NCBI GenBank assembly: GCA_013695765.1 | Contig: JACCZW010000162.1 | Location: 1 to 59,289 of the forward strand | Length of the DNA stretch: 59,289 bases | Source: Gammaproteobacteria bacterium | GTDB taxonomy: Bacteria > Pseudomonadota > Gammaproteobacteria > JACCYU01 | Direction: 5' to 3' | Shown here: in pieces, positions 1-59,289 of the stretch | How the letters are laid out: every line of letters begins with the position of its first letter | Numbering within the stretch: the first letter of the stretch is position 1 | Made by a program: the position numbers and the translations under genes | Notes under the pieces: generated by a model | Told to the model about the DNA's origin: nothing | Database searches by the model: none | The model's input: only the letters and a program-made list of their open reading frames with translations

Positions 1-6
1 GCATAA
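1..6 (+). CDS. rpsS: Probable last codon and stop of rpsS (partial)
   Basis: The first six bases read GCA TAA and end two bases before rplV. In the S10 operon rpsS (S19) lies directly upstream of rplV, so this is probably its last codon and stop. The call rests on gene order only; six bases cannot identify a gene. Confidence 0.35.
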
Positions 7-8
7 CC

Positions 9-338
9 ATGCAGGCAGCAGCGAAACTGAAGAATGCGCGCATATCAGCCCAGAAATGCAGGCTGGTGGCCGATCAGGTGCGCGGCGTGCCGGTGGATCG
101 CGCGCTTAAGATTCTTAGCTTCAGCCCTAAAAAGGCGGCCCGCATGATCAGGAAGGTGCTGGAATCGGCGATCGCCAACGCCGAGCACAATGAGGGCGCC
201 GACATTGACGAGCTCCGGGTCGCCCGCATTTTTGTCGACCAGGGCCCGAGCCTCAAACGATTCGAGGCGCGCGCCAAAGGCCGTGGCAACCGCATAATCA
301 AGCGCTCGAGCCACATTACCGTTGCGGTCGCGGACTGA
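9..338 (+). CDS. rplV: 50S ribosomal protein L22
   Basis: Protein of 109 residues, close to the usual 110. L22 binds 23S rRNA and its beta-hairpin lines the peptide exit tunnel. The N-terminal stretch [18 protein letters not shown] and the C-terminal AKGRGNRI-type tip are typical. It is followed by rpsC after 36 bases in the standard S10 order. No clear Shine-Dalgarno sequence precedes the ATG, which is probably translated by coupling to rpsS. Confidence 0.97.
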
Positions 339-374
339 AGCGGGCGCGCGTCAACGGTCAAGGATTACAGGATT

Positions 375-1055
375 ATGGGACAAAAAGTACACCCGACGGG
401 ATTTCGCTTAGGGATCTCGACGGACTGGACATCGAAATGGTATGCCGAGGGCAGCCGCTACGCGCGGTTTCTGAACAACGATCTGGCGGTGCGTGCGTTC
501 CTGAAAAACAAGCTGTCGCAGGCGTCTGTCAGCCGCATTCAGATTGAGCGGCCAGCGCGATCCGCCCTGATTACCATTCATACCGCGCGGCCCGGCATCG
601 TCATCGGTAAGAAAGGTGAAGACGTTGAAGCGTTGCGGCGTGAGGTCGCCAGACGCATGGGGCTGGAGCTTAACAACGTGCGGATTAACATTGAGGAAAT
701 TCGCAAACCCGAGGTCGATGCGCAACTGGTCGCGGAGGGCATCGCGCAACAACTGGAGCGGCGTATCATGTTCCGTCGCGCCATGAAGCGCGCGGTCGGC
801 AATGCCATGCGACTGGGCGCGCTCGGAGTGAAGGTGGCCGTAGCCGGGCGCCTGAACGGCGCCGAAATTGCGCGTTCGGAATGGTATCGTGAGGGCCGTG
901 TGCCGCTACATACCTTGCGCGCGGAGATCGATTACGGCTTCGCCGAGGCGCGTACCACGTATGGCGTAATTGGCGTCAAGGTGTGGGTGTTCAAGGGCGA
1001 GGTGTTCGAATCCAAGGCGACCGAGCAGACCCCGGATTTGCGCGCCACAGCTTAA
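375..1055 (+). CDS. rpsC: 30S ribosomal protein S3
   Basis: Protein of 226 residues (E. coli S3 has 233). S3 sits in the 30S head near the mRNA entry site and takes part in mRNA unwinding. The start [13 protein letters not shown] is characteristic, and the KH-type RNA-binding loop GIVIGKKG lies at residues 74-81. The C-terminal domain carries the basic [13 protein letters not shown] segment. It lies in the S10 operon between rplV and rplP, 12 bases before rplP. Confidence 0.98.
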
Positions 1056-1067
1056 GGTTTCTAAGCG

Positions 1068-1481
1068 ATGTTACAACCCAAGCGTACAAAATTTCGAAAG
1101 CAGCAAAAGGGCCGTAATCGCGGTCTGGCGATGGTCGGCAACAAGGTCAGCTTTGGCGAGTTTGGGCTCAAGGCGACCGGTCGCGGGCGCATCAACGCCC
1201 GGCAGATCGAGGCCGCGCGGCGTGCGATGACGCGTTATGTGAAGCGCGGTGGCAAGATCTGGATTCGCATCTTCCCGGACAAACCGGTGACCAAGAAACC
1301 GCTGGAAGTCCGTCAGGGCAAGGGCAAGGGCAACGTCGAGTACTGGGTCACCCAGGTTCAGCCCGGCCGCATGCTGTACGAAATGGAAGGTGTAGATGAA
1401 GACGTCGCACGCGAGGCTTTACGGCTGGCGGCGGCCAAGCTGCCGATCAGCACGACATTTGTTATTCGCACCGTAATGTGA
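1068..1481 (+). CDS. rplP: 50S ribosomal protein L16
   Basis: Protein of 137 residues (E. coli 136). L16 contacts the A-site tRNA and helps order the peptidyl transferase centre. The opening [19 protein letters not shown] and the [20 protein letters not shown] segment are hallmarks. The KGKG stretch contains the conserved arginine hydroxylated by YcfD in some species. It lies 12 bases after rpsC and 17 before rpmC, in the expected operon order. Confidence 0.98.
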
Positions 1482-1498
1482 GTTGACGGAAAGCAACG

Positions 1499-1723
1499 AT
1501 GAAGATAAGTGAACTGCGGCAGAAGTCCGCATCGGACCTGGATAAGGAACTGCTGGCGCTGTTGCGCGCGCAGTTCAATCTGCGCATGCAGCGTGGCATG
1601 GGCCAGGCGCCCCGGCACGATCAGTTCGCAAAGCTGCGCCACGATATCGCGCGGATCAAGACCATAATGACCGAACGCACCGCATCCGGCAGTGTGTCGG
1701 CGGCAGGCGGCGAGTCCAAATGA
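1499..1723 (+). CDS. rpmC: 50S ribosomal protein L29
   Basis: Protein of 74 residues with the L29 core: [10 protein letters not shown], then [11 protein letters not shown] and a DIARIKT helix. L29 sits at the peptide exit and helps dock SRP and trigger factor. It is about 11 residues longer than the 63-residue E. coli protein because of a Ser/Ala/Gly-rich C-terminal tail ([14 protein letters not shown]). Its stop overlaps the rpsQ start by ATGA, implying translational coupling. Confidence 0.96.
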
Positions 1724-1992
1724 GCGAAACGAACGTAGCAAACCACGTTCAGCGTACGCTGACCGGCCAGGTGGTCAGCGACAAGCGGGACAAGACGGTT
1801 ACGGTAAGAATTGACCGGCAGGTACGGCATCCGCTGTACGGCAAATACATGCGCCGTTCGAGCAAGCTGCATGTGCACGACGAGCGCAATGAGAGCAAGC
1901 TTGGTGACAAGGTGTCGATTACCCAGTGCCGTCCGTTTTCCAAGACCAAGGCCTGGAAGCTGGTTCAGGTGCTCGACAAGAGTTCCCAGTAG
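1720..1992 (+). CDS. rpsQ: 30S ribosomal protein S17
   Basis: Protein of 90 residues (E. coli 84) with an OB fold that binds 16S rRNA early in 30S assembly. The conserved core runs [18 protein letters not shown], then [20 protein letters not shown] and a C-terminal [16 protein letters not shown]. It overlaps rpmC by four bases and is the last gene of the S10 operon in the usual order. The spc genes start 48 bases later at rplN. Confidence 0.97.
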
Positions 1993-2040
1993 GCTCGCAT
2001 AAGCGGAAATAGCGAAGTTGCTAATTGAAAGGACACGGCC

Positions 2041-2409
2041 ATGATTCAGACTGAAACGGTCCTGGAAGCCGCCGACAACAGCGGTGCGCGCAAGCTCCAG
2101 TGTATAAAAGTGCTGGGCGGTTCTAAGCGGCGTTACGCGCACATCGGCGATATCATCAAGGTCAGCGTCAAGGACGCGATTCCGCGCGGGCGGGTCAAGA
2201 AGGGCGAGGTATACAGCGCCGTGGTGGTGCGTACCGCCAAAGGCGTGCGACGCACCGATGGTTCGCTGGTCCGTTTCGACCGCAACGCGGCGGTGTTGTT
2301 GAACAACCAGTTACAGCCGATCGGCACTCGCATCTTCGGACCGGTGACGCGCGAACTGCGCGGCGAGCGCTTCATGAAGATTATTTCGCTGGCGCCCGAG
2401 GTTCTGTAA
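2041..2409 (+). CDS. rplN: 50S ribosomal protein L14
   Basis: Protein of 122 residues (E. coli 123). L14 forms part of the 50S-30S bridge and is where RsfS docks to silence the ribosome. It starts [21 protein letters not shown] and ends with [23 protein letters not shown]-type sequence, both diagnostic. AAAGGACACGGCC upstream of the ATG contains a good Shine-Dalgarno core. This is the first gene of the spc operon. Confidence 0.98.
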
Positions 2410-2483
2410 AGAGCCCGAGATTTTGTGACCCCGGCGTATTCAGTACGCGGACTTATGCAAATGAATTAACGAACTGGCTATTG

Positions 2484-2801
2484 ATGAACAGATTGAAAAA
2501 AGGCGACGACGTGATTGTCATCTCCGGCAGGGACAAGGGCCGGCGTGGCACCGTGTTGCGCGTGCTGCGCAATGATCGGGTCGTGGTCGAGAACGTTAAC
2601 GTCGCCAAAAAGCACACCAAGCCCAACCCGCAGCGCGGTGTGGGCGGTGGCATCGTGGAGCGCGAATTGTCGATACACGGCTCCAACTTGATGCTGTTCA
2701 ACCCGGCCACGGGCAAGGGTGGACGGATCGGCTTTCGGTTTCTCGAAGACGGTCGCAAAGTCCGCTTTTTCAAAGCCAATGACGAAGTGGTTGACGCCTA
2801 G
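2484..2801 (+). CDS. rplX: 50S ribosomal protein L24
   Basis: Protein of 105 residues (E. coli 104) with a KOW motif near the N-terminus ([20 protein letters not shown]). L24 is one of two initiators of 50S assembly. I chose the ATG at 2484 (MNRLKKGDD) over the in-frame TTG three bases upstream because ATG is preferred and fits the family start. The stop codon abuts the rplE ATG directly. The 74 bases after rplN show no feature. Confidence 0.97.
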
Positions 2802-3359
2802 ATGACGCGCTTGCACGAACAATACCGGGATCAGGTCCGCAAACAGCTTGCGGAACGCTTCGGCTATGCAAACGTAATGCAGGTGCCGCGCTTCACCAAG
2901 ATCACCTTGAACATGGGGCTTGGCGAAGCGGTGGGCGACAAGAAAATTGTCGACCACGCGGTCGAGGACATGACGCGCATCGCGGGGCAAAAGCCGGTCG
3001 TGACGGTCGCGCGCAAGTCGATCGCGGGCTTCAATATTCGTGAAGGTTGGCCCATCGGCTGCAAGGTCACGCTGCGCCGTGCGCGCATGTTCGAGTTTCT
3101 CGACCGGCTGATCAATATCGCGATTCCGCGCATCCGCGATTTCCGGGGCTTGAGCCCCAGGGGCTTCGACGGACGCGGCAATTACAACATGGGTGTGCGC
3201 GAGCAGATCATCTTTCCGGAGATCGAATACGACAAGATCGATGTGCTGCGAGGGATGGACATTGCGATCGGCACCAGCGCGCGTAGCAACGATGAAGCGC
3301 GCGCGTTGCTCGAAGCCTTCAATTTTCCGTTCCGGCGACCAGCCGGCGGTCAGGGATAG
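2802..3359 (+). CDS. rplE: 50S ribosomal protein L5
   Basis: Protein of 185 residues (E. coli 179). L5 binds 5S rRNA and contacts P-site tRNA. Seen: [21 protein letters not shown] at the start, [12 protein letters not shown], the [12 protein letters not shown] loop and the C-terminal [20 protein letters not shown] segment. A short Arg/Gly-rich tail explains the extra length. The ATG follows the rplX stop with no gap, so translation is coupled. Confidence 0.98.
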
Positions 3360-3361
3360 TT

Positions 3362-3667
3362 ATGGCAAAGACGTCGATGATTGAGCGCGAACGCAAACGC
3401 GAACTGATTGTGAAGCGCTTCGCCAAGAAGCGCGCCGCGATCAAGGCCACGATTGGCGACACGAACGCATCGCTCGAAGAAAAACGGGCAGCGCAGGTGC
3501 AGTTGCGCAAGCTGCCGCGCGACTCCAGCCCTGTGCGTCAGCGCAACCGCTGCGCATTGACCGGCCGCCCGCATGGCTTTTATCGCAAGTTCGGTTTGGG
3601 CCGCAACAAGCTGCGCGAAGCCGCCATGCGCGGGGACGTGCCCGGTCTGGTTAAATCGAGCTGGTGA
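3362..3667 (+). CDS. rpsN: 30S ribosomal protein S14 (zinc-independent type)
   Basis: Protein of 101 residues, the long form of S14 (E. coli 101) that lacks the CxxC zinc site of the short paralogue. The C-terminal [20 protein letters not shown] and [17 protein letters not shown]-like end are diagnostic. S14 sits in the 30S head and is added late in assembly. It starts two bases after rplE. The 84-base gap before rpsH contains a GTTGAGAAT(T/C)AAGC direct duplication at about 3719-3750 of unknown meaning. Confidence 0.97.
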
Positions 3668-3751
3668 ATTATCGTGAGACGAACGGCAGCCACATTCCAT
3701 CTGCTGGTAGCAGGCTCCGTTGAGAATTAAGCATCCGTTGAGAATCAAGCT

Positions 3752-4147
3752 ATGAGTATGAGCGACCCAATCTCCGACATGCTGACCCGCATCCGCAATG
3801 GTCAGACGGCGGCCAAGGTGCAGGTCAGCATGCCCTCCTCGCGCATCAAGCTCGCGGTAGCCGAGGTGCTGAAGCGGGAGGGTTATGTGCAGGACTTTTC
3901 CGTGGAGCAGCGGGACAACAAACCCGAGCTGTCGGTCGTGCTCAAGTATCATCTCGGCAAGCCTGTTATCGAGATGATCAGGCGCGTAAGCCGTCCGGGC
4001 CTGCGAGTGTACCGTGGCGTGCAGGAGATCCCGCGGGTAAGCGGCGGCTTTGGCATCGCCATCGTATCGACCCCGCAGGGCGTCATGAGCGATCGCGCGG
4101 CGCGCGCGGCCGGTCATGGCGGCGAAGTGCTCTGTTTCGTAGCCTAA
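3752..4147 (+). CDS. rpsH: 30S ribosomal protein S8
   Basis: Protein of 131 residues (E. coli 130). S8 binds helix 21 of 16S rRNA and in E. coli represses the spc operon by binding its mRNA near rplE. The [15 protein letters not shown] start and the C-terminal [22 protein letters not shown] are typical. A second ATG six bases in (MSDPIS) is an equally plausible start. It lies between rpsN and rplF. Confidence 0.98.
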
Positions 4148-4165
4148 AGACCTGAGTTAATTACG

Positions 4166-4699
4166 ATGTCTAGAGTTGCCAAAAATCCGGTTGTCATTCC
4201 CGCGGGTGTGGAGGTCAGCATTGCCGGCCGCACCGTAGACGTCAAGGGCCCGAAAGGCGCGATGCAGTTCAATGTCCACCGGCGCGTGACCGTCGCTCAG
4301 CAAAAAGACGGCGTGTTGTTCGATTCAAAGCCGCAAGTGGACTCCGGCATGATGATGGCCGGCACCATGCGCGCGTTATTCAATAACATGGTGCAAGGGG
4401 TAAGTCAGGGGTTCGAGCGCAAACTGGAACTGGTGGGCGTCGGTTATCGCGCCTCGGTACGGGGTAACACGCTCAATCTGACCTTGGGATACTCGCACCC
4501 CATTGAATATCCGATGCCGGAAGGCGTCTCGGTCGAAACCCCGACGCAGACCGAAGTGATCGTACGTGGCATCGACAAGCAACTGGTCGGACATGTCGCC
4601 GCGCAGATTCGGGATTTTCGCCGGCCGGAACCTTACAAGGGCAAGGGCGTCAAGTATGCGGGCGAACGCATCGTCCGCAAGGAAGCCAAAAAGAAATAG
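4166..4699 (+). CDS. rplF: 50S ribosomal protein L6
   Basis: Protein of 177 residues, the same length as in E. coli. L6 has two similar domains and lies near the sarcin-ricin loop and elongation-factor site. Seen: MSRVAKNPVVIPAGVEVSIA at the start, KLELVGVGYRASVRGN in the middle and the C-terminal RRPEPYKGKGVKYAGE, the L6 signature. It lies 18 bases after rpsH. The following gap to rplR is unusually long and AT-rich. Confidence 0.98.
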   Translation: MSRVAKNPVVIPAGVEVSIAGRTVDVKGPKGAMQFNVHRRVTVAQQKDGVLFDSKPQVDSGMMMAGTMRALFNNMVQGVSQGFERKLELVGVGYRASVRGNTLNLTLGYSHPIEYPMPEGVSVETPTQTEVIVRGIDKQLVGHVAAQIRDFRRPEPYKGKGVKYAGERIVRKEAKKK

Positions 4700-4807
4700 T
4701 GGCGCACCTGATCGATGGTGTGCGTGCGGGTTTGACGATAACGCTGGAACGTTTTTTAAGTTTCCCGAGGTATATTTTTTCGTTACCTATTTTGGTGTTG
4801 ACTAATC
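4700..4807 (+). other. AT-rich 108-base gap within the spc operon
   Basis: The rplF-rplR gap contains T-runs (around 4752-4757 and 4775-4780) and is visibly richer in A/T than its surroundings. A weak promoter-like pair TTGACG (4732-4737) and TTTAAG (4755-4760) lies 17 bases apart, and AGGTA/TACCT could form a small hairpin. No Shine-Dalgarno sequence is evident before the rplR ATG. It may be an internal promoter or translational control site; nothing here is decisive. Confidence 0.35.
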
Positions 4808-5164
4808 ATGTTGGACAAACGACTTACCCGCATGCGACGCTCACAACGGGCGCGCCACAGGATACGCATCTTGCAGGCGCATCGGTTGTGCGTGCATCGC
4901 ACGCCGAGACACATCTATGCGCAGCTAATCGCGCCCGGCGGCGCGAGCGTGCTGGCGTGCGCCTCTTCGCTGGAAGGCGAGGTCAAGCAGGGGCTCGCAA
5001 ACACCGGTAATGTGCAGGCCGCGATCCGGGTCGGAAAACTGATCGCCGAACGCGCTAGGTCGAAAGGCATAACACGTATCGCTTTTGACCGCGCGGGTTT
5101 CAAGTACCACGGTCGCATCAAGGCCCTGGCGGACGCGGCGCGCGAGGGCGGCCTGGAGTTCTAA
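4808..5164 (+). CDS. rplR: 50S ribosomal protein L18
   Basis: Protein of 118 residues (E. coli 117). L18 carries 5S rRNA into the 50S central protuberance. The basic N-terminus ([14 protein letters not shown]), [16 protein letters not shown] and the C-terminal [20 protein letters not shown] are typical of the family. The ATG lacks an obvious purine-rich ribosome binding site, unlike its neighbours. Confidence 0.97.
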
Positions 5165-5258
5165 AACGGTGCGCGCGCAGCGGTGGTAGCGGCGCGCGTT
5201 CAAGAGACAACGACTGCTCGTTTAAGCGCGGTTAGATGACAATCCGGAAAGGTACGTA

Positions 5259-5789
5259 ATGGCTCAAAGCGACGGCAATAAAGTTACCGATGGCATGCAG
5301 GAAAAACTGATCACGGTCAACCGTGTGGCCAAGGTCGTCAAGGGCGGCCGGCAATTCGGGTTTACCGCGCTGGCGGTCGTCGGCGACGGTCAGGGAAGGG
5401 TAGGCTTCGGTTACTGCAAGGCGCGCGAGGTGCCGCTGGCCATACAGAAGGCGATGGAAAAGGCGCGCAAGAACCTTATGCACGTGCCGTTGAATGAAGG
5501 CACGCTGTATTATCCGGTCACGTCGCGTCACGGCGCCGCCAAGGTGCACATGCAGCCGGCCTCGAACGGCACCGGGATCATCGCCGGTGGCGCGATGCGC
5601 GCCGTGTTCGAGGTGCTGGGTGTGCACAACGTGCTGGCCAAGGTGATTGGTTCGCGCAATTCGATCAACGTGGTGCGTGCCACCATGAAGGGGTTGACCA
5701 ACATGCAGGCGCCCGAGTTTTTCGCGGCCAAGCGGGGCATGACGGTGGATACAATGCTGGGGGCGCGGGTCGATGACCAGGCAGCTTAA
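5259..5789 (+). CDS. rpsE: 30S ribosomal protein S5
   Basis: Protein of 176 residues (E. coli 167). S5 contributes to decoding fidelity and mRNA unwinding at the entry site. It has the N-terminal double-stranded-RNA-binding-like domain ([20 protein letters not shown] and [19 protein letters not shown]) and the C-terminal domain with [25 protein letters not shown] precedes the ATG. Its 3' end overlaps rpmD by 17 bases in another frame. Confidence 0.98.
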
Positions 5790-5955
5790 GGTAACGCTGG
5801 TGCGCAGTCTGATCGGACGGATGGAAAATCATCGCGCCTGCGCGCGGGGCCTGGGTATTCGACGGATACATAATCCCGTGATGGTGTCAGATACACCGCA
5901 AAACCGCGGCATGATCGAAAAGATCAAATACATGCTGAAAGTGGAAGGGCCCTAA
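5773..5955 (+). CDS. rpmD: 50S ribosomal protein L30
   Basis: Protein of 60 residues (E. coli 59). L30 is a small 50S protein absent from some bacteria. [12 protein letters not shown] at the start and the [24 protein letters not shown]-type core identify it. The ATG lies inside the end of rpsE, so translation is probably coupled. The operon continues with rplO 88 bases later. Confidence 0.96.
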
Positions 5956-6043
5956 ACGCGCGTGACCGTGCGGCGGCAGACGCAACAGACCTGCGACATG
6001 CGCATCAGCCGGATCTTCCCGATGCACAAATGAAACAGGAACA

Positions 6044-6532
6044 ATGGTGAAACTTAATACCCTGCAACCCGGGAAAGGCAGCCGATCCAGCCCCAAGCGC
6101 TTGGGTCGCGGTATCGGCAGCGGTCTGGGCAAAACCTGCGGCCGAGGCCACAAGGGCCAGCGTGCACGCGCCGGCGGCTATCACAAGGTGGGCTTCGAGG
6201 GCGGCCAGATGCCGCTGCAACGGCGGTTGCCCAAGTTCGGGTTTGTGTCGAAGAGTAAGCGCGATCGTGAAGAATTGCGTCTGGACCGACTGAATTCGAT
6301 TGACGCGGAGACGATCGATCTCGCTGTGCTCAAGGCACAGGGAGCGATCGCACCCCGAACCACCAGGGTCAAGATCATCGCGTCCGGCGCGCTGACCAAA
6401 GCGGTAGCCATTAATGGTGTTGCGGTCACCCGCGGGGCGCGCGCGGCGATCGAGGCGGCGGGCGGTACGGTGACACCCGCGATTGATCCCGCCGCGATTG
6501 AGAAAGACACGGGCCGCACAGCGGACCAGTAA
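6044..6532 (+). CDS. rplO: 50S ribosomal protein L15
   Basis: Protein of 162 residues, about 18 longer than the 144-residue E. coli protein because of a C-terminal extension ending in KDTGRTADQ. Core motifs are [31 protein letters not shown] and [18 protein letters not shown]15 organises the 50S core late in assembly. Its stop overlaps the secY ATG (TAATG), coupling the two. Confidence 0.97.
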
Positions 6533-7872
6533 TGGCGTCATCTACTTCCGCAATGGGCGCGTCATTCGGCGGCCTTGGCAAGGTCACCGAACTGCGCAAG
6601 CGGCTGCTGTTCGTGCTGGTGGCGCTGGTCGTCTATCGCATCGGCACGTTCATCCCGGTGCCCGGCATCAACCCTGAGTCCATGGCGCAGTTCTTCGATC
6701 AGCAGAGCGGCACCATCCTGGACATGTTCAATATGTTCTCTGGCGGCGCGCTGGAGCGGTTGTCGATCTTCGCGCTCGGCATCATGCCGTACATCTCGGC
6801 GTCCATTATCGTGCAGTTGATGACGGCCGTGGTGCCCGCGCTGAAGGAAATCAAAAAAGAGGGCGAATCCGGTCGCCGCAAGATTATTCAGTACACGCGG
6901 TACGGCACCCTGGGGCTTGCGACGTTTCAGGCGATCGGCGTCTCAGTTGCGTTGCAGGGTCAGGGTGTGGCGATCCACACGGGTTACGCATTCATTTTCA
7001 CCTCCGTGGTGACCCTCGTGACCGGCACCATGTTTCTGATGTGGCTGGGTGAGCAGATCACCGAGCGCGGCATCGGCAACGGCATATCGATCATTATCTT
7101 TGCAGGCATCGTTGCCGGCCTGCCCTCGGCCATAGGTGGTACTCTGGAACTGGCCAGCACCGGCGAGTTGTCCGCAGCTTTTGTGATTCTGCTGTTCGCG
7201 CTCGCGATCGCGGTCACCGGTGCCGTGGTATTCGTCGAACGGGGTCAGCGGCGTATCACGGTCAATTACGCGAAACGGCAGCAGGGGCGCAAACTGTACG
7301 CGGCGCAGAGCAGTCATCTGCCGCTGAAACTGAACATGGCGGGCGTGATTCCGCCAATTTTCGCCTCCAGCATTATTCTGTTTCCCGCGACCCTGGGTCA
7401 GTGGTTCGGGCGCGCCGACGGCATGAGCTGGCTGCAGGATTTGTCGACCGCGCTGAGTCCCGGCCAACCGCTGTACGTGGCTTTCTATGCGGCGGCGATC
7501 GTGTTTTTCTGTTTTTTCTATACCGCCATCGTGTTCGATTCGCGTGAGACAGCGGATAATCTCAAGAAATCGGGCGCGTTCATTCCCGGCATCCGGCCTG
7601 GTGACCAGACCGCGCGGTATATCGATGGCGTAATGACCCGACTGACCGCGGTCGGCGCAATTTATATCACCCTGGTGTGTCTGCTGCCGGAGTTCCTGAT
7701 TCTGGCGTGGAACGTGCCCTTTTACTTCGGTGGTACATCGCTGCTGATCATCGTCGTGGTAGTGATGGACTTTATGGCGCAGGTGCAGGCGCAACTGATG
7801 TCGCACCAGTACGAGGGTCTGATGAAAAAGGCCAACCTCAAGAGTTATGGCAAATCGGGACTGCTGCGATAA
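6532..7872 (+). CDS. secY: Protein translocase subunit SecY
   Basis: Protein of 446 residues (E. coli 443), the channel subunit of SecYEG in the inner membrane. About ten hydrophobic segments are visible, starting at [19 protein letters not shown]. The plug-region [20 protein letters not shown], the cytoplasmic-loop segment [19 protein letters not shown] and the C-terminal [14 protein letters not shown] are characteristic. It lies at its standard place between rplO and rpmJ. Confidence 0.98.
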
Positions 7873-7902
7873 CGCGGCTTTTCTTAAACGCAGGTAGGCA
7901 AC

Positions 7903-8016
7903 ATGAAAGTACAGGCTTCGGTTAAACGGATTTGTCGCAACTGCAAGGTGATACGCCGTAACGGCGTCGTGCGCGTCATCTGCCCCAACCCGCGACACAA
8001 GCAGCGGCAAGGGTGA
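7903..8016 (+). CDS. rpmJ: 50S ribosomal protein L36
   Basis: Short protein of 37 residues starting [16 protein letters not shown] and ending RHKQRQG. It is the zinc-binding form with Cys11, Cys14, Cys27 and His32, the CxxC...C....H pattern of L36. It starts 30 bases after secY and is preceded by the purine-rich CAGGTAGG. This marks the end of the spc operon. The tandem structured elements begin directly at its stop codon. Confidence 0.96.
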
Positions 8017-8123
8017 GCCGGATTTAGGAAACGACACTTAATGTGTCGTTTCCTCGGCGAACGCACGCATAAGGATGTGCGGGCCGGGGCTTAGCGAAGA
8101 TGACTAGCTGCGCCATGGATGGC
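8017..8123 (+). ncRNA. Three-hairpin structured element, copy 1
   Basis: It begins with GCCGGATT immediately after rpmJ. Hairpin A pairs 8026-8037 with 8043-8054 (12 perfect pairs, loop TTAAT). Hairpin B pairs CGCA (8062-8065) with TGCG (8078-8081) and CAT with ATG around an AAGG loop. Hairpin C pairs GCCA (8112-8115) with TGGC (8120-8123). All three recur 233 bases downstream with changed sequence but kept pairing. Hairpin A could act as a terminator for the spc operon, but no U-tract follows. The family is unknown to me. Confidence 0.6.
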
Positions 8124-8249
8124 ATGTAATAAACTATGTGACATGCATCGTTGCGCAGCGATCCAGTGAATCGATTTTTCGCCCGAACGACAGGACAGGG
8201 ATGTCGTGGCTGGGCCGGCGCTCGAAGCAAGACAGCGCAGAGCGGCGGA

Positions 8250-8355
8250 GCCGGATTAAGAAAATGACACTTAACGTGTCATTTTCCCGGCGAACGCCCG
8301 TACACGGTGGTACGGGCAGGGTTTAGCGACGCGCAGATGTTGCGCCAAGGATGGC
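8250..8355 (+). ncRNA. Three-hairpin structured element, copy 2
   Basis: Diverged copy of the element at 8017, of nearly equal length (106 against 107 bases). Hairpin A pairs 8260-8270 with 8276-8286 (11 pairs, loop TTAAC). Relative to copy 1, one C-G pair has become T-A and one G-C pair has become A-T, both compensatory. Hairpin B has 8 perfect pairs (GCCCGTAC 8296-8303 with GTACGGGC 8310-8317). Hairpin C keeps GCCA (8344-8347)/TGGC (8352-8355) around AGGA. It lies between the first copy and the rpsM promoter. Confidence 0.6.
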
Positions 8356-8432
8356 TGGCGCGACATAAATCAATCTCGCATCGATGACACCTTTCGGCAC
8401 GGAAGGGAGTTATCCATCTTCGGCGCTTGCCG

Positions 8433-8461
8433 TTGATTCATCGGTCACAGATGGCTACACT
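8433..8461 (+). promoter_or_regulatory. Sigma70-type promoter for the alpha operon
   Basis: A TTGATT -35 element (8433-8438) and TACACT -10 element (8456-8461) are separated by exactly 17 bases, 47 bases before the rpsM ATG. Transcription from about 8468 would leave a leader of roughly 40 bases. In E. coli S4 binds the alpha-operon leader; I did not identify its pseudoknot here. Confidence 0.65.
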
Positions 8462-8507
8462 ACCCGGCTTCCTTGAATTAGCCAGTTAGTCTCGGAGTTT
8501 ATTTTCA

Positions 8508-8864
8508 ATGGCGCGCATCGCAGGTATCAATATCCCGGTTCAGAAGCACACTGCAATCGCCCTGATGTCGATATACGGGATCGGCGGCACCCGCGCGCGC
8601 GCCATCTGCGAGAGCGCCGGTGTGCAGCCAACGATCAAGGTCAAGGATTTGAGCGAGGTCGAGATCGACAAGCTGCGTACGGAAGTTGGCAAGTATCCCG
8701 TCGAAGGTGATTTGCGCCGCGACGTCACCATGAACATCAAGCGGCTGATGGATCTGGGCTGTTATCGCGGCATCCGTCATCGGCGCGGCCTGCCATTGCG
8801 CGGGCAGCGCACACGGACCAACGCGCGCACGCGCAAAGGCCCGCGTCGCGCCATTCGAAAATAA
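8508..8864 (+). CDS. rpsM: 30S ribosomal protein S13
   Basis: Protein of 118 residues, as in E. coli. S13 sits in the 30S head and forms intersubunit bridges with L5. The [19 protein letters not shown] start, the YGIGGTRAR motif and the basic C-terminal [17 protein letters not shown] tail are diagnostic. This is the first gene of the alpha operon, preceded by a good promoter at 8433-8461. Confidence 0.98.
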
Positions 8865-8886
8865 TCCACTCGGAATCCAAGCATAG

Positions 8887-9276
8887 ATGGCTAAAGCACC
8901 GGTACGCTCGCGCAAGAAAGTCAAGAAGATCGTCTCGGACGGTGTGGCGCATATCAATGCGTCGTTCAACAATACCATCATCACCATCAGCGATCGACAG
9001 GGCAACACCTTGTGCTGGGCGACATCGGGAGGATCCGGTTTTCGTGGGTCCCGCAAGAGCACCCCGTTCGCCGCGCAGGTAGCGGCTGAAACCGCGGGCA
9101 AGGCTGCGCTGGAGTTCGGTCTCAAAAACCTGGAAGTGATGGTTAAGGGACCGGGGCCGGGGCGCGAATCGGCGGTACGCGCGCTTAACAACGTCGGTTT
9201 CAAGGTCACCAACATCAACGACGTGACGCCCATTCCTCACAATGGCTGCCGTCCGCCCAAACGACGCCGCGTGTAG
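8887..9276 (+). CDS. rpsK: 30S ribosomal protein S11
   Basis: Protein of 129 residues, as in E. coli. S11 lies on the 30S platform near the mRNA exit. Seen: [20 protein letters not shown], the [16 protein letters not shown] segment, [14 protein letters not shown] and the C-terminal [15 protein letters not shown]. The Asn in HNGCR is the site of isoaspartate modification in E. coli. It lies 22 bases after rpsM. Confidence 0.98.
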
Positions 9277-9358
9277 CACGCGCTGGCCGGGATTGCTGGC
9301 TGCATTAACTTATTTGCCCGCCCGGCCCGAGCTGGAGTCGGATTCACTGGAGTTGTAA

Positions 9359-9979
9359 ATGGCGCGATATCTGGGACCGAAATGCAAACTAAGCCGCCGC
9401 GAAGGCGCTGATCTGTTGCTCAAGAGTCGGACGCGGGCGCTCGATACCAAGTGCAAGCTGGACAAGATTCCCGGCCAGCATGGCGATCGACGCACACGTA
9501 TATCCGATTACGGTCTGCAGTTGCGCGAAAAACAAAAACTGCGCCGTATCTACGGCGTGCTGGAGCGTCAGTTCCGCAACTACTATAAGACCGCTTCGCG
9601 CTCCAAAGGAGCGACCGGCGAGCGTCTGCTGCAGTTGCTGGAATGCCGGCTCGATAACGTCGTGTACCGTATGGGTTTCTCGGCCACCCGGGCAGAGGCG
9701 CGGCAACTGGTGCGGCACAAGGCGATGTCGGTCAATGGTCAGGTCGTCAACATCCCTTCCTTTACCGTCAATGGCGGGGACGTGGTGGCGGTGCGCGAAA
9801 AAGCCAGGAAACAGCTTCGCATTCAGGATGCCCTGAACGTCGCGGAACAATACGGCATGCCCGAGTGGGTGGAAGTCGATCCTAAGAAGATGGAAGGTGT
9901 TTTCAAGGCGACACCAGAGCGCGACGAACTTCCGCCGGATATCAACGAGTCGCTGGTGGTCGAGCTTTACTCCAAGTGA
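9359..9979 (+). CDS. rpsD: 30S ribosomal protein S4
   Basis: Protein of 206 residues, as in E. coli. S4 initiates 30S assembly and, in E. coli, represses the alpha operon. [16 protein letters not shown] opens the protein. The S4 RNA-binding domain lies around [20 protein letters not shown] (about residues 97-116) followed by [16 protein letters not shown]. The end [15 protein letters not shown] is typical. It follows rpsK after 82 bases that show no other feature. Confidence 0.98.
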
Positions 9980-10048
9980 TCGTTCCCCCGACGCTCATTC
10001 ACCAATAATTGTGCAAATTTTACTGTAATTAACGAGGTAGCACTGTTT

Positions 10049-11053
10049 ATGGCAGCCAAGGTTGAAGAACTGCTGCGGCCCCGATTCGTCGCTGTTCAGG
10101 CGGCGGGCCCGAAGAACGCCAAAGTCGTGCTCGAGCCTCTGGAACGCGGCTTCGGACACACATTAGGCAACGCGTTGCGACGCATTTTGCTGTCGTCCAT
10201 TCCGGGTTGCGCCGTGGTGGAAGCCAGCATTGAGGGCGTGTTGCACGAATACACCACGATCGAGGGCGTGCAGGAAGACGTCATCGATATTCTGCTTAAT
10301 CTTAAAGGTCTTGCCATCCGCATGCACGGCAGGGATGAAGCCAGCCTCACCTTGCGCAAGCAGGGGCCCGGAGTGGTCACGGCGGGCGATGTCACGACCG
10401 GGCACGATGTTGAGATCGTCAATTCCGACCATGTGATCGCGCACCTGACCAAGGGCGCTGAACTCGCCATGACGTTAAAGATTGCGCGTGGCCGCGGTTA
10501 TCAGCCCGCCTCCGTGCGTCGTTCCGACGAAGAACGTGCGCTCGGAAGTCTATTGCTGGACGCGAGTTTCAGCCCTGTGCGGCGCGTGGCGTATACTGTC
10601 GAGAGCGCGCGCGTGGAACAGCGTACCGATCTGGACAAGCTCGTGATCGAACTCGAAACCGACGGCACGGTCGATCCCGAAGACATCATCCGGCGGGCCG
10701 CGAACATTTTGCAGGGGCAATTATCCGTGTTCGTCGATCTCAAAGGTGACGAGCAGAGCGTACAGGCGCGCGGCGAATCGGAGCTGGATCCAATTCTGGT
10801 GCGTCCGGTGGATGATCTGGAACTCACCGTGCGCTCGGCAAATTGTCTTAAGGCCGAGGACATCCATTACATCGGCGACCTGATTCAGCGCACCGAAGTC
10901 GAGCTTTTGAAAACGCCGAATCTGGGCAAGAAGTCGCTGACCGAAATCAAGGACGTGCTGGGTTCACACGGGTTGTCGCTTGGCATGCGGCTGGAAAACT
11001 GGCCACCGCCCAGCCTGCGCGCCGAGAAAGAGAAAAAGTCCACCGCGGCGTAA
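10049..11053 (+). CDS. rpoA: DNA-directed RNA polymerase subunit alpha
   Basis: Protein of 334 residues (E. coli 329). The N-terminal assembly domain includes [20 protein letters not shown] (about residues 30-49) and [15 protein letters not shown]. The C-terminal domain (about 255-325), which binds UP elements and activators, includes [19 protein letters not shown] and [12 protein letters not shown]. It lies between rpsD and rplQ as in all Proteobacteria. Confidence 0.99.
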
Positions 11054-11081
11054 TAAAGCTGCTGATCAAAGGAATGCTGAT

Positions 11082-11444
11082 ATGCGCCATCGCAACACTG
11101 GCAGGCAACTAAGCCGCAACAGCAGCCATCGCAAGGCGATGACCTCGAACATGGCGTCATCGCTGTTCCGGCACGAGACGATAATCACCACCCTGGCCAA
11201 GGCTAAGGAACTGCGCCGAGTTGCCGAGCCACTCATCACCCTGGCCAAGCAGGATGACGTGGCGAGACGCCGGCGGGCGTTCGCCAGGCTGCGCGATAAA
11301 GAGGTGGTCGGCAAGTTGTTCGCCGAGCTCGGACCCCGTTACCGTGCCCGGCCGGGCGGTTACATGCGGGTTCTTAAATATGGTTATCGCCGAGGCGACA
11401 ATGCCGCCATGGCGTTTGTAGAGCTGGTGGACAGGCCCGAATAA
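11082..11444 (+). CDS. rplQ: 50S ribosomal protein L17
   Basis: Protein of 120 residues (E. coli 127). I start it at the ATG at 11082 ([20 protein letters not shown]), the family-typical start; an in-frame upstream ATG would overlap rpoA and add unrelated residues. An AAAGGAATG-type ribosome binding site precedes it. The C-terminal [19 protein letters not shown] is diagnostic. It ends the alpha operon and is followed by a strong terminator. Confidence 0.97.
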
Positions 11445-11464
11445 CACCTGTACGTATCGTTTAT

Positions 11465-11489
11465 AAGCCGGCCGCAAGCCGGCTTTTTT
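11465..11489 (+). terminator. Rho-independent terminator of the alpha operon
   Basis: AAGCCGG and CCGGCTT form a 7-pair stem around a 7-base loop, followed directly by a run of six T. It lies 20 bases after the rplQ stop, the expected place. Confidence 0.85.
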
Positions 11490-11519
11490 GTTTGCACGAA
11501 CTGTTGACGTGAATGACCA

Positions 11520-12254
11520 ATGATCGTTCTGTGCACTGACTTCGGCTTGCACGGTCCCTATGTTGGGCAGGTGCAGGCCAGATTGGTGCAGGCTGCACCC
11601 GGCGTGCCGGTGGTCAACCTGTTCTCCGATCTGCCAGCGTTCAATGCGTGCGCGGCTGCGTATCTGCTGGCGGCTTACATAGATGAATTTGACGTCGGCA
11701 CCGTTTTTCTGTGTGTCGTCGATCCCGGCGTAGGCTCGACACGACGCCCGCTGGTTGTGCAGGCCGACGGCCGCTGGTTCCTGGGGCCGGATAATGGATT
11801 ATTTGAGGTCATCGCAAGCCGGGCCGGGCAGGTGCGACGATGGAAGATCACCTACGCGCCAAAACATTTGTCCGCAAGCTTTCACGGCCGCGACCTGTTC
11901 GCGCCGGTGGCGGCCATGCTTGCCATGGGGCTGCCCGTGCCTGGCGAGTTGTTAACGGACAACGCCGTGCCGGGTGAAACGTGGCCCGACGATCTGTACG
12001 AGATCGTCTACATCGATCATTTCGGGAATGCAATGACGGGGGTGCGCGCCTGTGTGCTGGACAAAAGCGCGCAGCTTGCGGTGAAGGGACAAACGCTGAC
12101 TTACGCCCGCACCTTCAGCGAGACAAGGACAGGTGAGCCATTCTGGTACGAGAACGCTAACGGTCTGGTCGAGATCGCGCTCAAAGAAGCGAGCGCCGCG
12201 TGCGAGATGAATCTGAAAATCGGCGTTCCCGTCAGGCTCGCGCAAGGCGATTAG
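11520..12254 (+). CDS. SAM hydrolase (S-adenosyl-L-methionine hydroxide adenosyltransferase family)
   Basis: Protein of 244 residues of the SAM hydroxide adenosyltransferase family (former DUF62), relatives of the fluorinase/chlorinase that instead use water to split SAM into adenosine and methionine. Seen: MIVLCTDFGLHGPYVGQV at the start, VDPGVGSTRRPLV, LGPDNGLFE, FHGRDLFAPVAA and YIDHFGNAMTG. The Asp, Arg and His of the hydrolase active-site set fall in VDPGVGSTRR and FHGRD. It stands alone between the alpha operon and uvrA, convergent with uvrA and 32 bases from its stop. Its physiological role is unclear in most bacteria. Confidence 0.88.
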   Translation: MIVLCTDFGLHGPYVGQVQARLVQAAPGVPVVNLFSDLPAFNACAAAYLLAAYIDEFDVGTVFLCVVDPGVGSTRRPLVVQADGRWFLGPDNGLFEVIASRAGQVRRWKITYAPKHLSASFHGRDLFAPVAAMLAMGLPVPGELLTDNAVPGETWPDDLYEIVYIDHFGNAMTGVRACVLDKSAQLAVKGQTLTYARTFSETRTGEPFWYENANGLVEIALKEASAACEMNLKIGVPVRLAQGD

Positions 12255-12286
12255 CGCAAAGCGAATGCGTACAGATAAACACTGTA

Positions 12287-15148
<2,862 letters not shown>

Positions 15149-15168
15149 ATCAAACAGGAGAATTAATC

Positions 15169-15197
15169 AATATACTTGCTTCCGTTTTGACAGGCAA
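15169..15197 (-). promoter_or_regulatory. Sigma70-type promoter for uvrA
   Basis: On the minus strand TTGCCT (plus 15192-15197) and TATATT (plus 15169-15174) are separated by exactly 17 bases, about 20 bases upstream of the uvrA start. Its -35 shares one base with the -35 of the divergent promoter, so the two polymerases would compete. Confidence 0.65.
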
Positions 15198-15216
15198 AAC
15201 AGGCATTCAGTCATAA
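15187..15216 (+). promoter_or_regulatory. Sigma70-type promoter for the MFS gene
   Basis: A perfect TTGACA (15187-15192) is followed after 18 bases by TCATAA (15211-15216). Transcription would start near 15223, after the most upstream in-frame ATG (15218), which supports translation from 15257. Confidence 0.6.
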
Positions 15217-15256
15217 AGTGTCGACGCCGACTCGCAACTTTCGCCACGAATTCGCG

Positions 15257-16636
15257 ATGAACTCAGACAATAACCGCATGACATCCGTCGAGCGCCGCGC
15301 CACCGTGTCGCTGGGCCTGATTTACGGCGTGCGCATGATGGGTCTGTTTATGGTGCTGCCCGTATTCGCGCTGTATGCCGGCAAGCTCGACGGTGGAACG
15401 CCGGTGCTCATGGGCCTCGCCATCGGCGTGTATGGTCTGACGCAGGCGCTGTTTCAGATTCCGCTGGGGATGCTGTCGGACCGTATCGGACGCAAGCCGG
15501 TGATCGTCGGTGGTTTGCTTATATTCGCGGCCGGCAGCGTGCTCGCGGCGATGTCGGATTCGATTCACTGGGTGATCGCCGGGCGCGCCCTGCAAGGCTC
15601 CGGCGCGGTCGCCGCGACGGTGATGGCGCTGGCGGCGGATCTTTCCCGCGACGAGCAGCGCACCAAGATTATGGCTACCTTAGGCTTCTGTATCGGCCTT
15701 TCGTTCGCACTCTCGCTGGTCGTCGGGCCGTTGCTGCAACAATGGATAGGCGTGCCCGGGATATTCTGGGCGACAGCGGTGCTGTCTTTGCTGGCGATTC
15801 TATTGGTCTTGAGCGCGGTGCCGACCCCGCCTTTCTTGCGCGCAAAGGGCGACACGGGGGTAGTGACGTCCGCGCTGGGCAGGGTCGTCAAGGACTCTCA
15901 TCTGTTACGTCTGGACTTGAGCATCTTCGTGCTGCACATGGTGATGACATCAAATTTTACGGTGATTCCCAGTCAGTTGCAGGATACGGCGGGTCTGTCC
16001 GCGCAGTGGCACTGGCTGCTCTATCTGGTGGTGCTGCTGGTGTCGTTCGCCTTCATGTTGCCGCCGCTGATCTACGGCGAGCGCCGCCACCGCATGAAGC
16101 CGGTACTGATTGGCGCGATTCTGCTGCTGGCCACGGCCGAACTGTGCTTGGCGGTGAGTGGATCGGTGCTGGTCGTGATGGGGGTGTCGATGCTGTTGTT
16201 GTTCACCGCCTTCAATTTGGCCGAGTCGGCGCTGCCCTCCCTGGCGTCGAAGGCCAGCCCGGCGGGGCTGCGCGGTACGGCCATGGGCGTTTACTCGAGC
16301 AGTCAATTTATGGGTGTTTTCACCGGCGGTGCGCTGGGCGGCGTAGTGCTCAATGCCGCGGGGCCGCAGGCCGTATTCATCGGCGGCGGCGTGGCGTCGT
16401 TACTGTGGGCTCTGGTTATGCTGGGCATGGAGAACCCCAGCGGGCTGAGCCGTTATCTGCTGAACGTAGGCCCGCTGAACGCGGAGCACGCGCGCACCAT
16501 GACCGACCGGCTCACGTCCGTGCAAGGTGTCAAGGAAGCGGTGATCATCCCCGAGGACGGCACGGCGTACCTCAAGGTGGATCGTAAACTGCTCGATGAG
16601 AAGACCCTGCGTGAGTTTTCCATCTCGCCGGCTTAG
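15257..16636 (+). CDS. MFS transporter, YajR-like
   Basis: Protein of 459 residues from the chosen ATG (MNSDNNRMTSVERRA), with 12 predicted membrane segments. The MFS motif A loop GMLSDRIGRKPVI follows the second helix. After the last helix a soluble tail of about 60 residues (RLTSVQGVKEAVIIPEDG, then YLKVDRKLLDEK) resembles the ferredoxin-like YAM domain of E. coli YajR. The substrate is unknown; YajR relatives are putative drug/proton antiporters. The upstream ATG at 15218 lies too close to the promoter. The uvrA-MFS-ssb order recurs in Gammaproteobacteria. Confidence 0.85.
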   Translation: MNSDNNRMTSVERRATVSLGLIYGVRMMGLFMVLPVFALYAGKLDGGTPVLMGLAIGVYGLTQALFQIPLGMLSDRIGRKPVIVGGLLIFAAGSVLAAMSDSIHWVIAGRALQGSGAVAATVMALAADLSRDEQRTKIMATLGFCIGLSFALSLVVGPLLQQWIGVPGIFWATAVLSLLAILLVLSAVPTPPFLRAKGDTGVVTSALGRVVKDSHLLRLDLSIFVLHMVMTSNFTVIPSQLQDTAGLSAQWHWLLYLVVLLVSFAFMLPPLIYGERRHRMKPVLIGAILLLATAELCLAVSGSVLVVMGVSMLLLFTAFNLAESALPSLASKASPAGLRGTAMGVYSSSQFMGVFTGGALGGVVLNAAGPQAVFIGGGVASLLWALVMLGMENPSGLSRYLLNVGPLNAEHARTMTDRLTSVQGVKEAVIIPEDGTAYLKVDRKLLDEKTLREFSISPA

Positions 16637-16688
16637 AATACACGGCTAACATCGGCTCACTGCATAGGGTTTAACGGAGGCGCGCGGC

Positions 16689-17144
16689 ATGGCTAGGGGT
16701 GTAAACAAGGTGATACTCGTCGGTAATCTGGGTCAGGATCCGGAAGTTAAGTACATGCCCAGTGGCGGCGCGGTGTGCAATGTTAGTCTGGCCACGACCG
16801 ACTCGTGGAAAGACAAGAGCTCGGGCGAGCGTCAGGAGCGCACCGAATGGCACCGCGTGGTATTTTTCAATCGGCTCGCCGAGATCACCGGCGAATATCT
16901 GCGCAAAGGCTCGCAGGTGTATGTCGAGGGCCGACTGCAGACGCGCAAATGGCAGGACAAGGAAGGCCAGGATCGGTATATGACCGAGATCGTCGCTAAT
17001 GATATGCAGATGCTGGGCGGTCGCGGCGGTGGTGGAAGCGGTTTCGATGATTCATCGTCTTCGGCTGGCGCGTCGTCCGGTTCCCCGCCCGCCAAACGTC
17101 AGGAACCGAAAACGGACGACTTCGACGACGATATACCGTTCTGA
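16689..17144 (+). CDS. ssb: Single-stranded DNA-binding protein
   Basis: Protein of 151 residues. An N-terminal OB fold ([20 protein letters not shown] to about residue 110, including [16 protein letters not shown] and [17 protein letters not shown]) is followed by a Gly/Ser-rich linker and the acidic tip DFDDDIPF, which recruits repair and replication partners. GGAGG lies nine bases before the ATG. It is adjacent to uvrA and the MFS gene, a common arrangement. Confidence 0.98.
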
Positions 17145-17182
17145 CGCGCATCATGACGCGCTGATGCGACCTCGGTCTTGAC

Positions 17183-17581
17183 GTGGCTAATCGCGCTAAA
17201 GACTGGTTCGCGCAAGCTGAGCGGGACCTGGCTCAAGCGCTGGCGTCGCGCCGCGAAGCGCGGCACGAGTGGGCCTGTTTCGCAGCACAGCAGGCGGCGG
17301 AAAAAGCCGTGAAAGGATTGCATCTGCACCTCGACCAGGAAGCGTGGGGGCATGTAGTCGCCCGCTTGTTGCGCGAGTTGCCGCTGACCGTGCCGGAACT
17401 CCTGGTGGAAAAAGGCAAGGTTCTGGACAACTTCTATGTTGCTACCCGCTACGCCAACGGCCATGCCGAGGGCGCACCGTTTGAGCATTACGGTTCGCTA
17501 CAGAGCGAGGAAGCGATACGTTATGCCAGTGAGATCATTGAATTCGTCCGTGCTCAAATGGCCCAATCGCACGGCAGTTGA
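17183..17581 (+). CDS. HEPN-domain protein
   Basis: Protein of 132 residues starting at GTG (MANRAKDWFAQAERDLAQA). The all-helical pattern, ACFAAQQAAEKAVKGLHLH, the GHVVARLL motif and FYVATRYANG match the HEPN family (PF05168), often the partner of a minimal nucleotidyltransferase. The classic RNase motif Rx4-6H is not obvious, so it may not be a nuclease. It overlaps the downstream MNT gene and probably forms a toxin-antitoxin-like or substrate-binding pair with it. Confidence 0.8.
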   Translation: MANRAKDWFAQAERDLAQALASRREARHEWACFAAQQAAEKAVKGLHLHLDQEAWGHVVARLLRELPLTVPELLVEKGKVLDNFYVATRYANGHAEGAPFEHYGSLQSEEAIRYASEIIEFVRAQMAQSHGS

Positions 17582-17903
17582 TCGGGCGTTGCGCGACTGG
17601 GTAGAACTTGAATGCGCACGGTATCCGGAACTCGCGCGGCTCGGCTACTTCGGGTCTTACGCGCGCGGTGACTGGGGGGTGGGCAGCGATCTGGACGTCG
17701 TGGCGATAGTGGATGCGACAGACGAGCCGTTCGAGCGGCGCAGCTTGAAGTGGGATCTCAATGCGCTGCCGGTGCCTACGGAAATGCTCGTTTACACGGT
17801 CGATGAGTGGAAAACGATACAATTGCGGGGCAAAGGGTTTGCCCGGGCTTTGATGGAAGAGACCGTTTGGGTGTATGTAAAGTCGCGGGAACCTACGGTT
17901 TAA
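17523..17903 (+). CDS. Minimal nucleotidyltransferase (MNT) partner of the HEPN protein
   Basis: About 126 residues from the ATG at 17523 (MPVRSLNSSV); a GTG at 17550 is an alternative start. The polymerase-beta-type active site GSYARGDWGVGSDLDVV lies at residues 44-60, giving the GS...DxD pattern. In MntA/HepT pairs such proteins AMPylate the HEPN toxin; whether this pair does so is inference. It overlaps the HEPN gene by 32-59 bases. The pair separates ssb from the polysaccharide locus. Confidence 0.8.
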   Translation: MPVRSLNSSVLKWPNRTAVDRALRDWVELECARYPELARLGYFGSYARGDWGVGSDLDVVAIVDATDEPFERRSLKWDLNALPVPTEMLVYTVDEWKTIQLRGKGFARALMEETVWVYVKSREPTV

Positions 17904-17933
17904 TTCTATACAGAACGCAGGGTTTAATTTTAT
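17897..17933 (+). promoter_or_regulatory. Short direct repeat upstream of rmlA
   Basis: GGTTTAATT-Y-TAT occurs at 17897-17909 and again at 17921-17933, a 24-base period, within an AT-rich stretch about 70-100 bases before rmlA. This could be a pair of operator or promoter elements for the polysaccharide locus. Between here and rmlA lies a GGCGCC/GGCGCC inverted repeat (17950-17971). No function can be assigned. Confidence 0.3.
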
Positions 17934-17998
17934 CTAAAGGAGTGGTTGAGGCGCCGCCAACAAGTGGCGCCCCCGATGGACCGCAGGAATAACAATTC

Positions 17999-18880
17999 GT
18001 GAGAAAGGGTATCATCCTCGCCGGCGGCTCGGGCACGCGGCTATATCCGCTCACCCATTCGGTGAGCAAGCAGCTCATGCCGGTGTACGACAAGCCGATG
18101 ATCTACTACGCATTGGCGACGCTGATGCTGGCTGGCATTCGCGATATCCTCATCATCACCACGCCGCACGACCAGGCCGCGTTTTTTAACCTGCTGAAGG
18201 ACGGTTCGCAATGGGGCTTGTCGCTTTCGTTCGCGGTGCAGCCGCGGCCCGATGGGCTCGCGCAGGCGTTTATCGTCGGCGAGCATTTCGTCGGTAACGA
18301 TCCGGTGACCCTGACCCTGGGCGACAACATTTTTTATGGCGAAGGTTTCACCAAACGCCTGCAGGCGGTGAGTCAGCGTGACACCGGCGCGACTGTGTTC
18401 GGCTACTACGTCAGCAATCCGAGTCAGTATGGCGTTGTGTCGTTCGATCGCGACCGCCGCGTGACCCGCATCGAAGAGAAACCCGCGGCGCCGGAATCCC
18501 ACTACGCGGTGACTGGTCTTTATTTTTATGACAAAGACGTGGTGGACATCGTCAGACATATACGACCGTCGCCGCGCGGCGAATTCGAGATTACCGACGT
18601 GAACAAGGCCTATCTCGAACGCGGAGATCTCACGGTGGAGATCCTGAGCCGCGGCACAGCCTGGCTGGATACCGGTACACACGGCGCGCTACTGGACGCG
18701 GCGACCTTCATCAGGGTGGTGGAGGAACGGCAGGGTCTGAAAATAGCGTGTCCGGAAGAGATCGCTTATCGCATGGGCTTTATCGACGCCGAGGCGCTGG
18801 AGCGGCTGGCGGCGCCGCTGGATAAAAGTGGCTATGGCGAGTATCTGCGCGGAATCCTTAACGACGGTAAACTGATGTGA
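17999..18880 (+). CDS. rmlA: Glucose-1-phosphate thymidylyltransferase
   Basis: Protein of 293 residues, the usual RmlA length, starting at GTG ([19 protein letters not shown]). It makes dTDP-glucose from dTTP and glucose-1-phosphate, the first step to dTDP-L-rhamnose. Seen: the nucleotide-binding GGSGTRLYP loop, [23 protein letters not shown] and RIEEKPAAP. First gene of the rmlACDB block; it overlaps rmlC by four bases. Its 5' end marks the left boundary of the polysaccharide locus. Confidence 0.97.
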
Positions 18881-19434
18881 AGATCATTGAGACGTCGTTG
18901 CCGGGCGTCTTGATGGTCGAACCAAAGTTCGCCGGTGATGCGCGCGGGTTTTTCATGGAAGCCTTTCAGGCGCGGCGCTATGCCGAGGCGGGTATCGCGA
19001 GCCCGTTCGTGCAGGACAATGTTTCGTTCTCGCGCTTTGGGGTGCTGCGTGGTCTGCACTTTCAGCACCCGCACGCGCAGGGCAAGCTGGTGTATGTCTT
19101 GCAGGGAGAAGTATTCGATGTGGCCGTGGATATCCGGCAAGAGTCGCCCGCGTTCGGCAAATGGTTCGGGGTGAGCTTGTCCGCCGACAACAAGCGGCAA
19201 TTGTGGGTGCCCGCTGGCTTCGCGCACGGCTTTTGCGTAACCAGTGAGACGGCGTTGTTCGTTTACAAGTGCACCGATTACTATCAGCCGGACGCGGAGG
19301 GCGCAGTGGCGTGGAATGACCCGCGCATCGCCGTTGACTGGCCGCTGGAACGCCCCGAACTATCCGCCAAGGACAATTGCGCTTCGCCGCTGGACGACAT
19401 CCCGCGGTCCAGGCTGCCGGTATATTCCGTATGA
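18877..19434 (+). CDS. rmlC: dTDP-4-dehydrorhamnose 3,5-epimerase
   Basis: Protein of 185 residues (E. coli 185) starting at GTG within the GTGA overlap with rmlA. Cupin-fold epimerase, third step of dTDP-rhamnose synthesis. [20 protein letters not shown] contains the catalytic His; [11 protein letters not shown] and [12 protein letters not shown] are family motifs. Its stop overlaps the next start (ATGA), so rmlC and rmlD are coupled. Confidence 0.96.
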
Positions 19435-20327
19435 AGGTTGCCGAAGAAAATCAATCATTGCCGGTAATCATGCTCACCGGCGCGAATGGCCAGTTGGGCT
19501 GGGAGATACAGCGCCGAGCGCAGCACTTAAGTTATACGCTGCGTGCGTTCGATCGTCAGACGCTCGATATTACCGACGCCGCGGCCGTCGATGCCATCGT
19601 GGGTCGGCTGCGTCCACAAGCGATTATCAACGCGGCTGCTTATACGGCGGTGGATCGGGCCGAAGAGGAGCCGGAGCTCGCCGACGCGGTCAATCGGGAT
19701 GGCGCGGCGAATCTGGCGAGGGCCGCGCGTGAGTGCGGCGCCCGCCTGGTACACGTCTCCACCGATTTCGTCTTCGACGGCGATAAGGGCAGCCCTTACC
19801 GGATCGATGACGTGCCCGCGCCGCAGAGCGTTTACGGCGCCAGCAAGTTCGCCGGCGAGCAGGCCGTACTGGACGTGCCTGCGCGCGCCTTGATTGTCCG
19901 TACGGCCTGGGTGTATTCGTCGCATGGCGGCAACTTTGTGCATACCATGCTGCGCCTGATGGCGAGCCGCGACGAACTGCGAGTGGTCGACGATCAGATA
20001 GGTTCGCCAACCTGGGCGGGCGGACTTGCCGACTGTATCCGGCGCGCGTTGGAAGCAAAGCTGACGGGTATATACCACTGGACCGATGCCGGTGTGGCGA
20101 GCTGGTACGATTTCGCGGTGGCGATACAGGAGGAGGCGTTTGCGCTTGGATTGTTGGAGAAGGCGATTCCCATCCGGCCGATTCCGACTCGCGAGTACGC
20201 GACGCCCGCCAAACGCCCGAGCTACAGCGTGCTGGAGAAATCGATCACGTGGCAAGCGCTAAACCACACGCCGCCTCACTGGCGAGCGTCGCTACGCTTG
20301 ATGCTGAACGAAGTCAAACATGCATAA
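19431..20327 (+). CDS. rmlD: dTDP-4-dehydrorhamnose reductase
   Basis: Protein of 298 residues from the ATG at 19431, chosen because it gives the ATGA overlap with rmlC and the family length; 18 upstream in-frame codons lie inside rmlC. SDR-fold enzyme with GANGQLGWE as NAD(P) loop and catalytic YGASK (VYGASKFAGEQAVL). It completes dTDP-L-rhamnose. A short hydrophilic N-terminal extension ([11 protein letters not shown]) precedes the fold. It overlaps rmlB by eight bases. Confidence 0.95.
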   Translation: MKVAEENQSLPVIMLTGANGQLGWEIQRRAQHLSYTLRAFDRQTLDITDAAAVDAIVGRLRPQAIINAAAYTAVDRAEEEPELADAVNRDGAANLARAARECGARLVHVSTDFVFDGDKGSPYRIDDVPAPQSVYGASKFAGEQAVLDVPARALIVRTAWVYSSHGGNFVHTMLRLMASRDELRVVDDQIGSPTWAGGLADCIRRALEAKLTGIYHWTDAGVASWYDFAVAIQEEAFALGLLEKAIPIRPIPTREYATPAKRPSYSVLEKSITWQALNHTPPHWRASLRLMLNEVKHA

Positions 20328-21417
20328 GCTGCTGATAACGGGCGGCGCGGGTTTTATCGGCGCCAACTTTGTTCAATACTGGCTGGGTGAGTACCCGCAA
20401 GATCGGGTCGTCGTGCTGGATGCGCTGACGTACGCCGGCAATCGCGCGAGCCTCTCCGCGGCGGAAAGCAATCCGCGCTTTCGTTTCGTACACGGCGATA
20501 TCCGTGATCAGGCCATGGTGGAAGGGCTTCTGGAAAAAGAATCCATCGACCTGCTCGTGCATTTCGCGGCCGAATCGCACGTGGATCGGTCCATCCTCGG
20601 GCCGGACGCGTTTATCGACACCAACGTGCTCGGTACGCACAGTCTGCTCAAGGCGGCGAAAAAGGCCTGGCTGGATGCGCCCGATGCGTCCCGACGGGCC
20701 CATCACCGTTTTCATCACTGTTCGACCGATGAGGTGTACGGCACCCTGGCGCCGAACGATCCGCCGTTTCGCGAAACCACGGCGTACGCGCCCAATTCGC
20801 CGTATGCCGCCAGCAAGGCCGCCAGCGATCATCTGGTGCGCGCCTACCATCATACGTATGGGCTGCAGGTCACCACCAGCAACTGCTCCAACAACTACGG
20901 GCCTTATCAGTTTCCCGAAAAACTTATCCCGCTGATGTTGATCAACGCCCTGCAGGGCAAGCCGCTACCCGTTTACGGCGACGGACTCAACGTGCGCGAC
21001 TGGCTTTACGTGGAGGATCATTGCCGCGGCATCGCGCAAGTGCTGGAGCATGGGCGTATGGGCGAGACCTACAACCTCGGCGGCCAGTGCGAAAAAACCA
21101 ATATGGAGGTCGTGCGGATGCTGTGCGCGTTGCTGGATGAGGCAGCACCCTCTAGGGCACCGCATTGCGACTTGATCACGCTCATCAAGGATCGTCCCGG
21201 CCACGATCGGCGCTATGCCATCGACGCCGGCAAGGCCGCGTCCGAATTCGATTATCGACCGGCGGAAAGCTTCGAAAGCGGGCTGCGCAAGACGCTGGCC
21301 TGGTACATGGCGAACGAGACCTGGTGGCAGGCGCTGCTGGATGCGGGCTACAAGGGCTGGATAAAGGCGCAGTACGCGCCCAAGGTCAAGGACGCGGAGG
21401 CCCCGCGCCTGCTGTGA
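20320..21417 (+). CDS. rmlB: dTDP-glucose 4,6-dehydratase
   Basis: Protein of 365 residues (E. coli 361). Extended SDR enzyme and second step of dTDP-rhamnose synthesis. Motifs are TGGAGFIGANFVQY (NAD loop), the HCSTDEVYG segment and catalytic YAASKAAS. The order rmlA-C-D-B differs from the more common rmlBDAC. The overlap with rmlD indicates one transcription unit. Confidence 0.97.
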   Translation: MHKLLITGGAGFIGANFVQYWLGEYPQDRVVVLDALTYAGNRASLSAAESNPRFRFVHGDIRDQAMVEGLLEKESIDLLVHFAAESHVDRSILGPDAFIDTNVLGTHSLLKAAKKAWLDAPDASRRAHHRFHHCSTDEVYGTLAPNDPPFRETTAYAPNSPYAASKAASDHLVRAYHHTYGLQVTTSNCSNNYGPYQFPEKLIPLMLINALQGKPLPVYGDGLNVRDWLYVEDHCRGIAQVLEHGRMGETYNLGGQCEKTNMEVVRMLCALLDEAAPSRAPHCDLITLIKDRPGHDRRYAIDAGKAASEFDYRPAESFESGLRKTLAWYMANETWWQALLDAGYKGWIKAQYAPKVKDAEAPRLL

Positions 21418-21445
21418 AGATCCGTATTCGCATAACTCATCGATA

Positions 21446-22207
21446 ATGCATCACTACGTTGAGCTGGTCTGGTACAAAGCCTGCGCGGATCTGCGCGCCG
21501 AAGCCGCGCGGTTTTATCTGGGCGTGTTGTGGTGGGTGCTGGAGCCGGTGCTTTACATGGCAGTTTTTTATCTGGTGTTCAGTGTGGTGCTGGAAAGGGG
21601 CGGCGAAGGCTTCGTATCGTTCCTGTTGTGCGGCATGATGATCTGGCGCTGGTTCGGTAGTTCGGTCATGCGTTGCGCCAACGCCATTCCGGCGAATGCC
21701 CGGCTGATGTTGCAGGTTTATCTGCCGAAGTATCTGTTCCCCGCCATCGTGCTGGTGACCAACACGCTCAGATTTTTGATCGTGTTCACACTGTTCCTTA
21801 TCTATCTCGTCCTCGTGGAGCAAACGCTGAGCACGACGTGGCTGGCCCTGCCGGTGCTGATGGTGATTCAGTTTCTGCTGATCGCGGCGTGCGCCTCGCT
21901 GCTGGCCGCCGTTGTGCCGTTTATGCCCGATCTTAGAATTCTCGTCGAAAATGGGCTGACTCTGATGCTTTTCATGTCGGGCATCTTCTATGACGTCTCC
22001 GAGTTTCCCGCCGACGTGCGCGCTTATTTCTATCTGAATCCGATGGTCACGGTGATCGAGAGTTACCGCGCGGTGCTGCTTGAGGGCGCCTGGCCGGACT
22101 GGTCAGCGCTGGCCATCGTATTGCTGATCTCGCTGCTTGGTCTTGCCGCGGCTGTTTATCTGCTGACCCGCTTTGACCGGCGCTACGCCAAGCTGGCTAT
22201 CTCGTGA
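21446..22207 (+). CDS. Polysaccharide ABC exporter permease (Wzm/KpsM type)
   Basis: Protein of 253 residues with six hydrophobic segments. It begins with a short amphipathic segment (MHHYVELVWYKACADLRAEA) and then LGVLWWVLEPVLYMAVFYLV, typical of ABC-2 permeases for O-antigen or capsule export. The C-terminal half has FMSGIFYDVSEFPADVRAYF and NPMVTVIESYRAVLL. It pairs with the ATPase that overlaps its end by GTGA. Together they would flip the finished lipid-linked polymer, so this is an ABC-dependent rather than Wzy-dependent locus. Confidence 0.92.
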   Translation: MHHYVELVWYKACADLRAEAARFYLGVLWWVLEPVLYMAVFYLVFSVVLERGGEGFVSFLLCGMMIWRWFGSSVMRCANAIPANARLMLQVYLPKYLFPAIVLVTNTLRFLIVFTLFLIYLVLVEQTLSTTWLALPVLMVIQFLLIAACASLLAAVVPFMPDLRILVENGLTLMLFMSGIFYDVSEFPADVRAYFYLNPMVTVIESYRAVLLEGAWPDWSALAIVLLISLLGLAAAVYLLTRFDRRYAKLAIS

Positions 22208-22965
22208 ACGGCGCTCCCGCCGATCCCAAAACCGTGCTGCGGTTACGAAACGTCGGCGTTTCCTATCAGCGTCGTAGCGGCCTGTTCAGCCACAAACCGT
22301 TCTGGGCGTTGCGCGATATTTCATTCGATCTGCACCGCGGTGAGAGCCTCGGCGTCATCGGCGGCAACGGCGCGGGCAAGAGCACGCTGCTGAAGGTCAT
22401 CACGGGCATCATCGACCCGGACCGCGGGCATGTAGAGCGGGGTGATCTGCACGCGGCGATGCTGTCGTTGCGCATCGGCTTCCTCCCGAATCTTACGGGG
22501 CGTCAGAACGCGATCCTAAGCGGCATGCTGATGGGTATCCGGCGTCGCGAAGTGGTACGCAACATGGACGAGATCATCGCTTTTTCCGGTCTTGAGGATT
22601 TCATCGACCAGCACCTGAACATCTATTCCGCGGGCATGAAGGCGCGGCTGGGTTTCGCGGTGGCGTTTCTTTCCGACCCGGACATTCTGCTTGTGGACGA
22701 GGCGCTGGGCGTGGGAGACGCGGATTTCAAGCGAAAATCGAGCGCACTGCTGCGCGAAAAGATCAAGTCCGACAAGACTGTGGTGATCGTGTCGCATGCG
22801 ACCGCGCAGATCCGCGCGCTGTGCGACCGCGTGGTGTGGATCGAAAAAGGTATCACGAAAATGGTCGGCAGCGTGGACGAGGTGCTGAGTCAATATGGCG
22901 ACGATGAAATGGCGGCGCCGCGCCGGCCACGCGCACGCCGGGCTAGAAAGCGGCGTCCAGCCTGA
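22204..22965 (+). CDS. Polysaccharide ABC exporter ATPase (Wzt/KpsT type, short form)
   Basis: Protein of 253 residues starting at GTG. Walker A GGNGAGKSTLLKVITG, signature YSAGMKARLGFAV and Walker B ILLVDEALGVGDADF are intact. It ends in a basic tail (RRPRARRARKRRPA) and lacks the extra C-terminal carbohydrate-binding domain (about 150-200 residues) found in Wzt proteins that recognise a capped chain. Export is therefore probably not gated by a terminal modification, although a trans-acting domain elsewhere cannot be excluded. Confidence 0.93.
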   Translation: MNGAPADPKTVLRLRNVGVSYQRRSGLFSHKPFWALRDISFDLHRGESLGVIGGNGAGKSTLLKVITGIIDPDRGHVERGDLHAAMLSLRIGFLPNLTGRQNAILSGMLMGIRRREVVRNMDEIIAFSGLEDFIDQHLNIYSAGMKARLGFAVAFLSDPDILLVDEALGVGDADFKRKSSALLREKIKSDKTVVIVSHATAQIRALCDRVVWIEKGITKMVGSVDEVLSQYGDDEMAAPRRPRARRARKRRPA

Positions 22966-22985
22966 CCGCACACGGACGCACACCG

Positions 22986-25900
22986 ATGCAAATCATCGTC
23001 ATCCTGGGCATGCACAGAAGCGGCACCTCCGCCGTGGCGCGGGTGTGCAATCTGCTGGGTGCGGCGGTCGGCGAACAGTTGATGCCGCCCAGCGAAGGCA
23101 ATAACCCCGCCGGCTTCTGGGAACTTGACGAGGTTCGGGTTATTCATGACGAACTGCTGCAGGCGCTTGGGTCGTCCTGGGATGCGACCGCACCGCTGCC
23201 GGCTGATTGGTGGCGGAACGCCGCTGTCTGCGAATTCAAGGATCGCTTGATCCACGTGGTGCGGGAAGAATTTGCGGACGCGGCGCTTGCGTGTCTCAAA
23301 GATCCCAGAATGTGCCGGCTCATGCCGCTGTGGAAAGACATATTCGACGAGATAAAGTGGGAGCCACACTATCTGCTCGCGGTACGTAATCCGCTGGACG
23401 TGGCTGGCTCGTTAAACGCCAGGGATGGGTTGCATCATTGTCAATCCCATCTGCTGTGGTTGCGGCACGTGCTCGAAGCCGAACGATGGACGCGTGGTCA
23501 GCCTCGCGCGTACGTCAGCTATGAAGAGTTGATGGCGGACTGGCGCGCGACGATGACGCCGGCCTGGCGGCAGCTCGGACTGGATGAATTAAGTGTGGAA
23601 CCTTCAGCGGCACGCGAAATCGACGCGTTCCTGCAAACGGACCTGCGGCATCATACGAGCAGCCATGACGATCTGGAAAACGACGAACGCCTTACACTGA
23701 TCCGGCGGGTTTACGACGATTACGCAGCGACGGTAAGTGACGATCAGTCGCAAGGGTCAACGGCTTTGTCCGAACTGGAAAAAACGCTCACCGAAGCGTC
23801 ATTTTTGTTCGAACCAGTCATCGACGACGAACGCAGGCAAAAAACCACACTCGTAACGCAAAAGACCGCACTCGCAACCGAATTGCGCTCGGTCAATCTC
23901 CGCATAAACGCCGCCACCGGGGAGATCAACCAGCTCCGACACGAACTGGCGAACGTCACTCAGCAGTCGACCAGCCGGCTGGCGGAGATCAACCAGCTTA
24001 GGCATGAACTGGCGGACGTCACACAGCAGGCTGCGAGCCGGCTGGCGGAGACTAAGGATCTGCGAAAAGTCATCACGCTGCACGAGAGGAAACTTGCGGA
24101 GCAGGGTGACGCCCTTCAGGAGCAGGCTTCCACGATCACATCGCTGGCCGCTGCGATCACGGCGCTGCAGTCGTCGACAAGCTGGCGCGTAACGGCTCCA
24201 CTGCGAGGCGTCAAAATGGGCGTGCAAAGCGGGGCCGCCGCGTTGCGCGGCCCGCTAGCGAGCAGTCTGCGCTGGCTGTTTGATCGATTGCCGATGACGT
24301 ACAACAACAAGCTGCGTTTGAAGGCGCACGCGCTTGCCTTGAGTCCCAGAGTCGGCAAATTCCTAAAGGGTGCTGCCTCCTCGGCGTCCAACAAAAAGTA
24401 TCTCGATTGGATAAAGACCAACGATACGCTTGACGATGTTGATCGCGCCGCGATCAGACGGCACATCGCGGCGCTTGGGAGAAAGCCGCTGATCTCGGTG
24501 ATTATGCCGGTGTTCAATCCGCCGGAGCGGTTCCTGCGTGGTGCCATACAGTCGGTCCTGGATCAGCTCTACGATCGCTGGGAGCTGTGTATTGCCGACG
24601 ACCGTTCGACCCAACCATACGTTGCTGAAATGCTGCGCGAATACGAGGGCAGGGACGCGCGGATCAAGGCCGTATTTCGCGATCAAAATGGCAATATCTC
24701 CGCTTGCAGCAACAGCGCGATAGCGCTCGCCACGGGTGATTATGTCGCGCTTCTGGATCACGATGACGCTCTGGCTGAACATGCCCTGTACATGATCGCC
24801 GTCGCGATCAACGAGCACCCGAGCGCTAATATCATCTACTCCGATGAAGACAAGATCGACGAACACGATCAGCGCAACACGCCGTATTTCAAGACGGACT
24901 GGAATCCAGACCTGTTCTACGGACAGAACATTATCAACCATCTGGGCGTCTATCGAGCCTCCGTCGTCAGGGAGATCTCCGGCTTCCGCTTAGGCTTCGA
25001 GGGCAGTCAGGACTATGATCTTGCCCTGCGCATAATCGAGCGGACGGCCCCGCGGGATATCGTGCACATTCCCAATATCCTGTACCACTGGAGAATAACT
25101 TCGTCGGCCGTTTCGTTTTCCCAGCGCCATCTGGCGTGGGCGGGTGCGGCGGCCCGCGGTGCAATCAGAGAACATTTTGCCCGGCTTGGCATCGATGCGG
25201 AGGTGGATTCCGCGCCAGACTCCCCTCACTACCAGCGTGTACGGCGGCCCGTCCCACAGCCCGCACCCCTGGTGTCCTTGATCATACCGACCAGGGATAA
25301 AGTCGATCTACTGCAGCAATGCATCGACAGCATCCTGTTCAAGACCGCGTATTCGCCGCTGGAGGTGATCATCGTCGATAATGGGAGCGTTGAGCCGGAA
25401 ACGCATGCCTACCTTACGAGCGTGTCGGCGGACAGCAGAGTTCAAATCATCAAATACGATCAGGTATTCAATTACTCGGCGATAAACAACTTCGCCATAC
25501 GCCAGGCCAGAGGCGACGTTATCGGGCTGATCAACAATGATATTGTTGTCATCAACGAGGATTGGCTGACTGAAATGGTGAGCCACGCCGTGAGACCCGA
25601 AGTCGGCGCCGTGGGCGCGATGTTGTACTACCCGGATGACACCGTTCAACACGCGGGCGTCGTCATGGGAATCGGCGGCGTCGCCGGTCACTCTCACAAA
25701 CACGTTCCGCGCGGGCACCACGGATACTTCGACAGGCTGACTCTCGTTCAGAACGTGAGCGCCGTCACCGGCGCCTGTCTGCTTATGCGGCGCGAAATAA
25801 TGGATCGGTGCCGCGGGCTGGACGAAGAAAACCTCAAGATTGCGTTCAACGACGTCGATTTGTGCCTGCGGATACGCGCGCTGGGCTATCGGATTGTATG

Positions 25901-26189
25901 GACGCCGCACGCGGAGCTTTACCACCTGGAGTCGGCCTCACGCGGCACCGACATGGCGCCGGAAAAGTTTGAGCGGTTCGCGCGAGAAGTACGATGGATG
26001 AAAAATCGCTGGGGGGACGTGTTGCTGGAAGACCCCTACTACAGCCCCAACCTGACGCTTGACAGGGAAGATTTCTCTCTGGCCCGCGAGATGCGCGCGA
26101 GCAAACCCTGGATTGACTTTTTGACGGAGACGATCTCATCCGCCGAAGAGCATCATGCGGCGGCGCTGGAAGGAAAACAAAACGGATGA
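22986..26189 (+). CDS. Sulfotransferase - coiled coil - double GT2 fusion
   Basis: Protein of 1067 residues with four parts. Residues 1-250 form a sulfotransferase-like domain: P-loop IVILGMHRSGTSAVARV and the 3'-phosphate site AVRNPLDVAGSLN. Residues about 265-400 form a coiled coil with a 21-residue repeat. Residues about 500-740 form a GT2 domain starting PLISVIMPVFNPPERF, with LLDHDDA as metal site. Residues about 760-1040 form a second GT2 starting PLVSLIIPTRDKVDLL, with NNDIVV and HAGVVMGIGGVAGHSHKH, as in rhamnosyltransferase-like enzymes. The sulfation role is inference from the PAPS-type P-loop. It overlaps the next gene by ATGA. Confidence 0.85.
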   Translation: MQIIVILGMHRSGTSAVARVCNLLGAAVGEQLMPPSEGNNPAGFWELDEVRVIHDELLQALGSSWDATAPLPADWWRNAAVCEFKDRLIHVVREEFADAALACLKDPRMCRLMPLWKDIFDEIKWEPHYLLAVRNPLDVAGSLNARDGLHHCQSHLLWLRHVLEAERWTRGQPRAYVSYEELMADWRATMTPAWRQLGLDELSVEPSAAREIDAFLQTDLRHHTSSHDDLENDERLTLIRRVYDDYAATVSDDQSQGSTALSELEKTLTEASFLFEPVIDDERRQKTTLVTQKTALATELRSVNLRINAATGEINQLRHELANVTQQSTSRLAEINQLRHELADVTQQAASRLAETKDLRKVITLHERKLAEQGDALQEQASTITSLAAAITALQSSTSWRVTAPLRGVKMGVQSGAAALRGPLASSLRWLFDRLPMTYNNKLRLKAHALALSPRVGKFLKGAASSASNKKYLDWIKTNDTLDDVDRAAIRRHIAALGRKPLISVIMPVFNPPERFLRGAIQSVLDQLYDRWELCIADDRSTQPYVAEMLREYEGRDARIKAVFRDQNGNISACSNSAIALATGDYVALLDHDDALAEHALYMIAVAINEHPSANIIYSDEDKIDEHDQRNTPYFKTDWNPDLFYGQNIINHLGVYRASVVREISGFRLGFEGSQDYDLALRIIERTAPRDIVHIPNILYHWRITSSAVSFSQRHLAWAGAAARGAIREHFARLGIDAEVDSAPDSPHYQRVRRPVPQPAPLVSLIIPTRDKVDLLQQCIDSILFKTAYSPLEVIIVDNGSVEPETHAYLTSVSADSRVQIIKYDQVFNYSAINNFAIRQARGDVIGLINNDIVVINEDWLTEMVSHAVRPEVGAVGAMLYYPDDTVQHAGVVMGIGGVAGHSHKHVPRGHHGYFDRLTLVQNVSAVTGACLLMRREIMDRCRGLDEENLKIAFNDVDLCLRIRALGYRIVWTPHAELYHLESASRGTDMAPEKFERFAREVRWMKNRWGDVLLEDPYYSPNLTLDREDFSLAREMRASKPWIDFLTETISSAEEHHAAALEGKQNG
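23922..24062 (+). repeat. 63-base in-frame tandem repeat encoding coiled coil
   Basis: About 2.2 copies of a 63-base unit start at 23922, 23985 and 24048 inside the fusion gene. Each encodes 21 residues (EINQLRHELA, then VTQQ and SRLA), exactly three heptads. The copies differ at several bases, so the duplication is not brand new, but slippage could change the rod length by three heptads at a time. Confidence 0.8.
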
Positions 26190-27004
26190 ATATTCTGGTT
26201 ATCGGCAAGGGCAAGACCGGCACCACGATTATCTCGAAATCGATCCAGCTCTCCATGCCGGATTCGATTTATTATCTGGAACCAAAGAAGATCGGTCTTT
26301 TCATGAGGCCGGCGCAGCCCGCCCAGGCGTGCGTGGTGAAGATCATCTACGAGCACTGGGATGCGACCCCGAACCTGCGCGAAGCCATTATGCATAACGA
26401 ACTGCCGCTCAAGTTCAAGCGTATCGTGGCGATCGTGCGCGATTTGCGTGATGAGGCGATCAGTCGACTTTTTTACATCGCGCTCCCGCTGGCGCAACGG
26501 GGTGTGGAACCCCGGCTTATGGATGCGTGGCTGGATGTGCTGAAAGAAAAGGAGCGGGATCCGCATGTCATCTCTTTTCTGGGCATGATCGAGAAACTGA
26601 ACGACATCTTTGGAACGAAGGTGGCGCCACGTCCGCCTGTGGATCTGCGTTACCTGCGATTTCTCGACAAGCATGCGCAAAGGATCTACGTCATCAAGTA
26701 TGAGGATTTTATCGAGGACCGGCTCGATAATCTGGAATCGTATCTGGGTTTCGAGGTGTCGGATGATCGCCATGTAGGCGAATATCACTGGACGCGTCGA
26801 ACCGCTGCCTATAATAACTGGAAGCGGTTTTTTACGCCGGGCGACATCGAACAATTGCGTGATCTTTACGATCCGCTGCTCATCCGGCACGGCTACACGG
26901 ACTGGGCGCTGGACCCTGACCCGGTGCTGAAACCGGACGAATGTTCCGGCTATGTGCGGCGCATCGTCGCTGGCGTGCACGCCGCCGCCGCGGCGCCCGG
27001 ATAG
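26186..27004 (+). CDS. Sulfotransferase-like protein
   Basis: Protein of 272 residues. The N-terminal P-loop ILVIGKGKTGTTIISKSI and the later IVAIVRDLRDEAISRLFY (3'-phosphate site) give the two PAPS-contact motifs of cytosolic-type sulfotransferases. YVIKYEDFIED matches the downstream family motif. No signal peptide, so it acts in the cytoplasm on nucleotide- or lipid-linked sugars. It is coupled by ATGA to the large fusion. The acceptor is unknown, and some proteins of this fold in polysaccharide clusters are unproven as sulfotransferases. Confidence 0.75.
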   Translation: MNILVIGKGKTGTTIISKSIQLSMPDSIYYLEPKKIGLFMRPAQPAQACVVKIIYEHWDATPNLREAIMHNELPLKFKRIVAIVRDLRDEAISRLFYIALPLAQRGVEPRLMDAWLDVLKEKERDPHVISFLGMIEKLNDIFGTKVAPRPPVDLRYLRFLDKHAQRIYVIKYEDFIEDRLDNLESYLGFEVSDDRHVGEYHWTRRTAAYNNWKRFFTPGDIEQLRDLYDPLLIRHGYTDWALDPDPVLKPDECSGYVRRIVAGVHAAAAAPG

Positions 27005-27073
27005 ACGCTGCGCCGCGATTCTTAAGGACATTAATCGCATGATTTTGCTTTTCGATTCGACTGGAGGCTAAAA

Positions 27074-27880
27074 GTGTGGAACAGGATTCGCCAGCGTCTG
27101 TTCGCGGGTAATATCGCGCGGACTGATCAACAGACCACCGACACGACGCCCCGGGCCAGCTTGTCGCAGGGTGACGCGGCCCGTGACGACGATGCGCGGG
27201 CAGACGCGATCGCGCGCGAATTTGAACAGCGCAAGCCGTGGGTTACGCGCTTCTGGATAGACGGCGTGGCTTATGGCGGCGCTTTTGATGCCATGAACGA
27301 TGTGCGTCTGGAGCAGTTTCGCGCGCGATTCCCCGAGGTCAAAACCATTCTTGAACTCGGCGCACTGGAAGGCGGCCATAGTTTCGGGCTGGCCGCGGCC
27401 CCGCGGGTCACGCGTATCGTGGGTCTGGAGGGGCGGGCGTCCAATATCGAGCGCGCGCGTCTGGTTCAAAAGCTGCTTGGCGTCGGCAAGGTTGAGTTTC
27501 ACGAGGTCAATCTCGAGCAAACGGACCTGGCCGACTGGGGCCGGTTCGACGCGGTTTTCTGCTCCGGCCTTTTGTATCACCTGCCCGAGCCGTGGAAGCT
27601 CCTGGACCTGTGCGCAAAGGTCAGCCCCGGATTTTTTATGTGGACGCATTACGCCGCCGGTGACGGCAATGTGGAGGTCAACGGCTATCGCGGCAAGTGG
27701 TACCGGGAAAGCGGTCTCGGCGATCCATTGAGCGGCATGTCGCAGGAATCCTTCTGGCCAACTTTGCCGGCACTGAAACGTATGCTGCGGCAGAGCGGAT
27801 ACAACGAGGTTCATATCATTCACGACGACGCGAACCACCCGCACGGCCCGGCCGTGACGCTGGCGGCAACGGCCGTTTAA
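27074..27880 (+). CDS. SAM-dependent methyltransferase (class I)
   Basis: Protein of 268 residues from GTG (MWNRIRQRLFAGN). A Rossmann SAM site is visible at ILELGALEGGHSFGLA (motif I), VGLEGRASNIERAR (acidic loop) and FDAVFCSGLLYHLPEPW (motif IV). The C-terminal part MSQESFWPTLPALKRML resembles sugar or lipid methyltransferases in O-antigen loci. It is probably an O-methyltransferase acting on the polysaccharide. It lies between sulfotransferase genes, 69 bases after the previous gene. Confidence 0.8.
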   Translation: MWNRIRQRLFAGNIARTDQQTTDTTPRASLSQGDAARDDDARADAIAREFEQRKPWVTRFWIDGVAYGGAFDAMNDVRLEQFRARFPEVKTILELGALEGGHSFGLAAAPRVTRIVGLEGRASNIERARLVQKLLGVGKVEFHEVNLEQTDLADWGRFDAVFCSGLLYHLPEPWKLLDLCAKVSPGFFMWTHYAAGDGNVEVNGYRGKWYRESGLGDPLSGMSQESFWPTLPALKRMLRQSGYNEVHIIHDDANHPHGPAVTLAATAV

Positions 27881-27965
27881 ACGATTACGATCGGGTTACA
27901 TCGCAAACGGCCTGAAAAGAGCCCGACGGATCGAGTTTCGGCCACGTGCGTTGCAGAGGTAATAC

Positions 27966-28754
27966 ATGGATCTTCAAGCCCTTATTGTCGCGGCGCGTCC
28001 GCGCCCCATCGTCGATTCGCGGAACAAGCTATTGTTGGTCTGGAGTGCGAAGTCCGGCTGCACATTCGCCGTCAAATGGCTGTTTACGCAAATGGGTGTG
28101 CCGGAGGCCTGCGCAAGGCCGCATAAGTATCGTGCCGAGCTGTATAAGAGTGAGCAGCAAAAGGCTGCGGTAACGGATTTCGCCAAAGCGCCAGGCTCGT
28201 ATCGCACCGTCAAATTCATCCGGGATCCCTTCAAGCGCGCTGTGAGCTCTTACATACACGCCGCCCGCATTGGCTACGACGATGCCGCGATCAGCACGTT
28301 CCTCGGGCGCGAGGTGGATGCGACCAGCCGCTTTTCCTTTAGAGAGTTTCTGCGCTATCTCGAAAGCATCGATCTGACACGTTGCAATATTCATCATCAA
28401 TCGCAGGCGCACGCGCTGGAACGCCGATACATGCTGGCGTCGATGTTTCTGGTCAACCTGGACCATTCCATGCAAACGCTGCCTGAGCTCGAGTCGTACC
28501 TGGGGCTGGAGCAAAGCGATCCGCGGCGGTTCAGAGAATCGGCGCACCACACCCGCAGGCCGCAAGATGCGGACGGTGGTTTTAACGGCGACAAGGTTTT
28601 CGACATTTACAATGTAGCCGTCGCCGAGATGCCTGAATATCACAGCTTCTATGACGCGGAATTAACAGACAGCGTTGCCAGTTTGTATGCGGAAGATTTC
28701 GTGCGCTACGGCTTCAGTCCGTCGCTGGACGACGGGCGTCGTAATCAAGCATGA
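27966..28754 (+). CDS. Sulfotransferase paralogue 1 (Sulfotransfer_2-like)
   Basis: Protein of 262 residues. It shares its architecture with the two genes that follow: PRPIVDSRNKLLLVWSAKSG, then CTFAVKW (PAPS P-loop region), KFIRDPFKRAVSSYIHA (3'-phosphate site), FREFLRYLESIDL and a C-terminal FYDAEL...LYAEDFVRYGF. Most diverged of the three. Cytoplasmic, no signal peptide. It ends in an ATGA overlap with paralogue 2. A unique polysaccharide acceptor for each paralogue is inference. Confidence 0.82.
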   Translation: MDLQALIVAARPRPIVDSRNKLLLVWSAKSGCTFAVKWLFTQMGVPEACARPHKYRAELYKSEQQKAAVTDFAKAPGSYRTVKFIRDPFKRAVSSYIHAARIGYDDAAISTFLGREVDATSRFSFREFLRYLESIDLTRCNIHHQSQAHALERRYMLASMFLVNLDHSMQTLPELESYLGLEQSDPRRFRESAHHTRRPQDADGGFNGDKVFDIYNVAVAEMPEYHSFYDAELTDSVASLYAEDFVRYGFSPSLDDGRRNQA

Positions 28755-29566
28755 GCTTTCGCATGCGATTCGATTTTAAGCGATCCCCGCTTCACAAGTT
28801 GATAGTGGCGCCGCCGGAGCCGATCGTGGATTCTCGACACAAGGTCGTGCTTCTCTGGAGCGCCAAGGCGGGCTGTACATTCGCCGTAAAATGGATGCTC
28901 GGTCACATGGGGCTGCTACAGGAGGCGCTGGCGCATCATCGCTGGATTCATAATTACCGCGCCCATAAGCTTTACAAAAGCGCCGCGCATAAGGCGTCAA
29001 TTCAGGACTTCGTCGACGAGCCCGCCGCTTACCGCGCTGTCAAGATCGTCAGGAATCCATTCAAGCGCGCCTTGAGTTCTTATATCCATGCTTCACAGTG
29101 TGGTTACGAAGACGTACATATGGCGAGGTTTCTTAAGCGAGCCGTCGATGCGGACAACCGGTATTCGTTCCGGGAATTTGTTGCCTATCTGGAAACGATC
29201 GACTTGAATGCGTGCAACGTTCACCATCGCTTGCAGACGCATCGCCTGGAGCGGGCTTTCGCGCCGGGAACGCGTTTTGTGATCGACCTCGACCACTCCA
29301 TGATATTGCTGCCCGGACTCGAACGTCTGCTCCGCTTACGGCGATCGAATTTGAGCCGCTACCGGAAATCGCACCATCACACACAGCCGTCCAAGCGTAT
29401 CGCCACCGAGTTCAGCGCAGATTCGCTATTGCGCGTAACGCTGGAGTCCAAGCGGGATCTGCCTGGCTACCGTCACTTCTACGACGCGGACCTCGAGCGC
29501 CGCGTTTATGATTTGTATGCGGAAGATTTTCTGCTCTACGGTTTCTCCACGACTCTCGGCGGTTAA
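28751..29566 (+). CDS. Sulfotransferase paralogue 2
   Basis: Protein of 271 residues, closely related to the next gene. Both carry LLWSAKAGCTFAVKWML, HMGLLQEALAHH and FREFVAYLETIDL. The 3'-phosphate motif is IVRNPFKRALSSYIHA. The start overlaps paralogue 1 by four bases, and three bases separate it from paralogue 3, so all three are co-translated. Tandem duplication is the simplest origin. Confidence 0.82.
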   Translation: MSFRMRFDFKRSPLHKLIVAPPEPIVDSRHKVVLLWSAKAGCTFAVKWMLGHMGLLQEALAHHRWIHNYRAHKLYKSAAHKASIQDFVDEPAAYRAVKIVRNPFKRALSSYIHASQCGYEDVHMARFLKRAVDADNRYSFREFVAYLETIDLNACNVHHRLQTHRLERAFAPGTRFVIDLDHSMILLPGLERLLRLRRSNLSRYRKSHHHTQPSKRIATEFSADSLLRVTLESKRDLPGYRHFYDADLERRVYDLYAEDFLLYGFSTTLGG

Positions 29567-29569
29567 ACG

Positions 29570-30439
29570 ATGATTGATCGAACGCCTCCGCGATTAGATC
29601 GAGATAGCGGGGAGAAGCAGAGAATCATTCGCTGCCTCGCGACGCGCCCTCGACCGATACTCGATTCGCAACACCAGCTGATGCTTCTCTGGAGCGCCAA
29701 GGCGGGTTGTACATTCGCGGTCAAGTGGATGCTCGATCATATGGGGCTTTTGCAGGAGGCGCTGGCGCACCATAAGTGGGTACATAATTTTCGTGTCGCA
29801 AAGCTTTACGCGGGACTTGCTCACAAAGCATCCGTGCGCGACTTTCTCAATTCGTTCGAGGGATACCGGGTAATTAAAATTGCCCGGAACCCACATAAGC
29901 GGGCCGTCAGCTCTTACATTCACGCCGCTTGTTGCGGTTACGAGGACGCCAGAGTATCCGATTTTTTAGGTCGGCCCGTCGGAAAACACAGCGGGTTTTC
30001 CTTCAGGGAATTCGTTGCATATCTCGAAACCATCGACCTAGGCAACTGCAACGTTCATCATCGCATGCAGGTGCATCCGCTCGAGCGTTATTTTGTGCCG
30101 GGCTCCCGTTTCATAATCGATCTGGATCAATCCATGGCTTTGCTCCCGAAGCTGGAATACCTGCTCGGCTTGCCGCGGACCGATCCAGCAGATTACCGCG
30201 AATCATCCCACCATACGCGTACATCGTCGTATGCCAACGAGAAGTTCAGCGGCGATACGGTATATGATTTCGCGGACAAAAAAAGCGCGGTGATTCCAGG
30301 TTATCGCGCGTTTTATGACGCGGAGCTCGAAGAGCGGGTCGGGGCACTCTACGCGGAGGATTTTTATCGATACGCCTTCCCGACCTCTCTAAAGGAGCAC
30401 CTCGCGCGCGAAGACGCGTATGCACAACCGGGCTTATAG
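29570..30439 (+). CDS. Sulfotransferase paralogue 3
   Basis: Protein of 289 residues. It shares LLWSAKAGCTFAVKWML and HMGLLQEALAHH with paralogue 2, and the 3'-phosphate motif IARNPHKRAVSSYIHA, in which His replaces the Phe of the other two. It has a longer N-terminus (MIDRTPPRLDRDSGEKQR) and C-terminus than its siblings. It lies three bases before the methyltransferase-GT2 fusion gene. Divergence at the acceptor side between shared motifs suggests different acceptors or positions. Confidence 0.82.
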   Translation: MIDRTPPRLDRDSGEKQRIIRCLATRPRPILDSQHQLMLLWSAKAGCTFAVKWMLDHMGLLQEALAHHKWVHNFRVAKLYAGLAHKASVRDFLNSFEGYRVIKIARNPHKRAVSSYIHAACCGYEDARVSDFLGRPVGKHSGFSFREFVAYLETIDLGNCNVHHRMQVHPLERYFVPGSRFIIDLDQSMALLPKLEYLLGLPRTDPADYRESSHHTRTSSYANEKFSGDTVYDFADKKSAVIPGYRAFYDAELEERVGALYAEDFYRYAFPTSLKEHLAREDAYAQPGL

Positions 30440-30442
30440 CGC

Positions 30443-32467
30443 GTGACGCGAAAAGACAAAGTCTTTCATTATCTGGACAAGGAGGGTTTGGGACTTGAGA
30501 TCGGTCCCAGCATTAACCCGATCGCGCCCAAGAAAGAAGGCTACAGGGTTCATATCATCGACCACATGAGCAGAGAAGGGCTGGTCGAAAAGTACAAGGA
30601 TCACGAAGTCAACTTAAAAAAAATCGAGGATGTAGATTTCGTCTGGAATGGACAACCTTACGCGGAGCTGACCGGCAAGAGTAAGTTTTACGACTGGATC
30701 ATCGCCTCGCATGTTGTCGAGCACACGCCGGATCTCGTCGGTTTTCTAAATGATTGCGAGAGCTTGCTCAAGGACGACGGTATCTTTTCTCTGGCCGTGC
30801 CTGACAAGCGGTTTTGTTTCGATCGCTTCCGACCCATTACCGGTATCGCGCGCGTCATCGACAGCCATGTCCAGAAAAACGTGATACATACGCCGGGGGT
30901 CGCCGCCGAGTATTTTCTGAACGTCGTTTCCAAAGGGGGGCGTATCGCGTGGGATCAGCACCATCGGGCGGACTACAAGTTTGTGCACACGGTCGACCAC
31001 GCCCGCGCCGCGATCGATCAGATTCGTGCCAATGGCGTGTATTACGATGTCCACGCTTGGTGCTTTACCCCCCATTCTTTTCGTTTGCTCATGCATGACC
31101 TGCATTCTCTGGGCCTGACGTCCCTCAAGGAAGTCGGTTTCTTTGAGACAGCAGGCTGCGAGTTTTTCATAAGTCTGAGTCGGTCCGGAGAGGGCGTTAA
31201 ACTCGACCGGCTACAGTTACTGGAGAAGATCGAAGACGATCTGGCATGGGAGCGGCCGCGTAACGATCAGGTTCCGGAGCATCAGGCTCCTGAGCCTCTA
31301 ACCGTGGCTTGCGCGCCTCAAGGGCAACCAGTTCGTGAGGCGAGCCGCCCAGTTGGTGAGTTCCCGTTTGCGCTGAAGGCGCGCGGGGAAGATGTCCGCG
31401 TCGCTGCAAGATCGCACCGCGATACACAGTGGGCAGCCATGCTATGCAGTGACCGCGAGCGAGCTGAAGGTCATGATAAGCAGCGCTCGCGTTACTTGTG
31501 CCCGCCCGAGCCATCGCGGATGAGCGTGAAATCATCGGGGATTCAATCGACAGAGAAAAGCACTCAGGTATGCGCCGTAATGGTGGCGTATTTCCCGAAC
31601 ACGAGCATGCTCAGAGCAGCGCTGCAAGCGCTCTACGCGCAGGTTCAGGCCGTGCTGATCGTGGACAACACGCCGGGTCGGCACGACGTGTGTGAGGCAA
31701 TTGCCGGTTTGACCGTCACCGTGCTGGCCCCGGGGCGTAACCGGGGCGTGGCGGGTGGCCAGAACGTGGGTGCGAGATGGGCGCGAGCGCGGGGGTTTAC
31801 CCATGTTCTTCTGATGGATCAGGACAGTGTGGTGGCGCCCGACCTGGTGACGCGGTTGCTCGCGGCGGAGATTTCTCTTAACGCCGAAGGGAAAGCGGTG
31901 GCCGCTGTGGCGCCGAGGTTTTTGAATGTAAGACGGCTGCAGGCAGCGCCACACGCTGTGGCTCAGGGCTGGTGTGCGAGTGAAGTCGTCGAGACCGGGG
32001 CGGGCGGAAAATGCCAGCAACTCGACTATGTCATATCCTCGGGCAGTCTCATCGAGCTGAAAAAGCTCGAGATCGTTGGCGAAATGGAGGAGGCATTATT
32101 CATCGATTACGTGGACATCGAGTGGGGCTTGCGAGCCCGAGCGAAGGGATACCATTGTTACGGTGTGTACGAGGCCCACATCGAGCATTGCCTGGGCGAT
32201 ACCGACGTGGCGGTGCCGTGGATGAAAAAGCGCCGGGTCATCGTACATAGTCCGCTTCGACACTACTATTATTTTCGGAATGCCATACACCTCTACAAGC
32301 GGTCCTATGCGTCATGGGCCTGGACGCTCAATGATGCTTCTCGCCTGGTCCTGAAATACGTCTTCTACTCGACCATAACGGCGCCCCGCCGGCAGCACCT
32401 ACGCATGATGACGCTGGGTATCTGGCACGGTTTGCGAGGCCGGCTCGGTCCTTGTACAGAGCAATGA
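30443..32467 (+). CDS. Methyltransferase - GT2 glycosyltransferase fusion
   Basis: Protein of 674 residues from GTG. The N-terminal part (about 1-265) is a class I methyltransferase: LGLEIGPSINPIAP (motif I), DWIIASHVVEHTPDLVGFL and LLKDDGIFSLAVPDKRF. The C-terminal part (about 372-660) is a GT2 rhamnosyltransferase-like domain: VCAVMVAYFPNTSMLRAALQ, NRGVAGGQNVGARWA and the metal site LLMDQDSVV. The linker of about 100 residues between them looks unstructured and unlike either family. An internal ATG at 31520 could start a separate GT2. Fusion by read-through of a former intergenic stretch is possible. Confidence 0.8.
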   Translation: MTRKDKVFHYLDKEGLGLEIGPSINPIAPKKEGYRVHIIDHMSREGLVEKYKDHEVNLKKIEDVDFVWNGQPYAELTGKSKFYDWIIASHVVEHTPDLVGFLNDCESLLKDDGIFSLAVPDKRFCFDRFRPITGIARVIDSHVQKNVIHTPGVAAEYFLNVVSKGGRIAWDQHHRADYKFVHTVDHARAAIDQIRANGVYYDVHAWCFTPHSFRLLMHDLHSLGLTSLKEVGFFETAGCEFFISLSRSGEGVKLDRLQLLEKIEDDLAWERPRNDQVPEHQAPEPLTVACAPQGQPVREASRPVGEFPFALKARGEDVRVAARSHRDTQWAAMLCSDRERAEGHDKQRSRYLCPPEPSRMSVKSSGIQSTEKSTQVCAVMVAYFPNTSMLRAALQALYAQVQAVLIVDNTPGRHDVCEAIAGLTVTVLAPGRNRGVAGGQNVGARWARARGFTHVLLMDQDSVVAPDLVTRLLAAEISLNAEGKAVAAVAPRFLNVRRLQAAPHAVAQGWCASEVVETGAGGKCQQLDYVISSGSLIELKKLEIVGEMEEALFIDYVDIEWGLRARAKGYHCYGVYEAHIEHCLGDTDVAVPWMKKRRVIVHSPLRHYYYFRNAIHLYKRSYASWAWTLNDASRLVLKYVFYSTITAPRRQHLRMMTLGIWHGLRGRLGPCTEQ

Positions 32468-32585
32468 ACCAGGCGATGCGGCTATCATTCTCGCTGGACC
32501 TGGCTAACGGTTGCCCCGATGCTGGATGGCGCGGGTGACCTTGCGCGCATCTTCATGTAAATGGCGCCACCTGCTCAAGTATCCC

Positions 32586-33316
32586 GTGTCCAAAAAAATA
32601 TTCATCATCGGCACGGGGCGATCCGGCACCCACTGGGTTGCTCGCACGCTTGCCGAACACAGGGAGATTCGCGCCACGATAGAGGTTAAATCGGCGTTTG
32701 ACTGGGTGACCCGGATGGCGCTGGATCCAGCGACTCGCAAGCGGCTGTTTCCGCGCCTGGTGCGTTACTATCGGTATCAGCATTTTATATCGGTGCCTTG
32801 CCACTACATGGACAAGAGTCACCCGAACATCTGGCTGGCAGACCAACTGGCTGAAACCTTCAGTGATGCCGTTTTTATCGGCATGCAGAGAAATCCCTAT
32901 GCCACGGTAGCCAGCATGCTGATCGGGGGGTGCTGACGTGGCAGGAGCGATGGCGCGAATTACCAATACCCAATGCGTTTTTGGGCATTACCGAAGACCA
33001 ACTGCCCTATTACGACCGGCTGGCTGTTGCCCGGAAGTGCGCCATGAGATGGAAGGCGCATAACAGACAACTCCTGCATTTGGCGGATGCGCTGAAAGAC
33101 AGGCTGCTTGTCATACAGTATGAAGAACTGGCCGCACAGACGCAGAACGTGCTGGCGAACCTGGAACGTTTTCTGGATTTATCGTGCCCGATAACGATGC
33201 CGGAGATCAAAACGACCTCCATCGGTAAATGGCGTGAGCAATTAAGTCACGTGGAAATCGAGCAGATTAGCGCCGGTCTGAACGACTCACCGCACCGTCC
33301 GCAAACCGAGGCGTAG
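32586..33316 (+). pseudogene. Sulfotransferase gene split by a frameshift at a G6 tract
   Basis: The first frame (GTG at 32586, or an upstream start at 32511) encodes the P-loop IFIIGTGRSGTHWVARTLAE and the 3'-phosphate motif IGMQRNPYATVASMLIGG, then stops at 32936. The remainder (LTWQERWRELPIPN, LLVIQYEELAAQTQNVL to 33316) is in the next frame. The shift lies at six G (32925-32930); seven G would restore one protein of about 243 residues. It could be a pseudogene, a phase-variable gene or a base-calling error. Confidence 0.75.
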
Positions 33317-33351
33317 CTCCTTGTTGCCGGCGACGCGACGACTCTTTGAAG

Positions 33352-35076
33352 TCAAGCGATGTCGACGGTCTTTCTCGTGACCGCGCTCAGTTTGCCAGTT
33401 TGATCGTAGTCGACATCCAGGAATTCTTCGAACTCAAGCAGTTCGCTGGCGTCCTGTCGTATGGCCTCTTGATTCCACCAATGTGAGATGCTCGGCGCCG
33501 AACTTTGCCGATACACGTCCAGCACATCCTCTACGTTATACCAGTCGAGATGGCGCGCCTGGAAAGGGCGATAGACGCGGGCGCCCTTTTTTAAGCGGCA
33601 CAATCGTTCCCCTGCGCGGTGTAAGGCAAAAGTGGTATCTATCGTCGCGAGCTGGTACGCGATTTGGCCGCGACTCGTGGCGATCCATTGCGGCTGCTTG
33701 TGCCAGAATTGCGCTACGTGCCGGTTTATCGCTCTGTTGCGCAGCAGATACTGTCTGGGAATGTCTGAAATTTTGATCATGGGTCCGACACATTGAATCT
33801 TTGGCAGACGATTAAGCAGTTCATCATATATCGTTAAGACGGTTACACCTCGCGGCAACTCGATGTCACAATCCGATACGGCGTATCTGCCTGGCTCCGA
33901 CCAGTTCTCAAAAAACTTCTGAACCGTCACGTCGACACTGTTAAGGTCGTCTGGATTCTGAATTTTCCGCCCTTTGCGAACTATCAATCCTGAGCGACCA
34001 AATTCTTCCAGGGTTTCCAGGGTCTCCTCATCGTCGCTGCCATTATCGTGGATGATGATATCCACGGGCCGGTCCGCGTTTACGTATGAATCTATGCTTT
34101 TCCGAAGGCAGTTTGATCGGTTGAAAGATATGACGAAGACGGGCAGCGGGGATGCCCTGCATGTGTTGTAAGCCTTACGGTCGCGGGTATGCGTGATCCC
34201 GATTTGACCGCCATCCACGATTTGGCGCAGAGCGCTGGTCATGTCCGCCGAAGAGATGCTCATATCGTGCAGCGCCGCGTCTTTTCCGGCCTGGATGAGA
34301 TCGCGCGGTGATCGCGCCTGTACTGGCGTTTTCTGGGGTGAACGGGCGGTCGAGAACCAGTCGTGGAACTTGAAGCCTTTGCCAACGACGCTTCCGGATA
34401 GCGCTGTCCAGATATTCGGTATCCCGTAGGATTCCGCGATCACGAGGCCGTGCAGTGCGGAGCTAACGATCGCTTTACATGAGACGACTTGAGAGATGAA
34501 ATCCGCTTCTTGGCAGGTAACATCAATGACCCTCACATCTTCGTGCTGACGCAGAGCACACACATAAGGATGATTCCAGTCCACGTAATGCGGGATCAAG
34601 CCCAAAGAATAGCGGCGGACGGCAGGCACTGGCCGCGGCACTACCGTCGAGATAAAGAACCCTGGATCGCCAAGCGGAACGTCGCCTACCGGGATGCCGG
34701 CTGCCCTTAGCGCTGTCACAGACAGCTTTCCGCGAAGCGCCCTCACATACTCCCGTCGAGGACTTCCAACACCGATGTCCGGGTGCATGACGCCGGTGCC
34801 CCAGATGCGCGACTGCGCATTCGACCCAGCCATGAGGCTTCCGGCCGCAAGCAAGTGGGGTCTGGTGCGATCGCCTGTCCATACAGTCGGCCGCCTCGAC
34901 ATCGCGCCGACGATGGTAGGGTTGATTCGATCGCCGATGTTGTTAACGCGCAGAAAATAAAACAACGCGAGCGACTCATCAGGCCGGCCCAACATCGCGC
35001 GGGCTGACCAATGACCGAAGCGTGCTATCAGCCGCTGCAAGAAGGTGTCCCATAAGCTGGTGCGTCTGGAAATCAT
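33352..35076 (-). CDS. Polysaccharide pyruvyltransferase - GT2 fusion
   Basis: Protein of 574 residues from the ATG at 35076 (MISRRTSLWDTFLQRL); the frame is open for 50 more codons upstream without better support. Residues about 40-300 match the pyruvyltransferase family (PF04230): LRVNNIGDRINPTIVG, the RIWGTGVMHPD loop, LGLIPHYVDWNHP and CKAIVSSALHGLVIAESYGI with its conserved His. From about 312 a GT2-like domain follows: PVFVISFNRSNCLRKSIDSY, HDNGSDDEE and SDCDIE. It is the only gene of the locus on the minus strand. It would add pyruvate ketal and a sugar; both acceptors are unknown. Confidence 0.8.
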   Translation of the reverse strand: MISRRTSLWDTFLQRLIARFGHWSARAMLGRPDESLALFYFLRVNNIGDRINPTIVGAMSRRPTVWTGDRTRPHLLAAGSLMAGSNAQSRIWGTGVMHPDIGVGSPRREYVRALRGKLSVTALRAAGIPVGDVPLGDPGFFISTVVPRPVPAVRRYSLGLIPHYVDWNHPYVCALRQHEDVRVIDVTCQEADFISQVVSCKAIVSSALHGLVIAESYGIPNIWTALSGSVVGKGFKFHDWFSTARSPQKTPVQARSPRDLIQAGKDAALHDMSISSADMTSALRQIVDGGQIGITHTRDRKAYNTCRASPLPVFVISFNRSNCLRKSIDSYVNADRPVDIIIHDNGSDDEETLETLEEFGRSGLIVRKGRKIQNPDDLNSVDVTVQKFFENWSEPGRYAVSDCDIELPRGVTVLTIYDELLNRLPKIQCVGPMIKISDIPRQYLLRNRAINRHVAQFWHKQPQWIATSRGQIAYQLATIDTTFALHRAGERLCRLKKGARVYRPFQARHLDWYNVEDVLDVYRQSSAPSISHWWNQEAIRQDASELLEFEEFLDVDYDQTGKLSAVTRKTVDIA

Positions 35077-35425
35077 AAACGCAAGGTTCTGGATGCGACT
35101 AGTCGAGGAGGTTATTTGGTGTTTGCAAGGCAAGACAACGATAAATTGTAATCCAAAAAAGAGAATGGCCATCGGCTTCGAGCCGTTAATTTGCCTGGCG
35201 AAGAGCGGCTCAAGCAGCTGTAACACGCTGATGGTAAACTGTTTGATATATCGCAGCCGTGGAAAAAGCGCTTGTGGAAAGTAAGCGTTTCGTGATCGCC
35301 GGCGCTTCCGAGCCGATAATAATGAACTTGAATCCAGCGCCCATTCGGGTCAGCGACAAGCGGTCAGGCGAGGATTCCCTTCGCGATCTGGCGCGCGCGC
35401 ATCCGGCCCGCCCCGTAATCCACCT
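35077..35425. other. Divergent intergenic region, no gene recognised
   Basis: About 350 bases between the minus-strand pyruvyltransferase gene and the plus-strand GT2 gene. The part near 35101-35160 is AT-rich and should hold the promoter of the minus-strand gene, but I see no convincing -35/-10 pair. Small open frames here (for example 35259-35456 plus) have no family features. Confidence 0.4.
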
Positions 35426-36256
35426 ATGTGTCCAGCAGTGCTATCCATCTCACTAGTTACTTTCAGGCCGGACTTCGAATTACTTACCCTTGCCGTGGAT
35501 CGTCTGCGCGCCGCGGTTGTCAAGCTGGGCGCGATTGAGGCGAGCGTCGTGCGGCTGGTGGCTGTGGATAACGATCCGGGCGGCGGCCGCGGGAACTGCC
35601 TGCAAGCGTTGCTGAAAGAGCATTGGCAAGGCGACGGCCGCGAGTTTGCTATCCTGAGCGGTCACGGAAATATCGGCTATGGTCAAGGCCACAACAAGGC
35701 CATCGAACAATCGTCGGCGGATTATCATTTGATCCTGAACCCCGATGTGCTGGTGGCCGAGGATGCGCTGTGCAATGCTCTCGAATTCATGGCGGGTAAT
35801 CCCGATGTGGGGTTGCTGGCGCCGGCGTTCGTCGATGAGGATGGGAGTTTGCGGCATTTGTGCAAGGCGTATCCCACGGTCATCGATCTGGCCTTGCGCG
35901 GGTTTGCACCAGATGCAGTCAAACGCATCGCACAGCGCCAACTCGCGCGCTACGAAATGAACGCGATCGATCCGCATGCGGTTTGTCGTGGCGTACCGCT
36001 TATCAGCGGCAGTTTCATGTTTTTCCGGCGGAGCGTGCTGGCGCGGACGGGCGGATTTTCGAAGCACTATTTTCTATATTTCGAAGACTTTGATCTGTCG
36101 CTGCGGACGGCGAAGTTCACCACCATCGCCTACGTACCCAGCGTGCGGATCGTGCACAAGGGCGGCTACGCAAGCCGCAAAGGGATCAGGCACTGGTGGA
36201 TGTTCGGCCGTTCGGCTTGCACGTTTTTCTCGCGGCACGGCTGGAAATTGATCTGA
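35426..36256 (+). CDS. GT2 glycosyltransferase (rhamnosyltransferase-like)
   Basis: Protein of 276 residues. It begins LSISLVTFRPDFELLTLAVD, with VAVDNDPGGGRGN as nucleotide-binding strand, NIGYGQGHNKAIEQSSADYH and the metal site LILNPDVLV. The C-terminal LISGSFMFFRRSVLARTGGF and HKGGYASRKGIRHW are typical of WbbL-like transferases that use dTDP-rhamnose. The rml genes nearby fit that donor, but the donor is inferred. It lies 28 bases before the wbpV-like gene. Confidence 0.88.
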   Translation: MCPAVLSISLVTFRPDFELLTLAVDRLRAAVVKLGAIEASVVRLVAVDNDPGGGRGNCLQALLKEHWQGDGREFAILSGHGNIGYGQGHNKAIEQSSADYHLILNPDVLVAEDALCNALEFMAGNPDVGLLAPAFVDEDGSLRHLCKAYPTVIDLALRGFAPDAVKRIAQRQLARYEMNAIDPHAVCRGVPLISGSFMFFRRSVLARTGGFSKHYFLYFEDFDLSLRTAKFTTIAYVPSVRIVHKGGYASRKGIRHWWMFGRSACTFFSRHGWKLI

Positions 36257-36284
36257 GCCGGGTTGCGCGTCATCCGTTCCCGCG

Positions 36285-37241
36285 ATGAAGACCGTGCTGG
36301 TTACCGGCGCCAACGGCTTCATTGGCTCGGCGCTGTGCCCGGCGCTGGCAGCAAACGGATATCGCGTTACGGGCGCGGTGCGGTCGCGTGGACAGGCTCT
36401 GGGGCAGGTGCGAACGATTGCCTGCGGCGACATCGACGGCGCCACGAACTGGTGGAATCGTCTCAAAGGGATCGACGTCATTGTGCATCTGGCCGCGTGT
36501 ACGCAGGTGAACGATGACGACGCCGCACACTCTGCACTGCGCCGTACCAATGTCGATGGGGCCGAGCATCTGGCTCGCCAGGCCGCGGCTGCCGGCGTGC
36601 GACGCTTCGTGTTCGTGAGCAGCATCAAGGTCAACGGCGAGGCAACGCATCAGCATGCGCTCCGCGCTGAAGATCCGCCGGCGCCGCAGGACGCCTACGC
36701 GGTTTCCAAGCGCGACGCAGAGCGGCGCTTGTGGGATGTCGCCGCCGGCACGGGACTGGAAATAGTTTCGATCAGGCCGCCGCTGGTGTATGGCCCCGGT
36801 GTCGCCGGTAATTTCCTGCGCATGTTGCGCATCGTCGATCGCGGGTTGCCGTTGCCGCTGGCGCGCGTCAACAACCGGCGCAGCCTCGTCGCGATGGACA
36901 ATCTCGTAGACTTTCTGGTGCAGTGCGTCCATCATCCAGCCGCCGCCGGACGCACGTTGCTGGTGAGCGATGGCGAGGATTTATCCACACCACAGTTGCT
37001 GCGCCTGATCGCCGCGGCGATGAATCGCCGCTCGAGGCTGTGGCCCGCGCCGCTTTCTATGCTTCGCATGATGGCGCGCGCGACCGGCCACGGAGGCACG
37101 TGGCAGAGCCTGTGCGGTTCGTTGGCGGCCGACATCGGCGCATCGTGCGATGCGCTTGGATGGCGGCCCAGCGTCAGCGTGGAAGAAGCAGTGTCGCGCT
37201 GTGTCGAGTGGTATCTCGCAACCGGAGGAGCGCGCCCGTAA
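36285..37241 (+). CDS. NAD-dependent sugar-nucleotide reductase/epimerase (WbpV-like)
   Basis: Protein of 318 residues of the extended SDR family: VTGANGFIGSALCPAL (NAD loop), FVSSIKVNGE and catalytic YAVSKRDAE. The following two genes resemble wbpL and wbpM, so by gene order this is probably the WbpV-type C4 reductase producing UDP-QuiNAc or a related sugar. A 4-epimerase role is the main alternative. It starts at an ATG 28 bases after the GT2 stop. Confidence 0.78.
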   Translation: MKTVLVTGANGFIGSALCPALAANGYRVTGAVRSRGQALGQVRTIACGDIDGATNWWNRLKGIDVIVHLAACTQVNDDDAAHSALRRTNVDGAEHLARQAAAAGVRRFVFVSSIKVNGEATHQHALRAEDPPAPQDAYAVSKRDAERRLWDVAAGTGLEIVSIRPPLVYGPGVAGNFLRMLRIVDRGLPLPLARVNNRRSLVAMDNLVDFLVQCVHHPAAAGRTLLVSDGEDLSTPQLLRLIAAAMNRRSRLWPAPLSMLRMMARATGHGGTWQSLCGSLAADIGASCDALGWRPSVSVEEAVSRCVEWYLATGGARP

Positions 37242-37302
37242 CGTATAGGAGTCGCTCGGCGGCAGTATTCGGGCATTGTTTATTAAATGAAGCGTATAGA
37301 AG

Positions 37303-38322
37303 TTGACTGACGGGCTGGAAGCATTACTTCTAGCCGGGGTGTCCGCCAGTTCCTTTGCCGCGACCGGCATCGTGCGCAGGCGCGCACTCAGTCATCAGCA
37401 TCTGGATGTGCCCGGCCCGCGCAGTTCGCATGCGGTGCCGACCCCCAATAGCGGCGGTCTGTCGTTCGTGGCGGTGTACCTGTTCGCCATTTTGGTGTTG
37501 TGGATGGTTGACACCATGTCAGCGAGACTGTTCATGGCGCTCTTCGTCGGCGGCGCGGCGGTGGCCGCGGTCGGTTTGTGGGATGACCACTCGCCGGTGC
37601 CCGCCAGAGTCAGGTTCGGGATTCATTTCGCGGCGTGCGGCTGGGCGGTGTATTGGCTGGGCCGTGTCCCTGCGTTGCCGGTAGGCGACATATCCCTGGA
37701 CATGGGGCTGGCAGGTTACGCTCTGGCCGTGATCGCAAGCGCATGGCTGCTGAATCTTTACAATTTTATGGACGGCATAGACGGTCTTGCCGCCATCGAA
37801 GCCATCGCTGTACTGACGGGCGCCTGTTTAATTATTGTCGCCGGCGATCCGCAGGTCAGTTTTCTCTGCCTCGGTCTGCTGGCGGCAGCCACCTTGGGAT
37901 TTTTGCCCTGGAACTGGTCACCCGCGCGCATTTTTATGGGGGATACCGGCAGCGGATTTCTCGGCTTCGGGCTTGCTGTAATGGCTATGCACACCGCCAA
38001 CTCGGGCGCGCTTTCGATCTGGAGCTGGATTATCCTGATGGGTGTATTTATCGTCGATGCAACTGTCACGCTCTTAAGACGGATGATCAGCGGGCAGCAA
38101 TGGCACCTGGCGCACCGCAGCCATGCGTATCAGCACGCGGCAGTGCGATGCGGTTCGCATCGGCGCGTAACGTTAGCGGTGCTCGCTATCGATGTGATAT
38201 GGCTGTTACCATTGGCATGTTATGTGAATAACCACCCCGAAAAGGGGGTTGTCGTAGCCGGTCTTGCGCTGGCGCCGCTGATTATGCTGGCGCTTGCGCT
38301 GGGTGCGGGTAGAGGCGGGTAA
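37303..38322 (+). CDS. Undecaprenyl-phosphate sugar-1-phosphate transferase (WbpL/WecA family)
   Basis: Protein of 339 residues, probably from TTG (MTDGLEALLLAGV), with about ten membrane segments. Family motifs are LWDDHSPVPARVRFGIHF, LYNFMDGIDGLAAIEAI, ARIFMGDTGSGFLGF and the cytoplasmic HLAHRSHAYQHAA. It would start the polymer by placing a HexNAc-1-phosphate (QuiNAc or FucNAc) on undecaprenyl phosphate at the inner membrane. The wbpV-wbpL-wbpM order matches Pseudomonas O-antigen loci. Confidence 0.9.
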   Translation: MTDGLEALLLAGVSASSFAATGIVRRRALSHQHLDVPGPRSSHAVPTPNSGGLSFVAVYLFAILVLWMVDTMSARLFMALFVGGAAVAAVGLWDDHSPVPARVRFGIHFAACGWAVYWLGRVPALPVGDISLDMGLAGYALAVIASAWLLNLYNFMDGIDGLAAIEAIAVLTGACLIIVAGDPQVSFLCLGLLAAATLGFLPWNWSPARIFMGDTGSGFLGFGLAVMAMHTANSGALSIWSWIILMGVFIVDATVTLLRRMISGQQWHLAHRSHAYQHAAVRCGSHRRVTLAVLAIDVIWLLPLACYVNNHPEKGVVVAGLALAPLIMLALALGAGRGG

Positions 38323-38373
38323 GGATGCAATCTTGAAATGACTGACTCTTGTAGTGGGAGCATAGTGCCTTAA

Positions 38374-40311
38374 ATGTATAAGGCACTGCTCGTTAATCTG
38401 CCCAGAAGCGTAAAGCGCCTGATTCTGGTCACACTAGACACCGGCATTTTAATCTTCGCCGTGTGGGCGGCATTTTTTCTGCGTTTTGAGCATATCTGGC
38501 CGCTGTGGCTACAGCAGCGCGTGCTGCTTTTCCCGCTGGCTGTGGTCATTTCCCTCCCCGTTTTCTACGGGCTTGGCTTTTATCATTCGGTGATCCGTTT
38601 TCTTCAGGGGCGCGCGTTCGTGGCTATCGCTCAGGGTGCTACGATCAGCCTGCTGCTGATAATCGCCGTGTGGGTATTCGGTCAGGGACCGACGATGCCA
38701 CGCTCGGTGTGGGTCAATTTCTGGTTCGTCACTTTCGTCCTGATCAGCGGTTCGCGGCTGGCGGCGCGTGCGTTGCTGCACAATCGCAACGCACGCATCA
38801 GCATGGGCAAGCACGTAGCGATTTATGGCGCTGGCGAAGCGGGCATTCAGCTTGCCCAGGCCCTGCAGCACAGCCGTGAATTTCGCCCCATGCTGTTTCT
38901 GGATGATCGCCGGGAATTGCAGGGCGGTGAGATACTGGGGCTGAAGGTCTTCCCGCCCGAGCAACTGGCGACGGTTATCCCGGATTTCCGCATGACCACA
39001 GTGCTGCTGGCGATGCCGTCGGTTTCGCGCGGCCGGCGGCGCGAAATCATCAAGAGCCTGGAGCCTCTGCACGTGCACGTGATGGTGGTGCCGGGCTTGA
39101 CAGAGCTGGCCAGTGGCATCAAGCGGGTCGACGATATCCGTGACGTGGATGTCGAGGACATTCTGGGACGCGAGCCGGTCAAGCTGGATGCACGCCTGTT
39201 AAGCTCCTGCATCCGCGGCAAATCGGTGATGGTCACCGGCGGCGGCGGCTCTATTGGTTCCGAACTGTGCCGGCAGATCATCAGCCAGCAGCCGCGGCGG
39301 CTGATCATCTGCGAGATATCAGAGTACGCGCTTTACAGGATCGAACATGAACTCATCCGGCTGGTCAAAGCGACCGGACATGCCGTCGAGCTGGTGCCGA
39401 TATTGGGATCGATATGTCATCGCGACCGCATGCAGTCAATCATGACCGCGTTCAGCGTGCAGACCGTTTATCATGCGGCTGCTTACAAGCATGTGCCGCT
39501 GGTCGAGCAGAATCCGCTGGCGGGCGTACGCAATAATATCTTCGGCACGCACAGCGCGGCCATGGCGGCGCTGGCAAGTGGCGTGGAAACGTTCGTGCTG
39601 GTCTCTACCGACAAGGCGGTGCGGCCGGCCAACGTGATGGGTGCGACCAAGCGCTTCGCGGAACTGGTGTTGCAGGCACTGGCACAGCGCAAACCCGCCA
39701 CCCGCTTCTGCATGGTGCGGTTCGGCAACGTGCTGGCCTCCAGCGGTTCGGTGGTGCCGCTGTTTCGCGAGCAGATCCGCCGCGGTGGGCCGGTCACCGT
39801 CACGCACGAGGAAATGGTGCGCTATTTCATGACGATCCCGGAGGCGGCGCAACTGGTGATTCAGGCCGGCGCGAAGGCGCAGGGCGGCGACCTGTTCCTG
39901 CTCAATATGGGCGAGCCGGTGCGCATCGTCGATCTGGCCAGACACATGATCCGCCTGTACGGTTTTGAGGTGCGAGACGCGGACAACCCGAACGGCGACA
40001 TCGAGGTGCGCTTCACGGGCTTGCGGCCGGGCGAGAAGCTGTACGAGGAACTGTTGATCGGTGAGAACGCGCTGCCCACCGATCATCCGATGATCCTGCG
40101 CGCGCAGGAGGGAGTCGTCTCCGCCGAGCGCATCGATTCTCTGCTGCGCCTGTTCGACACGGCGCTGGAGGCGCTGGATCACGCCGCGGTGCGCCGCCTT
40201 TTGCTCGAGTCGGTGCAGGGCTACGCGCCGCGCAACGGCATCGAAGACCACGTGTGGCTGGAACAGGACAAGATTCTGGCGGCGGAGACCGCATCATCTT
40301 CCGTTCACTGA
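38374..40311 (+). CDS. wbpM: UDP-GlcNAc 4,6-dehydratase (WbpM family)
   Basis: Protein of 645 residues. Four N-terminal membrane segments (LVTLDTGILIFAVWAAFFLR and following, to about residue 125) precede a first Rossmann fold (YGAGEAGIQLAQAL) and the catalytic SDR domain (VTGGGGSIGSELCRQI, YHAAAYKHVPLVE, VSTDKAVRPANVMGATKRFA). It makes the 4-keto-6-deoxy intermediate for QuiNAc/FucNAc. The length and two-domain layout fit WbpM/CapD rather than the short FlaA1 form. Confidence 0.93.
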   Translation: MYKALLVNLPRSVKRLILVTLDTGILIFAVWAAFFLRFEHIWPLWLQQRVLLFPLAVVISLPVFYGLGFYHSVIRFLQGRAFVAIAQGATISLLLIIAVWVFGQGPTMPRSVWVNFWFVTFVLISGSRLAARALLHNRNARISMGKHVAIYGAGEAGIQLAQALQHSREFRPMLFLDDRRELQGGEILGLKVFPPEQLATVIPDFRMTTVLLAMPSVSRGRRREIIKSLEPLHVHVMVVPGLTELASGIKRVDDIRDVDVEDILGREPVKLDARLLSSCIRGKSVMVTGGGGSIGSELCRQIISQQPRRLIICEISEYALYRIEHELIRLVKATGHAVELVPILGSICHRDRMQSIMTAFSVQTVYHAAAYKHVPLVEQNPLAGVRNNIFGTHSAAMAALASGVETFVLVSTDKAVRPANVMGATKRFAELVLQALAQRKPATRFCMVRFGNVLASSGSVVPLFREQIRRGGPVTVTHEEMVRYFMTIPEAAQLVIQAGAKAQGGDLFLLNMGEPVRIVDLARHMIRLYGFEVRDADNPNGDIEVRFTGLRPGEKLYEELLIGENALPTDHPMILRAQEGVVSAERIDSLLRLFDTALEALDHAAVRRLLLESVQGYAPRNGIEDHVWLEQDKILAAETASSSVH

Positions 40312-40471
40312 AGTACCATCCGCACCGTACCCGCGCCAGCGTCACCGGTTGCCGCGCGCGGCAAACCTCGCCATACTTTACATGCTTCGTGATCGGCCCG
40401 CGCGACCGCGTATGGGCATGAATAGAAAACGCATGATTACAATTCTTTAAGGCCACGGGAACTCAATCTCG

Positions 40472-41455
40472 GTGGAGAATATACTGGTTGTCGGCGGCGC
40501 CGGTTACATCGGTTCGCACATGGTCGTGGCCTTGAACGACGCCGGTTACGACTGCGTGGTCCTGGATAATCTCTATTCAGGTCGTCGCGACGCAGTCATC
40601 GCGGGCGAGTTCATCGAAGGTGACCTCAACGACCGCGAATTGATCGATCGTGTGCTGGACGCGCATGACATCACCGGGGTAATGCACTTCGCGGCGCACA
40701 TTGAGGTGGGCGAGTCAGTGCGCGATCCCGCCAAGTATTATCGCAACAACGTTTTTAACACGCAGAATCTGCTGGACGCCATGGTGCGCTATGGCGTCAG
40801 CGCGTTCATTTTCTCATCGACGGCGGCGATTTTTGGTGAGCCGGAATACGTACCTATCGACGAGCAGCATCCAAAGTCGCCGGTCAATCCTTACGGGCGC
40901 TCGAAGTGGATGGTCGAGCAATTGCTGGAAGACTACGACCGCGCCTACGGGCTCAAATCCGTGGCGTTGCGTTACTTCAACGCGGCTGGCGCGGACGCCC
41001 AAGGCCGCCTGGGCGAGTGTCACGATCCGGAATCGCACCTGATTCCGCTGGTGTTGCGCGCGGCGAGCGGGCGGCGCGAATCCATTACGCTCTTCGGCGA
41101 TGACTACAACACGCCGGACGGTACTTGCATTCGCGATTACATCCACGTGCAGGATCTGTGCGATGCGCACCTGCGCGCGCTGAAGGGCTTGCTCGGCGGA
41201 GCCGGCAGCGATCGCTTCAACCTGGGCAACGGACAGGGCTATTCGGTGCAGGAAGTGATCGACGCGGCGGCGCGCGTTACCGGCCTCGGGATTCCCGTCA
41301 CCCGCGGCGAGCGGCGGGATGGTGACCCCGCACGGCTGGTAGCCGATTCCGCGCGCGCGCGCGAAAAACTGGGCTGGAGTCCGCGGTACGTCGATCTGGA
41401 CACCATCATCGCTCACGCTTGGGCATGGGAGCAGCGCGCCGATCCAGATGGTTGA
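40472..41455 (+). CDS. galE: UDP-glucose 4-epimerase
   Basis: Protein of 327 residues (E. coli 338) starting at GTG (MENILVVGGAGYIGSHMVVA). Motifs are GGAGYIGSH (NAD loop), IFSSTAAIFGEPE and catalytic YGRSK, followed by RYFNAAGADAQG. It interconverts UDP-glucose and UDP-galactose or their N-acetyl forms, supplying sugars to the adjacent locus. The 160 bases before it show no gene. It is the last gene of the polysaccharide locus. Confidence 0.95.
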   Translation: MENILVVGGAGYIGSHMVVALNDAGYDCVVLDNLYSGRRDAVIAGEFIEGDLNDRELIDRVLDAHDITGVMHFAAHIEVGESVRDPAKYYRNNVFNTQNLLDAMVRYGVSAFIFSSTAAIFGEPEYVPIDEQHPKSPVNPYGRSKWMVEQLLEDYDRAYGLKSVALRYFNAAGADAQGRLGECHDPESHLIPLVLRAASGRRESITLFGDDYNTPDGTCIRDYIHVQDLCDAHLRALKGLLGGAGSDRFNLGNGQGYSVQEVIDAAARVTGLGIPVTRGERRDGDPARLVADSARAREKLGWSPRYVDLDTIIAHAWAWEQRADPDG

Positions 41456-41464
41456 AGTACGCCC

Positions 41465-41488
41465 GCTGAACCGACGCCATTCAGCTTT
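41465..41488 (+). terminator. Weak terminator-like hairpin after galE
   Basis: GCTGAA (41465-41470) pairs with TTCAGC (41480-41485) around a nine-base loop and is followed by only three T. It may end the polysaccharide transcript, but both the stem and the T-run are short. Confidence 0.35.
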
Positions 41489-41516
41489 GCCAAAATCGAG
41501 TTGGGTCTAAAAAACA

Positions 41517-42053
41517 ATGCTCGCTTCGTATTCAATGAAATTTGAAGGAGCCTTACTGAAACGGGGCTTCTGGCTCTATGTCTGGGAGATCAAAGGCGAC
41601 ACATCCCATCACGTTTATGTAGGTCGTACTGGGGATTCGTCGTCTTCACACGCACAATCCCCATTTAAGCGTATAGGACAGCATCTCGACCCATCGCCAA
41701 CCGCAAAAGGTAATGCGCTTGGGCGTCAGCTAAGAAAGGCTGGAGTAATGCACGAGAGCTGTACTTTCGAGATGGTCGCAATTGGCCCCATCTTTCCTGA
41801 GCAGCGTTCTTTCGCTGAGCACGTTCCGGTTCGGGATTGCATGGCGTCATTGGAGCGCGCAATCGCTGATCAACTTAAAGTCTTAGGGTATGTCGTGCTC
41901 GGCACGCACCCACGAGTCGGCAATCCCGATAAGCGTCTATTATCGCAAATTCACACCATTATAAGTTCAAAATTCCCGGCGGTTTCGGCCCAACAAGGCG
42001 TTCAAGCAGACCGATCCGCCTCCGGCGGCCCGTCGGCTTTACTTCGGCGATAG
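41517..42053 (+). CDS. GIY-YIG-like protein encoded in the cassette
   Basis: Protein of 178 residues. [11 protein letters not shown] (about 18-28) and [10 protein letters not shown] (about 32-41) give the paired Y motifs of GIY-YIG nucleases, followed by KRIGQHLD with a conserved-type Arg/His, then GRQLRKAG and a Glu in [11 protein letters not shown]. An endonuclease role is inferred from the pattern only. The last 20 or so residues ([20 protein letters not shown]) are encoded by the attC site and the stop lies within it. A second ATG at 41535 ([11 protein letters not shown]) is possible. Unlike its neighbours it has no polysaccharide or tRNA role in view. Confidence 0.6.
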
Positions 42054-42055
42054 TG
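41988..42055 (+). mobile_element. attC recombination site (3' core decayed)
   Basis: GCCCAAC (41988-41994) matches RYYYAAC exactly. It is followed by AAGGCGTTCAAGC, a typical left inner box. AAGC-GAC-CCGCC pairs with GGCGG-GTC-GCTT as an imperfect hairpin. The right side GGCTTTACTTCGGCGATAG resembles the usual GGCTTAACTC-type arm, but the final core reads GATAGTG instead of GTTRRRY, so the right core has probably mutated and locked the cassette. Confidence 0.65.
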
Positions 42056-42072
42056 TACTTACGTTTTACGCT

Positions 42073-43452
42073 ATGACGCGCAAGGTATTCATCCAGACCC
42101 ACGGCTGTCAGATGAACGTCTACGATTCGGCCAGGATGCTGGACGCGTTGCGCGTCTCGCACGCTTTTGCGCCGACGGACGATCCCGTGCAGGCGGATCT
42201 GCTGCTGCTCAACACGTGCTCGATCCGCGAGAAGGCGCAGGAGAAGGTGTTTTCGCAACTCGGCAAGTGGCGCAGGATCAAGGACGACAATCCGCAGGTG
42301 GTCATCGGCGTCGGCGGCTGCGTGGCGAGTCAGGAAGGACAGGCGTTGTACGAACGCGCGCCCTGTGTGGATATCGTATTCGGGCCCCAGACCCTGCACA
42401 GGCTGCCGGCCATGCTGGATCAGGTCATGCAACGCCGCGCGCCGGTGGTCGATGTCTCTTTCCCGGAAATCGAAAAATTCGACCGGTTGCCCGAGCCGCG
42501 CGCGCAGGGGCCTTGCGCGTTCGTGTCGATCATGGAGGGTTGCAGCAAATACTGCACGTTCTGCGTGGTGCCCTACACGCGCGGTGAGGAAGTCAGCCGG
42601 TCGTTCGATGACGTCATCGCCGAAATAGTCGGACTGGCCGCGCAGGGCGTGCGCGAGGTCACTTTGCTGGGGCAGAACGTCAACGCCTACCGCGGCGTCA
42701 TGGCGGAAAGCATTGGCCAAAATCCGGCAACGGCGGACCTGGCGACGCTGATCGAATATGTCGCCGCCATCGACGGTGTCGCGCGCATCCGTTACACCAC
42801 CTCGCACCCGATCGAGTTCTCGGATAATTTAATCCAGACGTACGCGCATGTGTCGCAACTGGTCAATCATCTGCACCTGCCGGTGCAAAGTGGCTCGGAT
42901 CGCGTGCTGGCGATGATGAAACGCGGCCACACGGCGCTGGAATACCGGGCGAAGATTCGCAAACTGCGCCAGATCCGCCCCGATATCTGCCTGTCATCGG
43001 ATTTCATCGTCGGCTTTCCCGGCGAGACCGACGACGATTTCGAGTCAACCATGCGGCTCATCGAAGAGGTCGGCTTCGACCAGTCGTTCAGTTTCATCTA
43101 CAGCGCGAGGCCGGGCACGCCGGCGGCCACGTTGCCGGACCCGGTATCGCTAATGGTCAAAAAAGCGCGTCTTTCGCGCTTGCAGGCGCGCATAAACCAG
43201 ATGGCGCAGGACATCAGCCGGCGCATGGTGGGCACGCGTCAGCGCGTACTGGTCGAGCGGCCATCCCGCAAAGATCCGGCGTGGCTCGCGGGCCGCACGG
43301 AAAACAACCGCGTGGTGAACTTCGAAGGCGCGCCGGAGATGATCGGGAGTTTCGTGGACATTCGCATCACGCGGGTTATGACCAATTCACTGCGCGGGGA
43401 AGTGATGGCGGCTGAAGTCGATCAATCCCGAGGCGCAGCGGCTGTCGTATGA
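42073..43452 (+). CDS. miaB: tRNA-2-methylthio-N6-dimethylallyladenosine synthase
   Basis: Protein of 459 residues (E. coli 474). Radical-SAM methylthiotransferase acting on i6A37 of tRNA. The N-terminal cluster cysteines lie in [16 protein letters not shown] and GGCVASQEG; the radical-SAM CX3CX2C is [20 protein letters not shown]-terminal TRAM domain follows ([11 protein letters not shown]). Its ATG is 18 bases after the cassette attC, so its native upstream region has probably been displaced. It opens the miaB-phoH-ybeY-lnt block. Confidence 0.97.
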
Positions 43453-43483
43453 CCCTCAATGCGTCAATCTGCGGCGCTTTGCT

Positions 43484-43610
43484 TAAGTTGTCATTTCGAG
43501 TCTTTCACTGCGTTCAAGATAAACTCTGCGAGAAATCTTATGTTGCGCTCGATTAGCGCCTCTGAACGCTTCAGATTTCTCCCCGCAGTCGAAATGACAA
43601 GGGCAACTTA
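43484..43610. repeat. Imperfect palindromic element (MITE/REP-like)
   Basis: TAAGTTG followed by TCATTTCGA at the left end is mirrored by TCGAAATGA...CAACTTA at the right end, with a six-base insertion in the right arm. Inside, GAGAAATCT and AGATTTCTC pair again, as do TTCA and TGAA segments. The arms enclose about 90 bases. The ends resemble the TCATTTCGA-type palindromes that are dispersed in many bacterial genomes. It may be a small non-autonomous element or a processed RNA site between miaB and phoH. Confidence 0.65.
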
Positions 43611-43625
43611 GCCGGCTTTAAGCGT

Positions 43626-44615
43626 TTGAACGACCCTTCGCAATCCGTCGCTTTCGCCCTTGAGCCCGCCGATAACCCGCGACTGGCCAATCTGTGCGGG
43701 CCGTTGAACGAGCATCTGCGTCAGGTCGAGCGGCGGCTGGGCGTGGAGATCAACAATCGCGGCCACCAGTTCAACGTCGTCGGCGAAGCACGCGGCGTGC
43801 ATGCGGCGACGGAGGTGCTTAAGGATTTATACGCCGCGACCGCGCAGGAAGTGCTGACGCCGTCCAGCGTGAACCTGTTTCTGCAGGAATCCGATGTGGA
43901 ATCGCGCCTGGACGCGGAACAGCAGCCGCGCGGCGAGACCGCGATTAGCACGCGGCGCGGCGCCATTCGCGCGCGCGGCCCCAATCAGCTTCAATACGTC
44001 GAGAACATCCGCAATACCGATCTGACTTTCGGCATCGGTCCCGCCGGCACCGGTAAGACATTTCTCGGCGTGGCCTGCGCGGTCGAGGCGCTGGAAGCGT
44101 CGAGGGTGCGCCGGCTGGTGCTGGTGCGCCCCGCGGTGGAGGCGGGCGAACGGCTGGGATTTCTGCCGGGCGACCTGAGCCAGAAGATCGACCCGTATTT
44201 AAGGCCAATCTACGACGCGCTGTACGAGATGCTGGGTTTTGAGAAGGTGTACAAACTGATCGAGCGCAACGTCATCGAGGTGGCGCCACTGGCATACATG
44301 CGCGGTCGCACCCTGAACGACTCTATGATCATCCTCGACGAAGCGCAGAACACCACGGTCGATCAGATGAAGATGTTTTTAACACGCATCGGTTTCGGTT
44401 CGACCGCGATAGTGACCGGCGACATCACGCAGATCGACCTGCCGCCGAATCGCAAGTCCGGCTTGCGTCACGTGATCGACGTGCTAAAAAGCGTGGATGG
44501 CGTTGCCTTCAATTTCTTCACCGCGCGGGACGTAGTGCGGCATCCGCTGGTGCAGCGCATCGTTATGGCTTACGAGCGTGCGGAACGCGGGAAGTCCGGC
44601 AACGCGGGGCACTGA
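43626..44615 (+). CDS. ybeZ: PhoH family ATPase (YbeZ)
   Basis: Protein of 329 residues starting at TTG (MNDPSQSVAFALEP). An N-terminal KH-like segment (NRGHQFNVVGEARGVHAA) precedes the ATPase with Walker A GPAGTGKT at 138-145 and the DEaQ-type box IILDEAQNTTVDQMKMF. YbeZ works with the RNase YbeY in RNA/ribosome quality control. It is seven bases before ybeY. The TTG start follows from the reading frame; no in-frame ATG is close. Confidence 0.93.
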   Translation: MNDPSQSVAFALEPADNPRLANLCGPLNEHLRQVERRLGVEINNRGHQFNVVGEARGVHAATEVLKDLYAATAQEVLTPSSVNLFLQESDVESRLDAEQQPRGETAISTRRGAIRARGPNQLQYVENIRNTDLTFGIGPAGTGKTFLGVACAVEALEASRVRRLVLVRPAVEAGERLGFLPGDLSQKIDPYLRPIYDALYEMLGFEKVYKLIERNVIEVAPLAYMRGRTLNDSMIILDEAQNTTVDQMKMFLTRIGFGSTAIVTGDITQIDLPPNRKSGLRHVIDVLKSVDGVAFNFFTARDVVRHPLVQRIVMAYERAERGKSGNAGH

Positions 44616-44621
44616 CGAGCG

Positions 44622-45113
44622 ATGCACTCCCTGAACGGCGCCGTAGACGCCAATGTGTCCATCGTTCTGGACTTGCATATCGCTTGCGATGCGCCGGGTG
44701 TGCCGGCTTCGAGGCAGTTCCGAAGCTGGGCTGCGGCGTGTGTGGAAGGAGGCCACCGCGCGGAGGTGGTGGTGCGCGTGGTGGACGAGGAAGAAAGCGC
44801 GCGGCTGAATGAACAGTATCGTCGTGGCAATGGTGCGACCAACGTGCTGTCTTTCGCTTTCGAGGCGCCGCCGCAAATAGAATCACTGCTGCTGGGCGAT
44901 GTAGTGATCTGCGCCCCGGTCATTGCACGCGAAGCGCGCGCGCAGATGAAGTGCGAAACCTCGCACTGGGCGCACATGGTCGTACACGGCATGCTGCATC
45001 TGCAAGGCTTTGATCATCAGACGGACGCGCAGGCGCAGGTCATGGAAGCGCGTGAGACGCGGATCATGGCCGGCATGGGTTTTCCGGATCCTTATCATTG
45101 CGGGGATTTGTAG
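44622..45113 (+). CDS. ybeY: Endoribonuclease YbeY
   Basis: Protein of 163 residues (E. coli 155). The zinc motif HGMLHLQGFDH (HGxLHLxGyDH) near residue 125 is diagnostic; RGNGATNVLSFAFE is the second conserved block. It acts in 16S rRNA 3'-end maturation and ribosome quality control. In E. coli ybeX (corC) follows; here only 57 bases separate ybeY from lnt, so ybeX is missing from its usual place. Confidence 0.95.
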   Translation: MHSLNGAVDANVSIVLDLHIACDAPGVPASRQFRSWAAACVEGGHRAEVVVRVVDEEESARLNEQYRRGNGATNVLSFAFEAPPQIESLLLGDVVICAPVIAREARAQMKCETSHWAHMVVHGMLHLQGFDHQTDAQAQVMEARETRIMAGMGFPDPYHCGDL

Positions 45114-45170
45114 CGGGATGCCTGCATCGGCGCGCGACGATAAACCTGTCGATCCCGCCGCATACATAGT

Positions 45171-46748
45171 ATGAACCCTGACTCAGGCTCTCAACGCAGG
45201 CCGGCGTGGCCCGCGCGCTTGCCCGTCGTGGCCGATGGTGTGGCGACCCTGGCGGGCGCATCCCTGGTGCTGGCCTTCGCGCCGTTCGCATGGCGCCCGC
45301 TGGCGGTGCTGTCGCCCGCTTTATTGTTGTGGCTGTGGCTGCACAGTTCGCCGTCGCGGGCATTATGGCGCGGGTACCTGTTCGGTCTAGGGTTTTTCGG
45401 CTGCGGCGTGTCGTGGGTCTTCAACAGCATTCACGTATTCGGCGAGGCGCCGGCGGCGCTGGCCGCGCTAATTACGGCGTCGCTGGTGCTGTTCATCTCG
45501 CTGTATCCGGCGCTGACCGGCTATCTCGTCAACCGTTACATCAAGGCGCCGCCCGCGATCAGCCTGCTACTCGCGTACCCGGCCATTTGGACCCTGGGTG
45601 AATGGACGCGCGGCTGGCTGTTTACCGGCTTCCCGTGGTTGACCATAGGGCAGGCGCAACTGGACTGGCCGCTGGCTAGTGTGATCCCGCTGCTGGGGGC
45701 GATCGGCGCGGGCTGGGCTTGCATGCTCACCGCCGGTGCGCTCGTGTATCTGTTCATCGCGCGTGGGCTTCGCCGCTGGCTGGCGGTGGCGGGGATCGCG
45801 TGTTTATGGGCGATGGCCGCGTGGCTTGGTACGGTGAGCTGGACCGAGCCGTTCGGCCAACCGCTGTCCGTGAGTCTGATGCAGGGCAATGTCGCGCAGG
45901 ACGATAAAATGAGCGCCGACAGCCGCCAGCCGACCTTGAAGTTATACCGGCGGCTGACCCGCGCGCACTGGGATTCAGACCTCATCGTGTGGCCGGAGAC
46001 GGCGGTGCCGACCTGGTACGATCAGGTGGCCGACACGTTCATCGAGCCACTGACGCGGCAAGCGCGGCGGCACGGCGCAGAACTGATCACCGGCGTATTC
46101 GTATTCGATCCGCGTGCGGGCAAAGCTTACAACGCGGTCTCGCGACTGGGCCAACCGTCCGAATTTTATTTCAAGCGTCATCTCGTGCCTTTCGGCGAGT
46201 ACATGCCGCTGCGCGGGTTGATGAAATGGATGGAGGGCATGCTGGTGATACCGATGTCCGACCTGAGTTCAGGGGATGGCCGGCCGCTGCTGCGGTTGCC
46301 GCTGCTGGACAACCTGGCAGTGGGGGTTTCCATCTGTTACGAGGCCGCCTACGGCGCCGAGGTCAACGACGCGCTGCCCGAAGCGGGCCTGCTGATCAAC
46401 GTGAGCAACGACGCGTGGTTCGGCGATTCGCTGGCGCCACACCAGCATCTGGAGATCGCGCGTTTGCGCGCGGCGGAAACAGGTCGTGCGCTGCTGCGCG
46501 CGACCAATACCGGCATATCGGCGGTGATCGATGCGCGAGGCGAAATCACGGCGCGTTCGCCGCAGTTCGTAACCGACGTGCTGACCGGGACAGCTCAGCC
46601 GCGGCGCGGCATGACGCCGTTCAGCCGCTGGGAGAACTGGCCAGCAGTTACGCTATCGCTGTTGTCCGTGCTGGCGGCGCTTGTCTTGATTCGTGCAAGG
46701 CCAGACAATGCGCGCACGAATATAACTAGCCGGGGAGTAACGTCATGA
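45171..46748 (+). CDS. lnt: Apolipoprotein N-acyltransferase
   Basis: Protein of 525 residues (E. coli 512). Several N-terminal membrane helices precede a nitrilase-type domain from about residue 235. The catalytic triad is visible: Glu in WPETAVPTWY, Lys in YFKRHLVPFGEYMPL and Cys in VSICYEAAYG. It N-acylates lipoproteins in the inner membrane. Its stop overlaps the manC start by ATGA, an unusual coupling. Confidence 0.96.
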   Translation: MNPDSGSQRRPAWPARLPVVADGVATLAGASLVLAFAPFAWRPLAVLSPALLLWLWLHSSPSRALWRGYLFGLGFFGCGVSWVFNSIHVFGEAPAALAALITASLVLFISLYPALTGYLVNRYIKAPPAISLLLAYPAIWTLGEWTRGWLFTGFPWLTIGQAQLDWPLASVIPLLGAIGAGWACMLTAGALVYLFIARGLRRWLAVAGIACLWAMAAWLGTVSWTEPFGQPLSVSLMQGNVAQDDKMSADSRQPTLKLYRRLTRAHWDSDLIVWPETAVPTWYDQVADTFIEPLTRQARRHGAELITGVFVFDPRAGKAYNAVSRLGQPSEFYFKRHLVPFGEYMPLRGLMKWMEGMLVIPMSDLSSGDGRPLLRLPLLDNLAVGVSICYEAAYGAEVNDALPEAGLLINVSNDAWFGDSLAPHQHLEIARLRAAETGRALLRATNTGISAVIDARGEITARSPQFVTDVLTGTAQPRRGMTPFSRWENWPAVTLSLLSVLAALVLIRARPDNARTNITSRGVTS

Positions 46749-48190
46749 GTCAATCCGCGCCGAATCTGGCCCTTGTTCCCGTGATCCTTTCCGGCGGTTC
46801 GGGCACGCGGCTGTGGCCCATGTCGCGGCAGCTATATCCCAAGCAGTTTATCCCGTTGACCGGCGATCTGAGCCTGTTTCAGACGACGCTGCGACGGCTG
46901 GAAGGGATCGACAACCTCGCCTTCACCCTGGTCGTATGCAACAACGAACACCGCTTCATGGCGGCCGAGCAGGTGCGCACCATCGACGCGCACGACGTGC
47001 GCCTGATGCTTGAACCGGTGGGGCGTAACACCGCGCCTGCGATCGCGGCGGCGGCGCTGGAAATCTGCGCGCAGGTCGAAGATGCCGTGATGCTAGTGCT
47101 GCCGGCCGACCACATCATCAAGGACACCGCGTCGTTCGGCGCCGCGCTCACGACCGCGCGGCGTGCGGCGGCCGATGGTCATCTGGTGACGTTCGGCATA
47201 ATCCCTGAACGCGCGGAGACCGGTTACGGCTATATTCACCGTGGCGCGGCGCTGGCCGGACATGACAAAGGCGGCGCGGCGTACACGGTCGATGCCTTCC
47301 GCGAAAAACCCGATCAGGCCACCGCCGAATCCTATCTGGCGGCGGGCGATTATTTCTGGAACAGCGGCATGTTCTGCTTCGCCGCGCGGCGCTATCTGGA
47401 TGAACTGAGAACGCACGCGCCGCAAATCTTTGAGGCCTGCGTAAAGGCGCACGAGGCACGCGCGCGCGATTTGGATTTTATCCGGCTGGATCGGTCGGCA
47501 TTTGAGGCCTCGCCCAGGGACTCCATCGATTACGCCGTGATGGAAAAGACCGAGTCGGCCGTGGTCATTCCGCTCAAGGCCGGCTGGAGCGACGTCGGTT
47601 CCTGGCACTCGCTGTGGGAAGCAGAACCGCACGACGGCAATGGCAACATCGAGGTCGGTGACATTCTGACCGAAGATTGCACAGGCTGCTACATCAACGC
47701 CGGCCATCGGCTGGTGAGCGCGGTGGGGATCAAGGATCAGATCATTATCGAAACGGCCGATGCGGTGCTGGTGGTGCCGCGCGCCCGCGCGCAGGATACG
47801 AAACACATCGTCGAGCAGCTCAAATCACGCGGCCGCACGGAGGCGACCACGCACCGCAAGGTGTACCGGCCGTGGGGCGATTACGAGGGCATCGATCTCT
47901 CCGGCCGTTTCCAGGTCAAGCGCATCACGGTCAATCCGGGCGGTACCTTGTCCTTGCAGATGCACCACCACCGCGCCGAACACTGGGTAGTGGTCACCGG
48001 CACCGCGCGTGTGACGCGCGGCGACGAGGTGTTTTTGCTCAGCGAAAACGAATCCACGTTCATCCCCACCGGCACCCGTCATCGGCTGGAAAACCCCGGC
48101 AAAATCCCGCTTGAGCTGATCGAAGTGCAAAGCGGCAGCTATCTCGGCGAGGACGATATCGTGCGGTTTGAGGATAATTACGGGCGATAA
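46745..48190 (+). CDS. manC: Mannose-1-phosphate guanylyltransferase / mannose-6-phosphate isomerase
   Basis: Protein of 481 residues, the length of the bifunctional type II enzyme (AlgA/ManC). The GMP domain begins LSGGSGTRLWPMSRQLYPKQ; VVIPLKAGWSDVGSWHSLW and YWGDYEG-type motifs (YRPWGDYEGIDLSGRF) follow. The C-terminal cupin has the zinc-site sequence LQMHHHRAEHWVVVTGTARV. It supplies GDP-mannose, probably for a cell-surface polymer, although it lies about 5 kb from the polysaccharide locus. It is coupled to lnt by ATGA. Confidence 0.95.
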   Translation: MSQSAPNLALVPVILSGGSGTRLWPMSRQLYPKQFIPLTGDLSLFQTTLRRLEGIDNLAFTLVVCNNEHRFMAAEQVRTIDAHDVRLMLEPVGRNTAPAIAAAALEICAQVEDAVMLVLPADHIIKDTASFGAALTTARRAAADGHLVTFGIIPERAETGYGYIHRGAALAGHDKGGAAYTVDAFREKPDQATAESYLAAGDYFWNSGMFCFAARRYLDELRTHAPQIFEACVKAHEARARDLDFIRLDRSAFEASPRDSIDYAVMEKTESAVVIPLKAGWSDVGSWHSLWEAEPHDGNGNIEVGDILTEDCTGCYINAGHRLVSAVGIKDQIIIETADAVLVVPRARAQDTKHIVEQLKSRGRTEATTHRKVYRPWGDYEGIDLSGRFQVKRITVNPGGTLSLQMHHHRAEHWVVVTGTARVTRGDEVFLLSENESTFIPTGTRHRLENPGKIPLELIEVQSGSYLGEDDIVRFEDNYGR

Positions 48191-48196
48191 TTTTCT

Positions 48197-48366
48197 CCCG
48201 GCGCCATCCATCTTGGTGTTACTCCACCGAAGTTAGTTTCGTGGAGGAAGACGGCAAGGTTTATCTGGTCAATGCGCGCGACGTGCAACCGCAAAGCCGG
48301 CGCTTGCGGGGCGTTGCAACCATGAAGATGACGACGACAGAGATCATGGCGCTCACGCGCGGGTAA
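48197..48366 (+). pseudogene. Remnant of an AbrB-type antitoxin
   Basis: The frame ending at 48366 reads VSFVEEDGKVYLVNARDVQP and ends MTTTEIMALTRG, like the C-terminal half of AbrB/SpoVT-type antitoxins. The upstream piece LGVTPPKLVS lies one frame away, and the usual N-terminal DNA-binding strands (about 20 residues) are absent between it and manC. A GTG at 48241 could still start a 41-residue fragment. It sits three bases before the PIN toxin gene, where its antitoxin is expected. Confidence 0.55.
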
Positions 48367-48369
48367 CGG

Positions 48370-48789
48370 GTGAGTGGAATACTCGTCGACTCGAACGTCA
48401 TTCTGGATGTGTTTGAAGATGATCCGGTCTGGTTCGAGTGGTCGGCATCCGTCCTGGAATGGTACGGTCACTCCAACGCCTTATACATCAACCCGATCGT
48501 GTACTACGAGGTTTCCATTGGCTTCAACCGTATCGAGGATCTGGAAGCGGCGCTGACGCAAGCCGGCTTTCAGTACATACCGATTCCTAAAGAGGCCTTG
48601 TTTCTGGCGGGAAAGGTGTTCTTGCGCTACCGAAGACGCGCGGGCGCGAAAACTTTGCCGCTACCTGATTTCTACATCAGCGCACATGCCGCCGTAGATC
48701 ATTTGCAGTTGATGACACGCGATGTCGCACGCTTCCGAACCAATTACCCGACCGTAAAGTTGATCTCACCGCGGCGCCAGTCTCTTTGA
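48370..48789 (+). CDS. PIN-domain toxin, VapC-like
   Basis: Protein of 139 residues starting at GTG (MSGILVDSNVILDVFEDD). The PIN acidic residues Asp7, Glu47 (INPIVYYEVSIGF), Asp100 (LPLPDFYISAHAAV) and Asp118 (LMTRDVARF) are all present, so the predicted Mg-dependent RNase looks intact. The adjacent antitoxin seems degraded, which is unexpected for an active toxin. Activity may be low or the antitoxin may be supplied elsewhere. Confidence 0.85.
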   Translation: MSGILVDSNVILDVFEDDPVWFEWSASVLEWYGHSNALYINPIVYYEVSIGFNRIEDLEAALTQAGFQYIPIPKEALFLAGKVFLRYRRRAGAKTLPLPDFYISAHAAVDHLQLMTRDVARFRTNYPTVKLISPRRQSL

Positions 48790-48800
48790 GTGCTTTGGCC

Positions 48801-49325
48801 TCACCTGGAGAGACGTGTAAATTCATCGTCCTGACAATTCGGGCACAACGGAATACGCCCCGCCTTCGCAAACGTTAGCTGCTCCGCGCACGACGTGCAT
48901 TCCAGGGTGCCAGCCGCCGTGATCTCGCCGCTGCGATAACCGCCGCTGTCATTGGCTTGCGCGGCCCATTGCGCGAGTTCGAGTTTGGTCTGGTCGGCGA
49001 CGCTGGTGAACAGATCCAGCAGTTTCGCTTCGATCAGCTCCACGTCCATGTGAAACCAGTCGCTATATTCCTTGCCGGTTTCGTTGACGTAGCGGCCCAT
49101 CTCGCTTAAGTCGCGCCGCAGAAAATCGGCTACGCCCCCGGCGTCCTCGCGCGTGGTTTCGCCCAGTTCCACCGCTCGTGCGCGCGCCCTCTCGATGGCA
49201 TGTTCCAGAGTAGGGCGCGCGCTGTGCTCCGCGTTCTCCAGCGTGTGTCGCACCCGCTCCATCATGCGATTGTAGACGCCAACGCGGTGGTCCTGATGAG
49301 GGTCCTGATGTTCCGGTTCAGTCAT
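48801..49325 (-). CDS. ybeL: Zinc-ribbon protein, YbeL family (DUF1451)
   Basis: Protein of 174 residues. A helical N-terminal region (MMERVRHTLENAEHSARPTL, then YVNETGKEYSDWFHMD) is followed by a C-terminal zinc ribbon with paired cysteines in LECTSCAEQ and IPLCPNCQDDEF. This is the YbeL/DUF1451 layout; YbeL lies next to leuS in E. coli as well. The function is unknown. It is divergent from leuS and convergent with vapC. Confidence 0.85.
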   Translation of the reverse strand: MTEPEHQDPHQDHRVGVYNRMMERVRHTLENAEHSARPTLEHAIERARARAVELGETTREDAGGVADFLRRDLSEMGRYVNETGKEYSDWFHMDVELIEAKLLDLFTSVADQTKLELAQWAAQANDSGGYRSGEITAAGTLECTSCAEQLTFAKAGRIPLCPNCQDDEFTRLSR

Positions 49326-49349
49326 TGCGGATGTTCCCTTCAGTGATAG

Positions 49350-51998
<2,649 letters not shown>

Positions 51999-52000
51999 AC

Positions 52001-52537
52001 ATGGAATGGCGGCGGGCCACACGCGGAGTCCGCGCAGGCAACGCGGTGTGTCTGGCGCTTGTAGTGTTCGTTTCCGCGTGCGGATTCCAGTTGCGCGCTC
52101 AGGCCGATCTGCCGACGACGATGCAGCGCACCTATATCGACGGCTTGAGCCCCTACAGCAACTTCCGCGTGGAGCTGGAGCGCACCTTGCGCGCGAACGG
52201 CGTGAATGTCGTGGAAGAAGACCGCGCAACCGCCGTACTGCGAATCAAAAGCGAGCAGCGCGGGCGGCGCGTGCTGTCGGTCGGGACCGACGGCAGGGTG
52301 CGCGAATTCGAGCTGTTTACGGTGGTGAGGTTTGAAGTCGAAGTGCAGGGCGACGCCGAAGGGCGGGGCAATGACTTGCGGCTCAGGGATCAAACGCTCA
52401 CAGTCACCCGCGAGTTTTTGTTCGAGGAGACCGACGTGCTCGGCAACGCCGCCGAGTCCGACCTGCTTTACGACGATATGGAAACCGAACTCGTGCGGCT
52501 CATGCTCTATCGCCTGGAAGCGCTGAAGTCGTCCTAG
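52001..52537 (+). CDS. lptE: LPS-assembly lipoprotein LptE
   Basis: Protein of 178 residues. A lipoprotein signal ends in the lipobox VSAC with Cys27. CGFQLRAQADLP after the Cys and REFLFEETDVLGNAAE later are typical of LptE (RlpB), which plugs the LptD barrel at the outer membrane. It lies two bases after leuS, as in many Gammaproteobacteria. The usual next gene holA is absent; a transposase remnant follows instead. Confidence 0.92.
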   Translation: MEWRRATRGVRAGNAVCLALVVFVSACGFQLRAQADLPTTMQRTYIDGLSPYSNFRVELERTLRANGVNVVEEDRATAVLRIKSEQRGRRVLSVGTDGRVREFELFTVVRFEVEVQGDAEGRGNDLRLRDQTLTVTREFLFEETDVLGNAAESDLLYDDMETELVRLMLYRLEALKSS

Positions 52538-52591
52538 TCGGTGCTGACCGCTATTGCGCGCATACGTGTCACGCCCGACTGCGCCCGGCAT

Positions 52592-52985
52592 CTATAAGCT
52601 TTTGTAGATACTGTTATCCGAGTCAACCCGCATGCAGTTCTGGATTGAATGATTGACCCGATTTAAGCGCGCTGTAGGCGACCTGTAGGCGAACTGGATC
52701 AGTTTACGCATCATGGCGCCGATGATGAGCATGGCTGGTTTGCCACGCTCAAGGAGACGGCCGCGATACCGTTTGCCCCAGGTGGTTTTGTAGAGGGCCA
52801 CCATGGCGGGCATGTACAGCGCCTTGCGCAGATACGCACGACCGACCTTGGACAGTCGTGTTTTGCCGTTGACGCTGGATCCCGAGCGGTGCTGGCGGGG
52901 ATTGAGACCGCCGGCGAAGGCTGCCACCGCACGGCCATTATCGAAGCGCGCCGGGTCGGCCAGGAACGCGAGCAGGTGCGTTCGC
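52592..52985 (-). pseudogene. Remnant of an IS110-family transposase
   Basis: On the minus strand the frame reads HLLAFLADPARFDNGRAV, then AAFAGGLNPRQHRSGSSVNG and GRAYLRKALYMPAMVA, the C-terminal domain of IS110/IS116/IS902 transposases. Upstream of about 52985 GVPGLG appears one frame away, so the copy is frameshifted, and the N-terminal DEDD domain is missing. It sits where holA usually follows lptE, so the insertion or later deletion disrupted that synteny. Confidence 0.75.
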
Positions 52986-53253
52986 CTAAGCCTGGGACGC
53001 CAATGTGATCATTTTTATAGTCCTTGGCGCAACCGCCTCTTCCAATGCAGGCTCAAGATCCTTGAGGTCTGGCCGAAGATACTGTTCGATTGCTCGCCAG
53101 TGAAAAAGGTATCCGGCGCAAGATCTACGCAACAAGCTCAAGGCTTACAAAGTGGGCACGGCGTCCGGAACCCTGCCGTCAACACCAACTTGACTGCAAT
53201 CCGATAATACAAGTGTGGATTAAGCGCAGCGTATCCACCGAACCACTTAAAGA
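52986..53253. other. Unassigned stretch beside the IS remnant
   Basis: About 270 bases with no convincing gene. Small plus- and minus-strand open frames exist (for example part of 52803-53207 plus, containing FYSPWRNRLF), but none shows family motifs. It may be degraded insertion-sequence DNA. Confidence 0.4.
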
Positions 53254-54323
53254 TCAGAAGCCGACCGCAAGCGACGCGATCGTGCGCCATTCGGATTCGC
53301 TCTGGGTGCCGTTCAAGTCCTGAACGATGGGGATCCCGACGGAGATTGCGGCCGCCCACCGGCCGCCGAAGACGCCCCTGACACCAGGCGAGACAAAGAT
53401 GAGATTGCCGCCGCTGTTGCGTTCACTCTCGCCGCGATCTCCAGCTCGTCGCGCCATTCGCCGTTGATCTCAAGTATGGCGTCCCAGGCAATGCCGGCTG
53501 CATGGATATGCGCGGCTTCCGGGTGGTCATGCGCATGCGAGGGCTCCGCCGCACTCAACTGATAAACGGCAGCCACGCCATAGTGAACGCTGTCACCCAG
53601 GTCCGTATCCTGCGCGCCTTCAGTGGCGAGCGAGTAGAGCAGGCTCCCGTGTAGCGATAATCCGCCCCACATACGACTATGGGCAATCCCGATAAAAGGA
53701 TCCCACGAGCCCGATCCCGGTTGATGTTCAGCCTCAAACCTGCCACTGGCGTGTTCCGTCGGCTCCTCGTCGTCGTGCCCGTCGTCGACTTCCGCGGGCG
53801 CGTCCACGATCTCGTCGTGATCGCCGGTTGGGGTCTTGATTCCCGCGAGCAAAGCCGTGTGGGCATCGTGCTCGTCGCTGTGCAGGAACCGGTATTGTCC
53901 GAACAGGCGCAGGTCGCCTACGCCATCGCTGTCGCCGAGATCGCTCACCTCATCCGCGGCGCCGTGAACGTGTGCGGGCTCCCGGATGTTGGCGCGATGC
54001 ACGTATGGAATACTTGCGCCCAGGGTGAGATTGTCCGTCAACCCGTAGCCGGCATTGACGTTGGTTGTCCATAAAGCATCGACGCTGTGAACGTCCTCGT
54101 GCGCTTCCCCGAGCGCGCGCAGCGTGTCATCGGGGATATCGTCGAGCGCCTGATATTCCGCGAACAGGCCAACGCTGATGTCGCCCTTGAGCATGGGCGC
54201 CGCGGAAAGCGTGGCCACCGGGCCGGACATCTGCTCGCCCAGGGCCAGACTGGGATGATCGGCGTAAACGGCAGGTGACGCCAGACTCAAGCAAAGCCCA
54301 AGGAGCGGACTCCTTTTTTTCAT
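53254..54323 (-). pseudogene. His-rich outer-membrane beta-barrel protein, frameshifted
   Basis: The start MKKRSPLLGLCLSLASPAVYA is a signal peptide. Alternating strands (LTLGASIPYVH, VGDLRLFGQYRFL, GGLSLHGSLLYSL) suggest a beta-barrel of the phenol-degradation MetA-like type. Loops are rich in His/Asp (HSDEHDAHTA, HAHDHPEAAHIHAAG), possibly metal-binding. After EWRDELEIA the frame leaves the family pattern; one extra G near 53431-53436 would continue into SGGNLIFVSPGVRGVFGG and IVQDLNGTQ to 53254. It is therefore drawn as one broken gene. It is last in a minus-strand copper/redox gene set. Confidence 0.65.
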
Positions 54324-54611
54324 TTGACGATCTCTGTGCAGTGCGGGCATGACAAATCACGGCGCGAAGGACAAATGGTTAGGAAAAGTGAACGCTTTTT
54401 TATCGACGGCAAAGGTAGTGCCGGCTGAGCGGGTTGTCAACGAAGCGATTGCTCGGTCTCGCGTCAGGGACTGTTCGGGTTATTCGTAGATCCGAGGCGA
54501 GCTATGGGCAGGGCGGCCCGAGCTGCGCATGTCGATCCCGAGAAACAGTCGCAAACGCCCGGAACAGAGAGCGTTTGCAACCGATAAGCTGCTGCTGCGG
54601 GCGCGAGACTC
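54324..54611. other. Intergenic region with one terminator-like hairpin
   Basis: About 290 bases without a convincing gene. GCAAACGC (54551-54558) and GCGTTTGC (54571-54578) form an 8-pair stem with a 12-base loop just after the end of the minus-strand gene at 54612, a possible terminator without a strong T-run. The 54370-54410 part is AT-rich and may hold the promoter of the outer-membrane protein gene. Confidence 0.4.
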
Positions 54612-54998
54612 TTATCTGACCCGGCACACGGAGGTATCCGAAATTACCGTGCGGCCGAGGCGGTTCAGGATCTTGCCGGTCACCTGGCGGCTGACAATAA
54701 ATTTCGCGGTGATGGGTGTCGCGCCCGTGCCGATGTCGGCCAGGTTGCTGTCGAAATCGCATGCGAGCTCATCGCCCACGGCGCTCCTGAGCGTCGTGGT
54801 TCTTACGTTCTGGCCCGATTGCGCTCTACACCGGTAGAGCCGTCCAGGAACCAGATTGCGACCATCGACCGAAATCTTGGAGCGGTTCGCTCGTTTTTCA
54901 CATTTAACCTCGATATTCGCTGCATCGGCATGGGTGGATGCGAATGCGCCCAGCAGCACGGCGGCAAGCATTGAGGTGACCACAGTTTTTGCATTCAT
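54612..54998 (-). CDS. Small secreted protein of unknown function
   Basis: Protein of 128 residues. MNAKTVVTSMLAAVLLGAFA up to about residue 26 (HADA) is a signal peptide. The mature part holds four cysteines (KCEKRAN, YRCRAQ, ACDFDS, VCRVR), which could form disulfides in the periplasm. No family is recognised. AAGGAGAATCTC precedes the ATG, a good ribosome binding site. It lies between the peroxidase and the outer-membrane protein genes on the same strand, 69 bases from the former. Confidence 0.7.
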   Translation of the reverse strand: MNAKTVVTSMLAAVLLGAFASTHADAANIEVKCEKRANRSKISVDGRNLVPGRLYRCRAQSGQNVRTTTLRSAVGDELACDFDSNLADIGTGATPITAKFIVSRQVTGKILNRLGRTVISDTSVCRVR

Positions 54999-55067
54999 GA
55001 GATTCTCCTTATCCTTTAGTTGATAAAAGTTACTGTTTGCTTAATTCCGCAACAATGAGGCCGACAT

Positions 55068-56809
55068 CTATGGTTGGAACGGACTCAGATTGAGGAAGGT
55101 CCGAATCGGGCTCCCAAGGCCACCCGCACCTACCGCCGGGATTTCCCGCAGCGTGGTCATAGCCTCTCCGTTGCCGTTGTCGGTGACGCCAAACTCGTCT
55201 CCCGGATGCCCATCGGGAACGAACAACTGGGGGTGATCGAACGGCGCTTTCTCGAAGCGGACACGCTCATCGGTGGCGGCCAACAGAAATGCCACCAGCG
55301 CGTCTTTTTGATCATCGTTGAGGCCCAGCGGGCGAATGGCGCTATCCGTGAATTTGCTGGGAAAATCTCCGCCGCGGTTATAGAAATCCACCACCTGGCG
55401 CAAAGTGGCCTGGCCGCCGTTATGAAAATACGGCCCGGTCAGCTCGATGTTGCGAAGTATCGATACCTTGAAAAGACCTTTACCGGGATCGAGCGCATCA
55501 CCCGCATCCTCCGAGTTTGGTCTAACAGCGATATTAAAGAATCGATCGACCCGGCTTCCTCCATTTTTGGCGCTCGCGAGCAGCGTTCCACCGTGGCATT
55601 GATCGCAGCGGGCCTGACCTTCGAAGACCTGCTTTCCGAGTTTTTGCTGTGCAGTGAGTGCCGAAGATTTGCCCGCCAAGAACCGGTCCAGGGGAGCTTG
55701 ATCAGAGATTAGAGTCGCCTCGTAGAGCTGCACCGCGAGACCAAAGAAAAGGGAGAAGTTGGCCTCCATGAGGGTAAACTGATCGTTATCTATCGTAACC
55801 AGCTGCGGAGAACCCCAGAATTGCGATCTGAACGCTTGCTGGATTAGCGTCGAGTAAGAATCGCGTAGCCCTTTTCCACTTGGATGCACGAGAGCGCCCA
55901 GCACGCTATCCTGGGTAAACACCTTCTGTTTTCCCAGGGGAATAACCCCATCACCGAGCAGTTTTTCGCCGATATTCGCAAAACGTCGGTTTGTACAGGA
56001 CATCTCAAAGTTCGATAAAGGCGGCCCCACAGCCTGCGAAGCCAAGCTTCCGTTGCGAATGCTTACCTTGACCGGGCTTACCCTACCATTCACCACTTTG
56101 AACACCCGAGCGTTTGCATCTTGTTCGCCGTTCGGATTGACTCCATTGAAGTCATTCATCGCCCGTCCATCCCAAAACTGGCGAAAATTGAAGACGGCGT
56201 TGATCACGCTTGGCGAGTTGCGCGGCTCGACGCGCCGCGTGTGACTGCCATTGACATGGAACACGGGATCGGCCACGGAATATCGACCGGGTTTCCCGCC
56301 GTGACACCTACGAAGTCACGCAGAGCGACTCCCTGGGAGCTGGCCACATCGTTGGTATCGAATACGACCATTGACTTATTGTCGTTCGGGTACGCGAACT
56401 GGTGAAACGGAAAATCAGCAGCCTTCAAGGTGTAGTTTGGTCCGCCGCCACCGGATGCCGTGGGATCAAATATGGCATCCGCCAGATCCCCTGTCGCAGT
56501 GCGACCTCCGGGACTCAGTTGATTCTTGGCCCGGTTGTCCGCGCCCGCATGAAAGTGGCAGCTCGCGCACGCTTGTACGCCGTCACTGCCCACCTGCATG
56601 TCCCAGAACAGTGCTTTGCCCAGGCGGATGGCGGCGCGTTTGTCGGCGACGAAGTCTTTGAGATTAGGCGGTTCCGGAACCTTGATCTCACTCAGTGGTG
56701 GGCCCAGTTCCGCGTGCGCGCTCGACGGGGTAAGTAGCAGCGGTGCTAAGCTCAGTGTTTGAGCCAGGGCCGATGCGAATATGATCTTTCTAGTATTGTG
56801 GCGGTTCAT
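55068..56809 (-). pseudogene. Di-haem cytochrome c peroxidase family gene, frameshifted
   Basis: It starts at the ATG at 56809 (MNRHNTRKIIFASALAQTLS, signal peptide), preceded by AAAGGAGC. The first haem site is CASCH (residues 81-85). After VTAGNPVDIP the frame shifts near 56273-56277; one extra G would read IPVADPVFHVNGSH and continue with INAVFNFRQFWDGRA and the second haem site CDQCHGG to GLNDDQKDALVAFLLAATDE. The layout fits MauG/cytochrome c peroxidase proteins of the periplasm. It follows the multicopper oxidase gene on the same strand. Confidence 0.8.
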
Positions 56810-56974
56810 GATCGTTTGCTCCTTTTTGCAAACTAATGTTGTTCGTCCTGGTATTACCTGCGCTTTGATCGGCGACTTGCGTCTTAAAGCGTTTCGCCCC
56901 AGTAGCCTTGAATGCTCCGCAGATGCGGGCTGAATCGCGCGCGGGGTACGGCTCATCCCCGCGCGCCCTTTGCA

Positions 56975-58642
56975 TTACGGCACAATGTTCCAGGTCGCCA
57001 TCATCGCGTGATCCTCATGCGTCAAATTGTGACAGTGCAGGACGTAGCGGGCGCGGCGTCCCAGTTCGACCGAGGGATCGAATTCAGGATCTGGAAAGTC
57101 CCTGAAGCGCAAGAACACCTCGGTCGTGGTATCGCGCCCCAGGCGATACATGTCCTGACGCGACCGTTGCGCCATGGTAGGCGCCACCCCGTTGGTCGTG
57201 AGCACCCGTCCCTCCTCGAAATGGATGTGGAGCGGGTGCTCCCAGCCGCCGGAGAGGTTCTTCAGCACCCAGATCTCGGCCGTGTTGCGCTTGACCTGCA
57301 CCGGCGGGTTGGCGAGCTGCTTGGGTGTGTGATCGATATCTGAATCCCACAGCTTGCCGTTGACCTGCCACATGCCGTTGCCGCGCTCGAAGTTCCACAC
57401 GCGCCGCTGTGCCACTTCGCTTAGATCGATGGGCGGAAATGGACGGAAGGCATCGGGTACCCGGCTGGGGTCCGCGGCCTCACCGCCGATGCGAAACTCG
57501 ATCAATTGATTCTCGACCCGGTCGGGATTTAGAGTCGATTTGCGGTCGGGTTGGCGGCCGTCCTTCATCGGCAGGATATTGGCCAGGTAGACTTTGTCGC
57601 CGGGCTGAAAGCGCTTGAAGTCGATAATGATGTCGCTGCGTTCTGCGGGCCAGGTTTCGAGCTTTGTTAGGTTCTTGCGCGGCCGCTCCAGCAGATTGCC
57701 GTTGTCGGTGATCTGCGTGAACGGCTGATACTTTCCGCCGCGGCGCAGCACGAAGGTGTAGAAACGCGCGGGACCCGCATTTAAAACTCGAAAGCGGTAC
57801 TTGCGCCGCTTGACCTCGAGAAATGGCTGAATCTTGCCATTGACCGTAATCTTGTCGCCAAGCACACCGTCGAGGTTGAAATCATCGAACACGAGCTCGC
57901 CGGTACGCGGATCGAACTTCTTGTCCGCGACCATTAACGGGATGTCGTACGGGCCACTGGGCAGCCGCCAGCCCTGGGTTTCGTCGCCGGTGTCTTTCTC
58001 GTCGAAGAAACGCACCATGCTCGCCAGGCCCTTGTAGACGCCGGCCGAGGTGAAGTCGGGGCGGTGATAATGAAAAAACAGCGTAGTCAACGTCTCGCGG
58101 ATGTCGCCGCCGCTCGCGTCCCGCCACTCGGCGGGGATGGTCTCCGGCACGGTGAAGCCGGCGCGGGCCATGCAGTAATGGTGGTCGGTATACTGCCCGC
58201 GCTCGGTCCAGTTCCACGGGCCGCCGTCGCTCTCCGAGGTGGGCCCGGGAAACACGCCGTTAAATCCCCAGATGGGGCTGTCAATCAGATCCCGATGAAA
58301 GCTGTGAGGCTTTTCCTCCGCGCGCACGCGGTAGGTCTTCTGGGGCGGAAACCGGTTGTAAAACTGGTGCGCGGCCGGGTTTGGATCAGGACCACCCAGC
58401 GCACTGGGCTCCAGCACCGACGGTATGGGGAGTTGTTCTACCCACGCAGTGGTGGACGGGCTGGGCAGGATAACGTCCAGCGCGCTCGCTTTGCTCAGCC
58501 AAGTGCCGCCCAGGCCCAACAGACCGGAGCCGCCCGTGACCAGTCCGAGCTTTATAAGCTCGCGCCGGCTCAGGCGCGCCTGTGCGATCTCGCGATGCAA
58601 GTCGAGGACCCGGTGAAGCGTTCGTTTCGATTTGGTTAACAT
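56975..58642 (-). CDS. Multicopper oxidase, first copper motif apparently missing
   Basis: Protein of 555 residues from the ATG at 58642 (MLTKSKRTLHR), preceded by AAGGAAAA. A Tat motif SRRELIKLG lies at residues 25-33, so it is exported folded. CotA/phenoxazinone synthase-like features are LPSGPYDIPLMVADKKFD, LEVKRRKYRFRVLNAGPAR, and copper motifs HYH (191-193), HPLHIH (about 469) and HCHNLTHEDHAMM (about 536). The expected first motif (HLHG-type) is absent: FPGP (131-134) runs straight into TSESDGG. This looks like an in-frame deletion that would damage the trinuclear copper site. Confidence 0.85.
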   Translation of the reverse strand: MLTKSKRTLHRVLDLHREIAQARLSRRELIKLGLVTGGSGLLGLGGTWLSKASALDVILPSPSTTAWVEQLPIPSVLEPSALGGPDPNPAAHQFYNRFPPQKTYRVRAEEKPHSFHRDLIDSPIWGFNGVFPGPTSESDGGPWNWTERGQYTDHHYCMARAGFTVPETIPAEWRDASGGDIRETLTTLFFHYHRPDFTSAGVYKGLASMVRFFDEKDTGDETQGWRLPSGPYDIPLMVADKKFDPRTGELVFDDFNLDGVLGDKITVNGKIQPFLEVKRRKYRFRVLNAGPARFYTFVLRRGGKYQPFTQITDNGNLLERPRKNLTKLETWPAERSDIIIDFKRFQPGDKVYLANILPMKDGRQPDRKSTLNPDRVENQLIEFRIGGEAADPSRVPDAFRPFPPIDLSEVAQRRVWNFERGNGMWQVNGKLWDSDIDHTPKQLANPPVQVKRNTAEIWVLKNLSGGWEHPLHIHFEEGRVLTTNGVAPTMAQRSRQDMYRLGRDTTTEVFLRFRDFPDPEFDPSVELGRRARYVLHCHNLTHEDHAMMATWNIVP

Positions 58643-58688
58643 ATCTGCGTTTTCCTTAATTGATGTTCTGTCCATTGAGAGCTGGTGC

Positions 58689-59289
58689 TTAAATGGTCGC
58701 GGTGCTGGCGTCGGGTAGCGACATGGAACTCGTGATGGTCGCGACGATCGCCGCCGGACGCGCCATCGCCGGGCATCCGGCCCAGCGGCGAAGCCGCTCG
58801 TTGCCGAAGCGCAGGATGCCGGTGTGCTGCGAGTACAGCGCGTCCACCACCGGGTCGCGGTCGTAAAAACCCAGCGCAAAGCGCAACTCTTCAATGTGCT
58901 CCGGCTTGCCCGTGATGAACTTCCAGCCCGGCTTGACGCGAAACAGCTTCGCGTAACTTTGCAGGGCTTGCACCGTATCCGTTTCCGGCTGAAGCGTGAT
59001 CGAATACATGAAAATGTCGCGTCCAGCGCGATCGCCCAATAAATCCTGCACGTAACGAAGATTTTGCGTAATGAGCGGGCACGAGTCGCCGCAACTCATG
59101 TACATCGCATTGAAGGTCACCACGCGATCCTTGACGAGGTCGTCATAAAAGCGCACCGATTCCCCCTCGTGCGTTAGTACGGGGACATTGGGAATGGCGT
59201 TAAGCCCGGCCATCATCCGCTTGCGGCGTACGGGCTTGTCGCTGCCGGTGGCCAGACCGACTGCCATCGCGGCGCCGCCCAGTCCAGCC
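58689..59289 (-). CDS. SCO1/SenC-like copper chaperone or thiol protein (partial)
   Basis: The frame is open to the window edge; the start may be the ATG at 59267 or lie further upstream. The thioredoxin-like fold shows YMSCGDSCPLITQNLRYVQ with the CxxxC copper site, and SQHTGILRFGNERLRRW with the conserved His. SCO proteins deliver copper or electrons to cytochrome oxidase; next to a multicopper oxidase it may supply copper to that enzyme. It is the first known gene of the minus-strand copper/redox set. Confidence 0.82.
   Translation of the reverse strand, partial: AGLGGAAMAVGLATGSDKPVRRKRMMAGLNAIPNVPVLTHEGESVRFYDDLVKDRVVTFNAMYMSCGDSCPLITQNLRYVQDLLGDRAGRDIFMYSITLQPETDTVQALQSYAKLFRVKPGWKFITGKPEHIEELRFALGFYDRDPVVDALYSQHTGILRFGNERLRRWAGCPAMARPAAIVATITSSMSLPDASTATI

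Follow-up and report, generated by a model that had tools for sequence, protein, structure and literature searches.

What the sulfotransferases (STs) crowded beside a set of rhamnose genes act upon, and whether they serve a single surface polymer, is the question raised by a locus on a gammaproteobacterial contig of 59,289 nucleotides (referred to here as the window). Kinship and the gene orders miaB-phoH-ybeY-lnt and leuS-lptE likewise point to a gammaproteobacterium. The first-pass annotation had placed six ST-like domains at positions 22986, 26186, 27966, 28751, 29570 and 32586, and all six were confirmed. They make up a tandem triplet of Sulfotransfer_2 genes, a SULT-like gene, an ST fused to two GT2 domains and a Sulfotransfer_3 gene. 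When the window proteins were compared with the Sulfotransfer profiles of Pfam (cut-offs in bits: PF00685, 22; PF03567, 22; PF13469, 27), those at 27966, 28751 and 32586 scored above the curated cut-offs, and those at 22986, 26186 and 29570 fell under them; support for the latter three came from orthologues, a distant homologue, motifs and a fold match. On the combined profile scores, homologues, motifs and fold match, the claim that the six proteins are PAPS-sulfotransferase-like was upheld. Family searches of the same genome (3.13 Mb) gave about 20 STs, so that six within 10.3 kb correspond to a Poisson P of ~1e-10, or ~7e-7 when the triplet is taken as one. The ~14 further ST genes are mostly solitary among housekeeping genes.

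The triplet consists of ST2a (27966..28754, forward strand; PF03567, 34.3 bits; motifs WSAKSGCT and RDPFKRAVSSY), ST2b (28751..29566, forward; PF03567, 43.7 bits) and ST2c (29570..30439, forward). Their mutual identity is 51–57% (ST2c is 52% and 57% identical to its two neighbours), and they are separated from each other and from the next gene by 4-bp overlaps or 3-bp gaps. The Pfam search of the window gave no match for ST2c, which was assigned by its identity to ST2a and ST2b, its orthologues and its fold. Its two orthologues in G001, a genome of the same genus, matched PF03567 at 23.4 and 31.5 bits, above the cut-off of 22. The AlphaFold model of ST2c had a pLDDT of 84, and its top structural matches in the PDB were nearly all sulfotransferases (best match E 4.9e-3, prob 0.97; TM-scores low, 0.2–0.45). 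The PAPS-loop and 3′-phosphate motifs are retained in all three paralogues, and the WSAKxGCT and P-x-x-R-x-x-S columns were invariant or nearly so across 10 homologues of the PF03567 type. When solved structures were searched by sequence, ST query A1 gave no match, and ST query A2 gave only a weak match to the bacterial sulfotransferase 3rnl (E 0.003) and a weaker one to heparan sulfate 3-OST. The nearest ST2 relatives found were cyanobacterial (36–43% identity) and adjoin another ST and glycosyltransferase genes. In L005, another gammaproteobacterium, an ST2 homologue directly adjoins rmlBDAC.

The gene at 22986..26189 (forward) encodes an N-terminal ST-like domain (~residues 1–260), a coiled region and two GT2 domains (PF00535, 153 bits). 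The ST domain carries a P-loop, GMHRSGTS, and a 3′-PB motif, VRNPLDVAGS; its PF13469 score was 20.9 bits in the window (E 4.8e-4), 22.6 in G001 and 25.7 in L065 (cut-off 27), and the homologue L064 matched PF00685 at 29.2 bits, above the cut-off. Domains of this type were found in 34 of 321 genomes of the class, mostly within long multidomain frames. The SULT-like (Sulfotransfer_1-related) protein (26186..27004, forward) scored 15.8 bits against PF00685, its G001 orthologue 20.6 and a homologue in G206 (30% identical) 26.5, the cut-off being 22; the P-loop lysine and the VRDxRDxxxS and R..W..F...D motifs are conserved. Sequence searches of solved structures gave no meaningful match for this protein or for the 22986 ST domain, and the AlphaFold model of the 26186 protein, made from a single sequence (pLDDT 34), was left out of the evidence. 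The Sulfotransfer_3 gene (32586..33316, forward) matched PF13469 at 49–50 bits (cut-off 27) in two halves, model positions 2–142 and 147–213, which lie in two frames. In this assembly a frameshift at six consecutive G near 32929 divides it into ORFs at 32511–32936 and 32930–33316; five of the six STs thus look intact.

The surrounding genes bore out a surface-polysaccharide setting, with L-rhamnose supply by rmlACDB, Wzm/Wzt ABC export, GT2 enzymes and two methyltransferase genes. All ORFs from rmlA to 30443 lie on the same strand and are spaced −58 to +85 bp apart. On the forward strand, rmlA for dTDP-glucose synthesis (17999..18880; TIGR01207, 476 bits), rmlC (18877..19434; TIGR01221, 252 bits), rmlD (19377..20327; TIGR01214, 348 bits) and rmlB (20320..21417; TIGR01181, 481 bits), each above its equivalog cut-off, are followed by a wzm-like ABC-2 membrane subunit (21446..22207; PF01061, 39 bits) and a wzt-like ABC ATPase of the short form (22204..22965, 253 aa; PF00005, 84 bits). 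A search of this ATPase for the Wzt_C domain (PF14524) gave no match. The C-terminal carbohydrate-binding domain of Wzt is optional rather than family-defining, some members having it and others lacking it. A class I SAM methyltransferase (27074..27880, forward; PF08241, 36.5 bits) is 92% identical in G001. An apparent 674-aa methyltransferase–GT2 fusion at 30443 proved to be a frameshift artefact, G001 having two separate genes: a second SAM methyltransferase (30443..31300, forward, its end approximate because the true end is lost in the frameshift; PF13489, 26.8 bits; 305 aa in G001) and a rhamnosyltransferase-like GT2 (31520..32467, forward, start approximate; TIGR01556, 196.5 bits, slightly short of the 200.55 cut-off; 324 aa in G001). 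The 59-kb window has three apparent frameshifts in all, near 31300, 32929 and 56240, and these include one within a MauG gene unrelated to the locus. Further along, a polysaccharide pyruvyltransferase-like and GT2-like protein (33352..35226, reverse strand; PF04230, 26.0 bits, cut-off 25.3) precedes five genes on the forward strand: a GT2 (35426..36256; PF00535, 25.6 bits), an NAD-dependent sugar epimerase/dehydratase (36285..37241; PF01370, 122 bits), a WecA/WbpL-like polyprenyl-phosphate sugar-1-phosphate transferase, the initiating enzyme (37303..38322; PF00953, 118 bits), a WbpM/FlaA1-like UDP-HexNAc 4,6-dehydratase (38374..40311; PF02719, 405 bits) and a galE-like UDP-sugar 4-epimerase (40472..41455; TIGR01179, 442 bits, above cut-off).

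The same gene set occurs in a related genome. The gene order of G001 matches the window from uvrA through the rhamnosyltransferase-like GT2, including the run from rml to the ST2 triplet, and the triplication is older than the split of the two species. The match stops after this GT2, where the G001 contig ends, so the tie to 33352–41455 comes from the window genome alone. Between window and G001, dN/dS was 0.15–0.27 for the ST genes (purifying selection), alike to the 0.05–0.24 for rml, wzm and wzt.

An APS kinase (233 bits) is encoded on another contig, and CysD/CysH-type proteins are also present in the genome; the PAPS genes are thus outside the cluster. An O-antigen-ligase family protein (PF04932, 69–72 bits) lies in an LPS-core cluster with HldE, HldD and heptosyltransferase II (waaF), the last three above equivalog cut-offs. 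KpsC/KpsS Kdo transferases (PF05159) were absent from the 99%-complete genome, and a Kps-type capsule was disfavoured on that ground. A polysaccharide-export (OPX) protein elsewhere in the genome indicates that capsule or exopolysaccharide export exists in the cell.

Judged from its genes, the region would be a surface-polysaccharide locus of the ABC-transporter-dependent type, its likeliest product being an LPS O-antigen that is multiply sulfated, methylated, rhamnose-containing and ABC-exported; we regard this as probable. The sulfotransferase assignment, the operon-like spacing, the rml scores, the G001 gene order and the dN/dS of the STs argue for it, as do the APS kinase and CysD/CysH-type proteins, the ligase-like gene by the LPS-core genes, the absence of KpsC/KpsS, the L005 and cyanobacterial ST2 neighbourhoods, and known sulfated L-rhamnose polymers from clusters with rml, ABC exporter and ST genes. 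Counted against it were the three STs under the cut-offs, the low TM-scores, the location of the PAPS genes, the halt of G001 synteny after the rhamnosyltransferase-like GT2, the frameshifted ST2b of G001 and the OPX protein. The last of these would suit a sulfated capsule or exopolysaccharide, for which the ABC exporter would pair with an outer-membrane partner whose gene lies elsewhere; in Vibrio and Cobetia, the relatives with proven structures are capsules. Short Wzt/KpsT-like ATPases, known from both O-antigen and capsule pathways, were counted on the same side. However, besides the missing KpsC/KpsS, no kpsD/E- or OPX-like gene was recognised among the locus genes scanned, the ligase-like gene sits with LPS-core genes and the WecA/WbpL-like initiator is in the same island, and we consider such a polymer unlikely. 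That the STs act on lipids, small molecules or proteins, their placement being incidental, appears very improbable. Substrate is not readable from sequence, and the solitary STs elsewhere in the genome suggest that STs with other targets are probably present; but the six lie in an operon-like run with glycosyltransferase, methyltransferase and exporter genes that is conserved in the sister species, one is fused to GT2 domains and has an ST domain that recurs in long multidomain frames of the class, and an ST2 relative adjoins rml genes in L005.

Compatible with the O-antigen reading, and rivalling its multiple-sulfation step only, is the possibility that the triplet consists largely of redundant or decaying copies, in which case gene number would overstate sulfation and the polymer would bear just one or two sulfates. 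ST2b is frameshifted in both G001 copies, which means that some STs may be dispensable; the Sulfotransfer_3 gene is frameshifted in the window and has only a 48-residue C-terminal match in G001; and deletion of xssE, one of two STs in Synechocystis, had no substantial effect on bloom formation or exopolysaccharide accumulation (PMC8205485). Against this stand the dN/dS of 0.18–0.27 for ST2a, ST2b (N-part) and ST2c, the motifs kept in every paralogue and the age of the triplication, and the number of frameshifts, that in MauG included, suggests assembly indels as much as decay. Redundancy is a tentative explanation, of somewhat doubtful standing.

For the O-antigen reading, the following pathway may be proposed from the families. 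The WecA/WbpL-like enzyme (37303) would put HexNAc-1-phosphate on undecaprenyl phosphate, the sugar being made by the WbpM-like and epimerase gene products. The GT2 enzymes at 22986, 31520 and 35426 would lengthen an L-rhamnose-containing chain with dTDP-L-Rha from rmlACDB, and residues would be modified in the cytoplasm by both methyltransferases and as many as five intact STs, with PAPS supplied via the APS kinase encoded elsewhere. Within one and the same repeat, each of the three ST2 paralogues most likely has its own target position or residue, and the ST joined to the GT2 pair may act on whichever residue its partner adds. Wzm/Wzt would then export the chain, and the O-antigen-ligase-like protein would join it to the lipid A core.

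The first-pass annotation had also held that surface-polymer loci usually carry none or one ST and that the system may be undescribed. As a class rule the former failed: PF13469 was found in 181 of 321 genomes and PF03567 in 77 of 321, and other polysaccharide-type loci carry 4–5 STs above the cut-off in ~13 kb, so the description "unique in density" was dropped. Three such loci, L043 (G090:C4), L041 (G266:C41) and L044 (G236:C14), have 3–5 STs of mixed Pfam families above cut-off in ~13 kb with glycosyltransferases, but these are GT4 enzymes, and the stretch compared has no wzm/wzt or rml match and no ST2 triplet. Nor is the system undescribed in the strong sense, since sulfated rhamnose polymers from rml, ABC and ST loci are on record (PMC11641403, PMC11766843); marine bacteria and cyanobacteria had already provided examples of this kind of locus. 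In the parts of the report available to us, the capsule locus of Vibrio sp. KMM 8419 has dTDP-rhamnose genes, ABC export, WecA-type initiation and three STs, one near the rhamnose operon; polymer sulfation was shown chemically, and its authors also propose a sulfated O-antigen (PMC11641403). It differs in its ~80 genes, in cysNDC within the cluster, in being a group 3 capsule and in having the STs over separate regions, and those parts mention no tandem ST2 triplet (PMC11641403). The CPS locus of Cobetia marina KMM 1449 has rml, an ABC exporter, an ST adjoining rml and a rhamnosyltransferase, and a pyruvyltransferase in its modification region, and the determined structure contains L-Rha 2-sulfate (PMC11766843). 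It also has kpsETMD, kpsSC, in-cluster PAPS genes and a wcb operon (PMC11766843), whereas the window genome lacks KpsC/S and has its PAPS genes elsewhere. The synechan xss cluster of Synechocystis has two STs of distinct subfamilies among glycosyltransferase genes, and sulfate was shown at ~2 per 8 sugars, but it is Wzx/Wzy-dependent and plasmid-borne (PMC8205485). Cyanobacterial ST genes (PF00685, PF03567, PF13469) are mostly in putative polysaccharide clusters, ABC-type included (PMC8205485).

What is new is the ST2 triplet with its signs of recombination and the number of STs in an O-antigen-type setting. If the reading is right, this would be a gammaproteobacterial O-antigen-type pathway with more STs per operon-like run than the described clusters compared; the three sister enzymes could throw light on the evolution of regioselectivity in polysaccharide sulfation, and the locus would add to the enzymes available for producing sulfated rhamnose polymers. 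The recurrence of ST-dense polysaccharide loci across the class suggests that sulfated bacterial surface polymers are commoner than the few characterised cases imply. It is a speculative and rather improbable idea that the triplet is a diversification cassette, in which inter-copy recombination and allele exchange would shift surface-polysaccharide sulfation between strains and alter recognition by phages or predators. Two observations are consistent with it. ST2c on G001 contig C77 matches ST2b at its 3′ end (90% at the nucleotide level, vs ~57% to the orthologous ST2c), and ST2a occurs as two alleles with 66–70% amino acid identity within a stretch that is otherwise well conserved.

The home genome (3.13 Mb, 164 contigs, 99% complete; the window is its contig C162) carries a polysaccharide island flanked by ssb (16689) and miaB (42073). 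Thirteen same-strand ORFs run from 17999 to 32467, with intergenic spacings of −58 to +85 bp. The run starts with rmlA, rmlC, rmlD, and rmlB (all above NCBIfam equivalog cut-offs), followed by wzm and wzt (wzt is short and lacks Wzt_C), a protein with a sulfotransferase (ST) domain and two GT2 domains (22986), a SULT-like protein (26186), and a methyltransferase. It ends with three Sulfotransfer_2 paralogues (ST2a, 27966; ST2b, 28751; ST2c, 29570) and a methyltransferase/GT2 ORF. A Sulfotransfer_3 gene (32586) lies downstream, and beyond it a pyruvyltransferase-like/GT2 protein is encoded on the minus strand. The far side of the island holds GT2, epimerase, WecA/WbpL-like initiator, WbpM-like dehydratase, and galE genes. 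Between ssb and rmlA, overlapping genes at 17183–17903 (+) encode a HEPN protein (PF05168, 90 bits) and an MNT-type nucleotidyltransferase (PF01909). This pair, also kept in the same-genus sister genome G001, looks like a HEPN/MNT toxin–antitoxin module.

The first-pass annotation had claimed six ST domains here. In a profile search of the window, 27966, 28751, and 32586 exceeded the Pfam curated cut-offs, 22986 and 26186 scored below them, and 29570 gave no match. The latter is 52–57% identical to its neighbours, and its G001 orthologues exceed the PF03567 (Sulfotransfer_2) cut-off. Its predicted model (pLDDT 84, pTM 0.83) matched mouse SULT7A1 best in the PDB (E 4.9e-3, probability 0.97), followed by heparan-sulfate 3-O-sulfotransferases and further PAP-bound sulfotransferases; no PDB match reached E 0.001, and TM-scores were low (0.2–0.45). 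A homologue of 26186 (30% identical) in an ST-rich locus of genome G206 exceeds the PF00685 (Sulfotransfer_1) cut-off. The P-loop lysine, the VRD-xRD-xxxS motif, and a C-terminal R..W..F...D motif characteristic of SULT enzymes are retained across the four aligned sequences. Of the 321 class genomes, 34 carry the ST domain of 22986, usually within long multidomain frames, and one homologue exceeds the PF00685 cut-off. An unrelated P-loop family was preferred for none of the six. Hence, by Pfam scores, homologues, motifs, and fold match, all six ST-like domains are present, but the 32586 gene breaks at six consecutive G residues, leaving five intact-looking genes. Their clustering is far beyond chance.

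The 59-kb contig has three apparent frameshifts, in the methyltransferase/GT2 ORF, the Sulfotransfer_3 gene, and a di-haem cytochrome c peroxidase/MauG gene (55068–56956, −) split over two frames, with model positions 2–43 and 43–148 in adjacent ORFs. A single methyltransferase/GT2 gene at 30443 was rejected, given the apparent frameshift and the separate genes of G001. Since one frameshift hits the unrelated MauG-type gene, decay is no likelier an explanation than assembly indels. The ST2b gene of G001 is interrupted in two contigs, at different places, and the Sulfotransfer_3 gene is matched over only 48 C-terminal residues; genuine loss of some ST genes is therefore possible.

The home genome encodes PAPS supply proteins (APS kinase, CysD/CysH-type) and, elsewhere, a polysaccharide-export (OPX) protein. 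An O-antigen-ligase family protein is clustered with hldE, hldD, and waaF, and KpsC/KpsS were not found in this genome; from this gene content, an ABC-exported O-antigen is favoured over a Kps capsule as the product. The analysis established which genes are present, their order, their conservation, and the fold family; the composition, sulfation sites, and methylation sites of such an O-antigen are predictions, it would be attached to LPS, and labour may be divided among the three ST2 enzymes. In a second polysaccharide-type region of the home genome (L034; contig C85, 68000–85571), an APS kinase adjoins a MraY/WecA-like protein, and Sulfotransfer_3 genes, one clear and one weak, lie 7–12 kb away.

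Among 143 genomes searched, the ST2 triplet profile matched in just three: the home genome, G001, and the distant G017. The proposed search for the gene set in a related genome was borne out by G001 contig C38, which keeps the window's order: uvrA, ssb, rmlACDB, wzm, wzt, ST-GT2-GT2, SULT-like, methyltransferase, ST2a-b-c, methyltransferase, GT2. Between G001 and the window, dN/dS was 0.15–0.27 for ST genes, like other locus genes (0.05–0.24), and 0.40 for the short C-terminal part of the broken ST2b. In a further G001 contig, C77, the locus takes another form: its GT2 part diverges (61%), but the SULT-like, methyltransferase, and ST2 genes are the same. This form may be an additional locus or may come from another strain within the bin. 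The G001 bin (C77 and C38; L021 and L022) holds two ST-locus versions, diverged in the GT2 part and with two ST2a alleles.

In the ST2 tree the triplet formed a single clade, in which the a copies of both genomes grouped together, as did the b copies and the c copies, which indicates that the triplication predates their split. ST2a of C38 is a diverged allele (70% at the amino acid level, dS about 1), but C77 encodes an ST2a 87% identical to that of the window. ST2c of C77 has an ST2b-like 3′ end (90% nucleotide identity, vs. 57% to its orthologue). The two ST2a alleles and this ST2c end are signs that alleles and copies have recombined.

Of 321 evenly sampled class genomes, 181 had PF13469 (Sulfotransfer_3) and 77 had PF03567. 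ST-rich polysaccharide-type loci recur: in L043 (genome G090), five STs above cut-off share a stretch of about 13 kb with enzymes of the GT4 and GT2 families; L041 holds four or more STs, and L044 three or more. Besides wzm and a wzt whose Wzt_C match is sub-threshold, L053 (G089) encodes two STs above cut-off, one further ST-like protein, and a protein of the sulfatase family. Consequently, the expectation of none or one ST per locus is no rule here. Six STs in one operon-like run, including a tandem triplet, is at the upper end among loci surveyed. About 14 more ST genes lie outside the locus in the home genome, mostly singly. At 1282–8152 of G089 contig C117 (L053), a sulfatase-family membrane protein adjoins the ABC exporter and several ST-like genes.

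Chemically proven sulfated L-rhamnose polymers, with clusters of rml, ABC exporter, and ST genes, are described for Vibrio sp. KMM 8419 (PMC11641403) and Cobetia marina KMM 1449 (PMC11766843). Synechan has two STs inside a Wzx/Wzy cluster, and many cyanobacterial ST genes lie in polysaccharide clusters, ABC-type included (PMC8205485). Gammaproteobacteria of Shark Bay mats (PMC9723792) and a GAG-like cluster of Pontiella (PMC7356697) are also reported to carry ST genes. The window locus would work like these and is a variant of already described sulfated-polysaccharide clusters, set apart by its ST2 triplet, its ST number, and its setting, which is O-antigen-type without kpsSC and has the PAPS genes outside the cluster.

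The closest ST2 relatives in named genomes were cyanobacterial (Xenococcaceae, 43%; Trichodesmium, 36%), followed by a gammaproteobacterial one (32%), encoded directly after rmlB-rmlD-rmlA-rmlC, and then by Planctomycetes. In the Xenococcaceae locus a Sulfotransfer_3 domain precedes the ST2 domain in one fused protein, which is encoded after a TPR-GT2-GT2-type protein; in Trichodesmium another ST precedes the relative. Origin of the ST2 genes by transfer is possible. An ST2c relative (29% identity, 85% query coverage) was seen at 121825–122484 of LR756511.1, a huge (595-kb) uncultured phage that encodes a sulfotransferase. Plasmids of about 140 kb from the Gram-positive Priestia megaterium (NZ_CP085418.1 and two more) carry an annotated Sulfotransfer_2 relative (26% identical).

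Follow-up and report, generated by a model that had tools for sequence, protein, structure and literature searches.

A single intact reading frame in a gammaproteobacterial surface-polysaccharide locus encodes a 1067-residue protein in which a predicted PAPS-dependent sulfotransferase is joined by a long coiled-coil rod to two family GT2 glycosyltransferase domains. We tentatively read this fusion as a polymerase carrying a sulfating capping enzyme on a ruler, acting on an ABC-exported, rhamnose-containing surface polysaccharide; this is our leading interpretation, held with considerable reserve. The kind of system is known, and the sulfotransferase version appears to be undescribed: a literature search for sulfotransferases in connection with coiled coils, terminators, Wzt and O-antigen returned no such system, though an earlier mention may exist. 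The gene lies in a 59,289-nucleotide stretch of DNA analyzed as a whole (the window), the features of which are collected in Table 1.

Table 1. Features of the fusion gene and the surrounding locus, in window coordinates.
Feature	Position	Strand	Evidence or remark
rmlA, rmlC, rmlD, rmlB (dTDP-rhamnose supply)	17999..21417	+	translations by sequence character; conserved synteny
Wzm-type ABC-2 permease	21446..22207	+	Pfam ABC2_membrane
Wzt-type ATPase, 253 aa	22204..22965	+	only about 21 residues past the ATPase core; without cap-binding domain
Fusion gene	22986..26189	+	one intact 1067-residue ORF, ATG start
PAPS-type sulfotransferase domain, predicted (residues 1-250)	22986..23735	+	15 positions identical throughout 34 homologous domains; Pfam Sulfotransfer_3; fold match to sulfotransferases
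Coiled-coil rod (about residues 254-404)	23745..24197	+	heptad scoring, shuffles, AlphaFold helices
21-bp (one-heptad) tandem duplication in rod	23837..23878	+	TRF; not present in L061
63-bp (three-heptad) tandem repeat in rod	23921..24051	+	TRF; 2.1 copies in the window
Rod-to-polymerase junction (residues 397-480)	24174..24425	+	STSWRVTAPLR motif, basic segment, low-confidence helices
First GT2 domain (residues 500-711)	24483..25118	+	Pfam, DXDD motif LLDHDD 589-594, AlphaFold
Second GT2 domain (residues 760-1030)	25263..26075	+	Pfam, NXD motif INNDIV 849-854, AlphaFold
Stand-alone sulfotransferase-like protein	26186..27004	+	Sulfotransfer_1, weak, below cut-off; start codon overlaps fusion stop
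Class I methyltransferase	27074..27880	+	Pfam
Three sulfotransferase-like genes (27966, 28751, 29570)	27966..30439	+	first two: Sulfotransfer_2
Methyltransferase and GT2 in one 674-aa frame	30443..32467	+	two ORFs in L061 (1335-2306, 2377-3291)
Sulfotransfer_3 gene split over two frames	32511..33316	+	near G6 run (ATCGGGGGGTGC)
WbpL-like sugar-phosphate transferase (PF00953) and WbpM-like dehydratase (PF02719)	37303..40311	+	initiation of undecaprenyl-linked chain

Domains of the fusion protein

The fusion frame contains no internal stop codon on its plus strand, and no ORF of similar length runs antisense to it, which excludes a reading on the opposite strand. From the N-terminus, the protein consists of the sulfotransferase domain (1 to about 250), the coiled coil (about 254-404), a basic junction (397-480), and the two GT2 domains (about 500-711 and about 760-1030). 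In a full-length AlphaFold model built from 26 sequences (pLDDT 82), the sulfotransferase domain is modeled with good definition, most blocks of the GT2 pair score above 90, and the region of about 390-466 is poorly defined. An orthologue from the same genus (L061) matches it from end to end at 85-90% identity, and we therefore take the fusion to be real and maintained; together with distant homologues that have the same domain order, it rules out an assembly artefact or chance read-through. A COG number search gave no result. The first-pass annotation had described a sulfotransferase, a rod and two GT2 domains in one 1067-residue chain, and this description is borne out by the ORF, Pfam, the family profile, the fold, heptad scoring and AlphaFold.

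The N-terminal domain carries the 5'-PSB P-loop GMHRSGTS (8-15), E46, KDPR (105-108), and the 3'-PB motif RNPxxVxxSL (134-143). Fifteen residues are invariant in all 34 homologous domains (G8, R11, G13, T14, S15, G25, N40, G43, E46, K105, P107, R108, R134, P136 and S142), spanning what we take, from general knowledge of PAPS enzymes, to be the 5'-phosphosulfate loop and the 3'-phosphate motif, including the invariant 3'-phosphate-binding arginine and serine. Two observations could be read as pointing to another P-loop enzyme, for instance one resembling nucleotide kinases: the Pfam Sulfotransfer_3 score of the fusion itself (20.9 to 26.4 bits, the highest value being obtained with the N-terminal domain alone) falls just beneath the curated cut-off of 27 bits, and NMP kinases occur lower in the fold list for residues 1-250, with Z about 10.5. 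The doubt raised by the Pfam score is removed by the homologous domains, 32/34 of which match Sulfotransfer_3 (11/34 match Sulfotransfer_1). In the fold comparison, sulfotransferases are far ahead of the kinases: an AlphaFold model covering residues 1-250 (pLDDT 84) aligns with human TPST1 at Z 16.5, 212 residues being matched. The invariant 3'-phosphate-binding Arg/Ser motif likewise argues against a kinase-like enzyme. A profile of the 34-member family searched against the PDB found sulfotransferases as its best matches (tyrosylprotein sulfotransferases, SULTs and polyketide-synthase sulfotransferases). Family profile and fold thus rule out a different P-loop class for practical purposes, leaving the kinase-like reading a very slight chance, and profile, fold and motifs uphold the original assignment.

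We therefore describe the domain as a predicted PAPS-dependent sulfotransferase, on the basis of its modeled fold and both PAPS-binding motifs, features that it shares with the tyrosylprotein sulfotransferase/Sulfotransfer_3 family. The best-matching solved members of the Sulfotransfer_3 type are 15-18% identical to it and act on acceptors other than polysaccharides. The genome also encodes an APS kinase (233 bits), which would supply PAPS; this gene is widespread and so is weak evidence for PAPS use.

In the C-terminal half, Pfam GT2 matches cover residues 504-663 and 761-1005 (E 1e-44), and both domains have the GT-A fold with intact catalytic motifs, first DXDD and then NXD, that are conserved in relatives. 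DXDD and NXD are also the motifs given in the study of Klebsiella pneumoniae O7 ORF6 for that protein's pair of dTDP-Rha GT2 modules (PMC11231755). The top structural matches of the pair are dual-GT2 polymerases, the K4 chondroitin polymerase of Escherichia coli and heparosan synthase 2 of Pasteurella, which likewise combine two GT2 domains in a one-chain polymerase but make glycosaminoglycans and have neither a sulfotransferase domain nor a rod. At two other loci (L053 and L058), the same tandem GT2 bears methyltransferase domains in place of the sulfotransferase. The same-genus assembly contains another allele of the locus (L062), with a polymerase half only 61% identical to that of the fusion and downstream genes that are 80-91% identical; the sequences suggest either exchange of the polymerase module or the presence of two strains in the MAG.

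The rod and the junction to the polymerase

The rod is a continuous coiled coil of about 126-136 residues, of which residues 279-404 form one unbroken heptad register of 126 residues, with IKKLIILSILATILLIIT and ELLVALVRLVRLHQQLLR at the a and d positions. A register of this length was reached by 0/200 shuffles of the same linker, and the longest register in the other window proteins tested was at most 32 residues, as judged by a home-made scorer calibrated only on shuffles and the window's own proteins. AlphaFold places helices at 254-353 and 360-395. With a rise of 0.15 nm per residue, the fully extended rod would be about 19-20 nm long. WbdD has a rod of similar size, about 20 nm, and the length of the O-antigen changes when that rod is altered by insertion or truncation (PMC5082667).

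Tandem repeats within the rod differ in copy number among close relatives. The 63-bp repeat has 3.2 copies in L061 and at least 2.9 in L062 (TRF), the latter a lower bound for a locus on another contig of L061's assembly that is cut by the contig end. Up to the junction, the window and L061 are exactly 7 residues apart (STSWR motif at 397 versus 404), and the net change in rod length between close relatives amounts to whole heptads, with flanks 85-90% identical and heptad phase preserved. From the varying repeat copies and the whole-heptad difference, the rod is a fast-changing part of the protein, with its register kept. Such variation fits selection for a working coiled coil, and alone is no proof that length matters.

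Between rod and polymerase, residues 397-480 carry a net charge of +12, with low-confidence helices and an only moderate helical moment (0.48), and are a candidate inner-membrane contact. The junction motif also closes the rod of L037, L044, L061, L062, L102, L104, L107 and L108. In the form SxSW[RK]xTxPLR, it stands where the coiled coil gives way to a basic segment in the window (24174) and in L037, L044, L102, L104, L107 and L108, with differing neighbors, and is possibly a general rod-to-membrane junction.

The locus and the distribution of the architecture

The fusion belongs to an O-antigen-type locus that begins with rmlACDB, wzm and wzt, and continues after the fusion with a sulfotransferase-like gene, a methyltransferase, three sulfotransferase-like genes, a methyltransferase/GT2 frame, a split sulfotransferase gene, glycosyltransferase and sugar genes, and the WbpL-like and WbpM-like genes. 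The wzm/wzt genes end about 20-24 bp upstream of the fusion, an arrangement conserved in L061, which also keeps the gene order all the way from ssb/rml through the methyltransferase/GT2 genes, at 69-97% protein identity. Besides the fusion, the locus holds five sulfotransferase-like genes; the one at 29570 resembles those at 27966 and 28751, without a Pfam match of its own, and the split in the last reflects either a frameshift in the organism or an assembly error. The middle of the methyltransferase/GT2 frame looks like translated spacer.

Three further observations concern the surroundings. At 17183-17903 (+), on the edge of the polysaccharide locus, a HEPN-domain gene overlaps an MNT-type nucleotidyltransferase gene, like a HEPN/MNT toxin-antitoxin pair. 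The minus strand of the cluster encodes, at 33352-35226, a polysaccharide pyruvyltransferase-like domain fused to a GT2-like domain. Elsewhere in the window's genome (contig C54, L070 7702-13137), an 1812-aa frame with two GT2-like matches is perhaps part of a second polysaccharide locus.

The sulfotransferase family was found in 36/369 Gammaproteobacteria genomes (about 10%) and in 43/398 genomes of the phylum. Many of the matches lie in frames of 1000-2000 residues, often N-terminal to a coiled coil and a glycosyltransferase. The strict order of sulfotransferase followed by tandem GT2 occurs in the window, L061, L063, L110, L115, L123, L044 (Hoeflea), L041 (Symploca) and L054 (an actinomycete), and with the rod it recurs in Alphaproteobacteria and one cyanobacterium; heptad scoring detected no coil in L054. 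In other members, the same sulfotransferase and rod are joined to GT2 plus GT1/GT4-type domains. In a Silanimonas MAG (L036 9974-13785), the fusion seems to be divided in two: overlapping frames directly downstream of a long wzt encode the sulfotransferase-rod and the tandem GT2 separately. The first-pass annotation had called the combination unfamiliar; since many genomes carry it, it is not rare, which refutes the remark in part, though we found no functional description.

Among sulfotransferase-family proteins of at least 400 aa, 37/52 have at least 56 coil residues, and at least 22/52 have wzm and wzt nearby, a lower bound because the flanks examined were of unequal length. This prevalence of the rod bears on the possibility that sulfotransferase and polymerase are independent modules fused for co-expression, acting on different substrates or at different stages, with the rod as a generic linker or dimerization element. 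The joining of the same sulfotransferase to many glycosyltransferase types, at varying positions, speaks for such an arrangement, as does a polymerase half that has apparently been swapped between alleles in this genus (61% versus 85% identity). A rod retained in most family members, and a heptad phase preserved across rod length changes in close relatives, are harder to square with a generic linker, and we consider this explanation improbable.

The window's Wzt differs from that of characterized terminated O-antigens, in which Wzt carries a cap-binding module: the Wzt cap-binding domain PF14524 is absent from it and from the whole genome, which also rules out a Wzt_C supplied in trans. Other family loci have a Wzt with a C-terminal extension of 199-220 residues, which from its length would be a cap-binding module, and in L036, L107, L119, L126 and L131 the sulfotransferase gene touches or overlaps such a long-extension wzt. 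Across 22 loci, coil length showed no relation to Wzt type (medians 119 for long and 120 for short Wzt; Mann-Whitney p 1.0), ruling out that rod length is tied to a long Wzt.

Proposed working of the fusion and its alternatives

The nearest characterized design is K. pneumoniae O7 ORF6, a terminator-ruler-polymerase comprising a methyltransferase/kinase, a coiled coil and two rhamnosyl GT2 domains (PMC11231755). It resembles the fusion in its N-terminal modifying enzyme, coiled coil and two C-terminal GT2 domains (DXDD then NXD), and its setting resembles the fusion's locus as an ABC-transporter O-antigen system with dTDP-rhamnose. It differs in having a methyltransferase-kinase cap enzyme and an extra CBM-like domain where the fusion has a sulfotransferase, and its activity has been demonstrated, while that of the fusion is predicted. 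E. coli O9a WbdD, a methyltransferase/kinase, likewise carries its terminator on the distal tip of a rod, whose length of about 20 nm is a tested ruler (PMC5082667), but the polymerase WbdA is separate, the cap is methyl phosphate, and Wzt has a cap-binding domain. K. pneumoniae O12 WbbB is a single polypeptide with polymerase, terminator and coiled coil; its terminator is a beta-Kdo transferase (GT99), and its polymerase glycosyltransferases come from other families. Geobacillus WsaE shares an N-terminal modifying (methyl cap) domain and two rhamnosyltransferase domains, beside wzm/wzt and rml; it has a methyl cap and no sulfotransferase, and no rod is described in the source (PMC2943079). 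A stand-alone sulfotransferase gene of Aeromonas salmonicida, between wzt and wbbB, is unexplained, with no such residue reported in the O-antigen (PMC4483657).

By analogy with these systems, the two C-terminal GT2 domains would extend an undecaprenyl-linked chain at the membrane, with rhamnose as the probable donor, and the basic junction would hold them there. The coiled coil, in parallel orientation, would oligomerize the protein as a dimer or trimer and keep the sulfotransferase some 20 nm away from the polymerase; a chain would have to grow long enough to reach it before being sulfated, from PAPS, at the free end. Sulfation would block or slow extension and set a modal length, and the finished chain would leave through Wzm/Wzt. 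The role of terminator is assigned by analogy with characterized proteins of this layout, which carry the terminating enzyme on the distal end of the coil (PMC11231755).

Several features speak for capping: the motif pair shared with O7 ORF6, a rod of WbdD-like size that changes by whole heptads, the setting of wzm/wzt, rml and WbpL/WbpM-like genes, and modular swapping of the sort seen in the known class (methyltransferases in L053 and L058, a split sulfotransferase-rod gene in L036). Against it count the short Wzt, the independence of coil length from Wzt type, the five other sulfotransferase-like genes, the family members without a coil, and loci without wzm/wzt in the sequence examined. 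The fusion thus has two traits of terminator/ruler proteins, a coiled coil between an N-terminal modifying enzyme and a polymerase, and wzm/wzt genes alongside; the window's Wzt lacks the third, a carbohydrate-binding module. With this last link, cap recognition by Wzt, absent from the genome, capping would not gate export. Given the Wzt without a cap module and the coil length independent of Wzt type, we do not place the fusion in the terminator class, though it may plausibly work like one. The earlier suggestion that the rod could be a ruler or scaffold is well supported by the analogy with O7 ORF6 (PMC11231755), and it is weakened by the missing cap-recognition domain.

The main rival, and a live one, holds that residues are sulfated as they are added, with the rod as an oligomerization or spacing scaffold of a membrane-bound synthase and chain length arising from the balance of synthesis and export. 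Where Wzt lacks a cap-binding domain, chain length is set by such a balance, and the window's Wzt is short. The presence of five more sulfotransferase-like genes in the operon points to a polymer that bears sulfate all along its length, so that the sixth need not be a terminator; the coil length unrelated to Wzt type and the coil-less sulfotransferase and tandem GT2 of L054 also fit. A rod of about 20 nm would nevertheless be odd for sulfating residues added at its opposite end, the N-terminal enzyme is the terminator in characterized coiled-coil proteins of this layout (PMC11231755), and at five family loci the wzt that adjoins or overlaps the sulfotransferase gene has a long C-terminal extension. 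We give sulfation of the repeat unit a serious chance, of about one in three.

Terminator-ruler systems determine the length of O-antigens and other surface glycans. A sulfotransferase as terminator would add a cap chemistry and offer a handle on sulfated bacterial polysaccharides, and the capping reading suggests a likely role for a large, recurrent and functionally undescribed set of multidomain proteins. The natural series of rods differing by whole heptads makes the ruler idea testable without engineering. That sulfate serves as a chain-terminating, length-measured cap, added by a PAPS sulfotransferase about 20 nm from its fused polymerase, across several phyla, is a bolder and more doubtful proposition. 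If true, sulfate would join methyl(phosphate) and Kdo as a further cap chemistry, and rod length, and hence polymer length, would drift between close relatives through gain and loss of the 63-bp three-heptad repeat.
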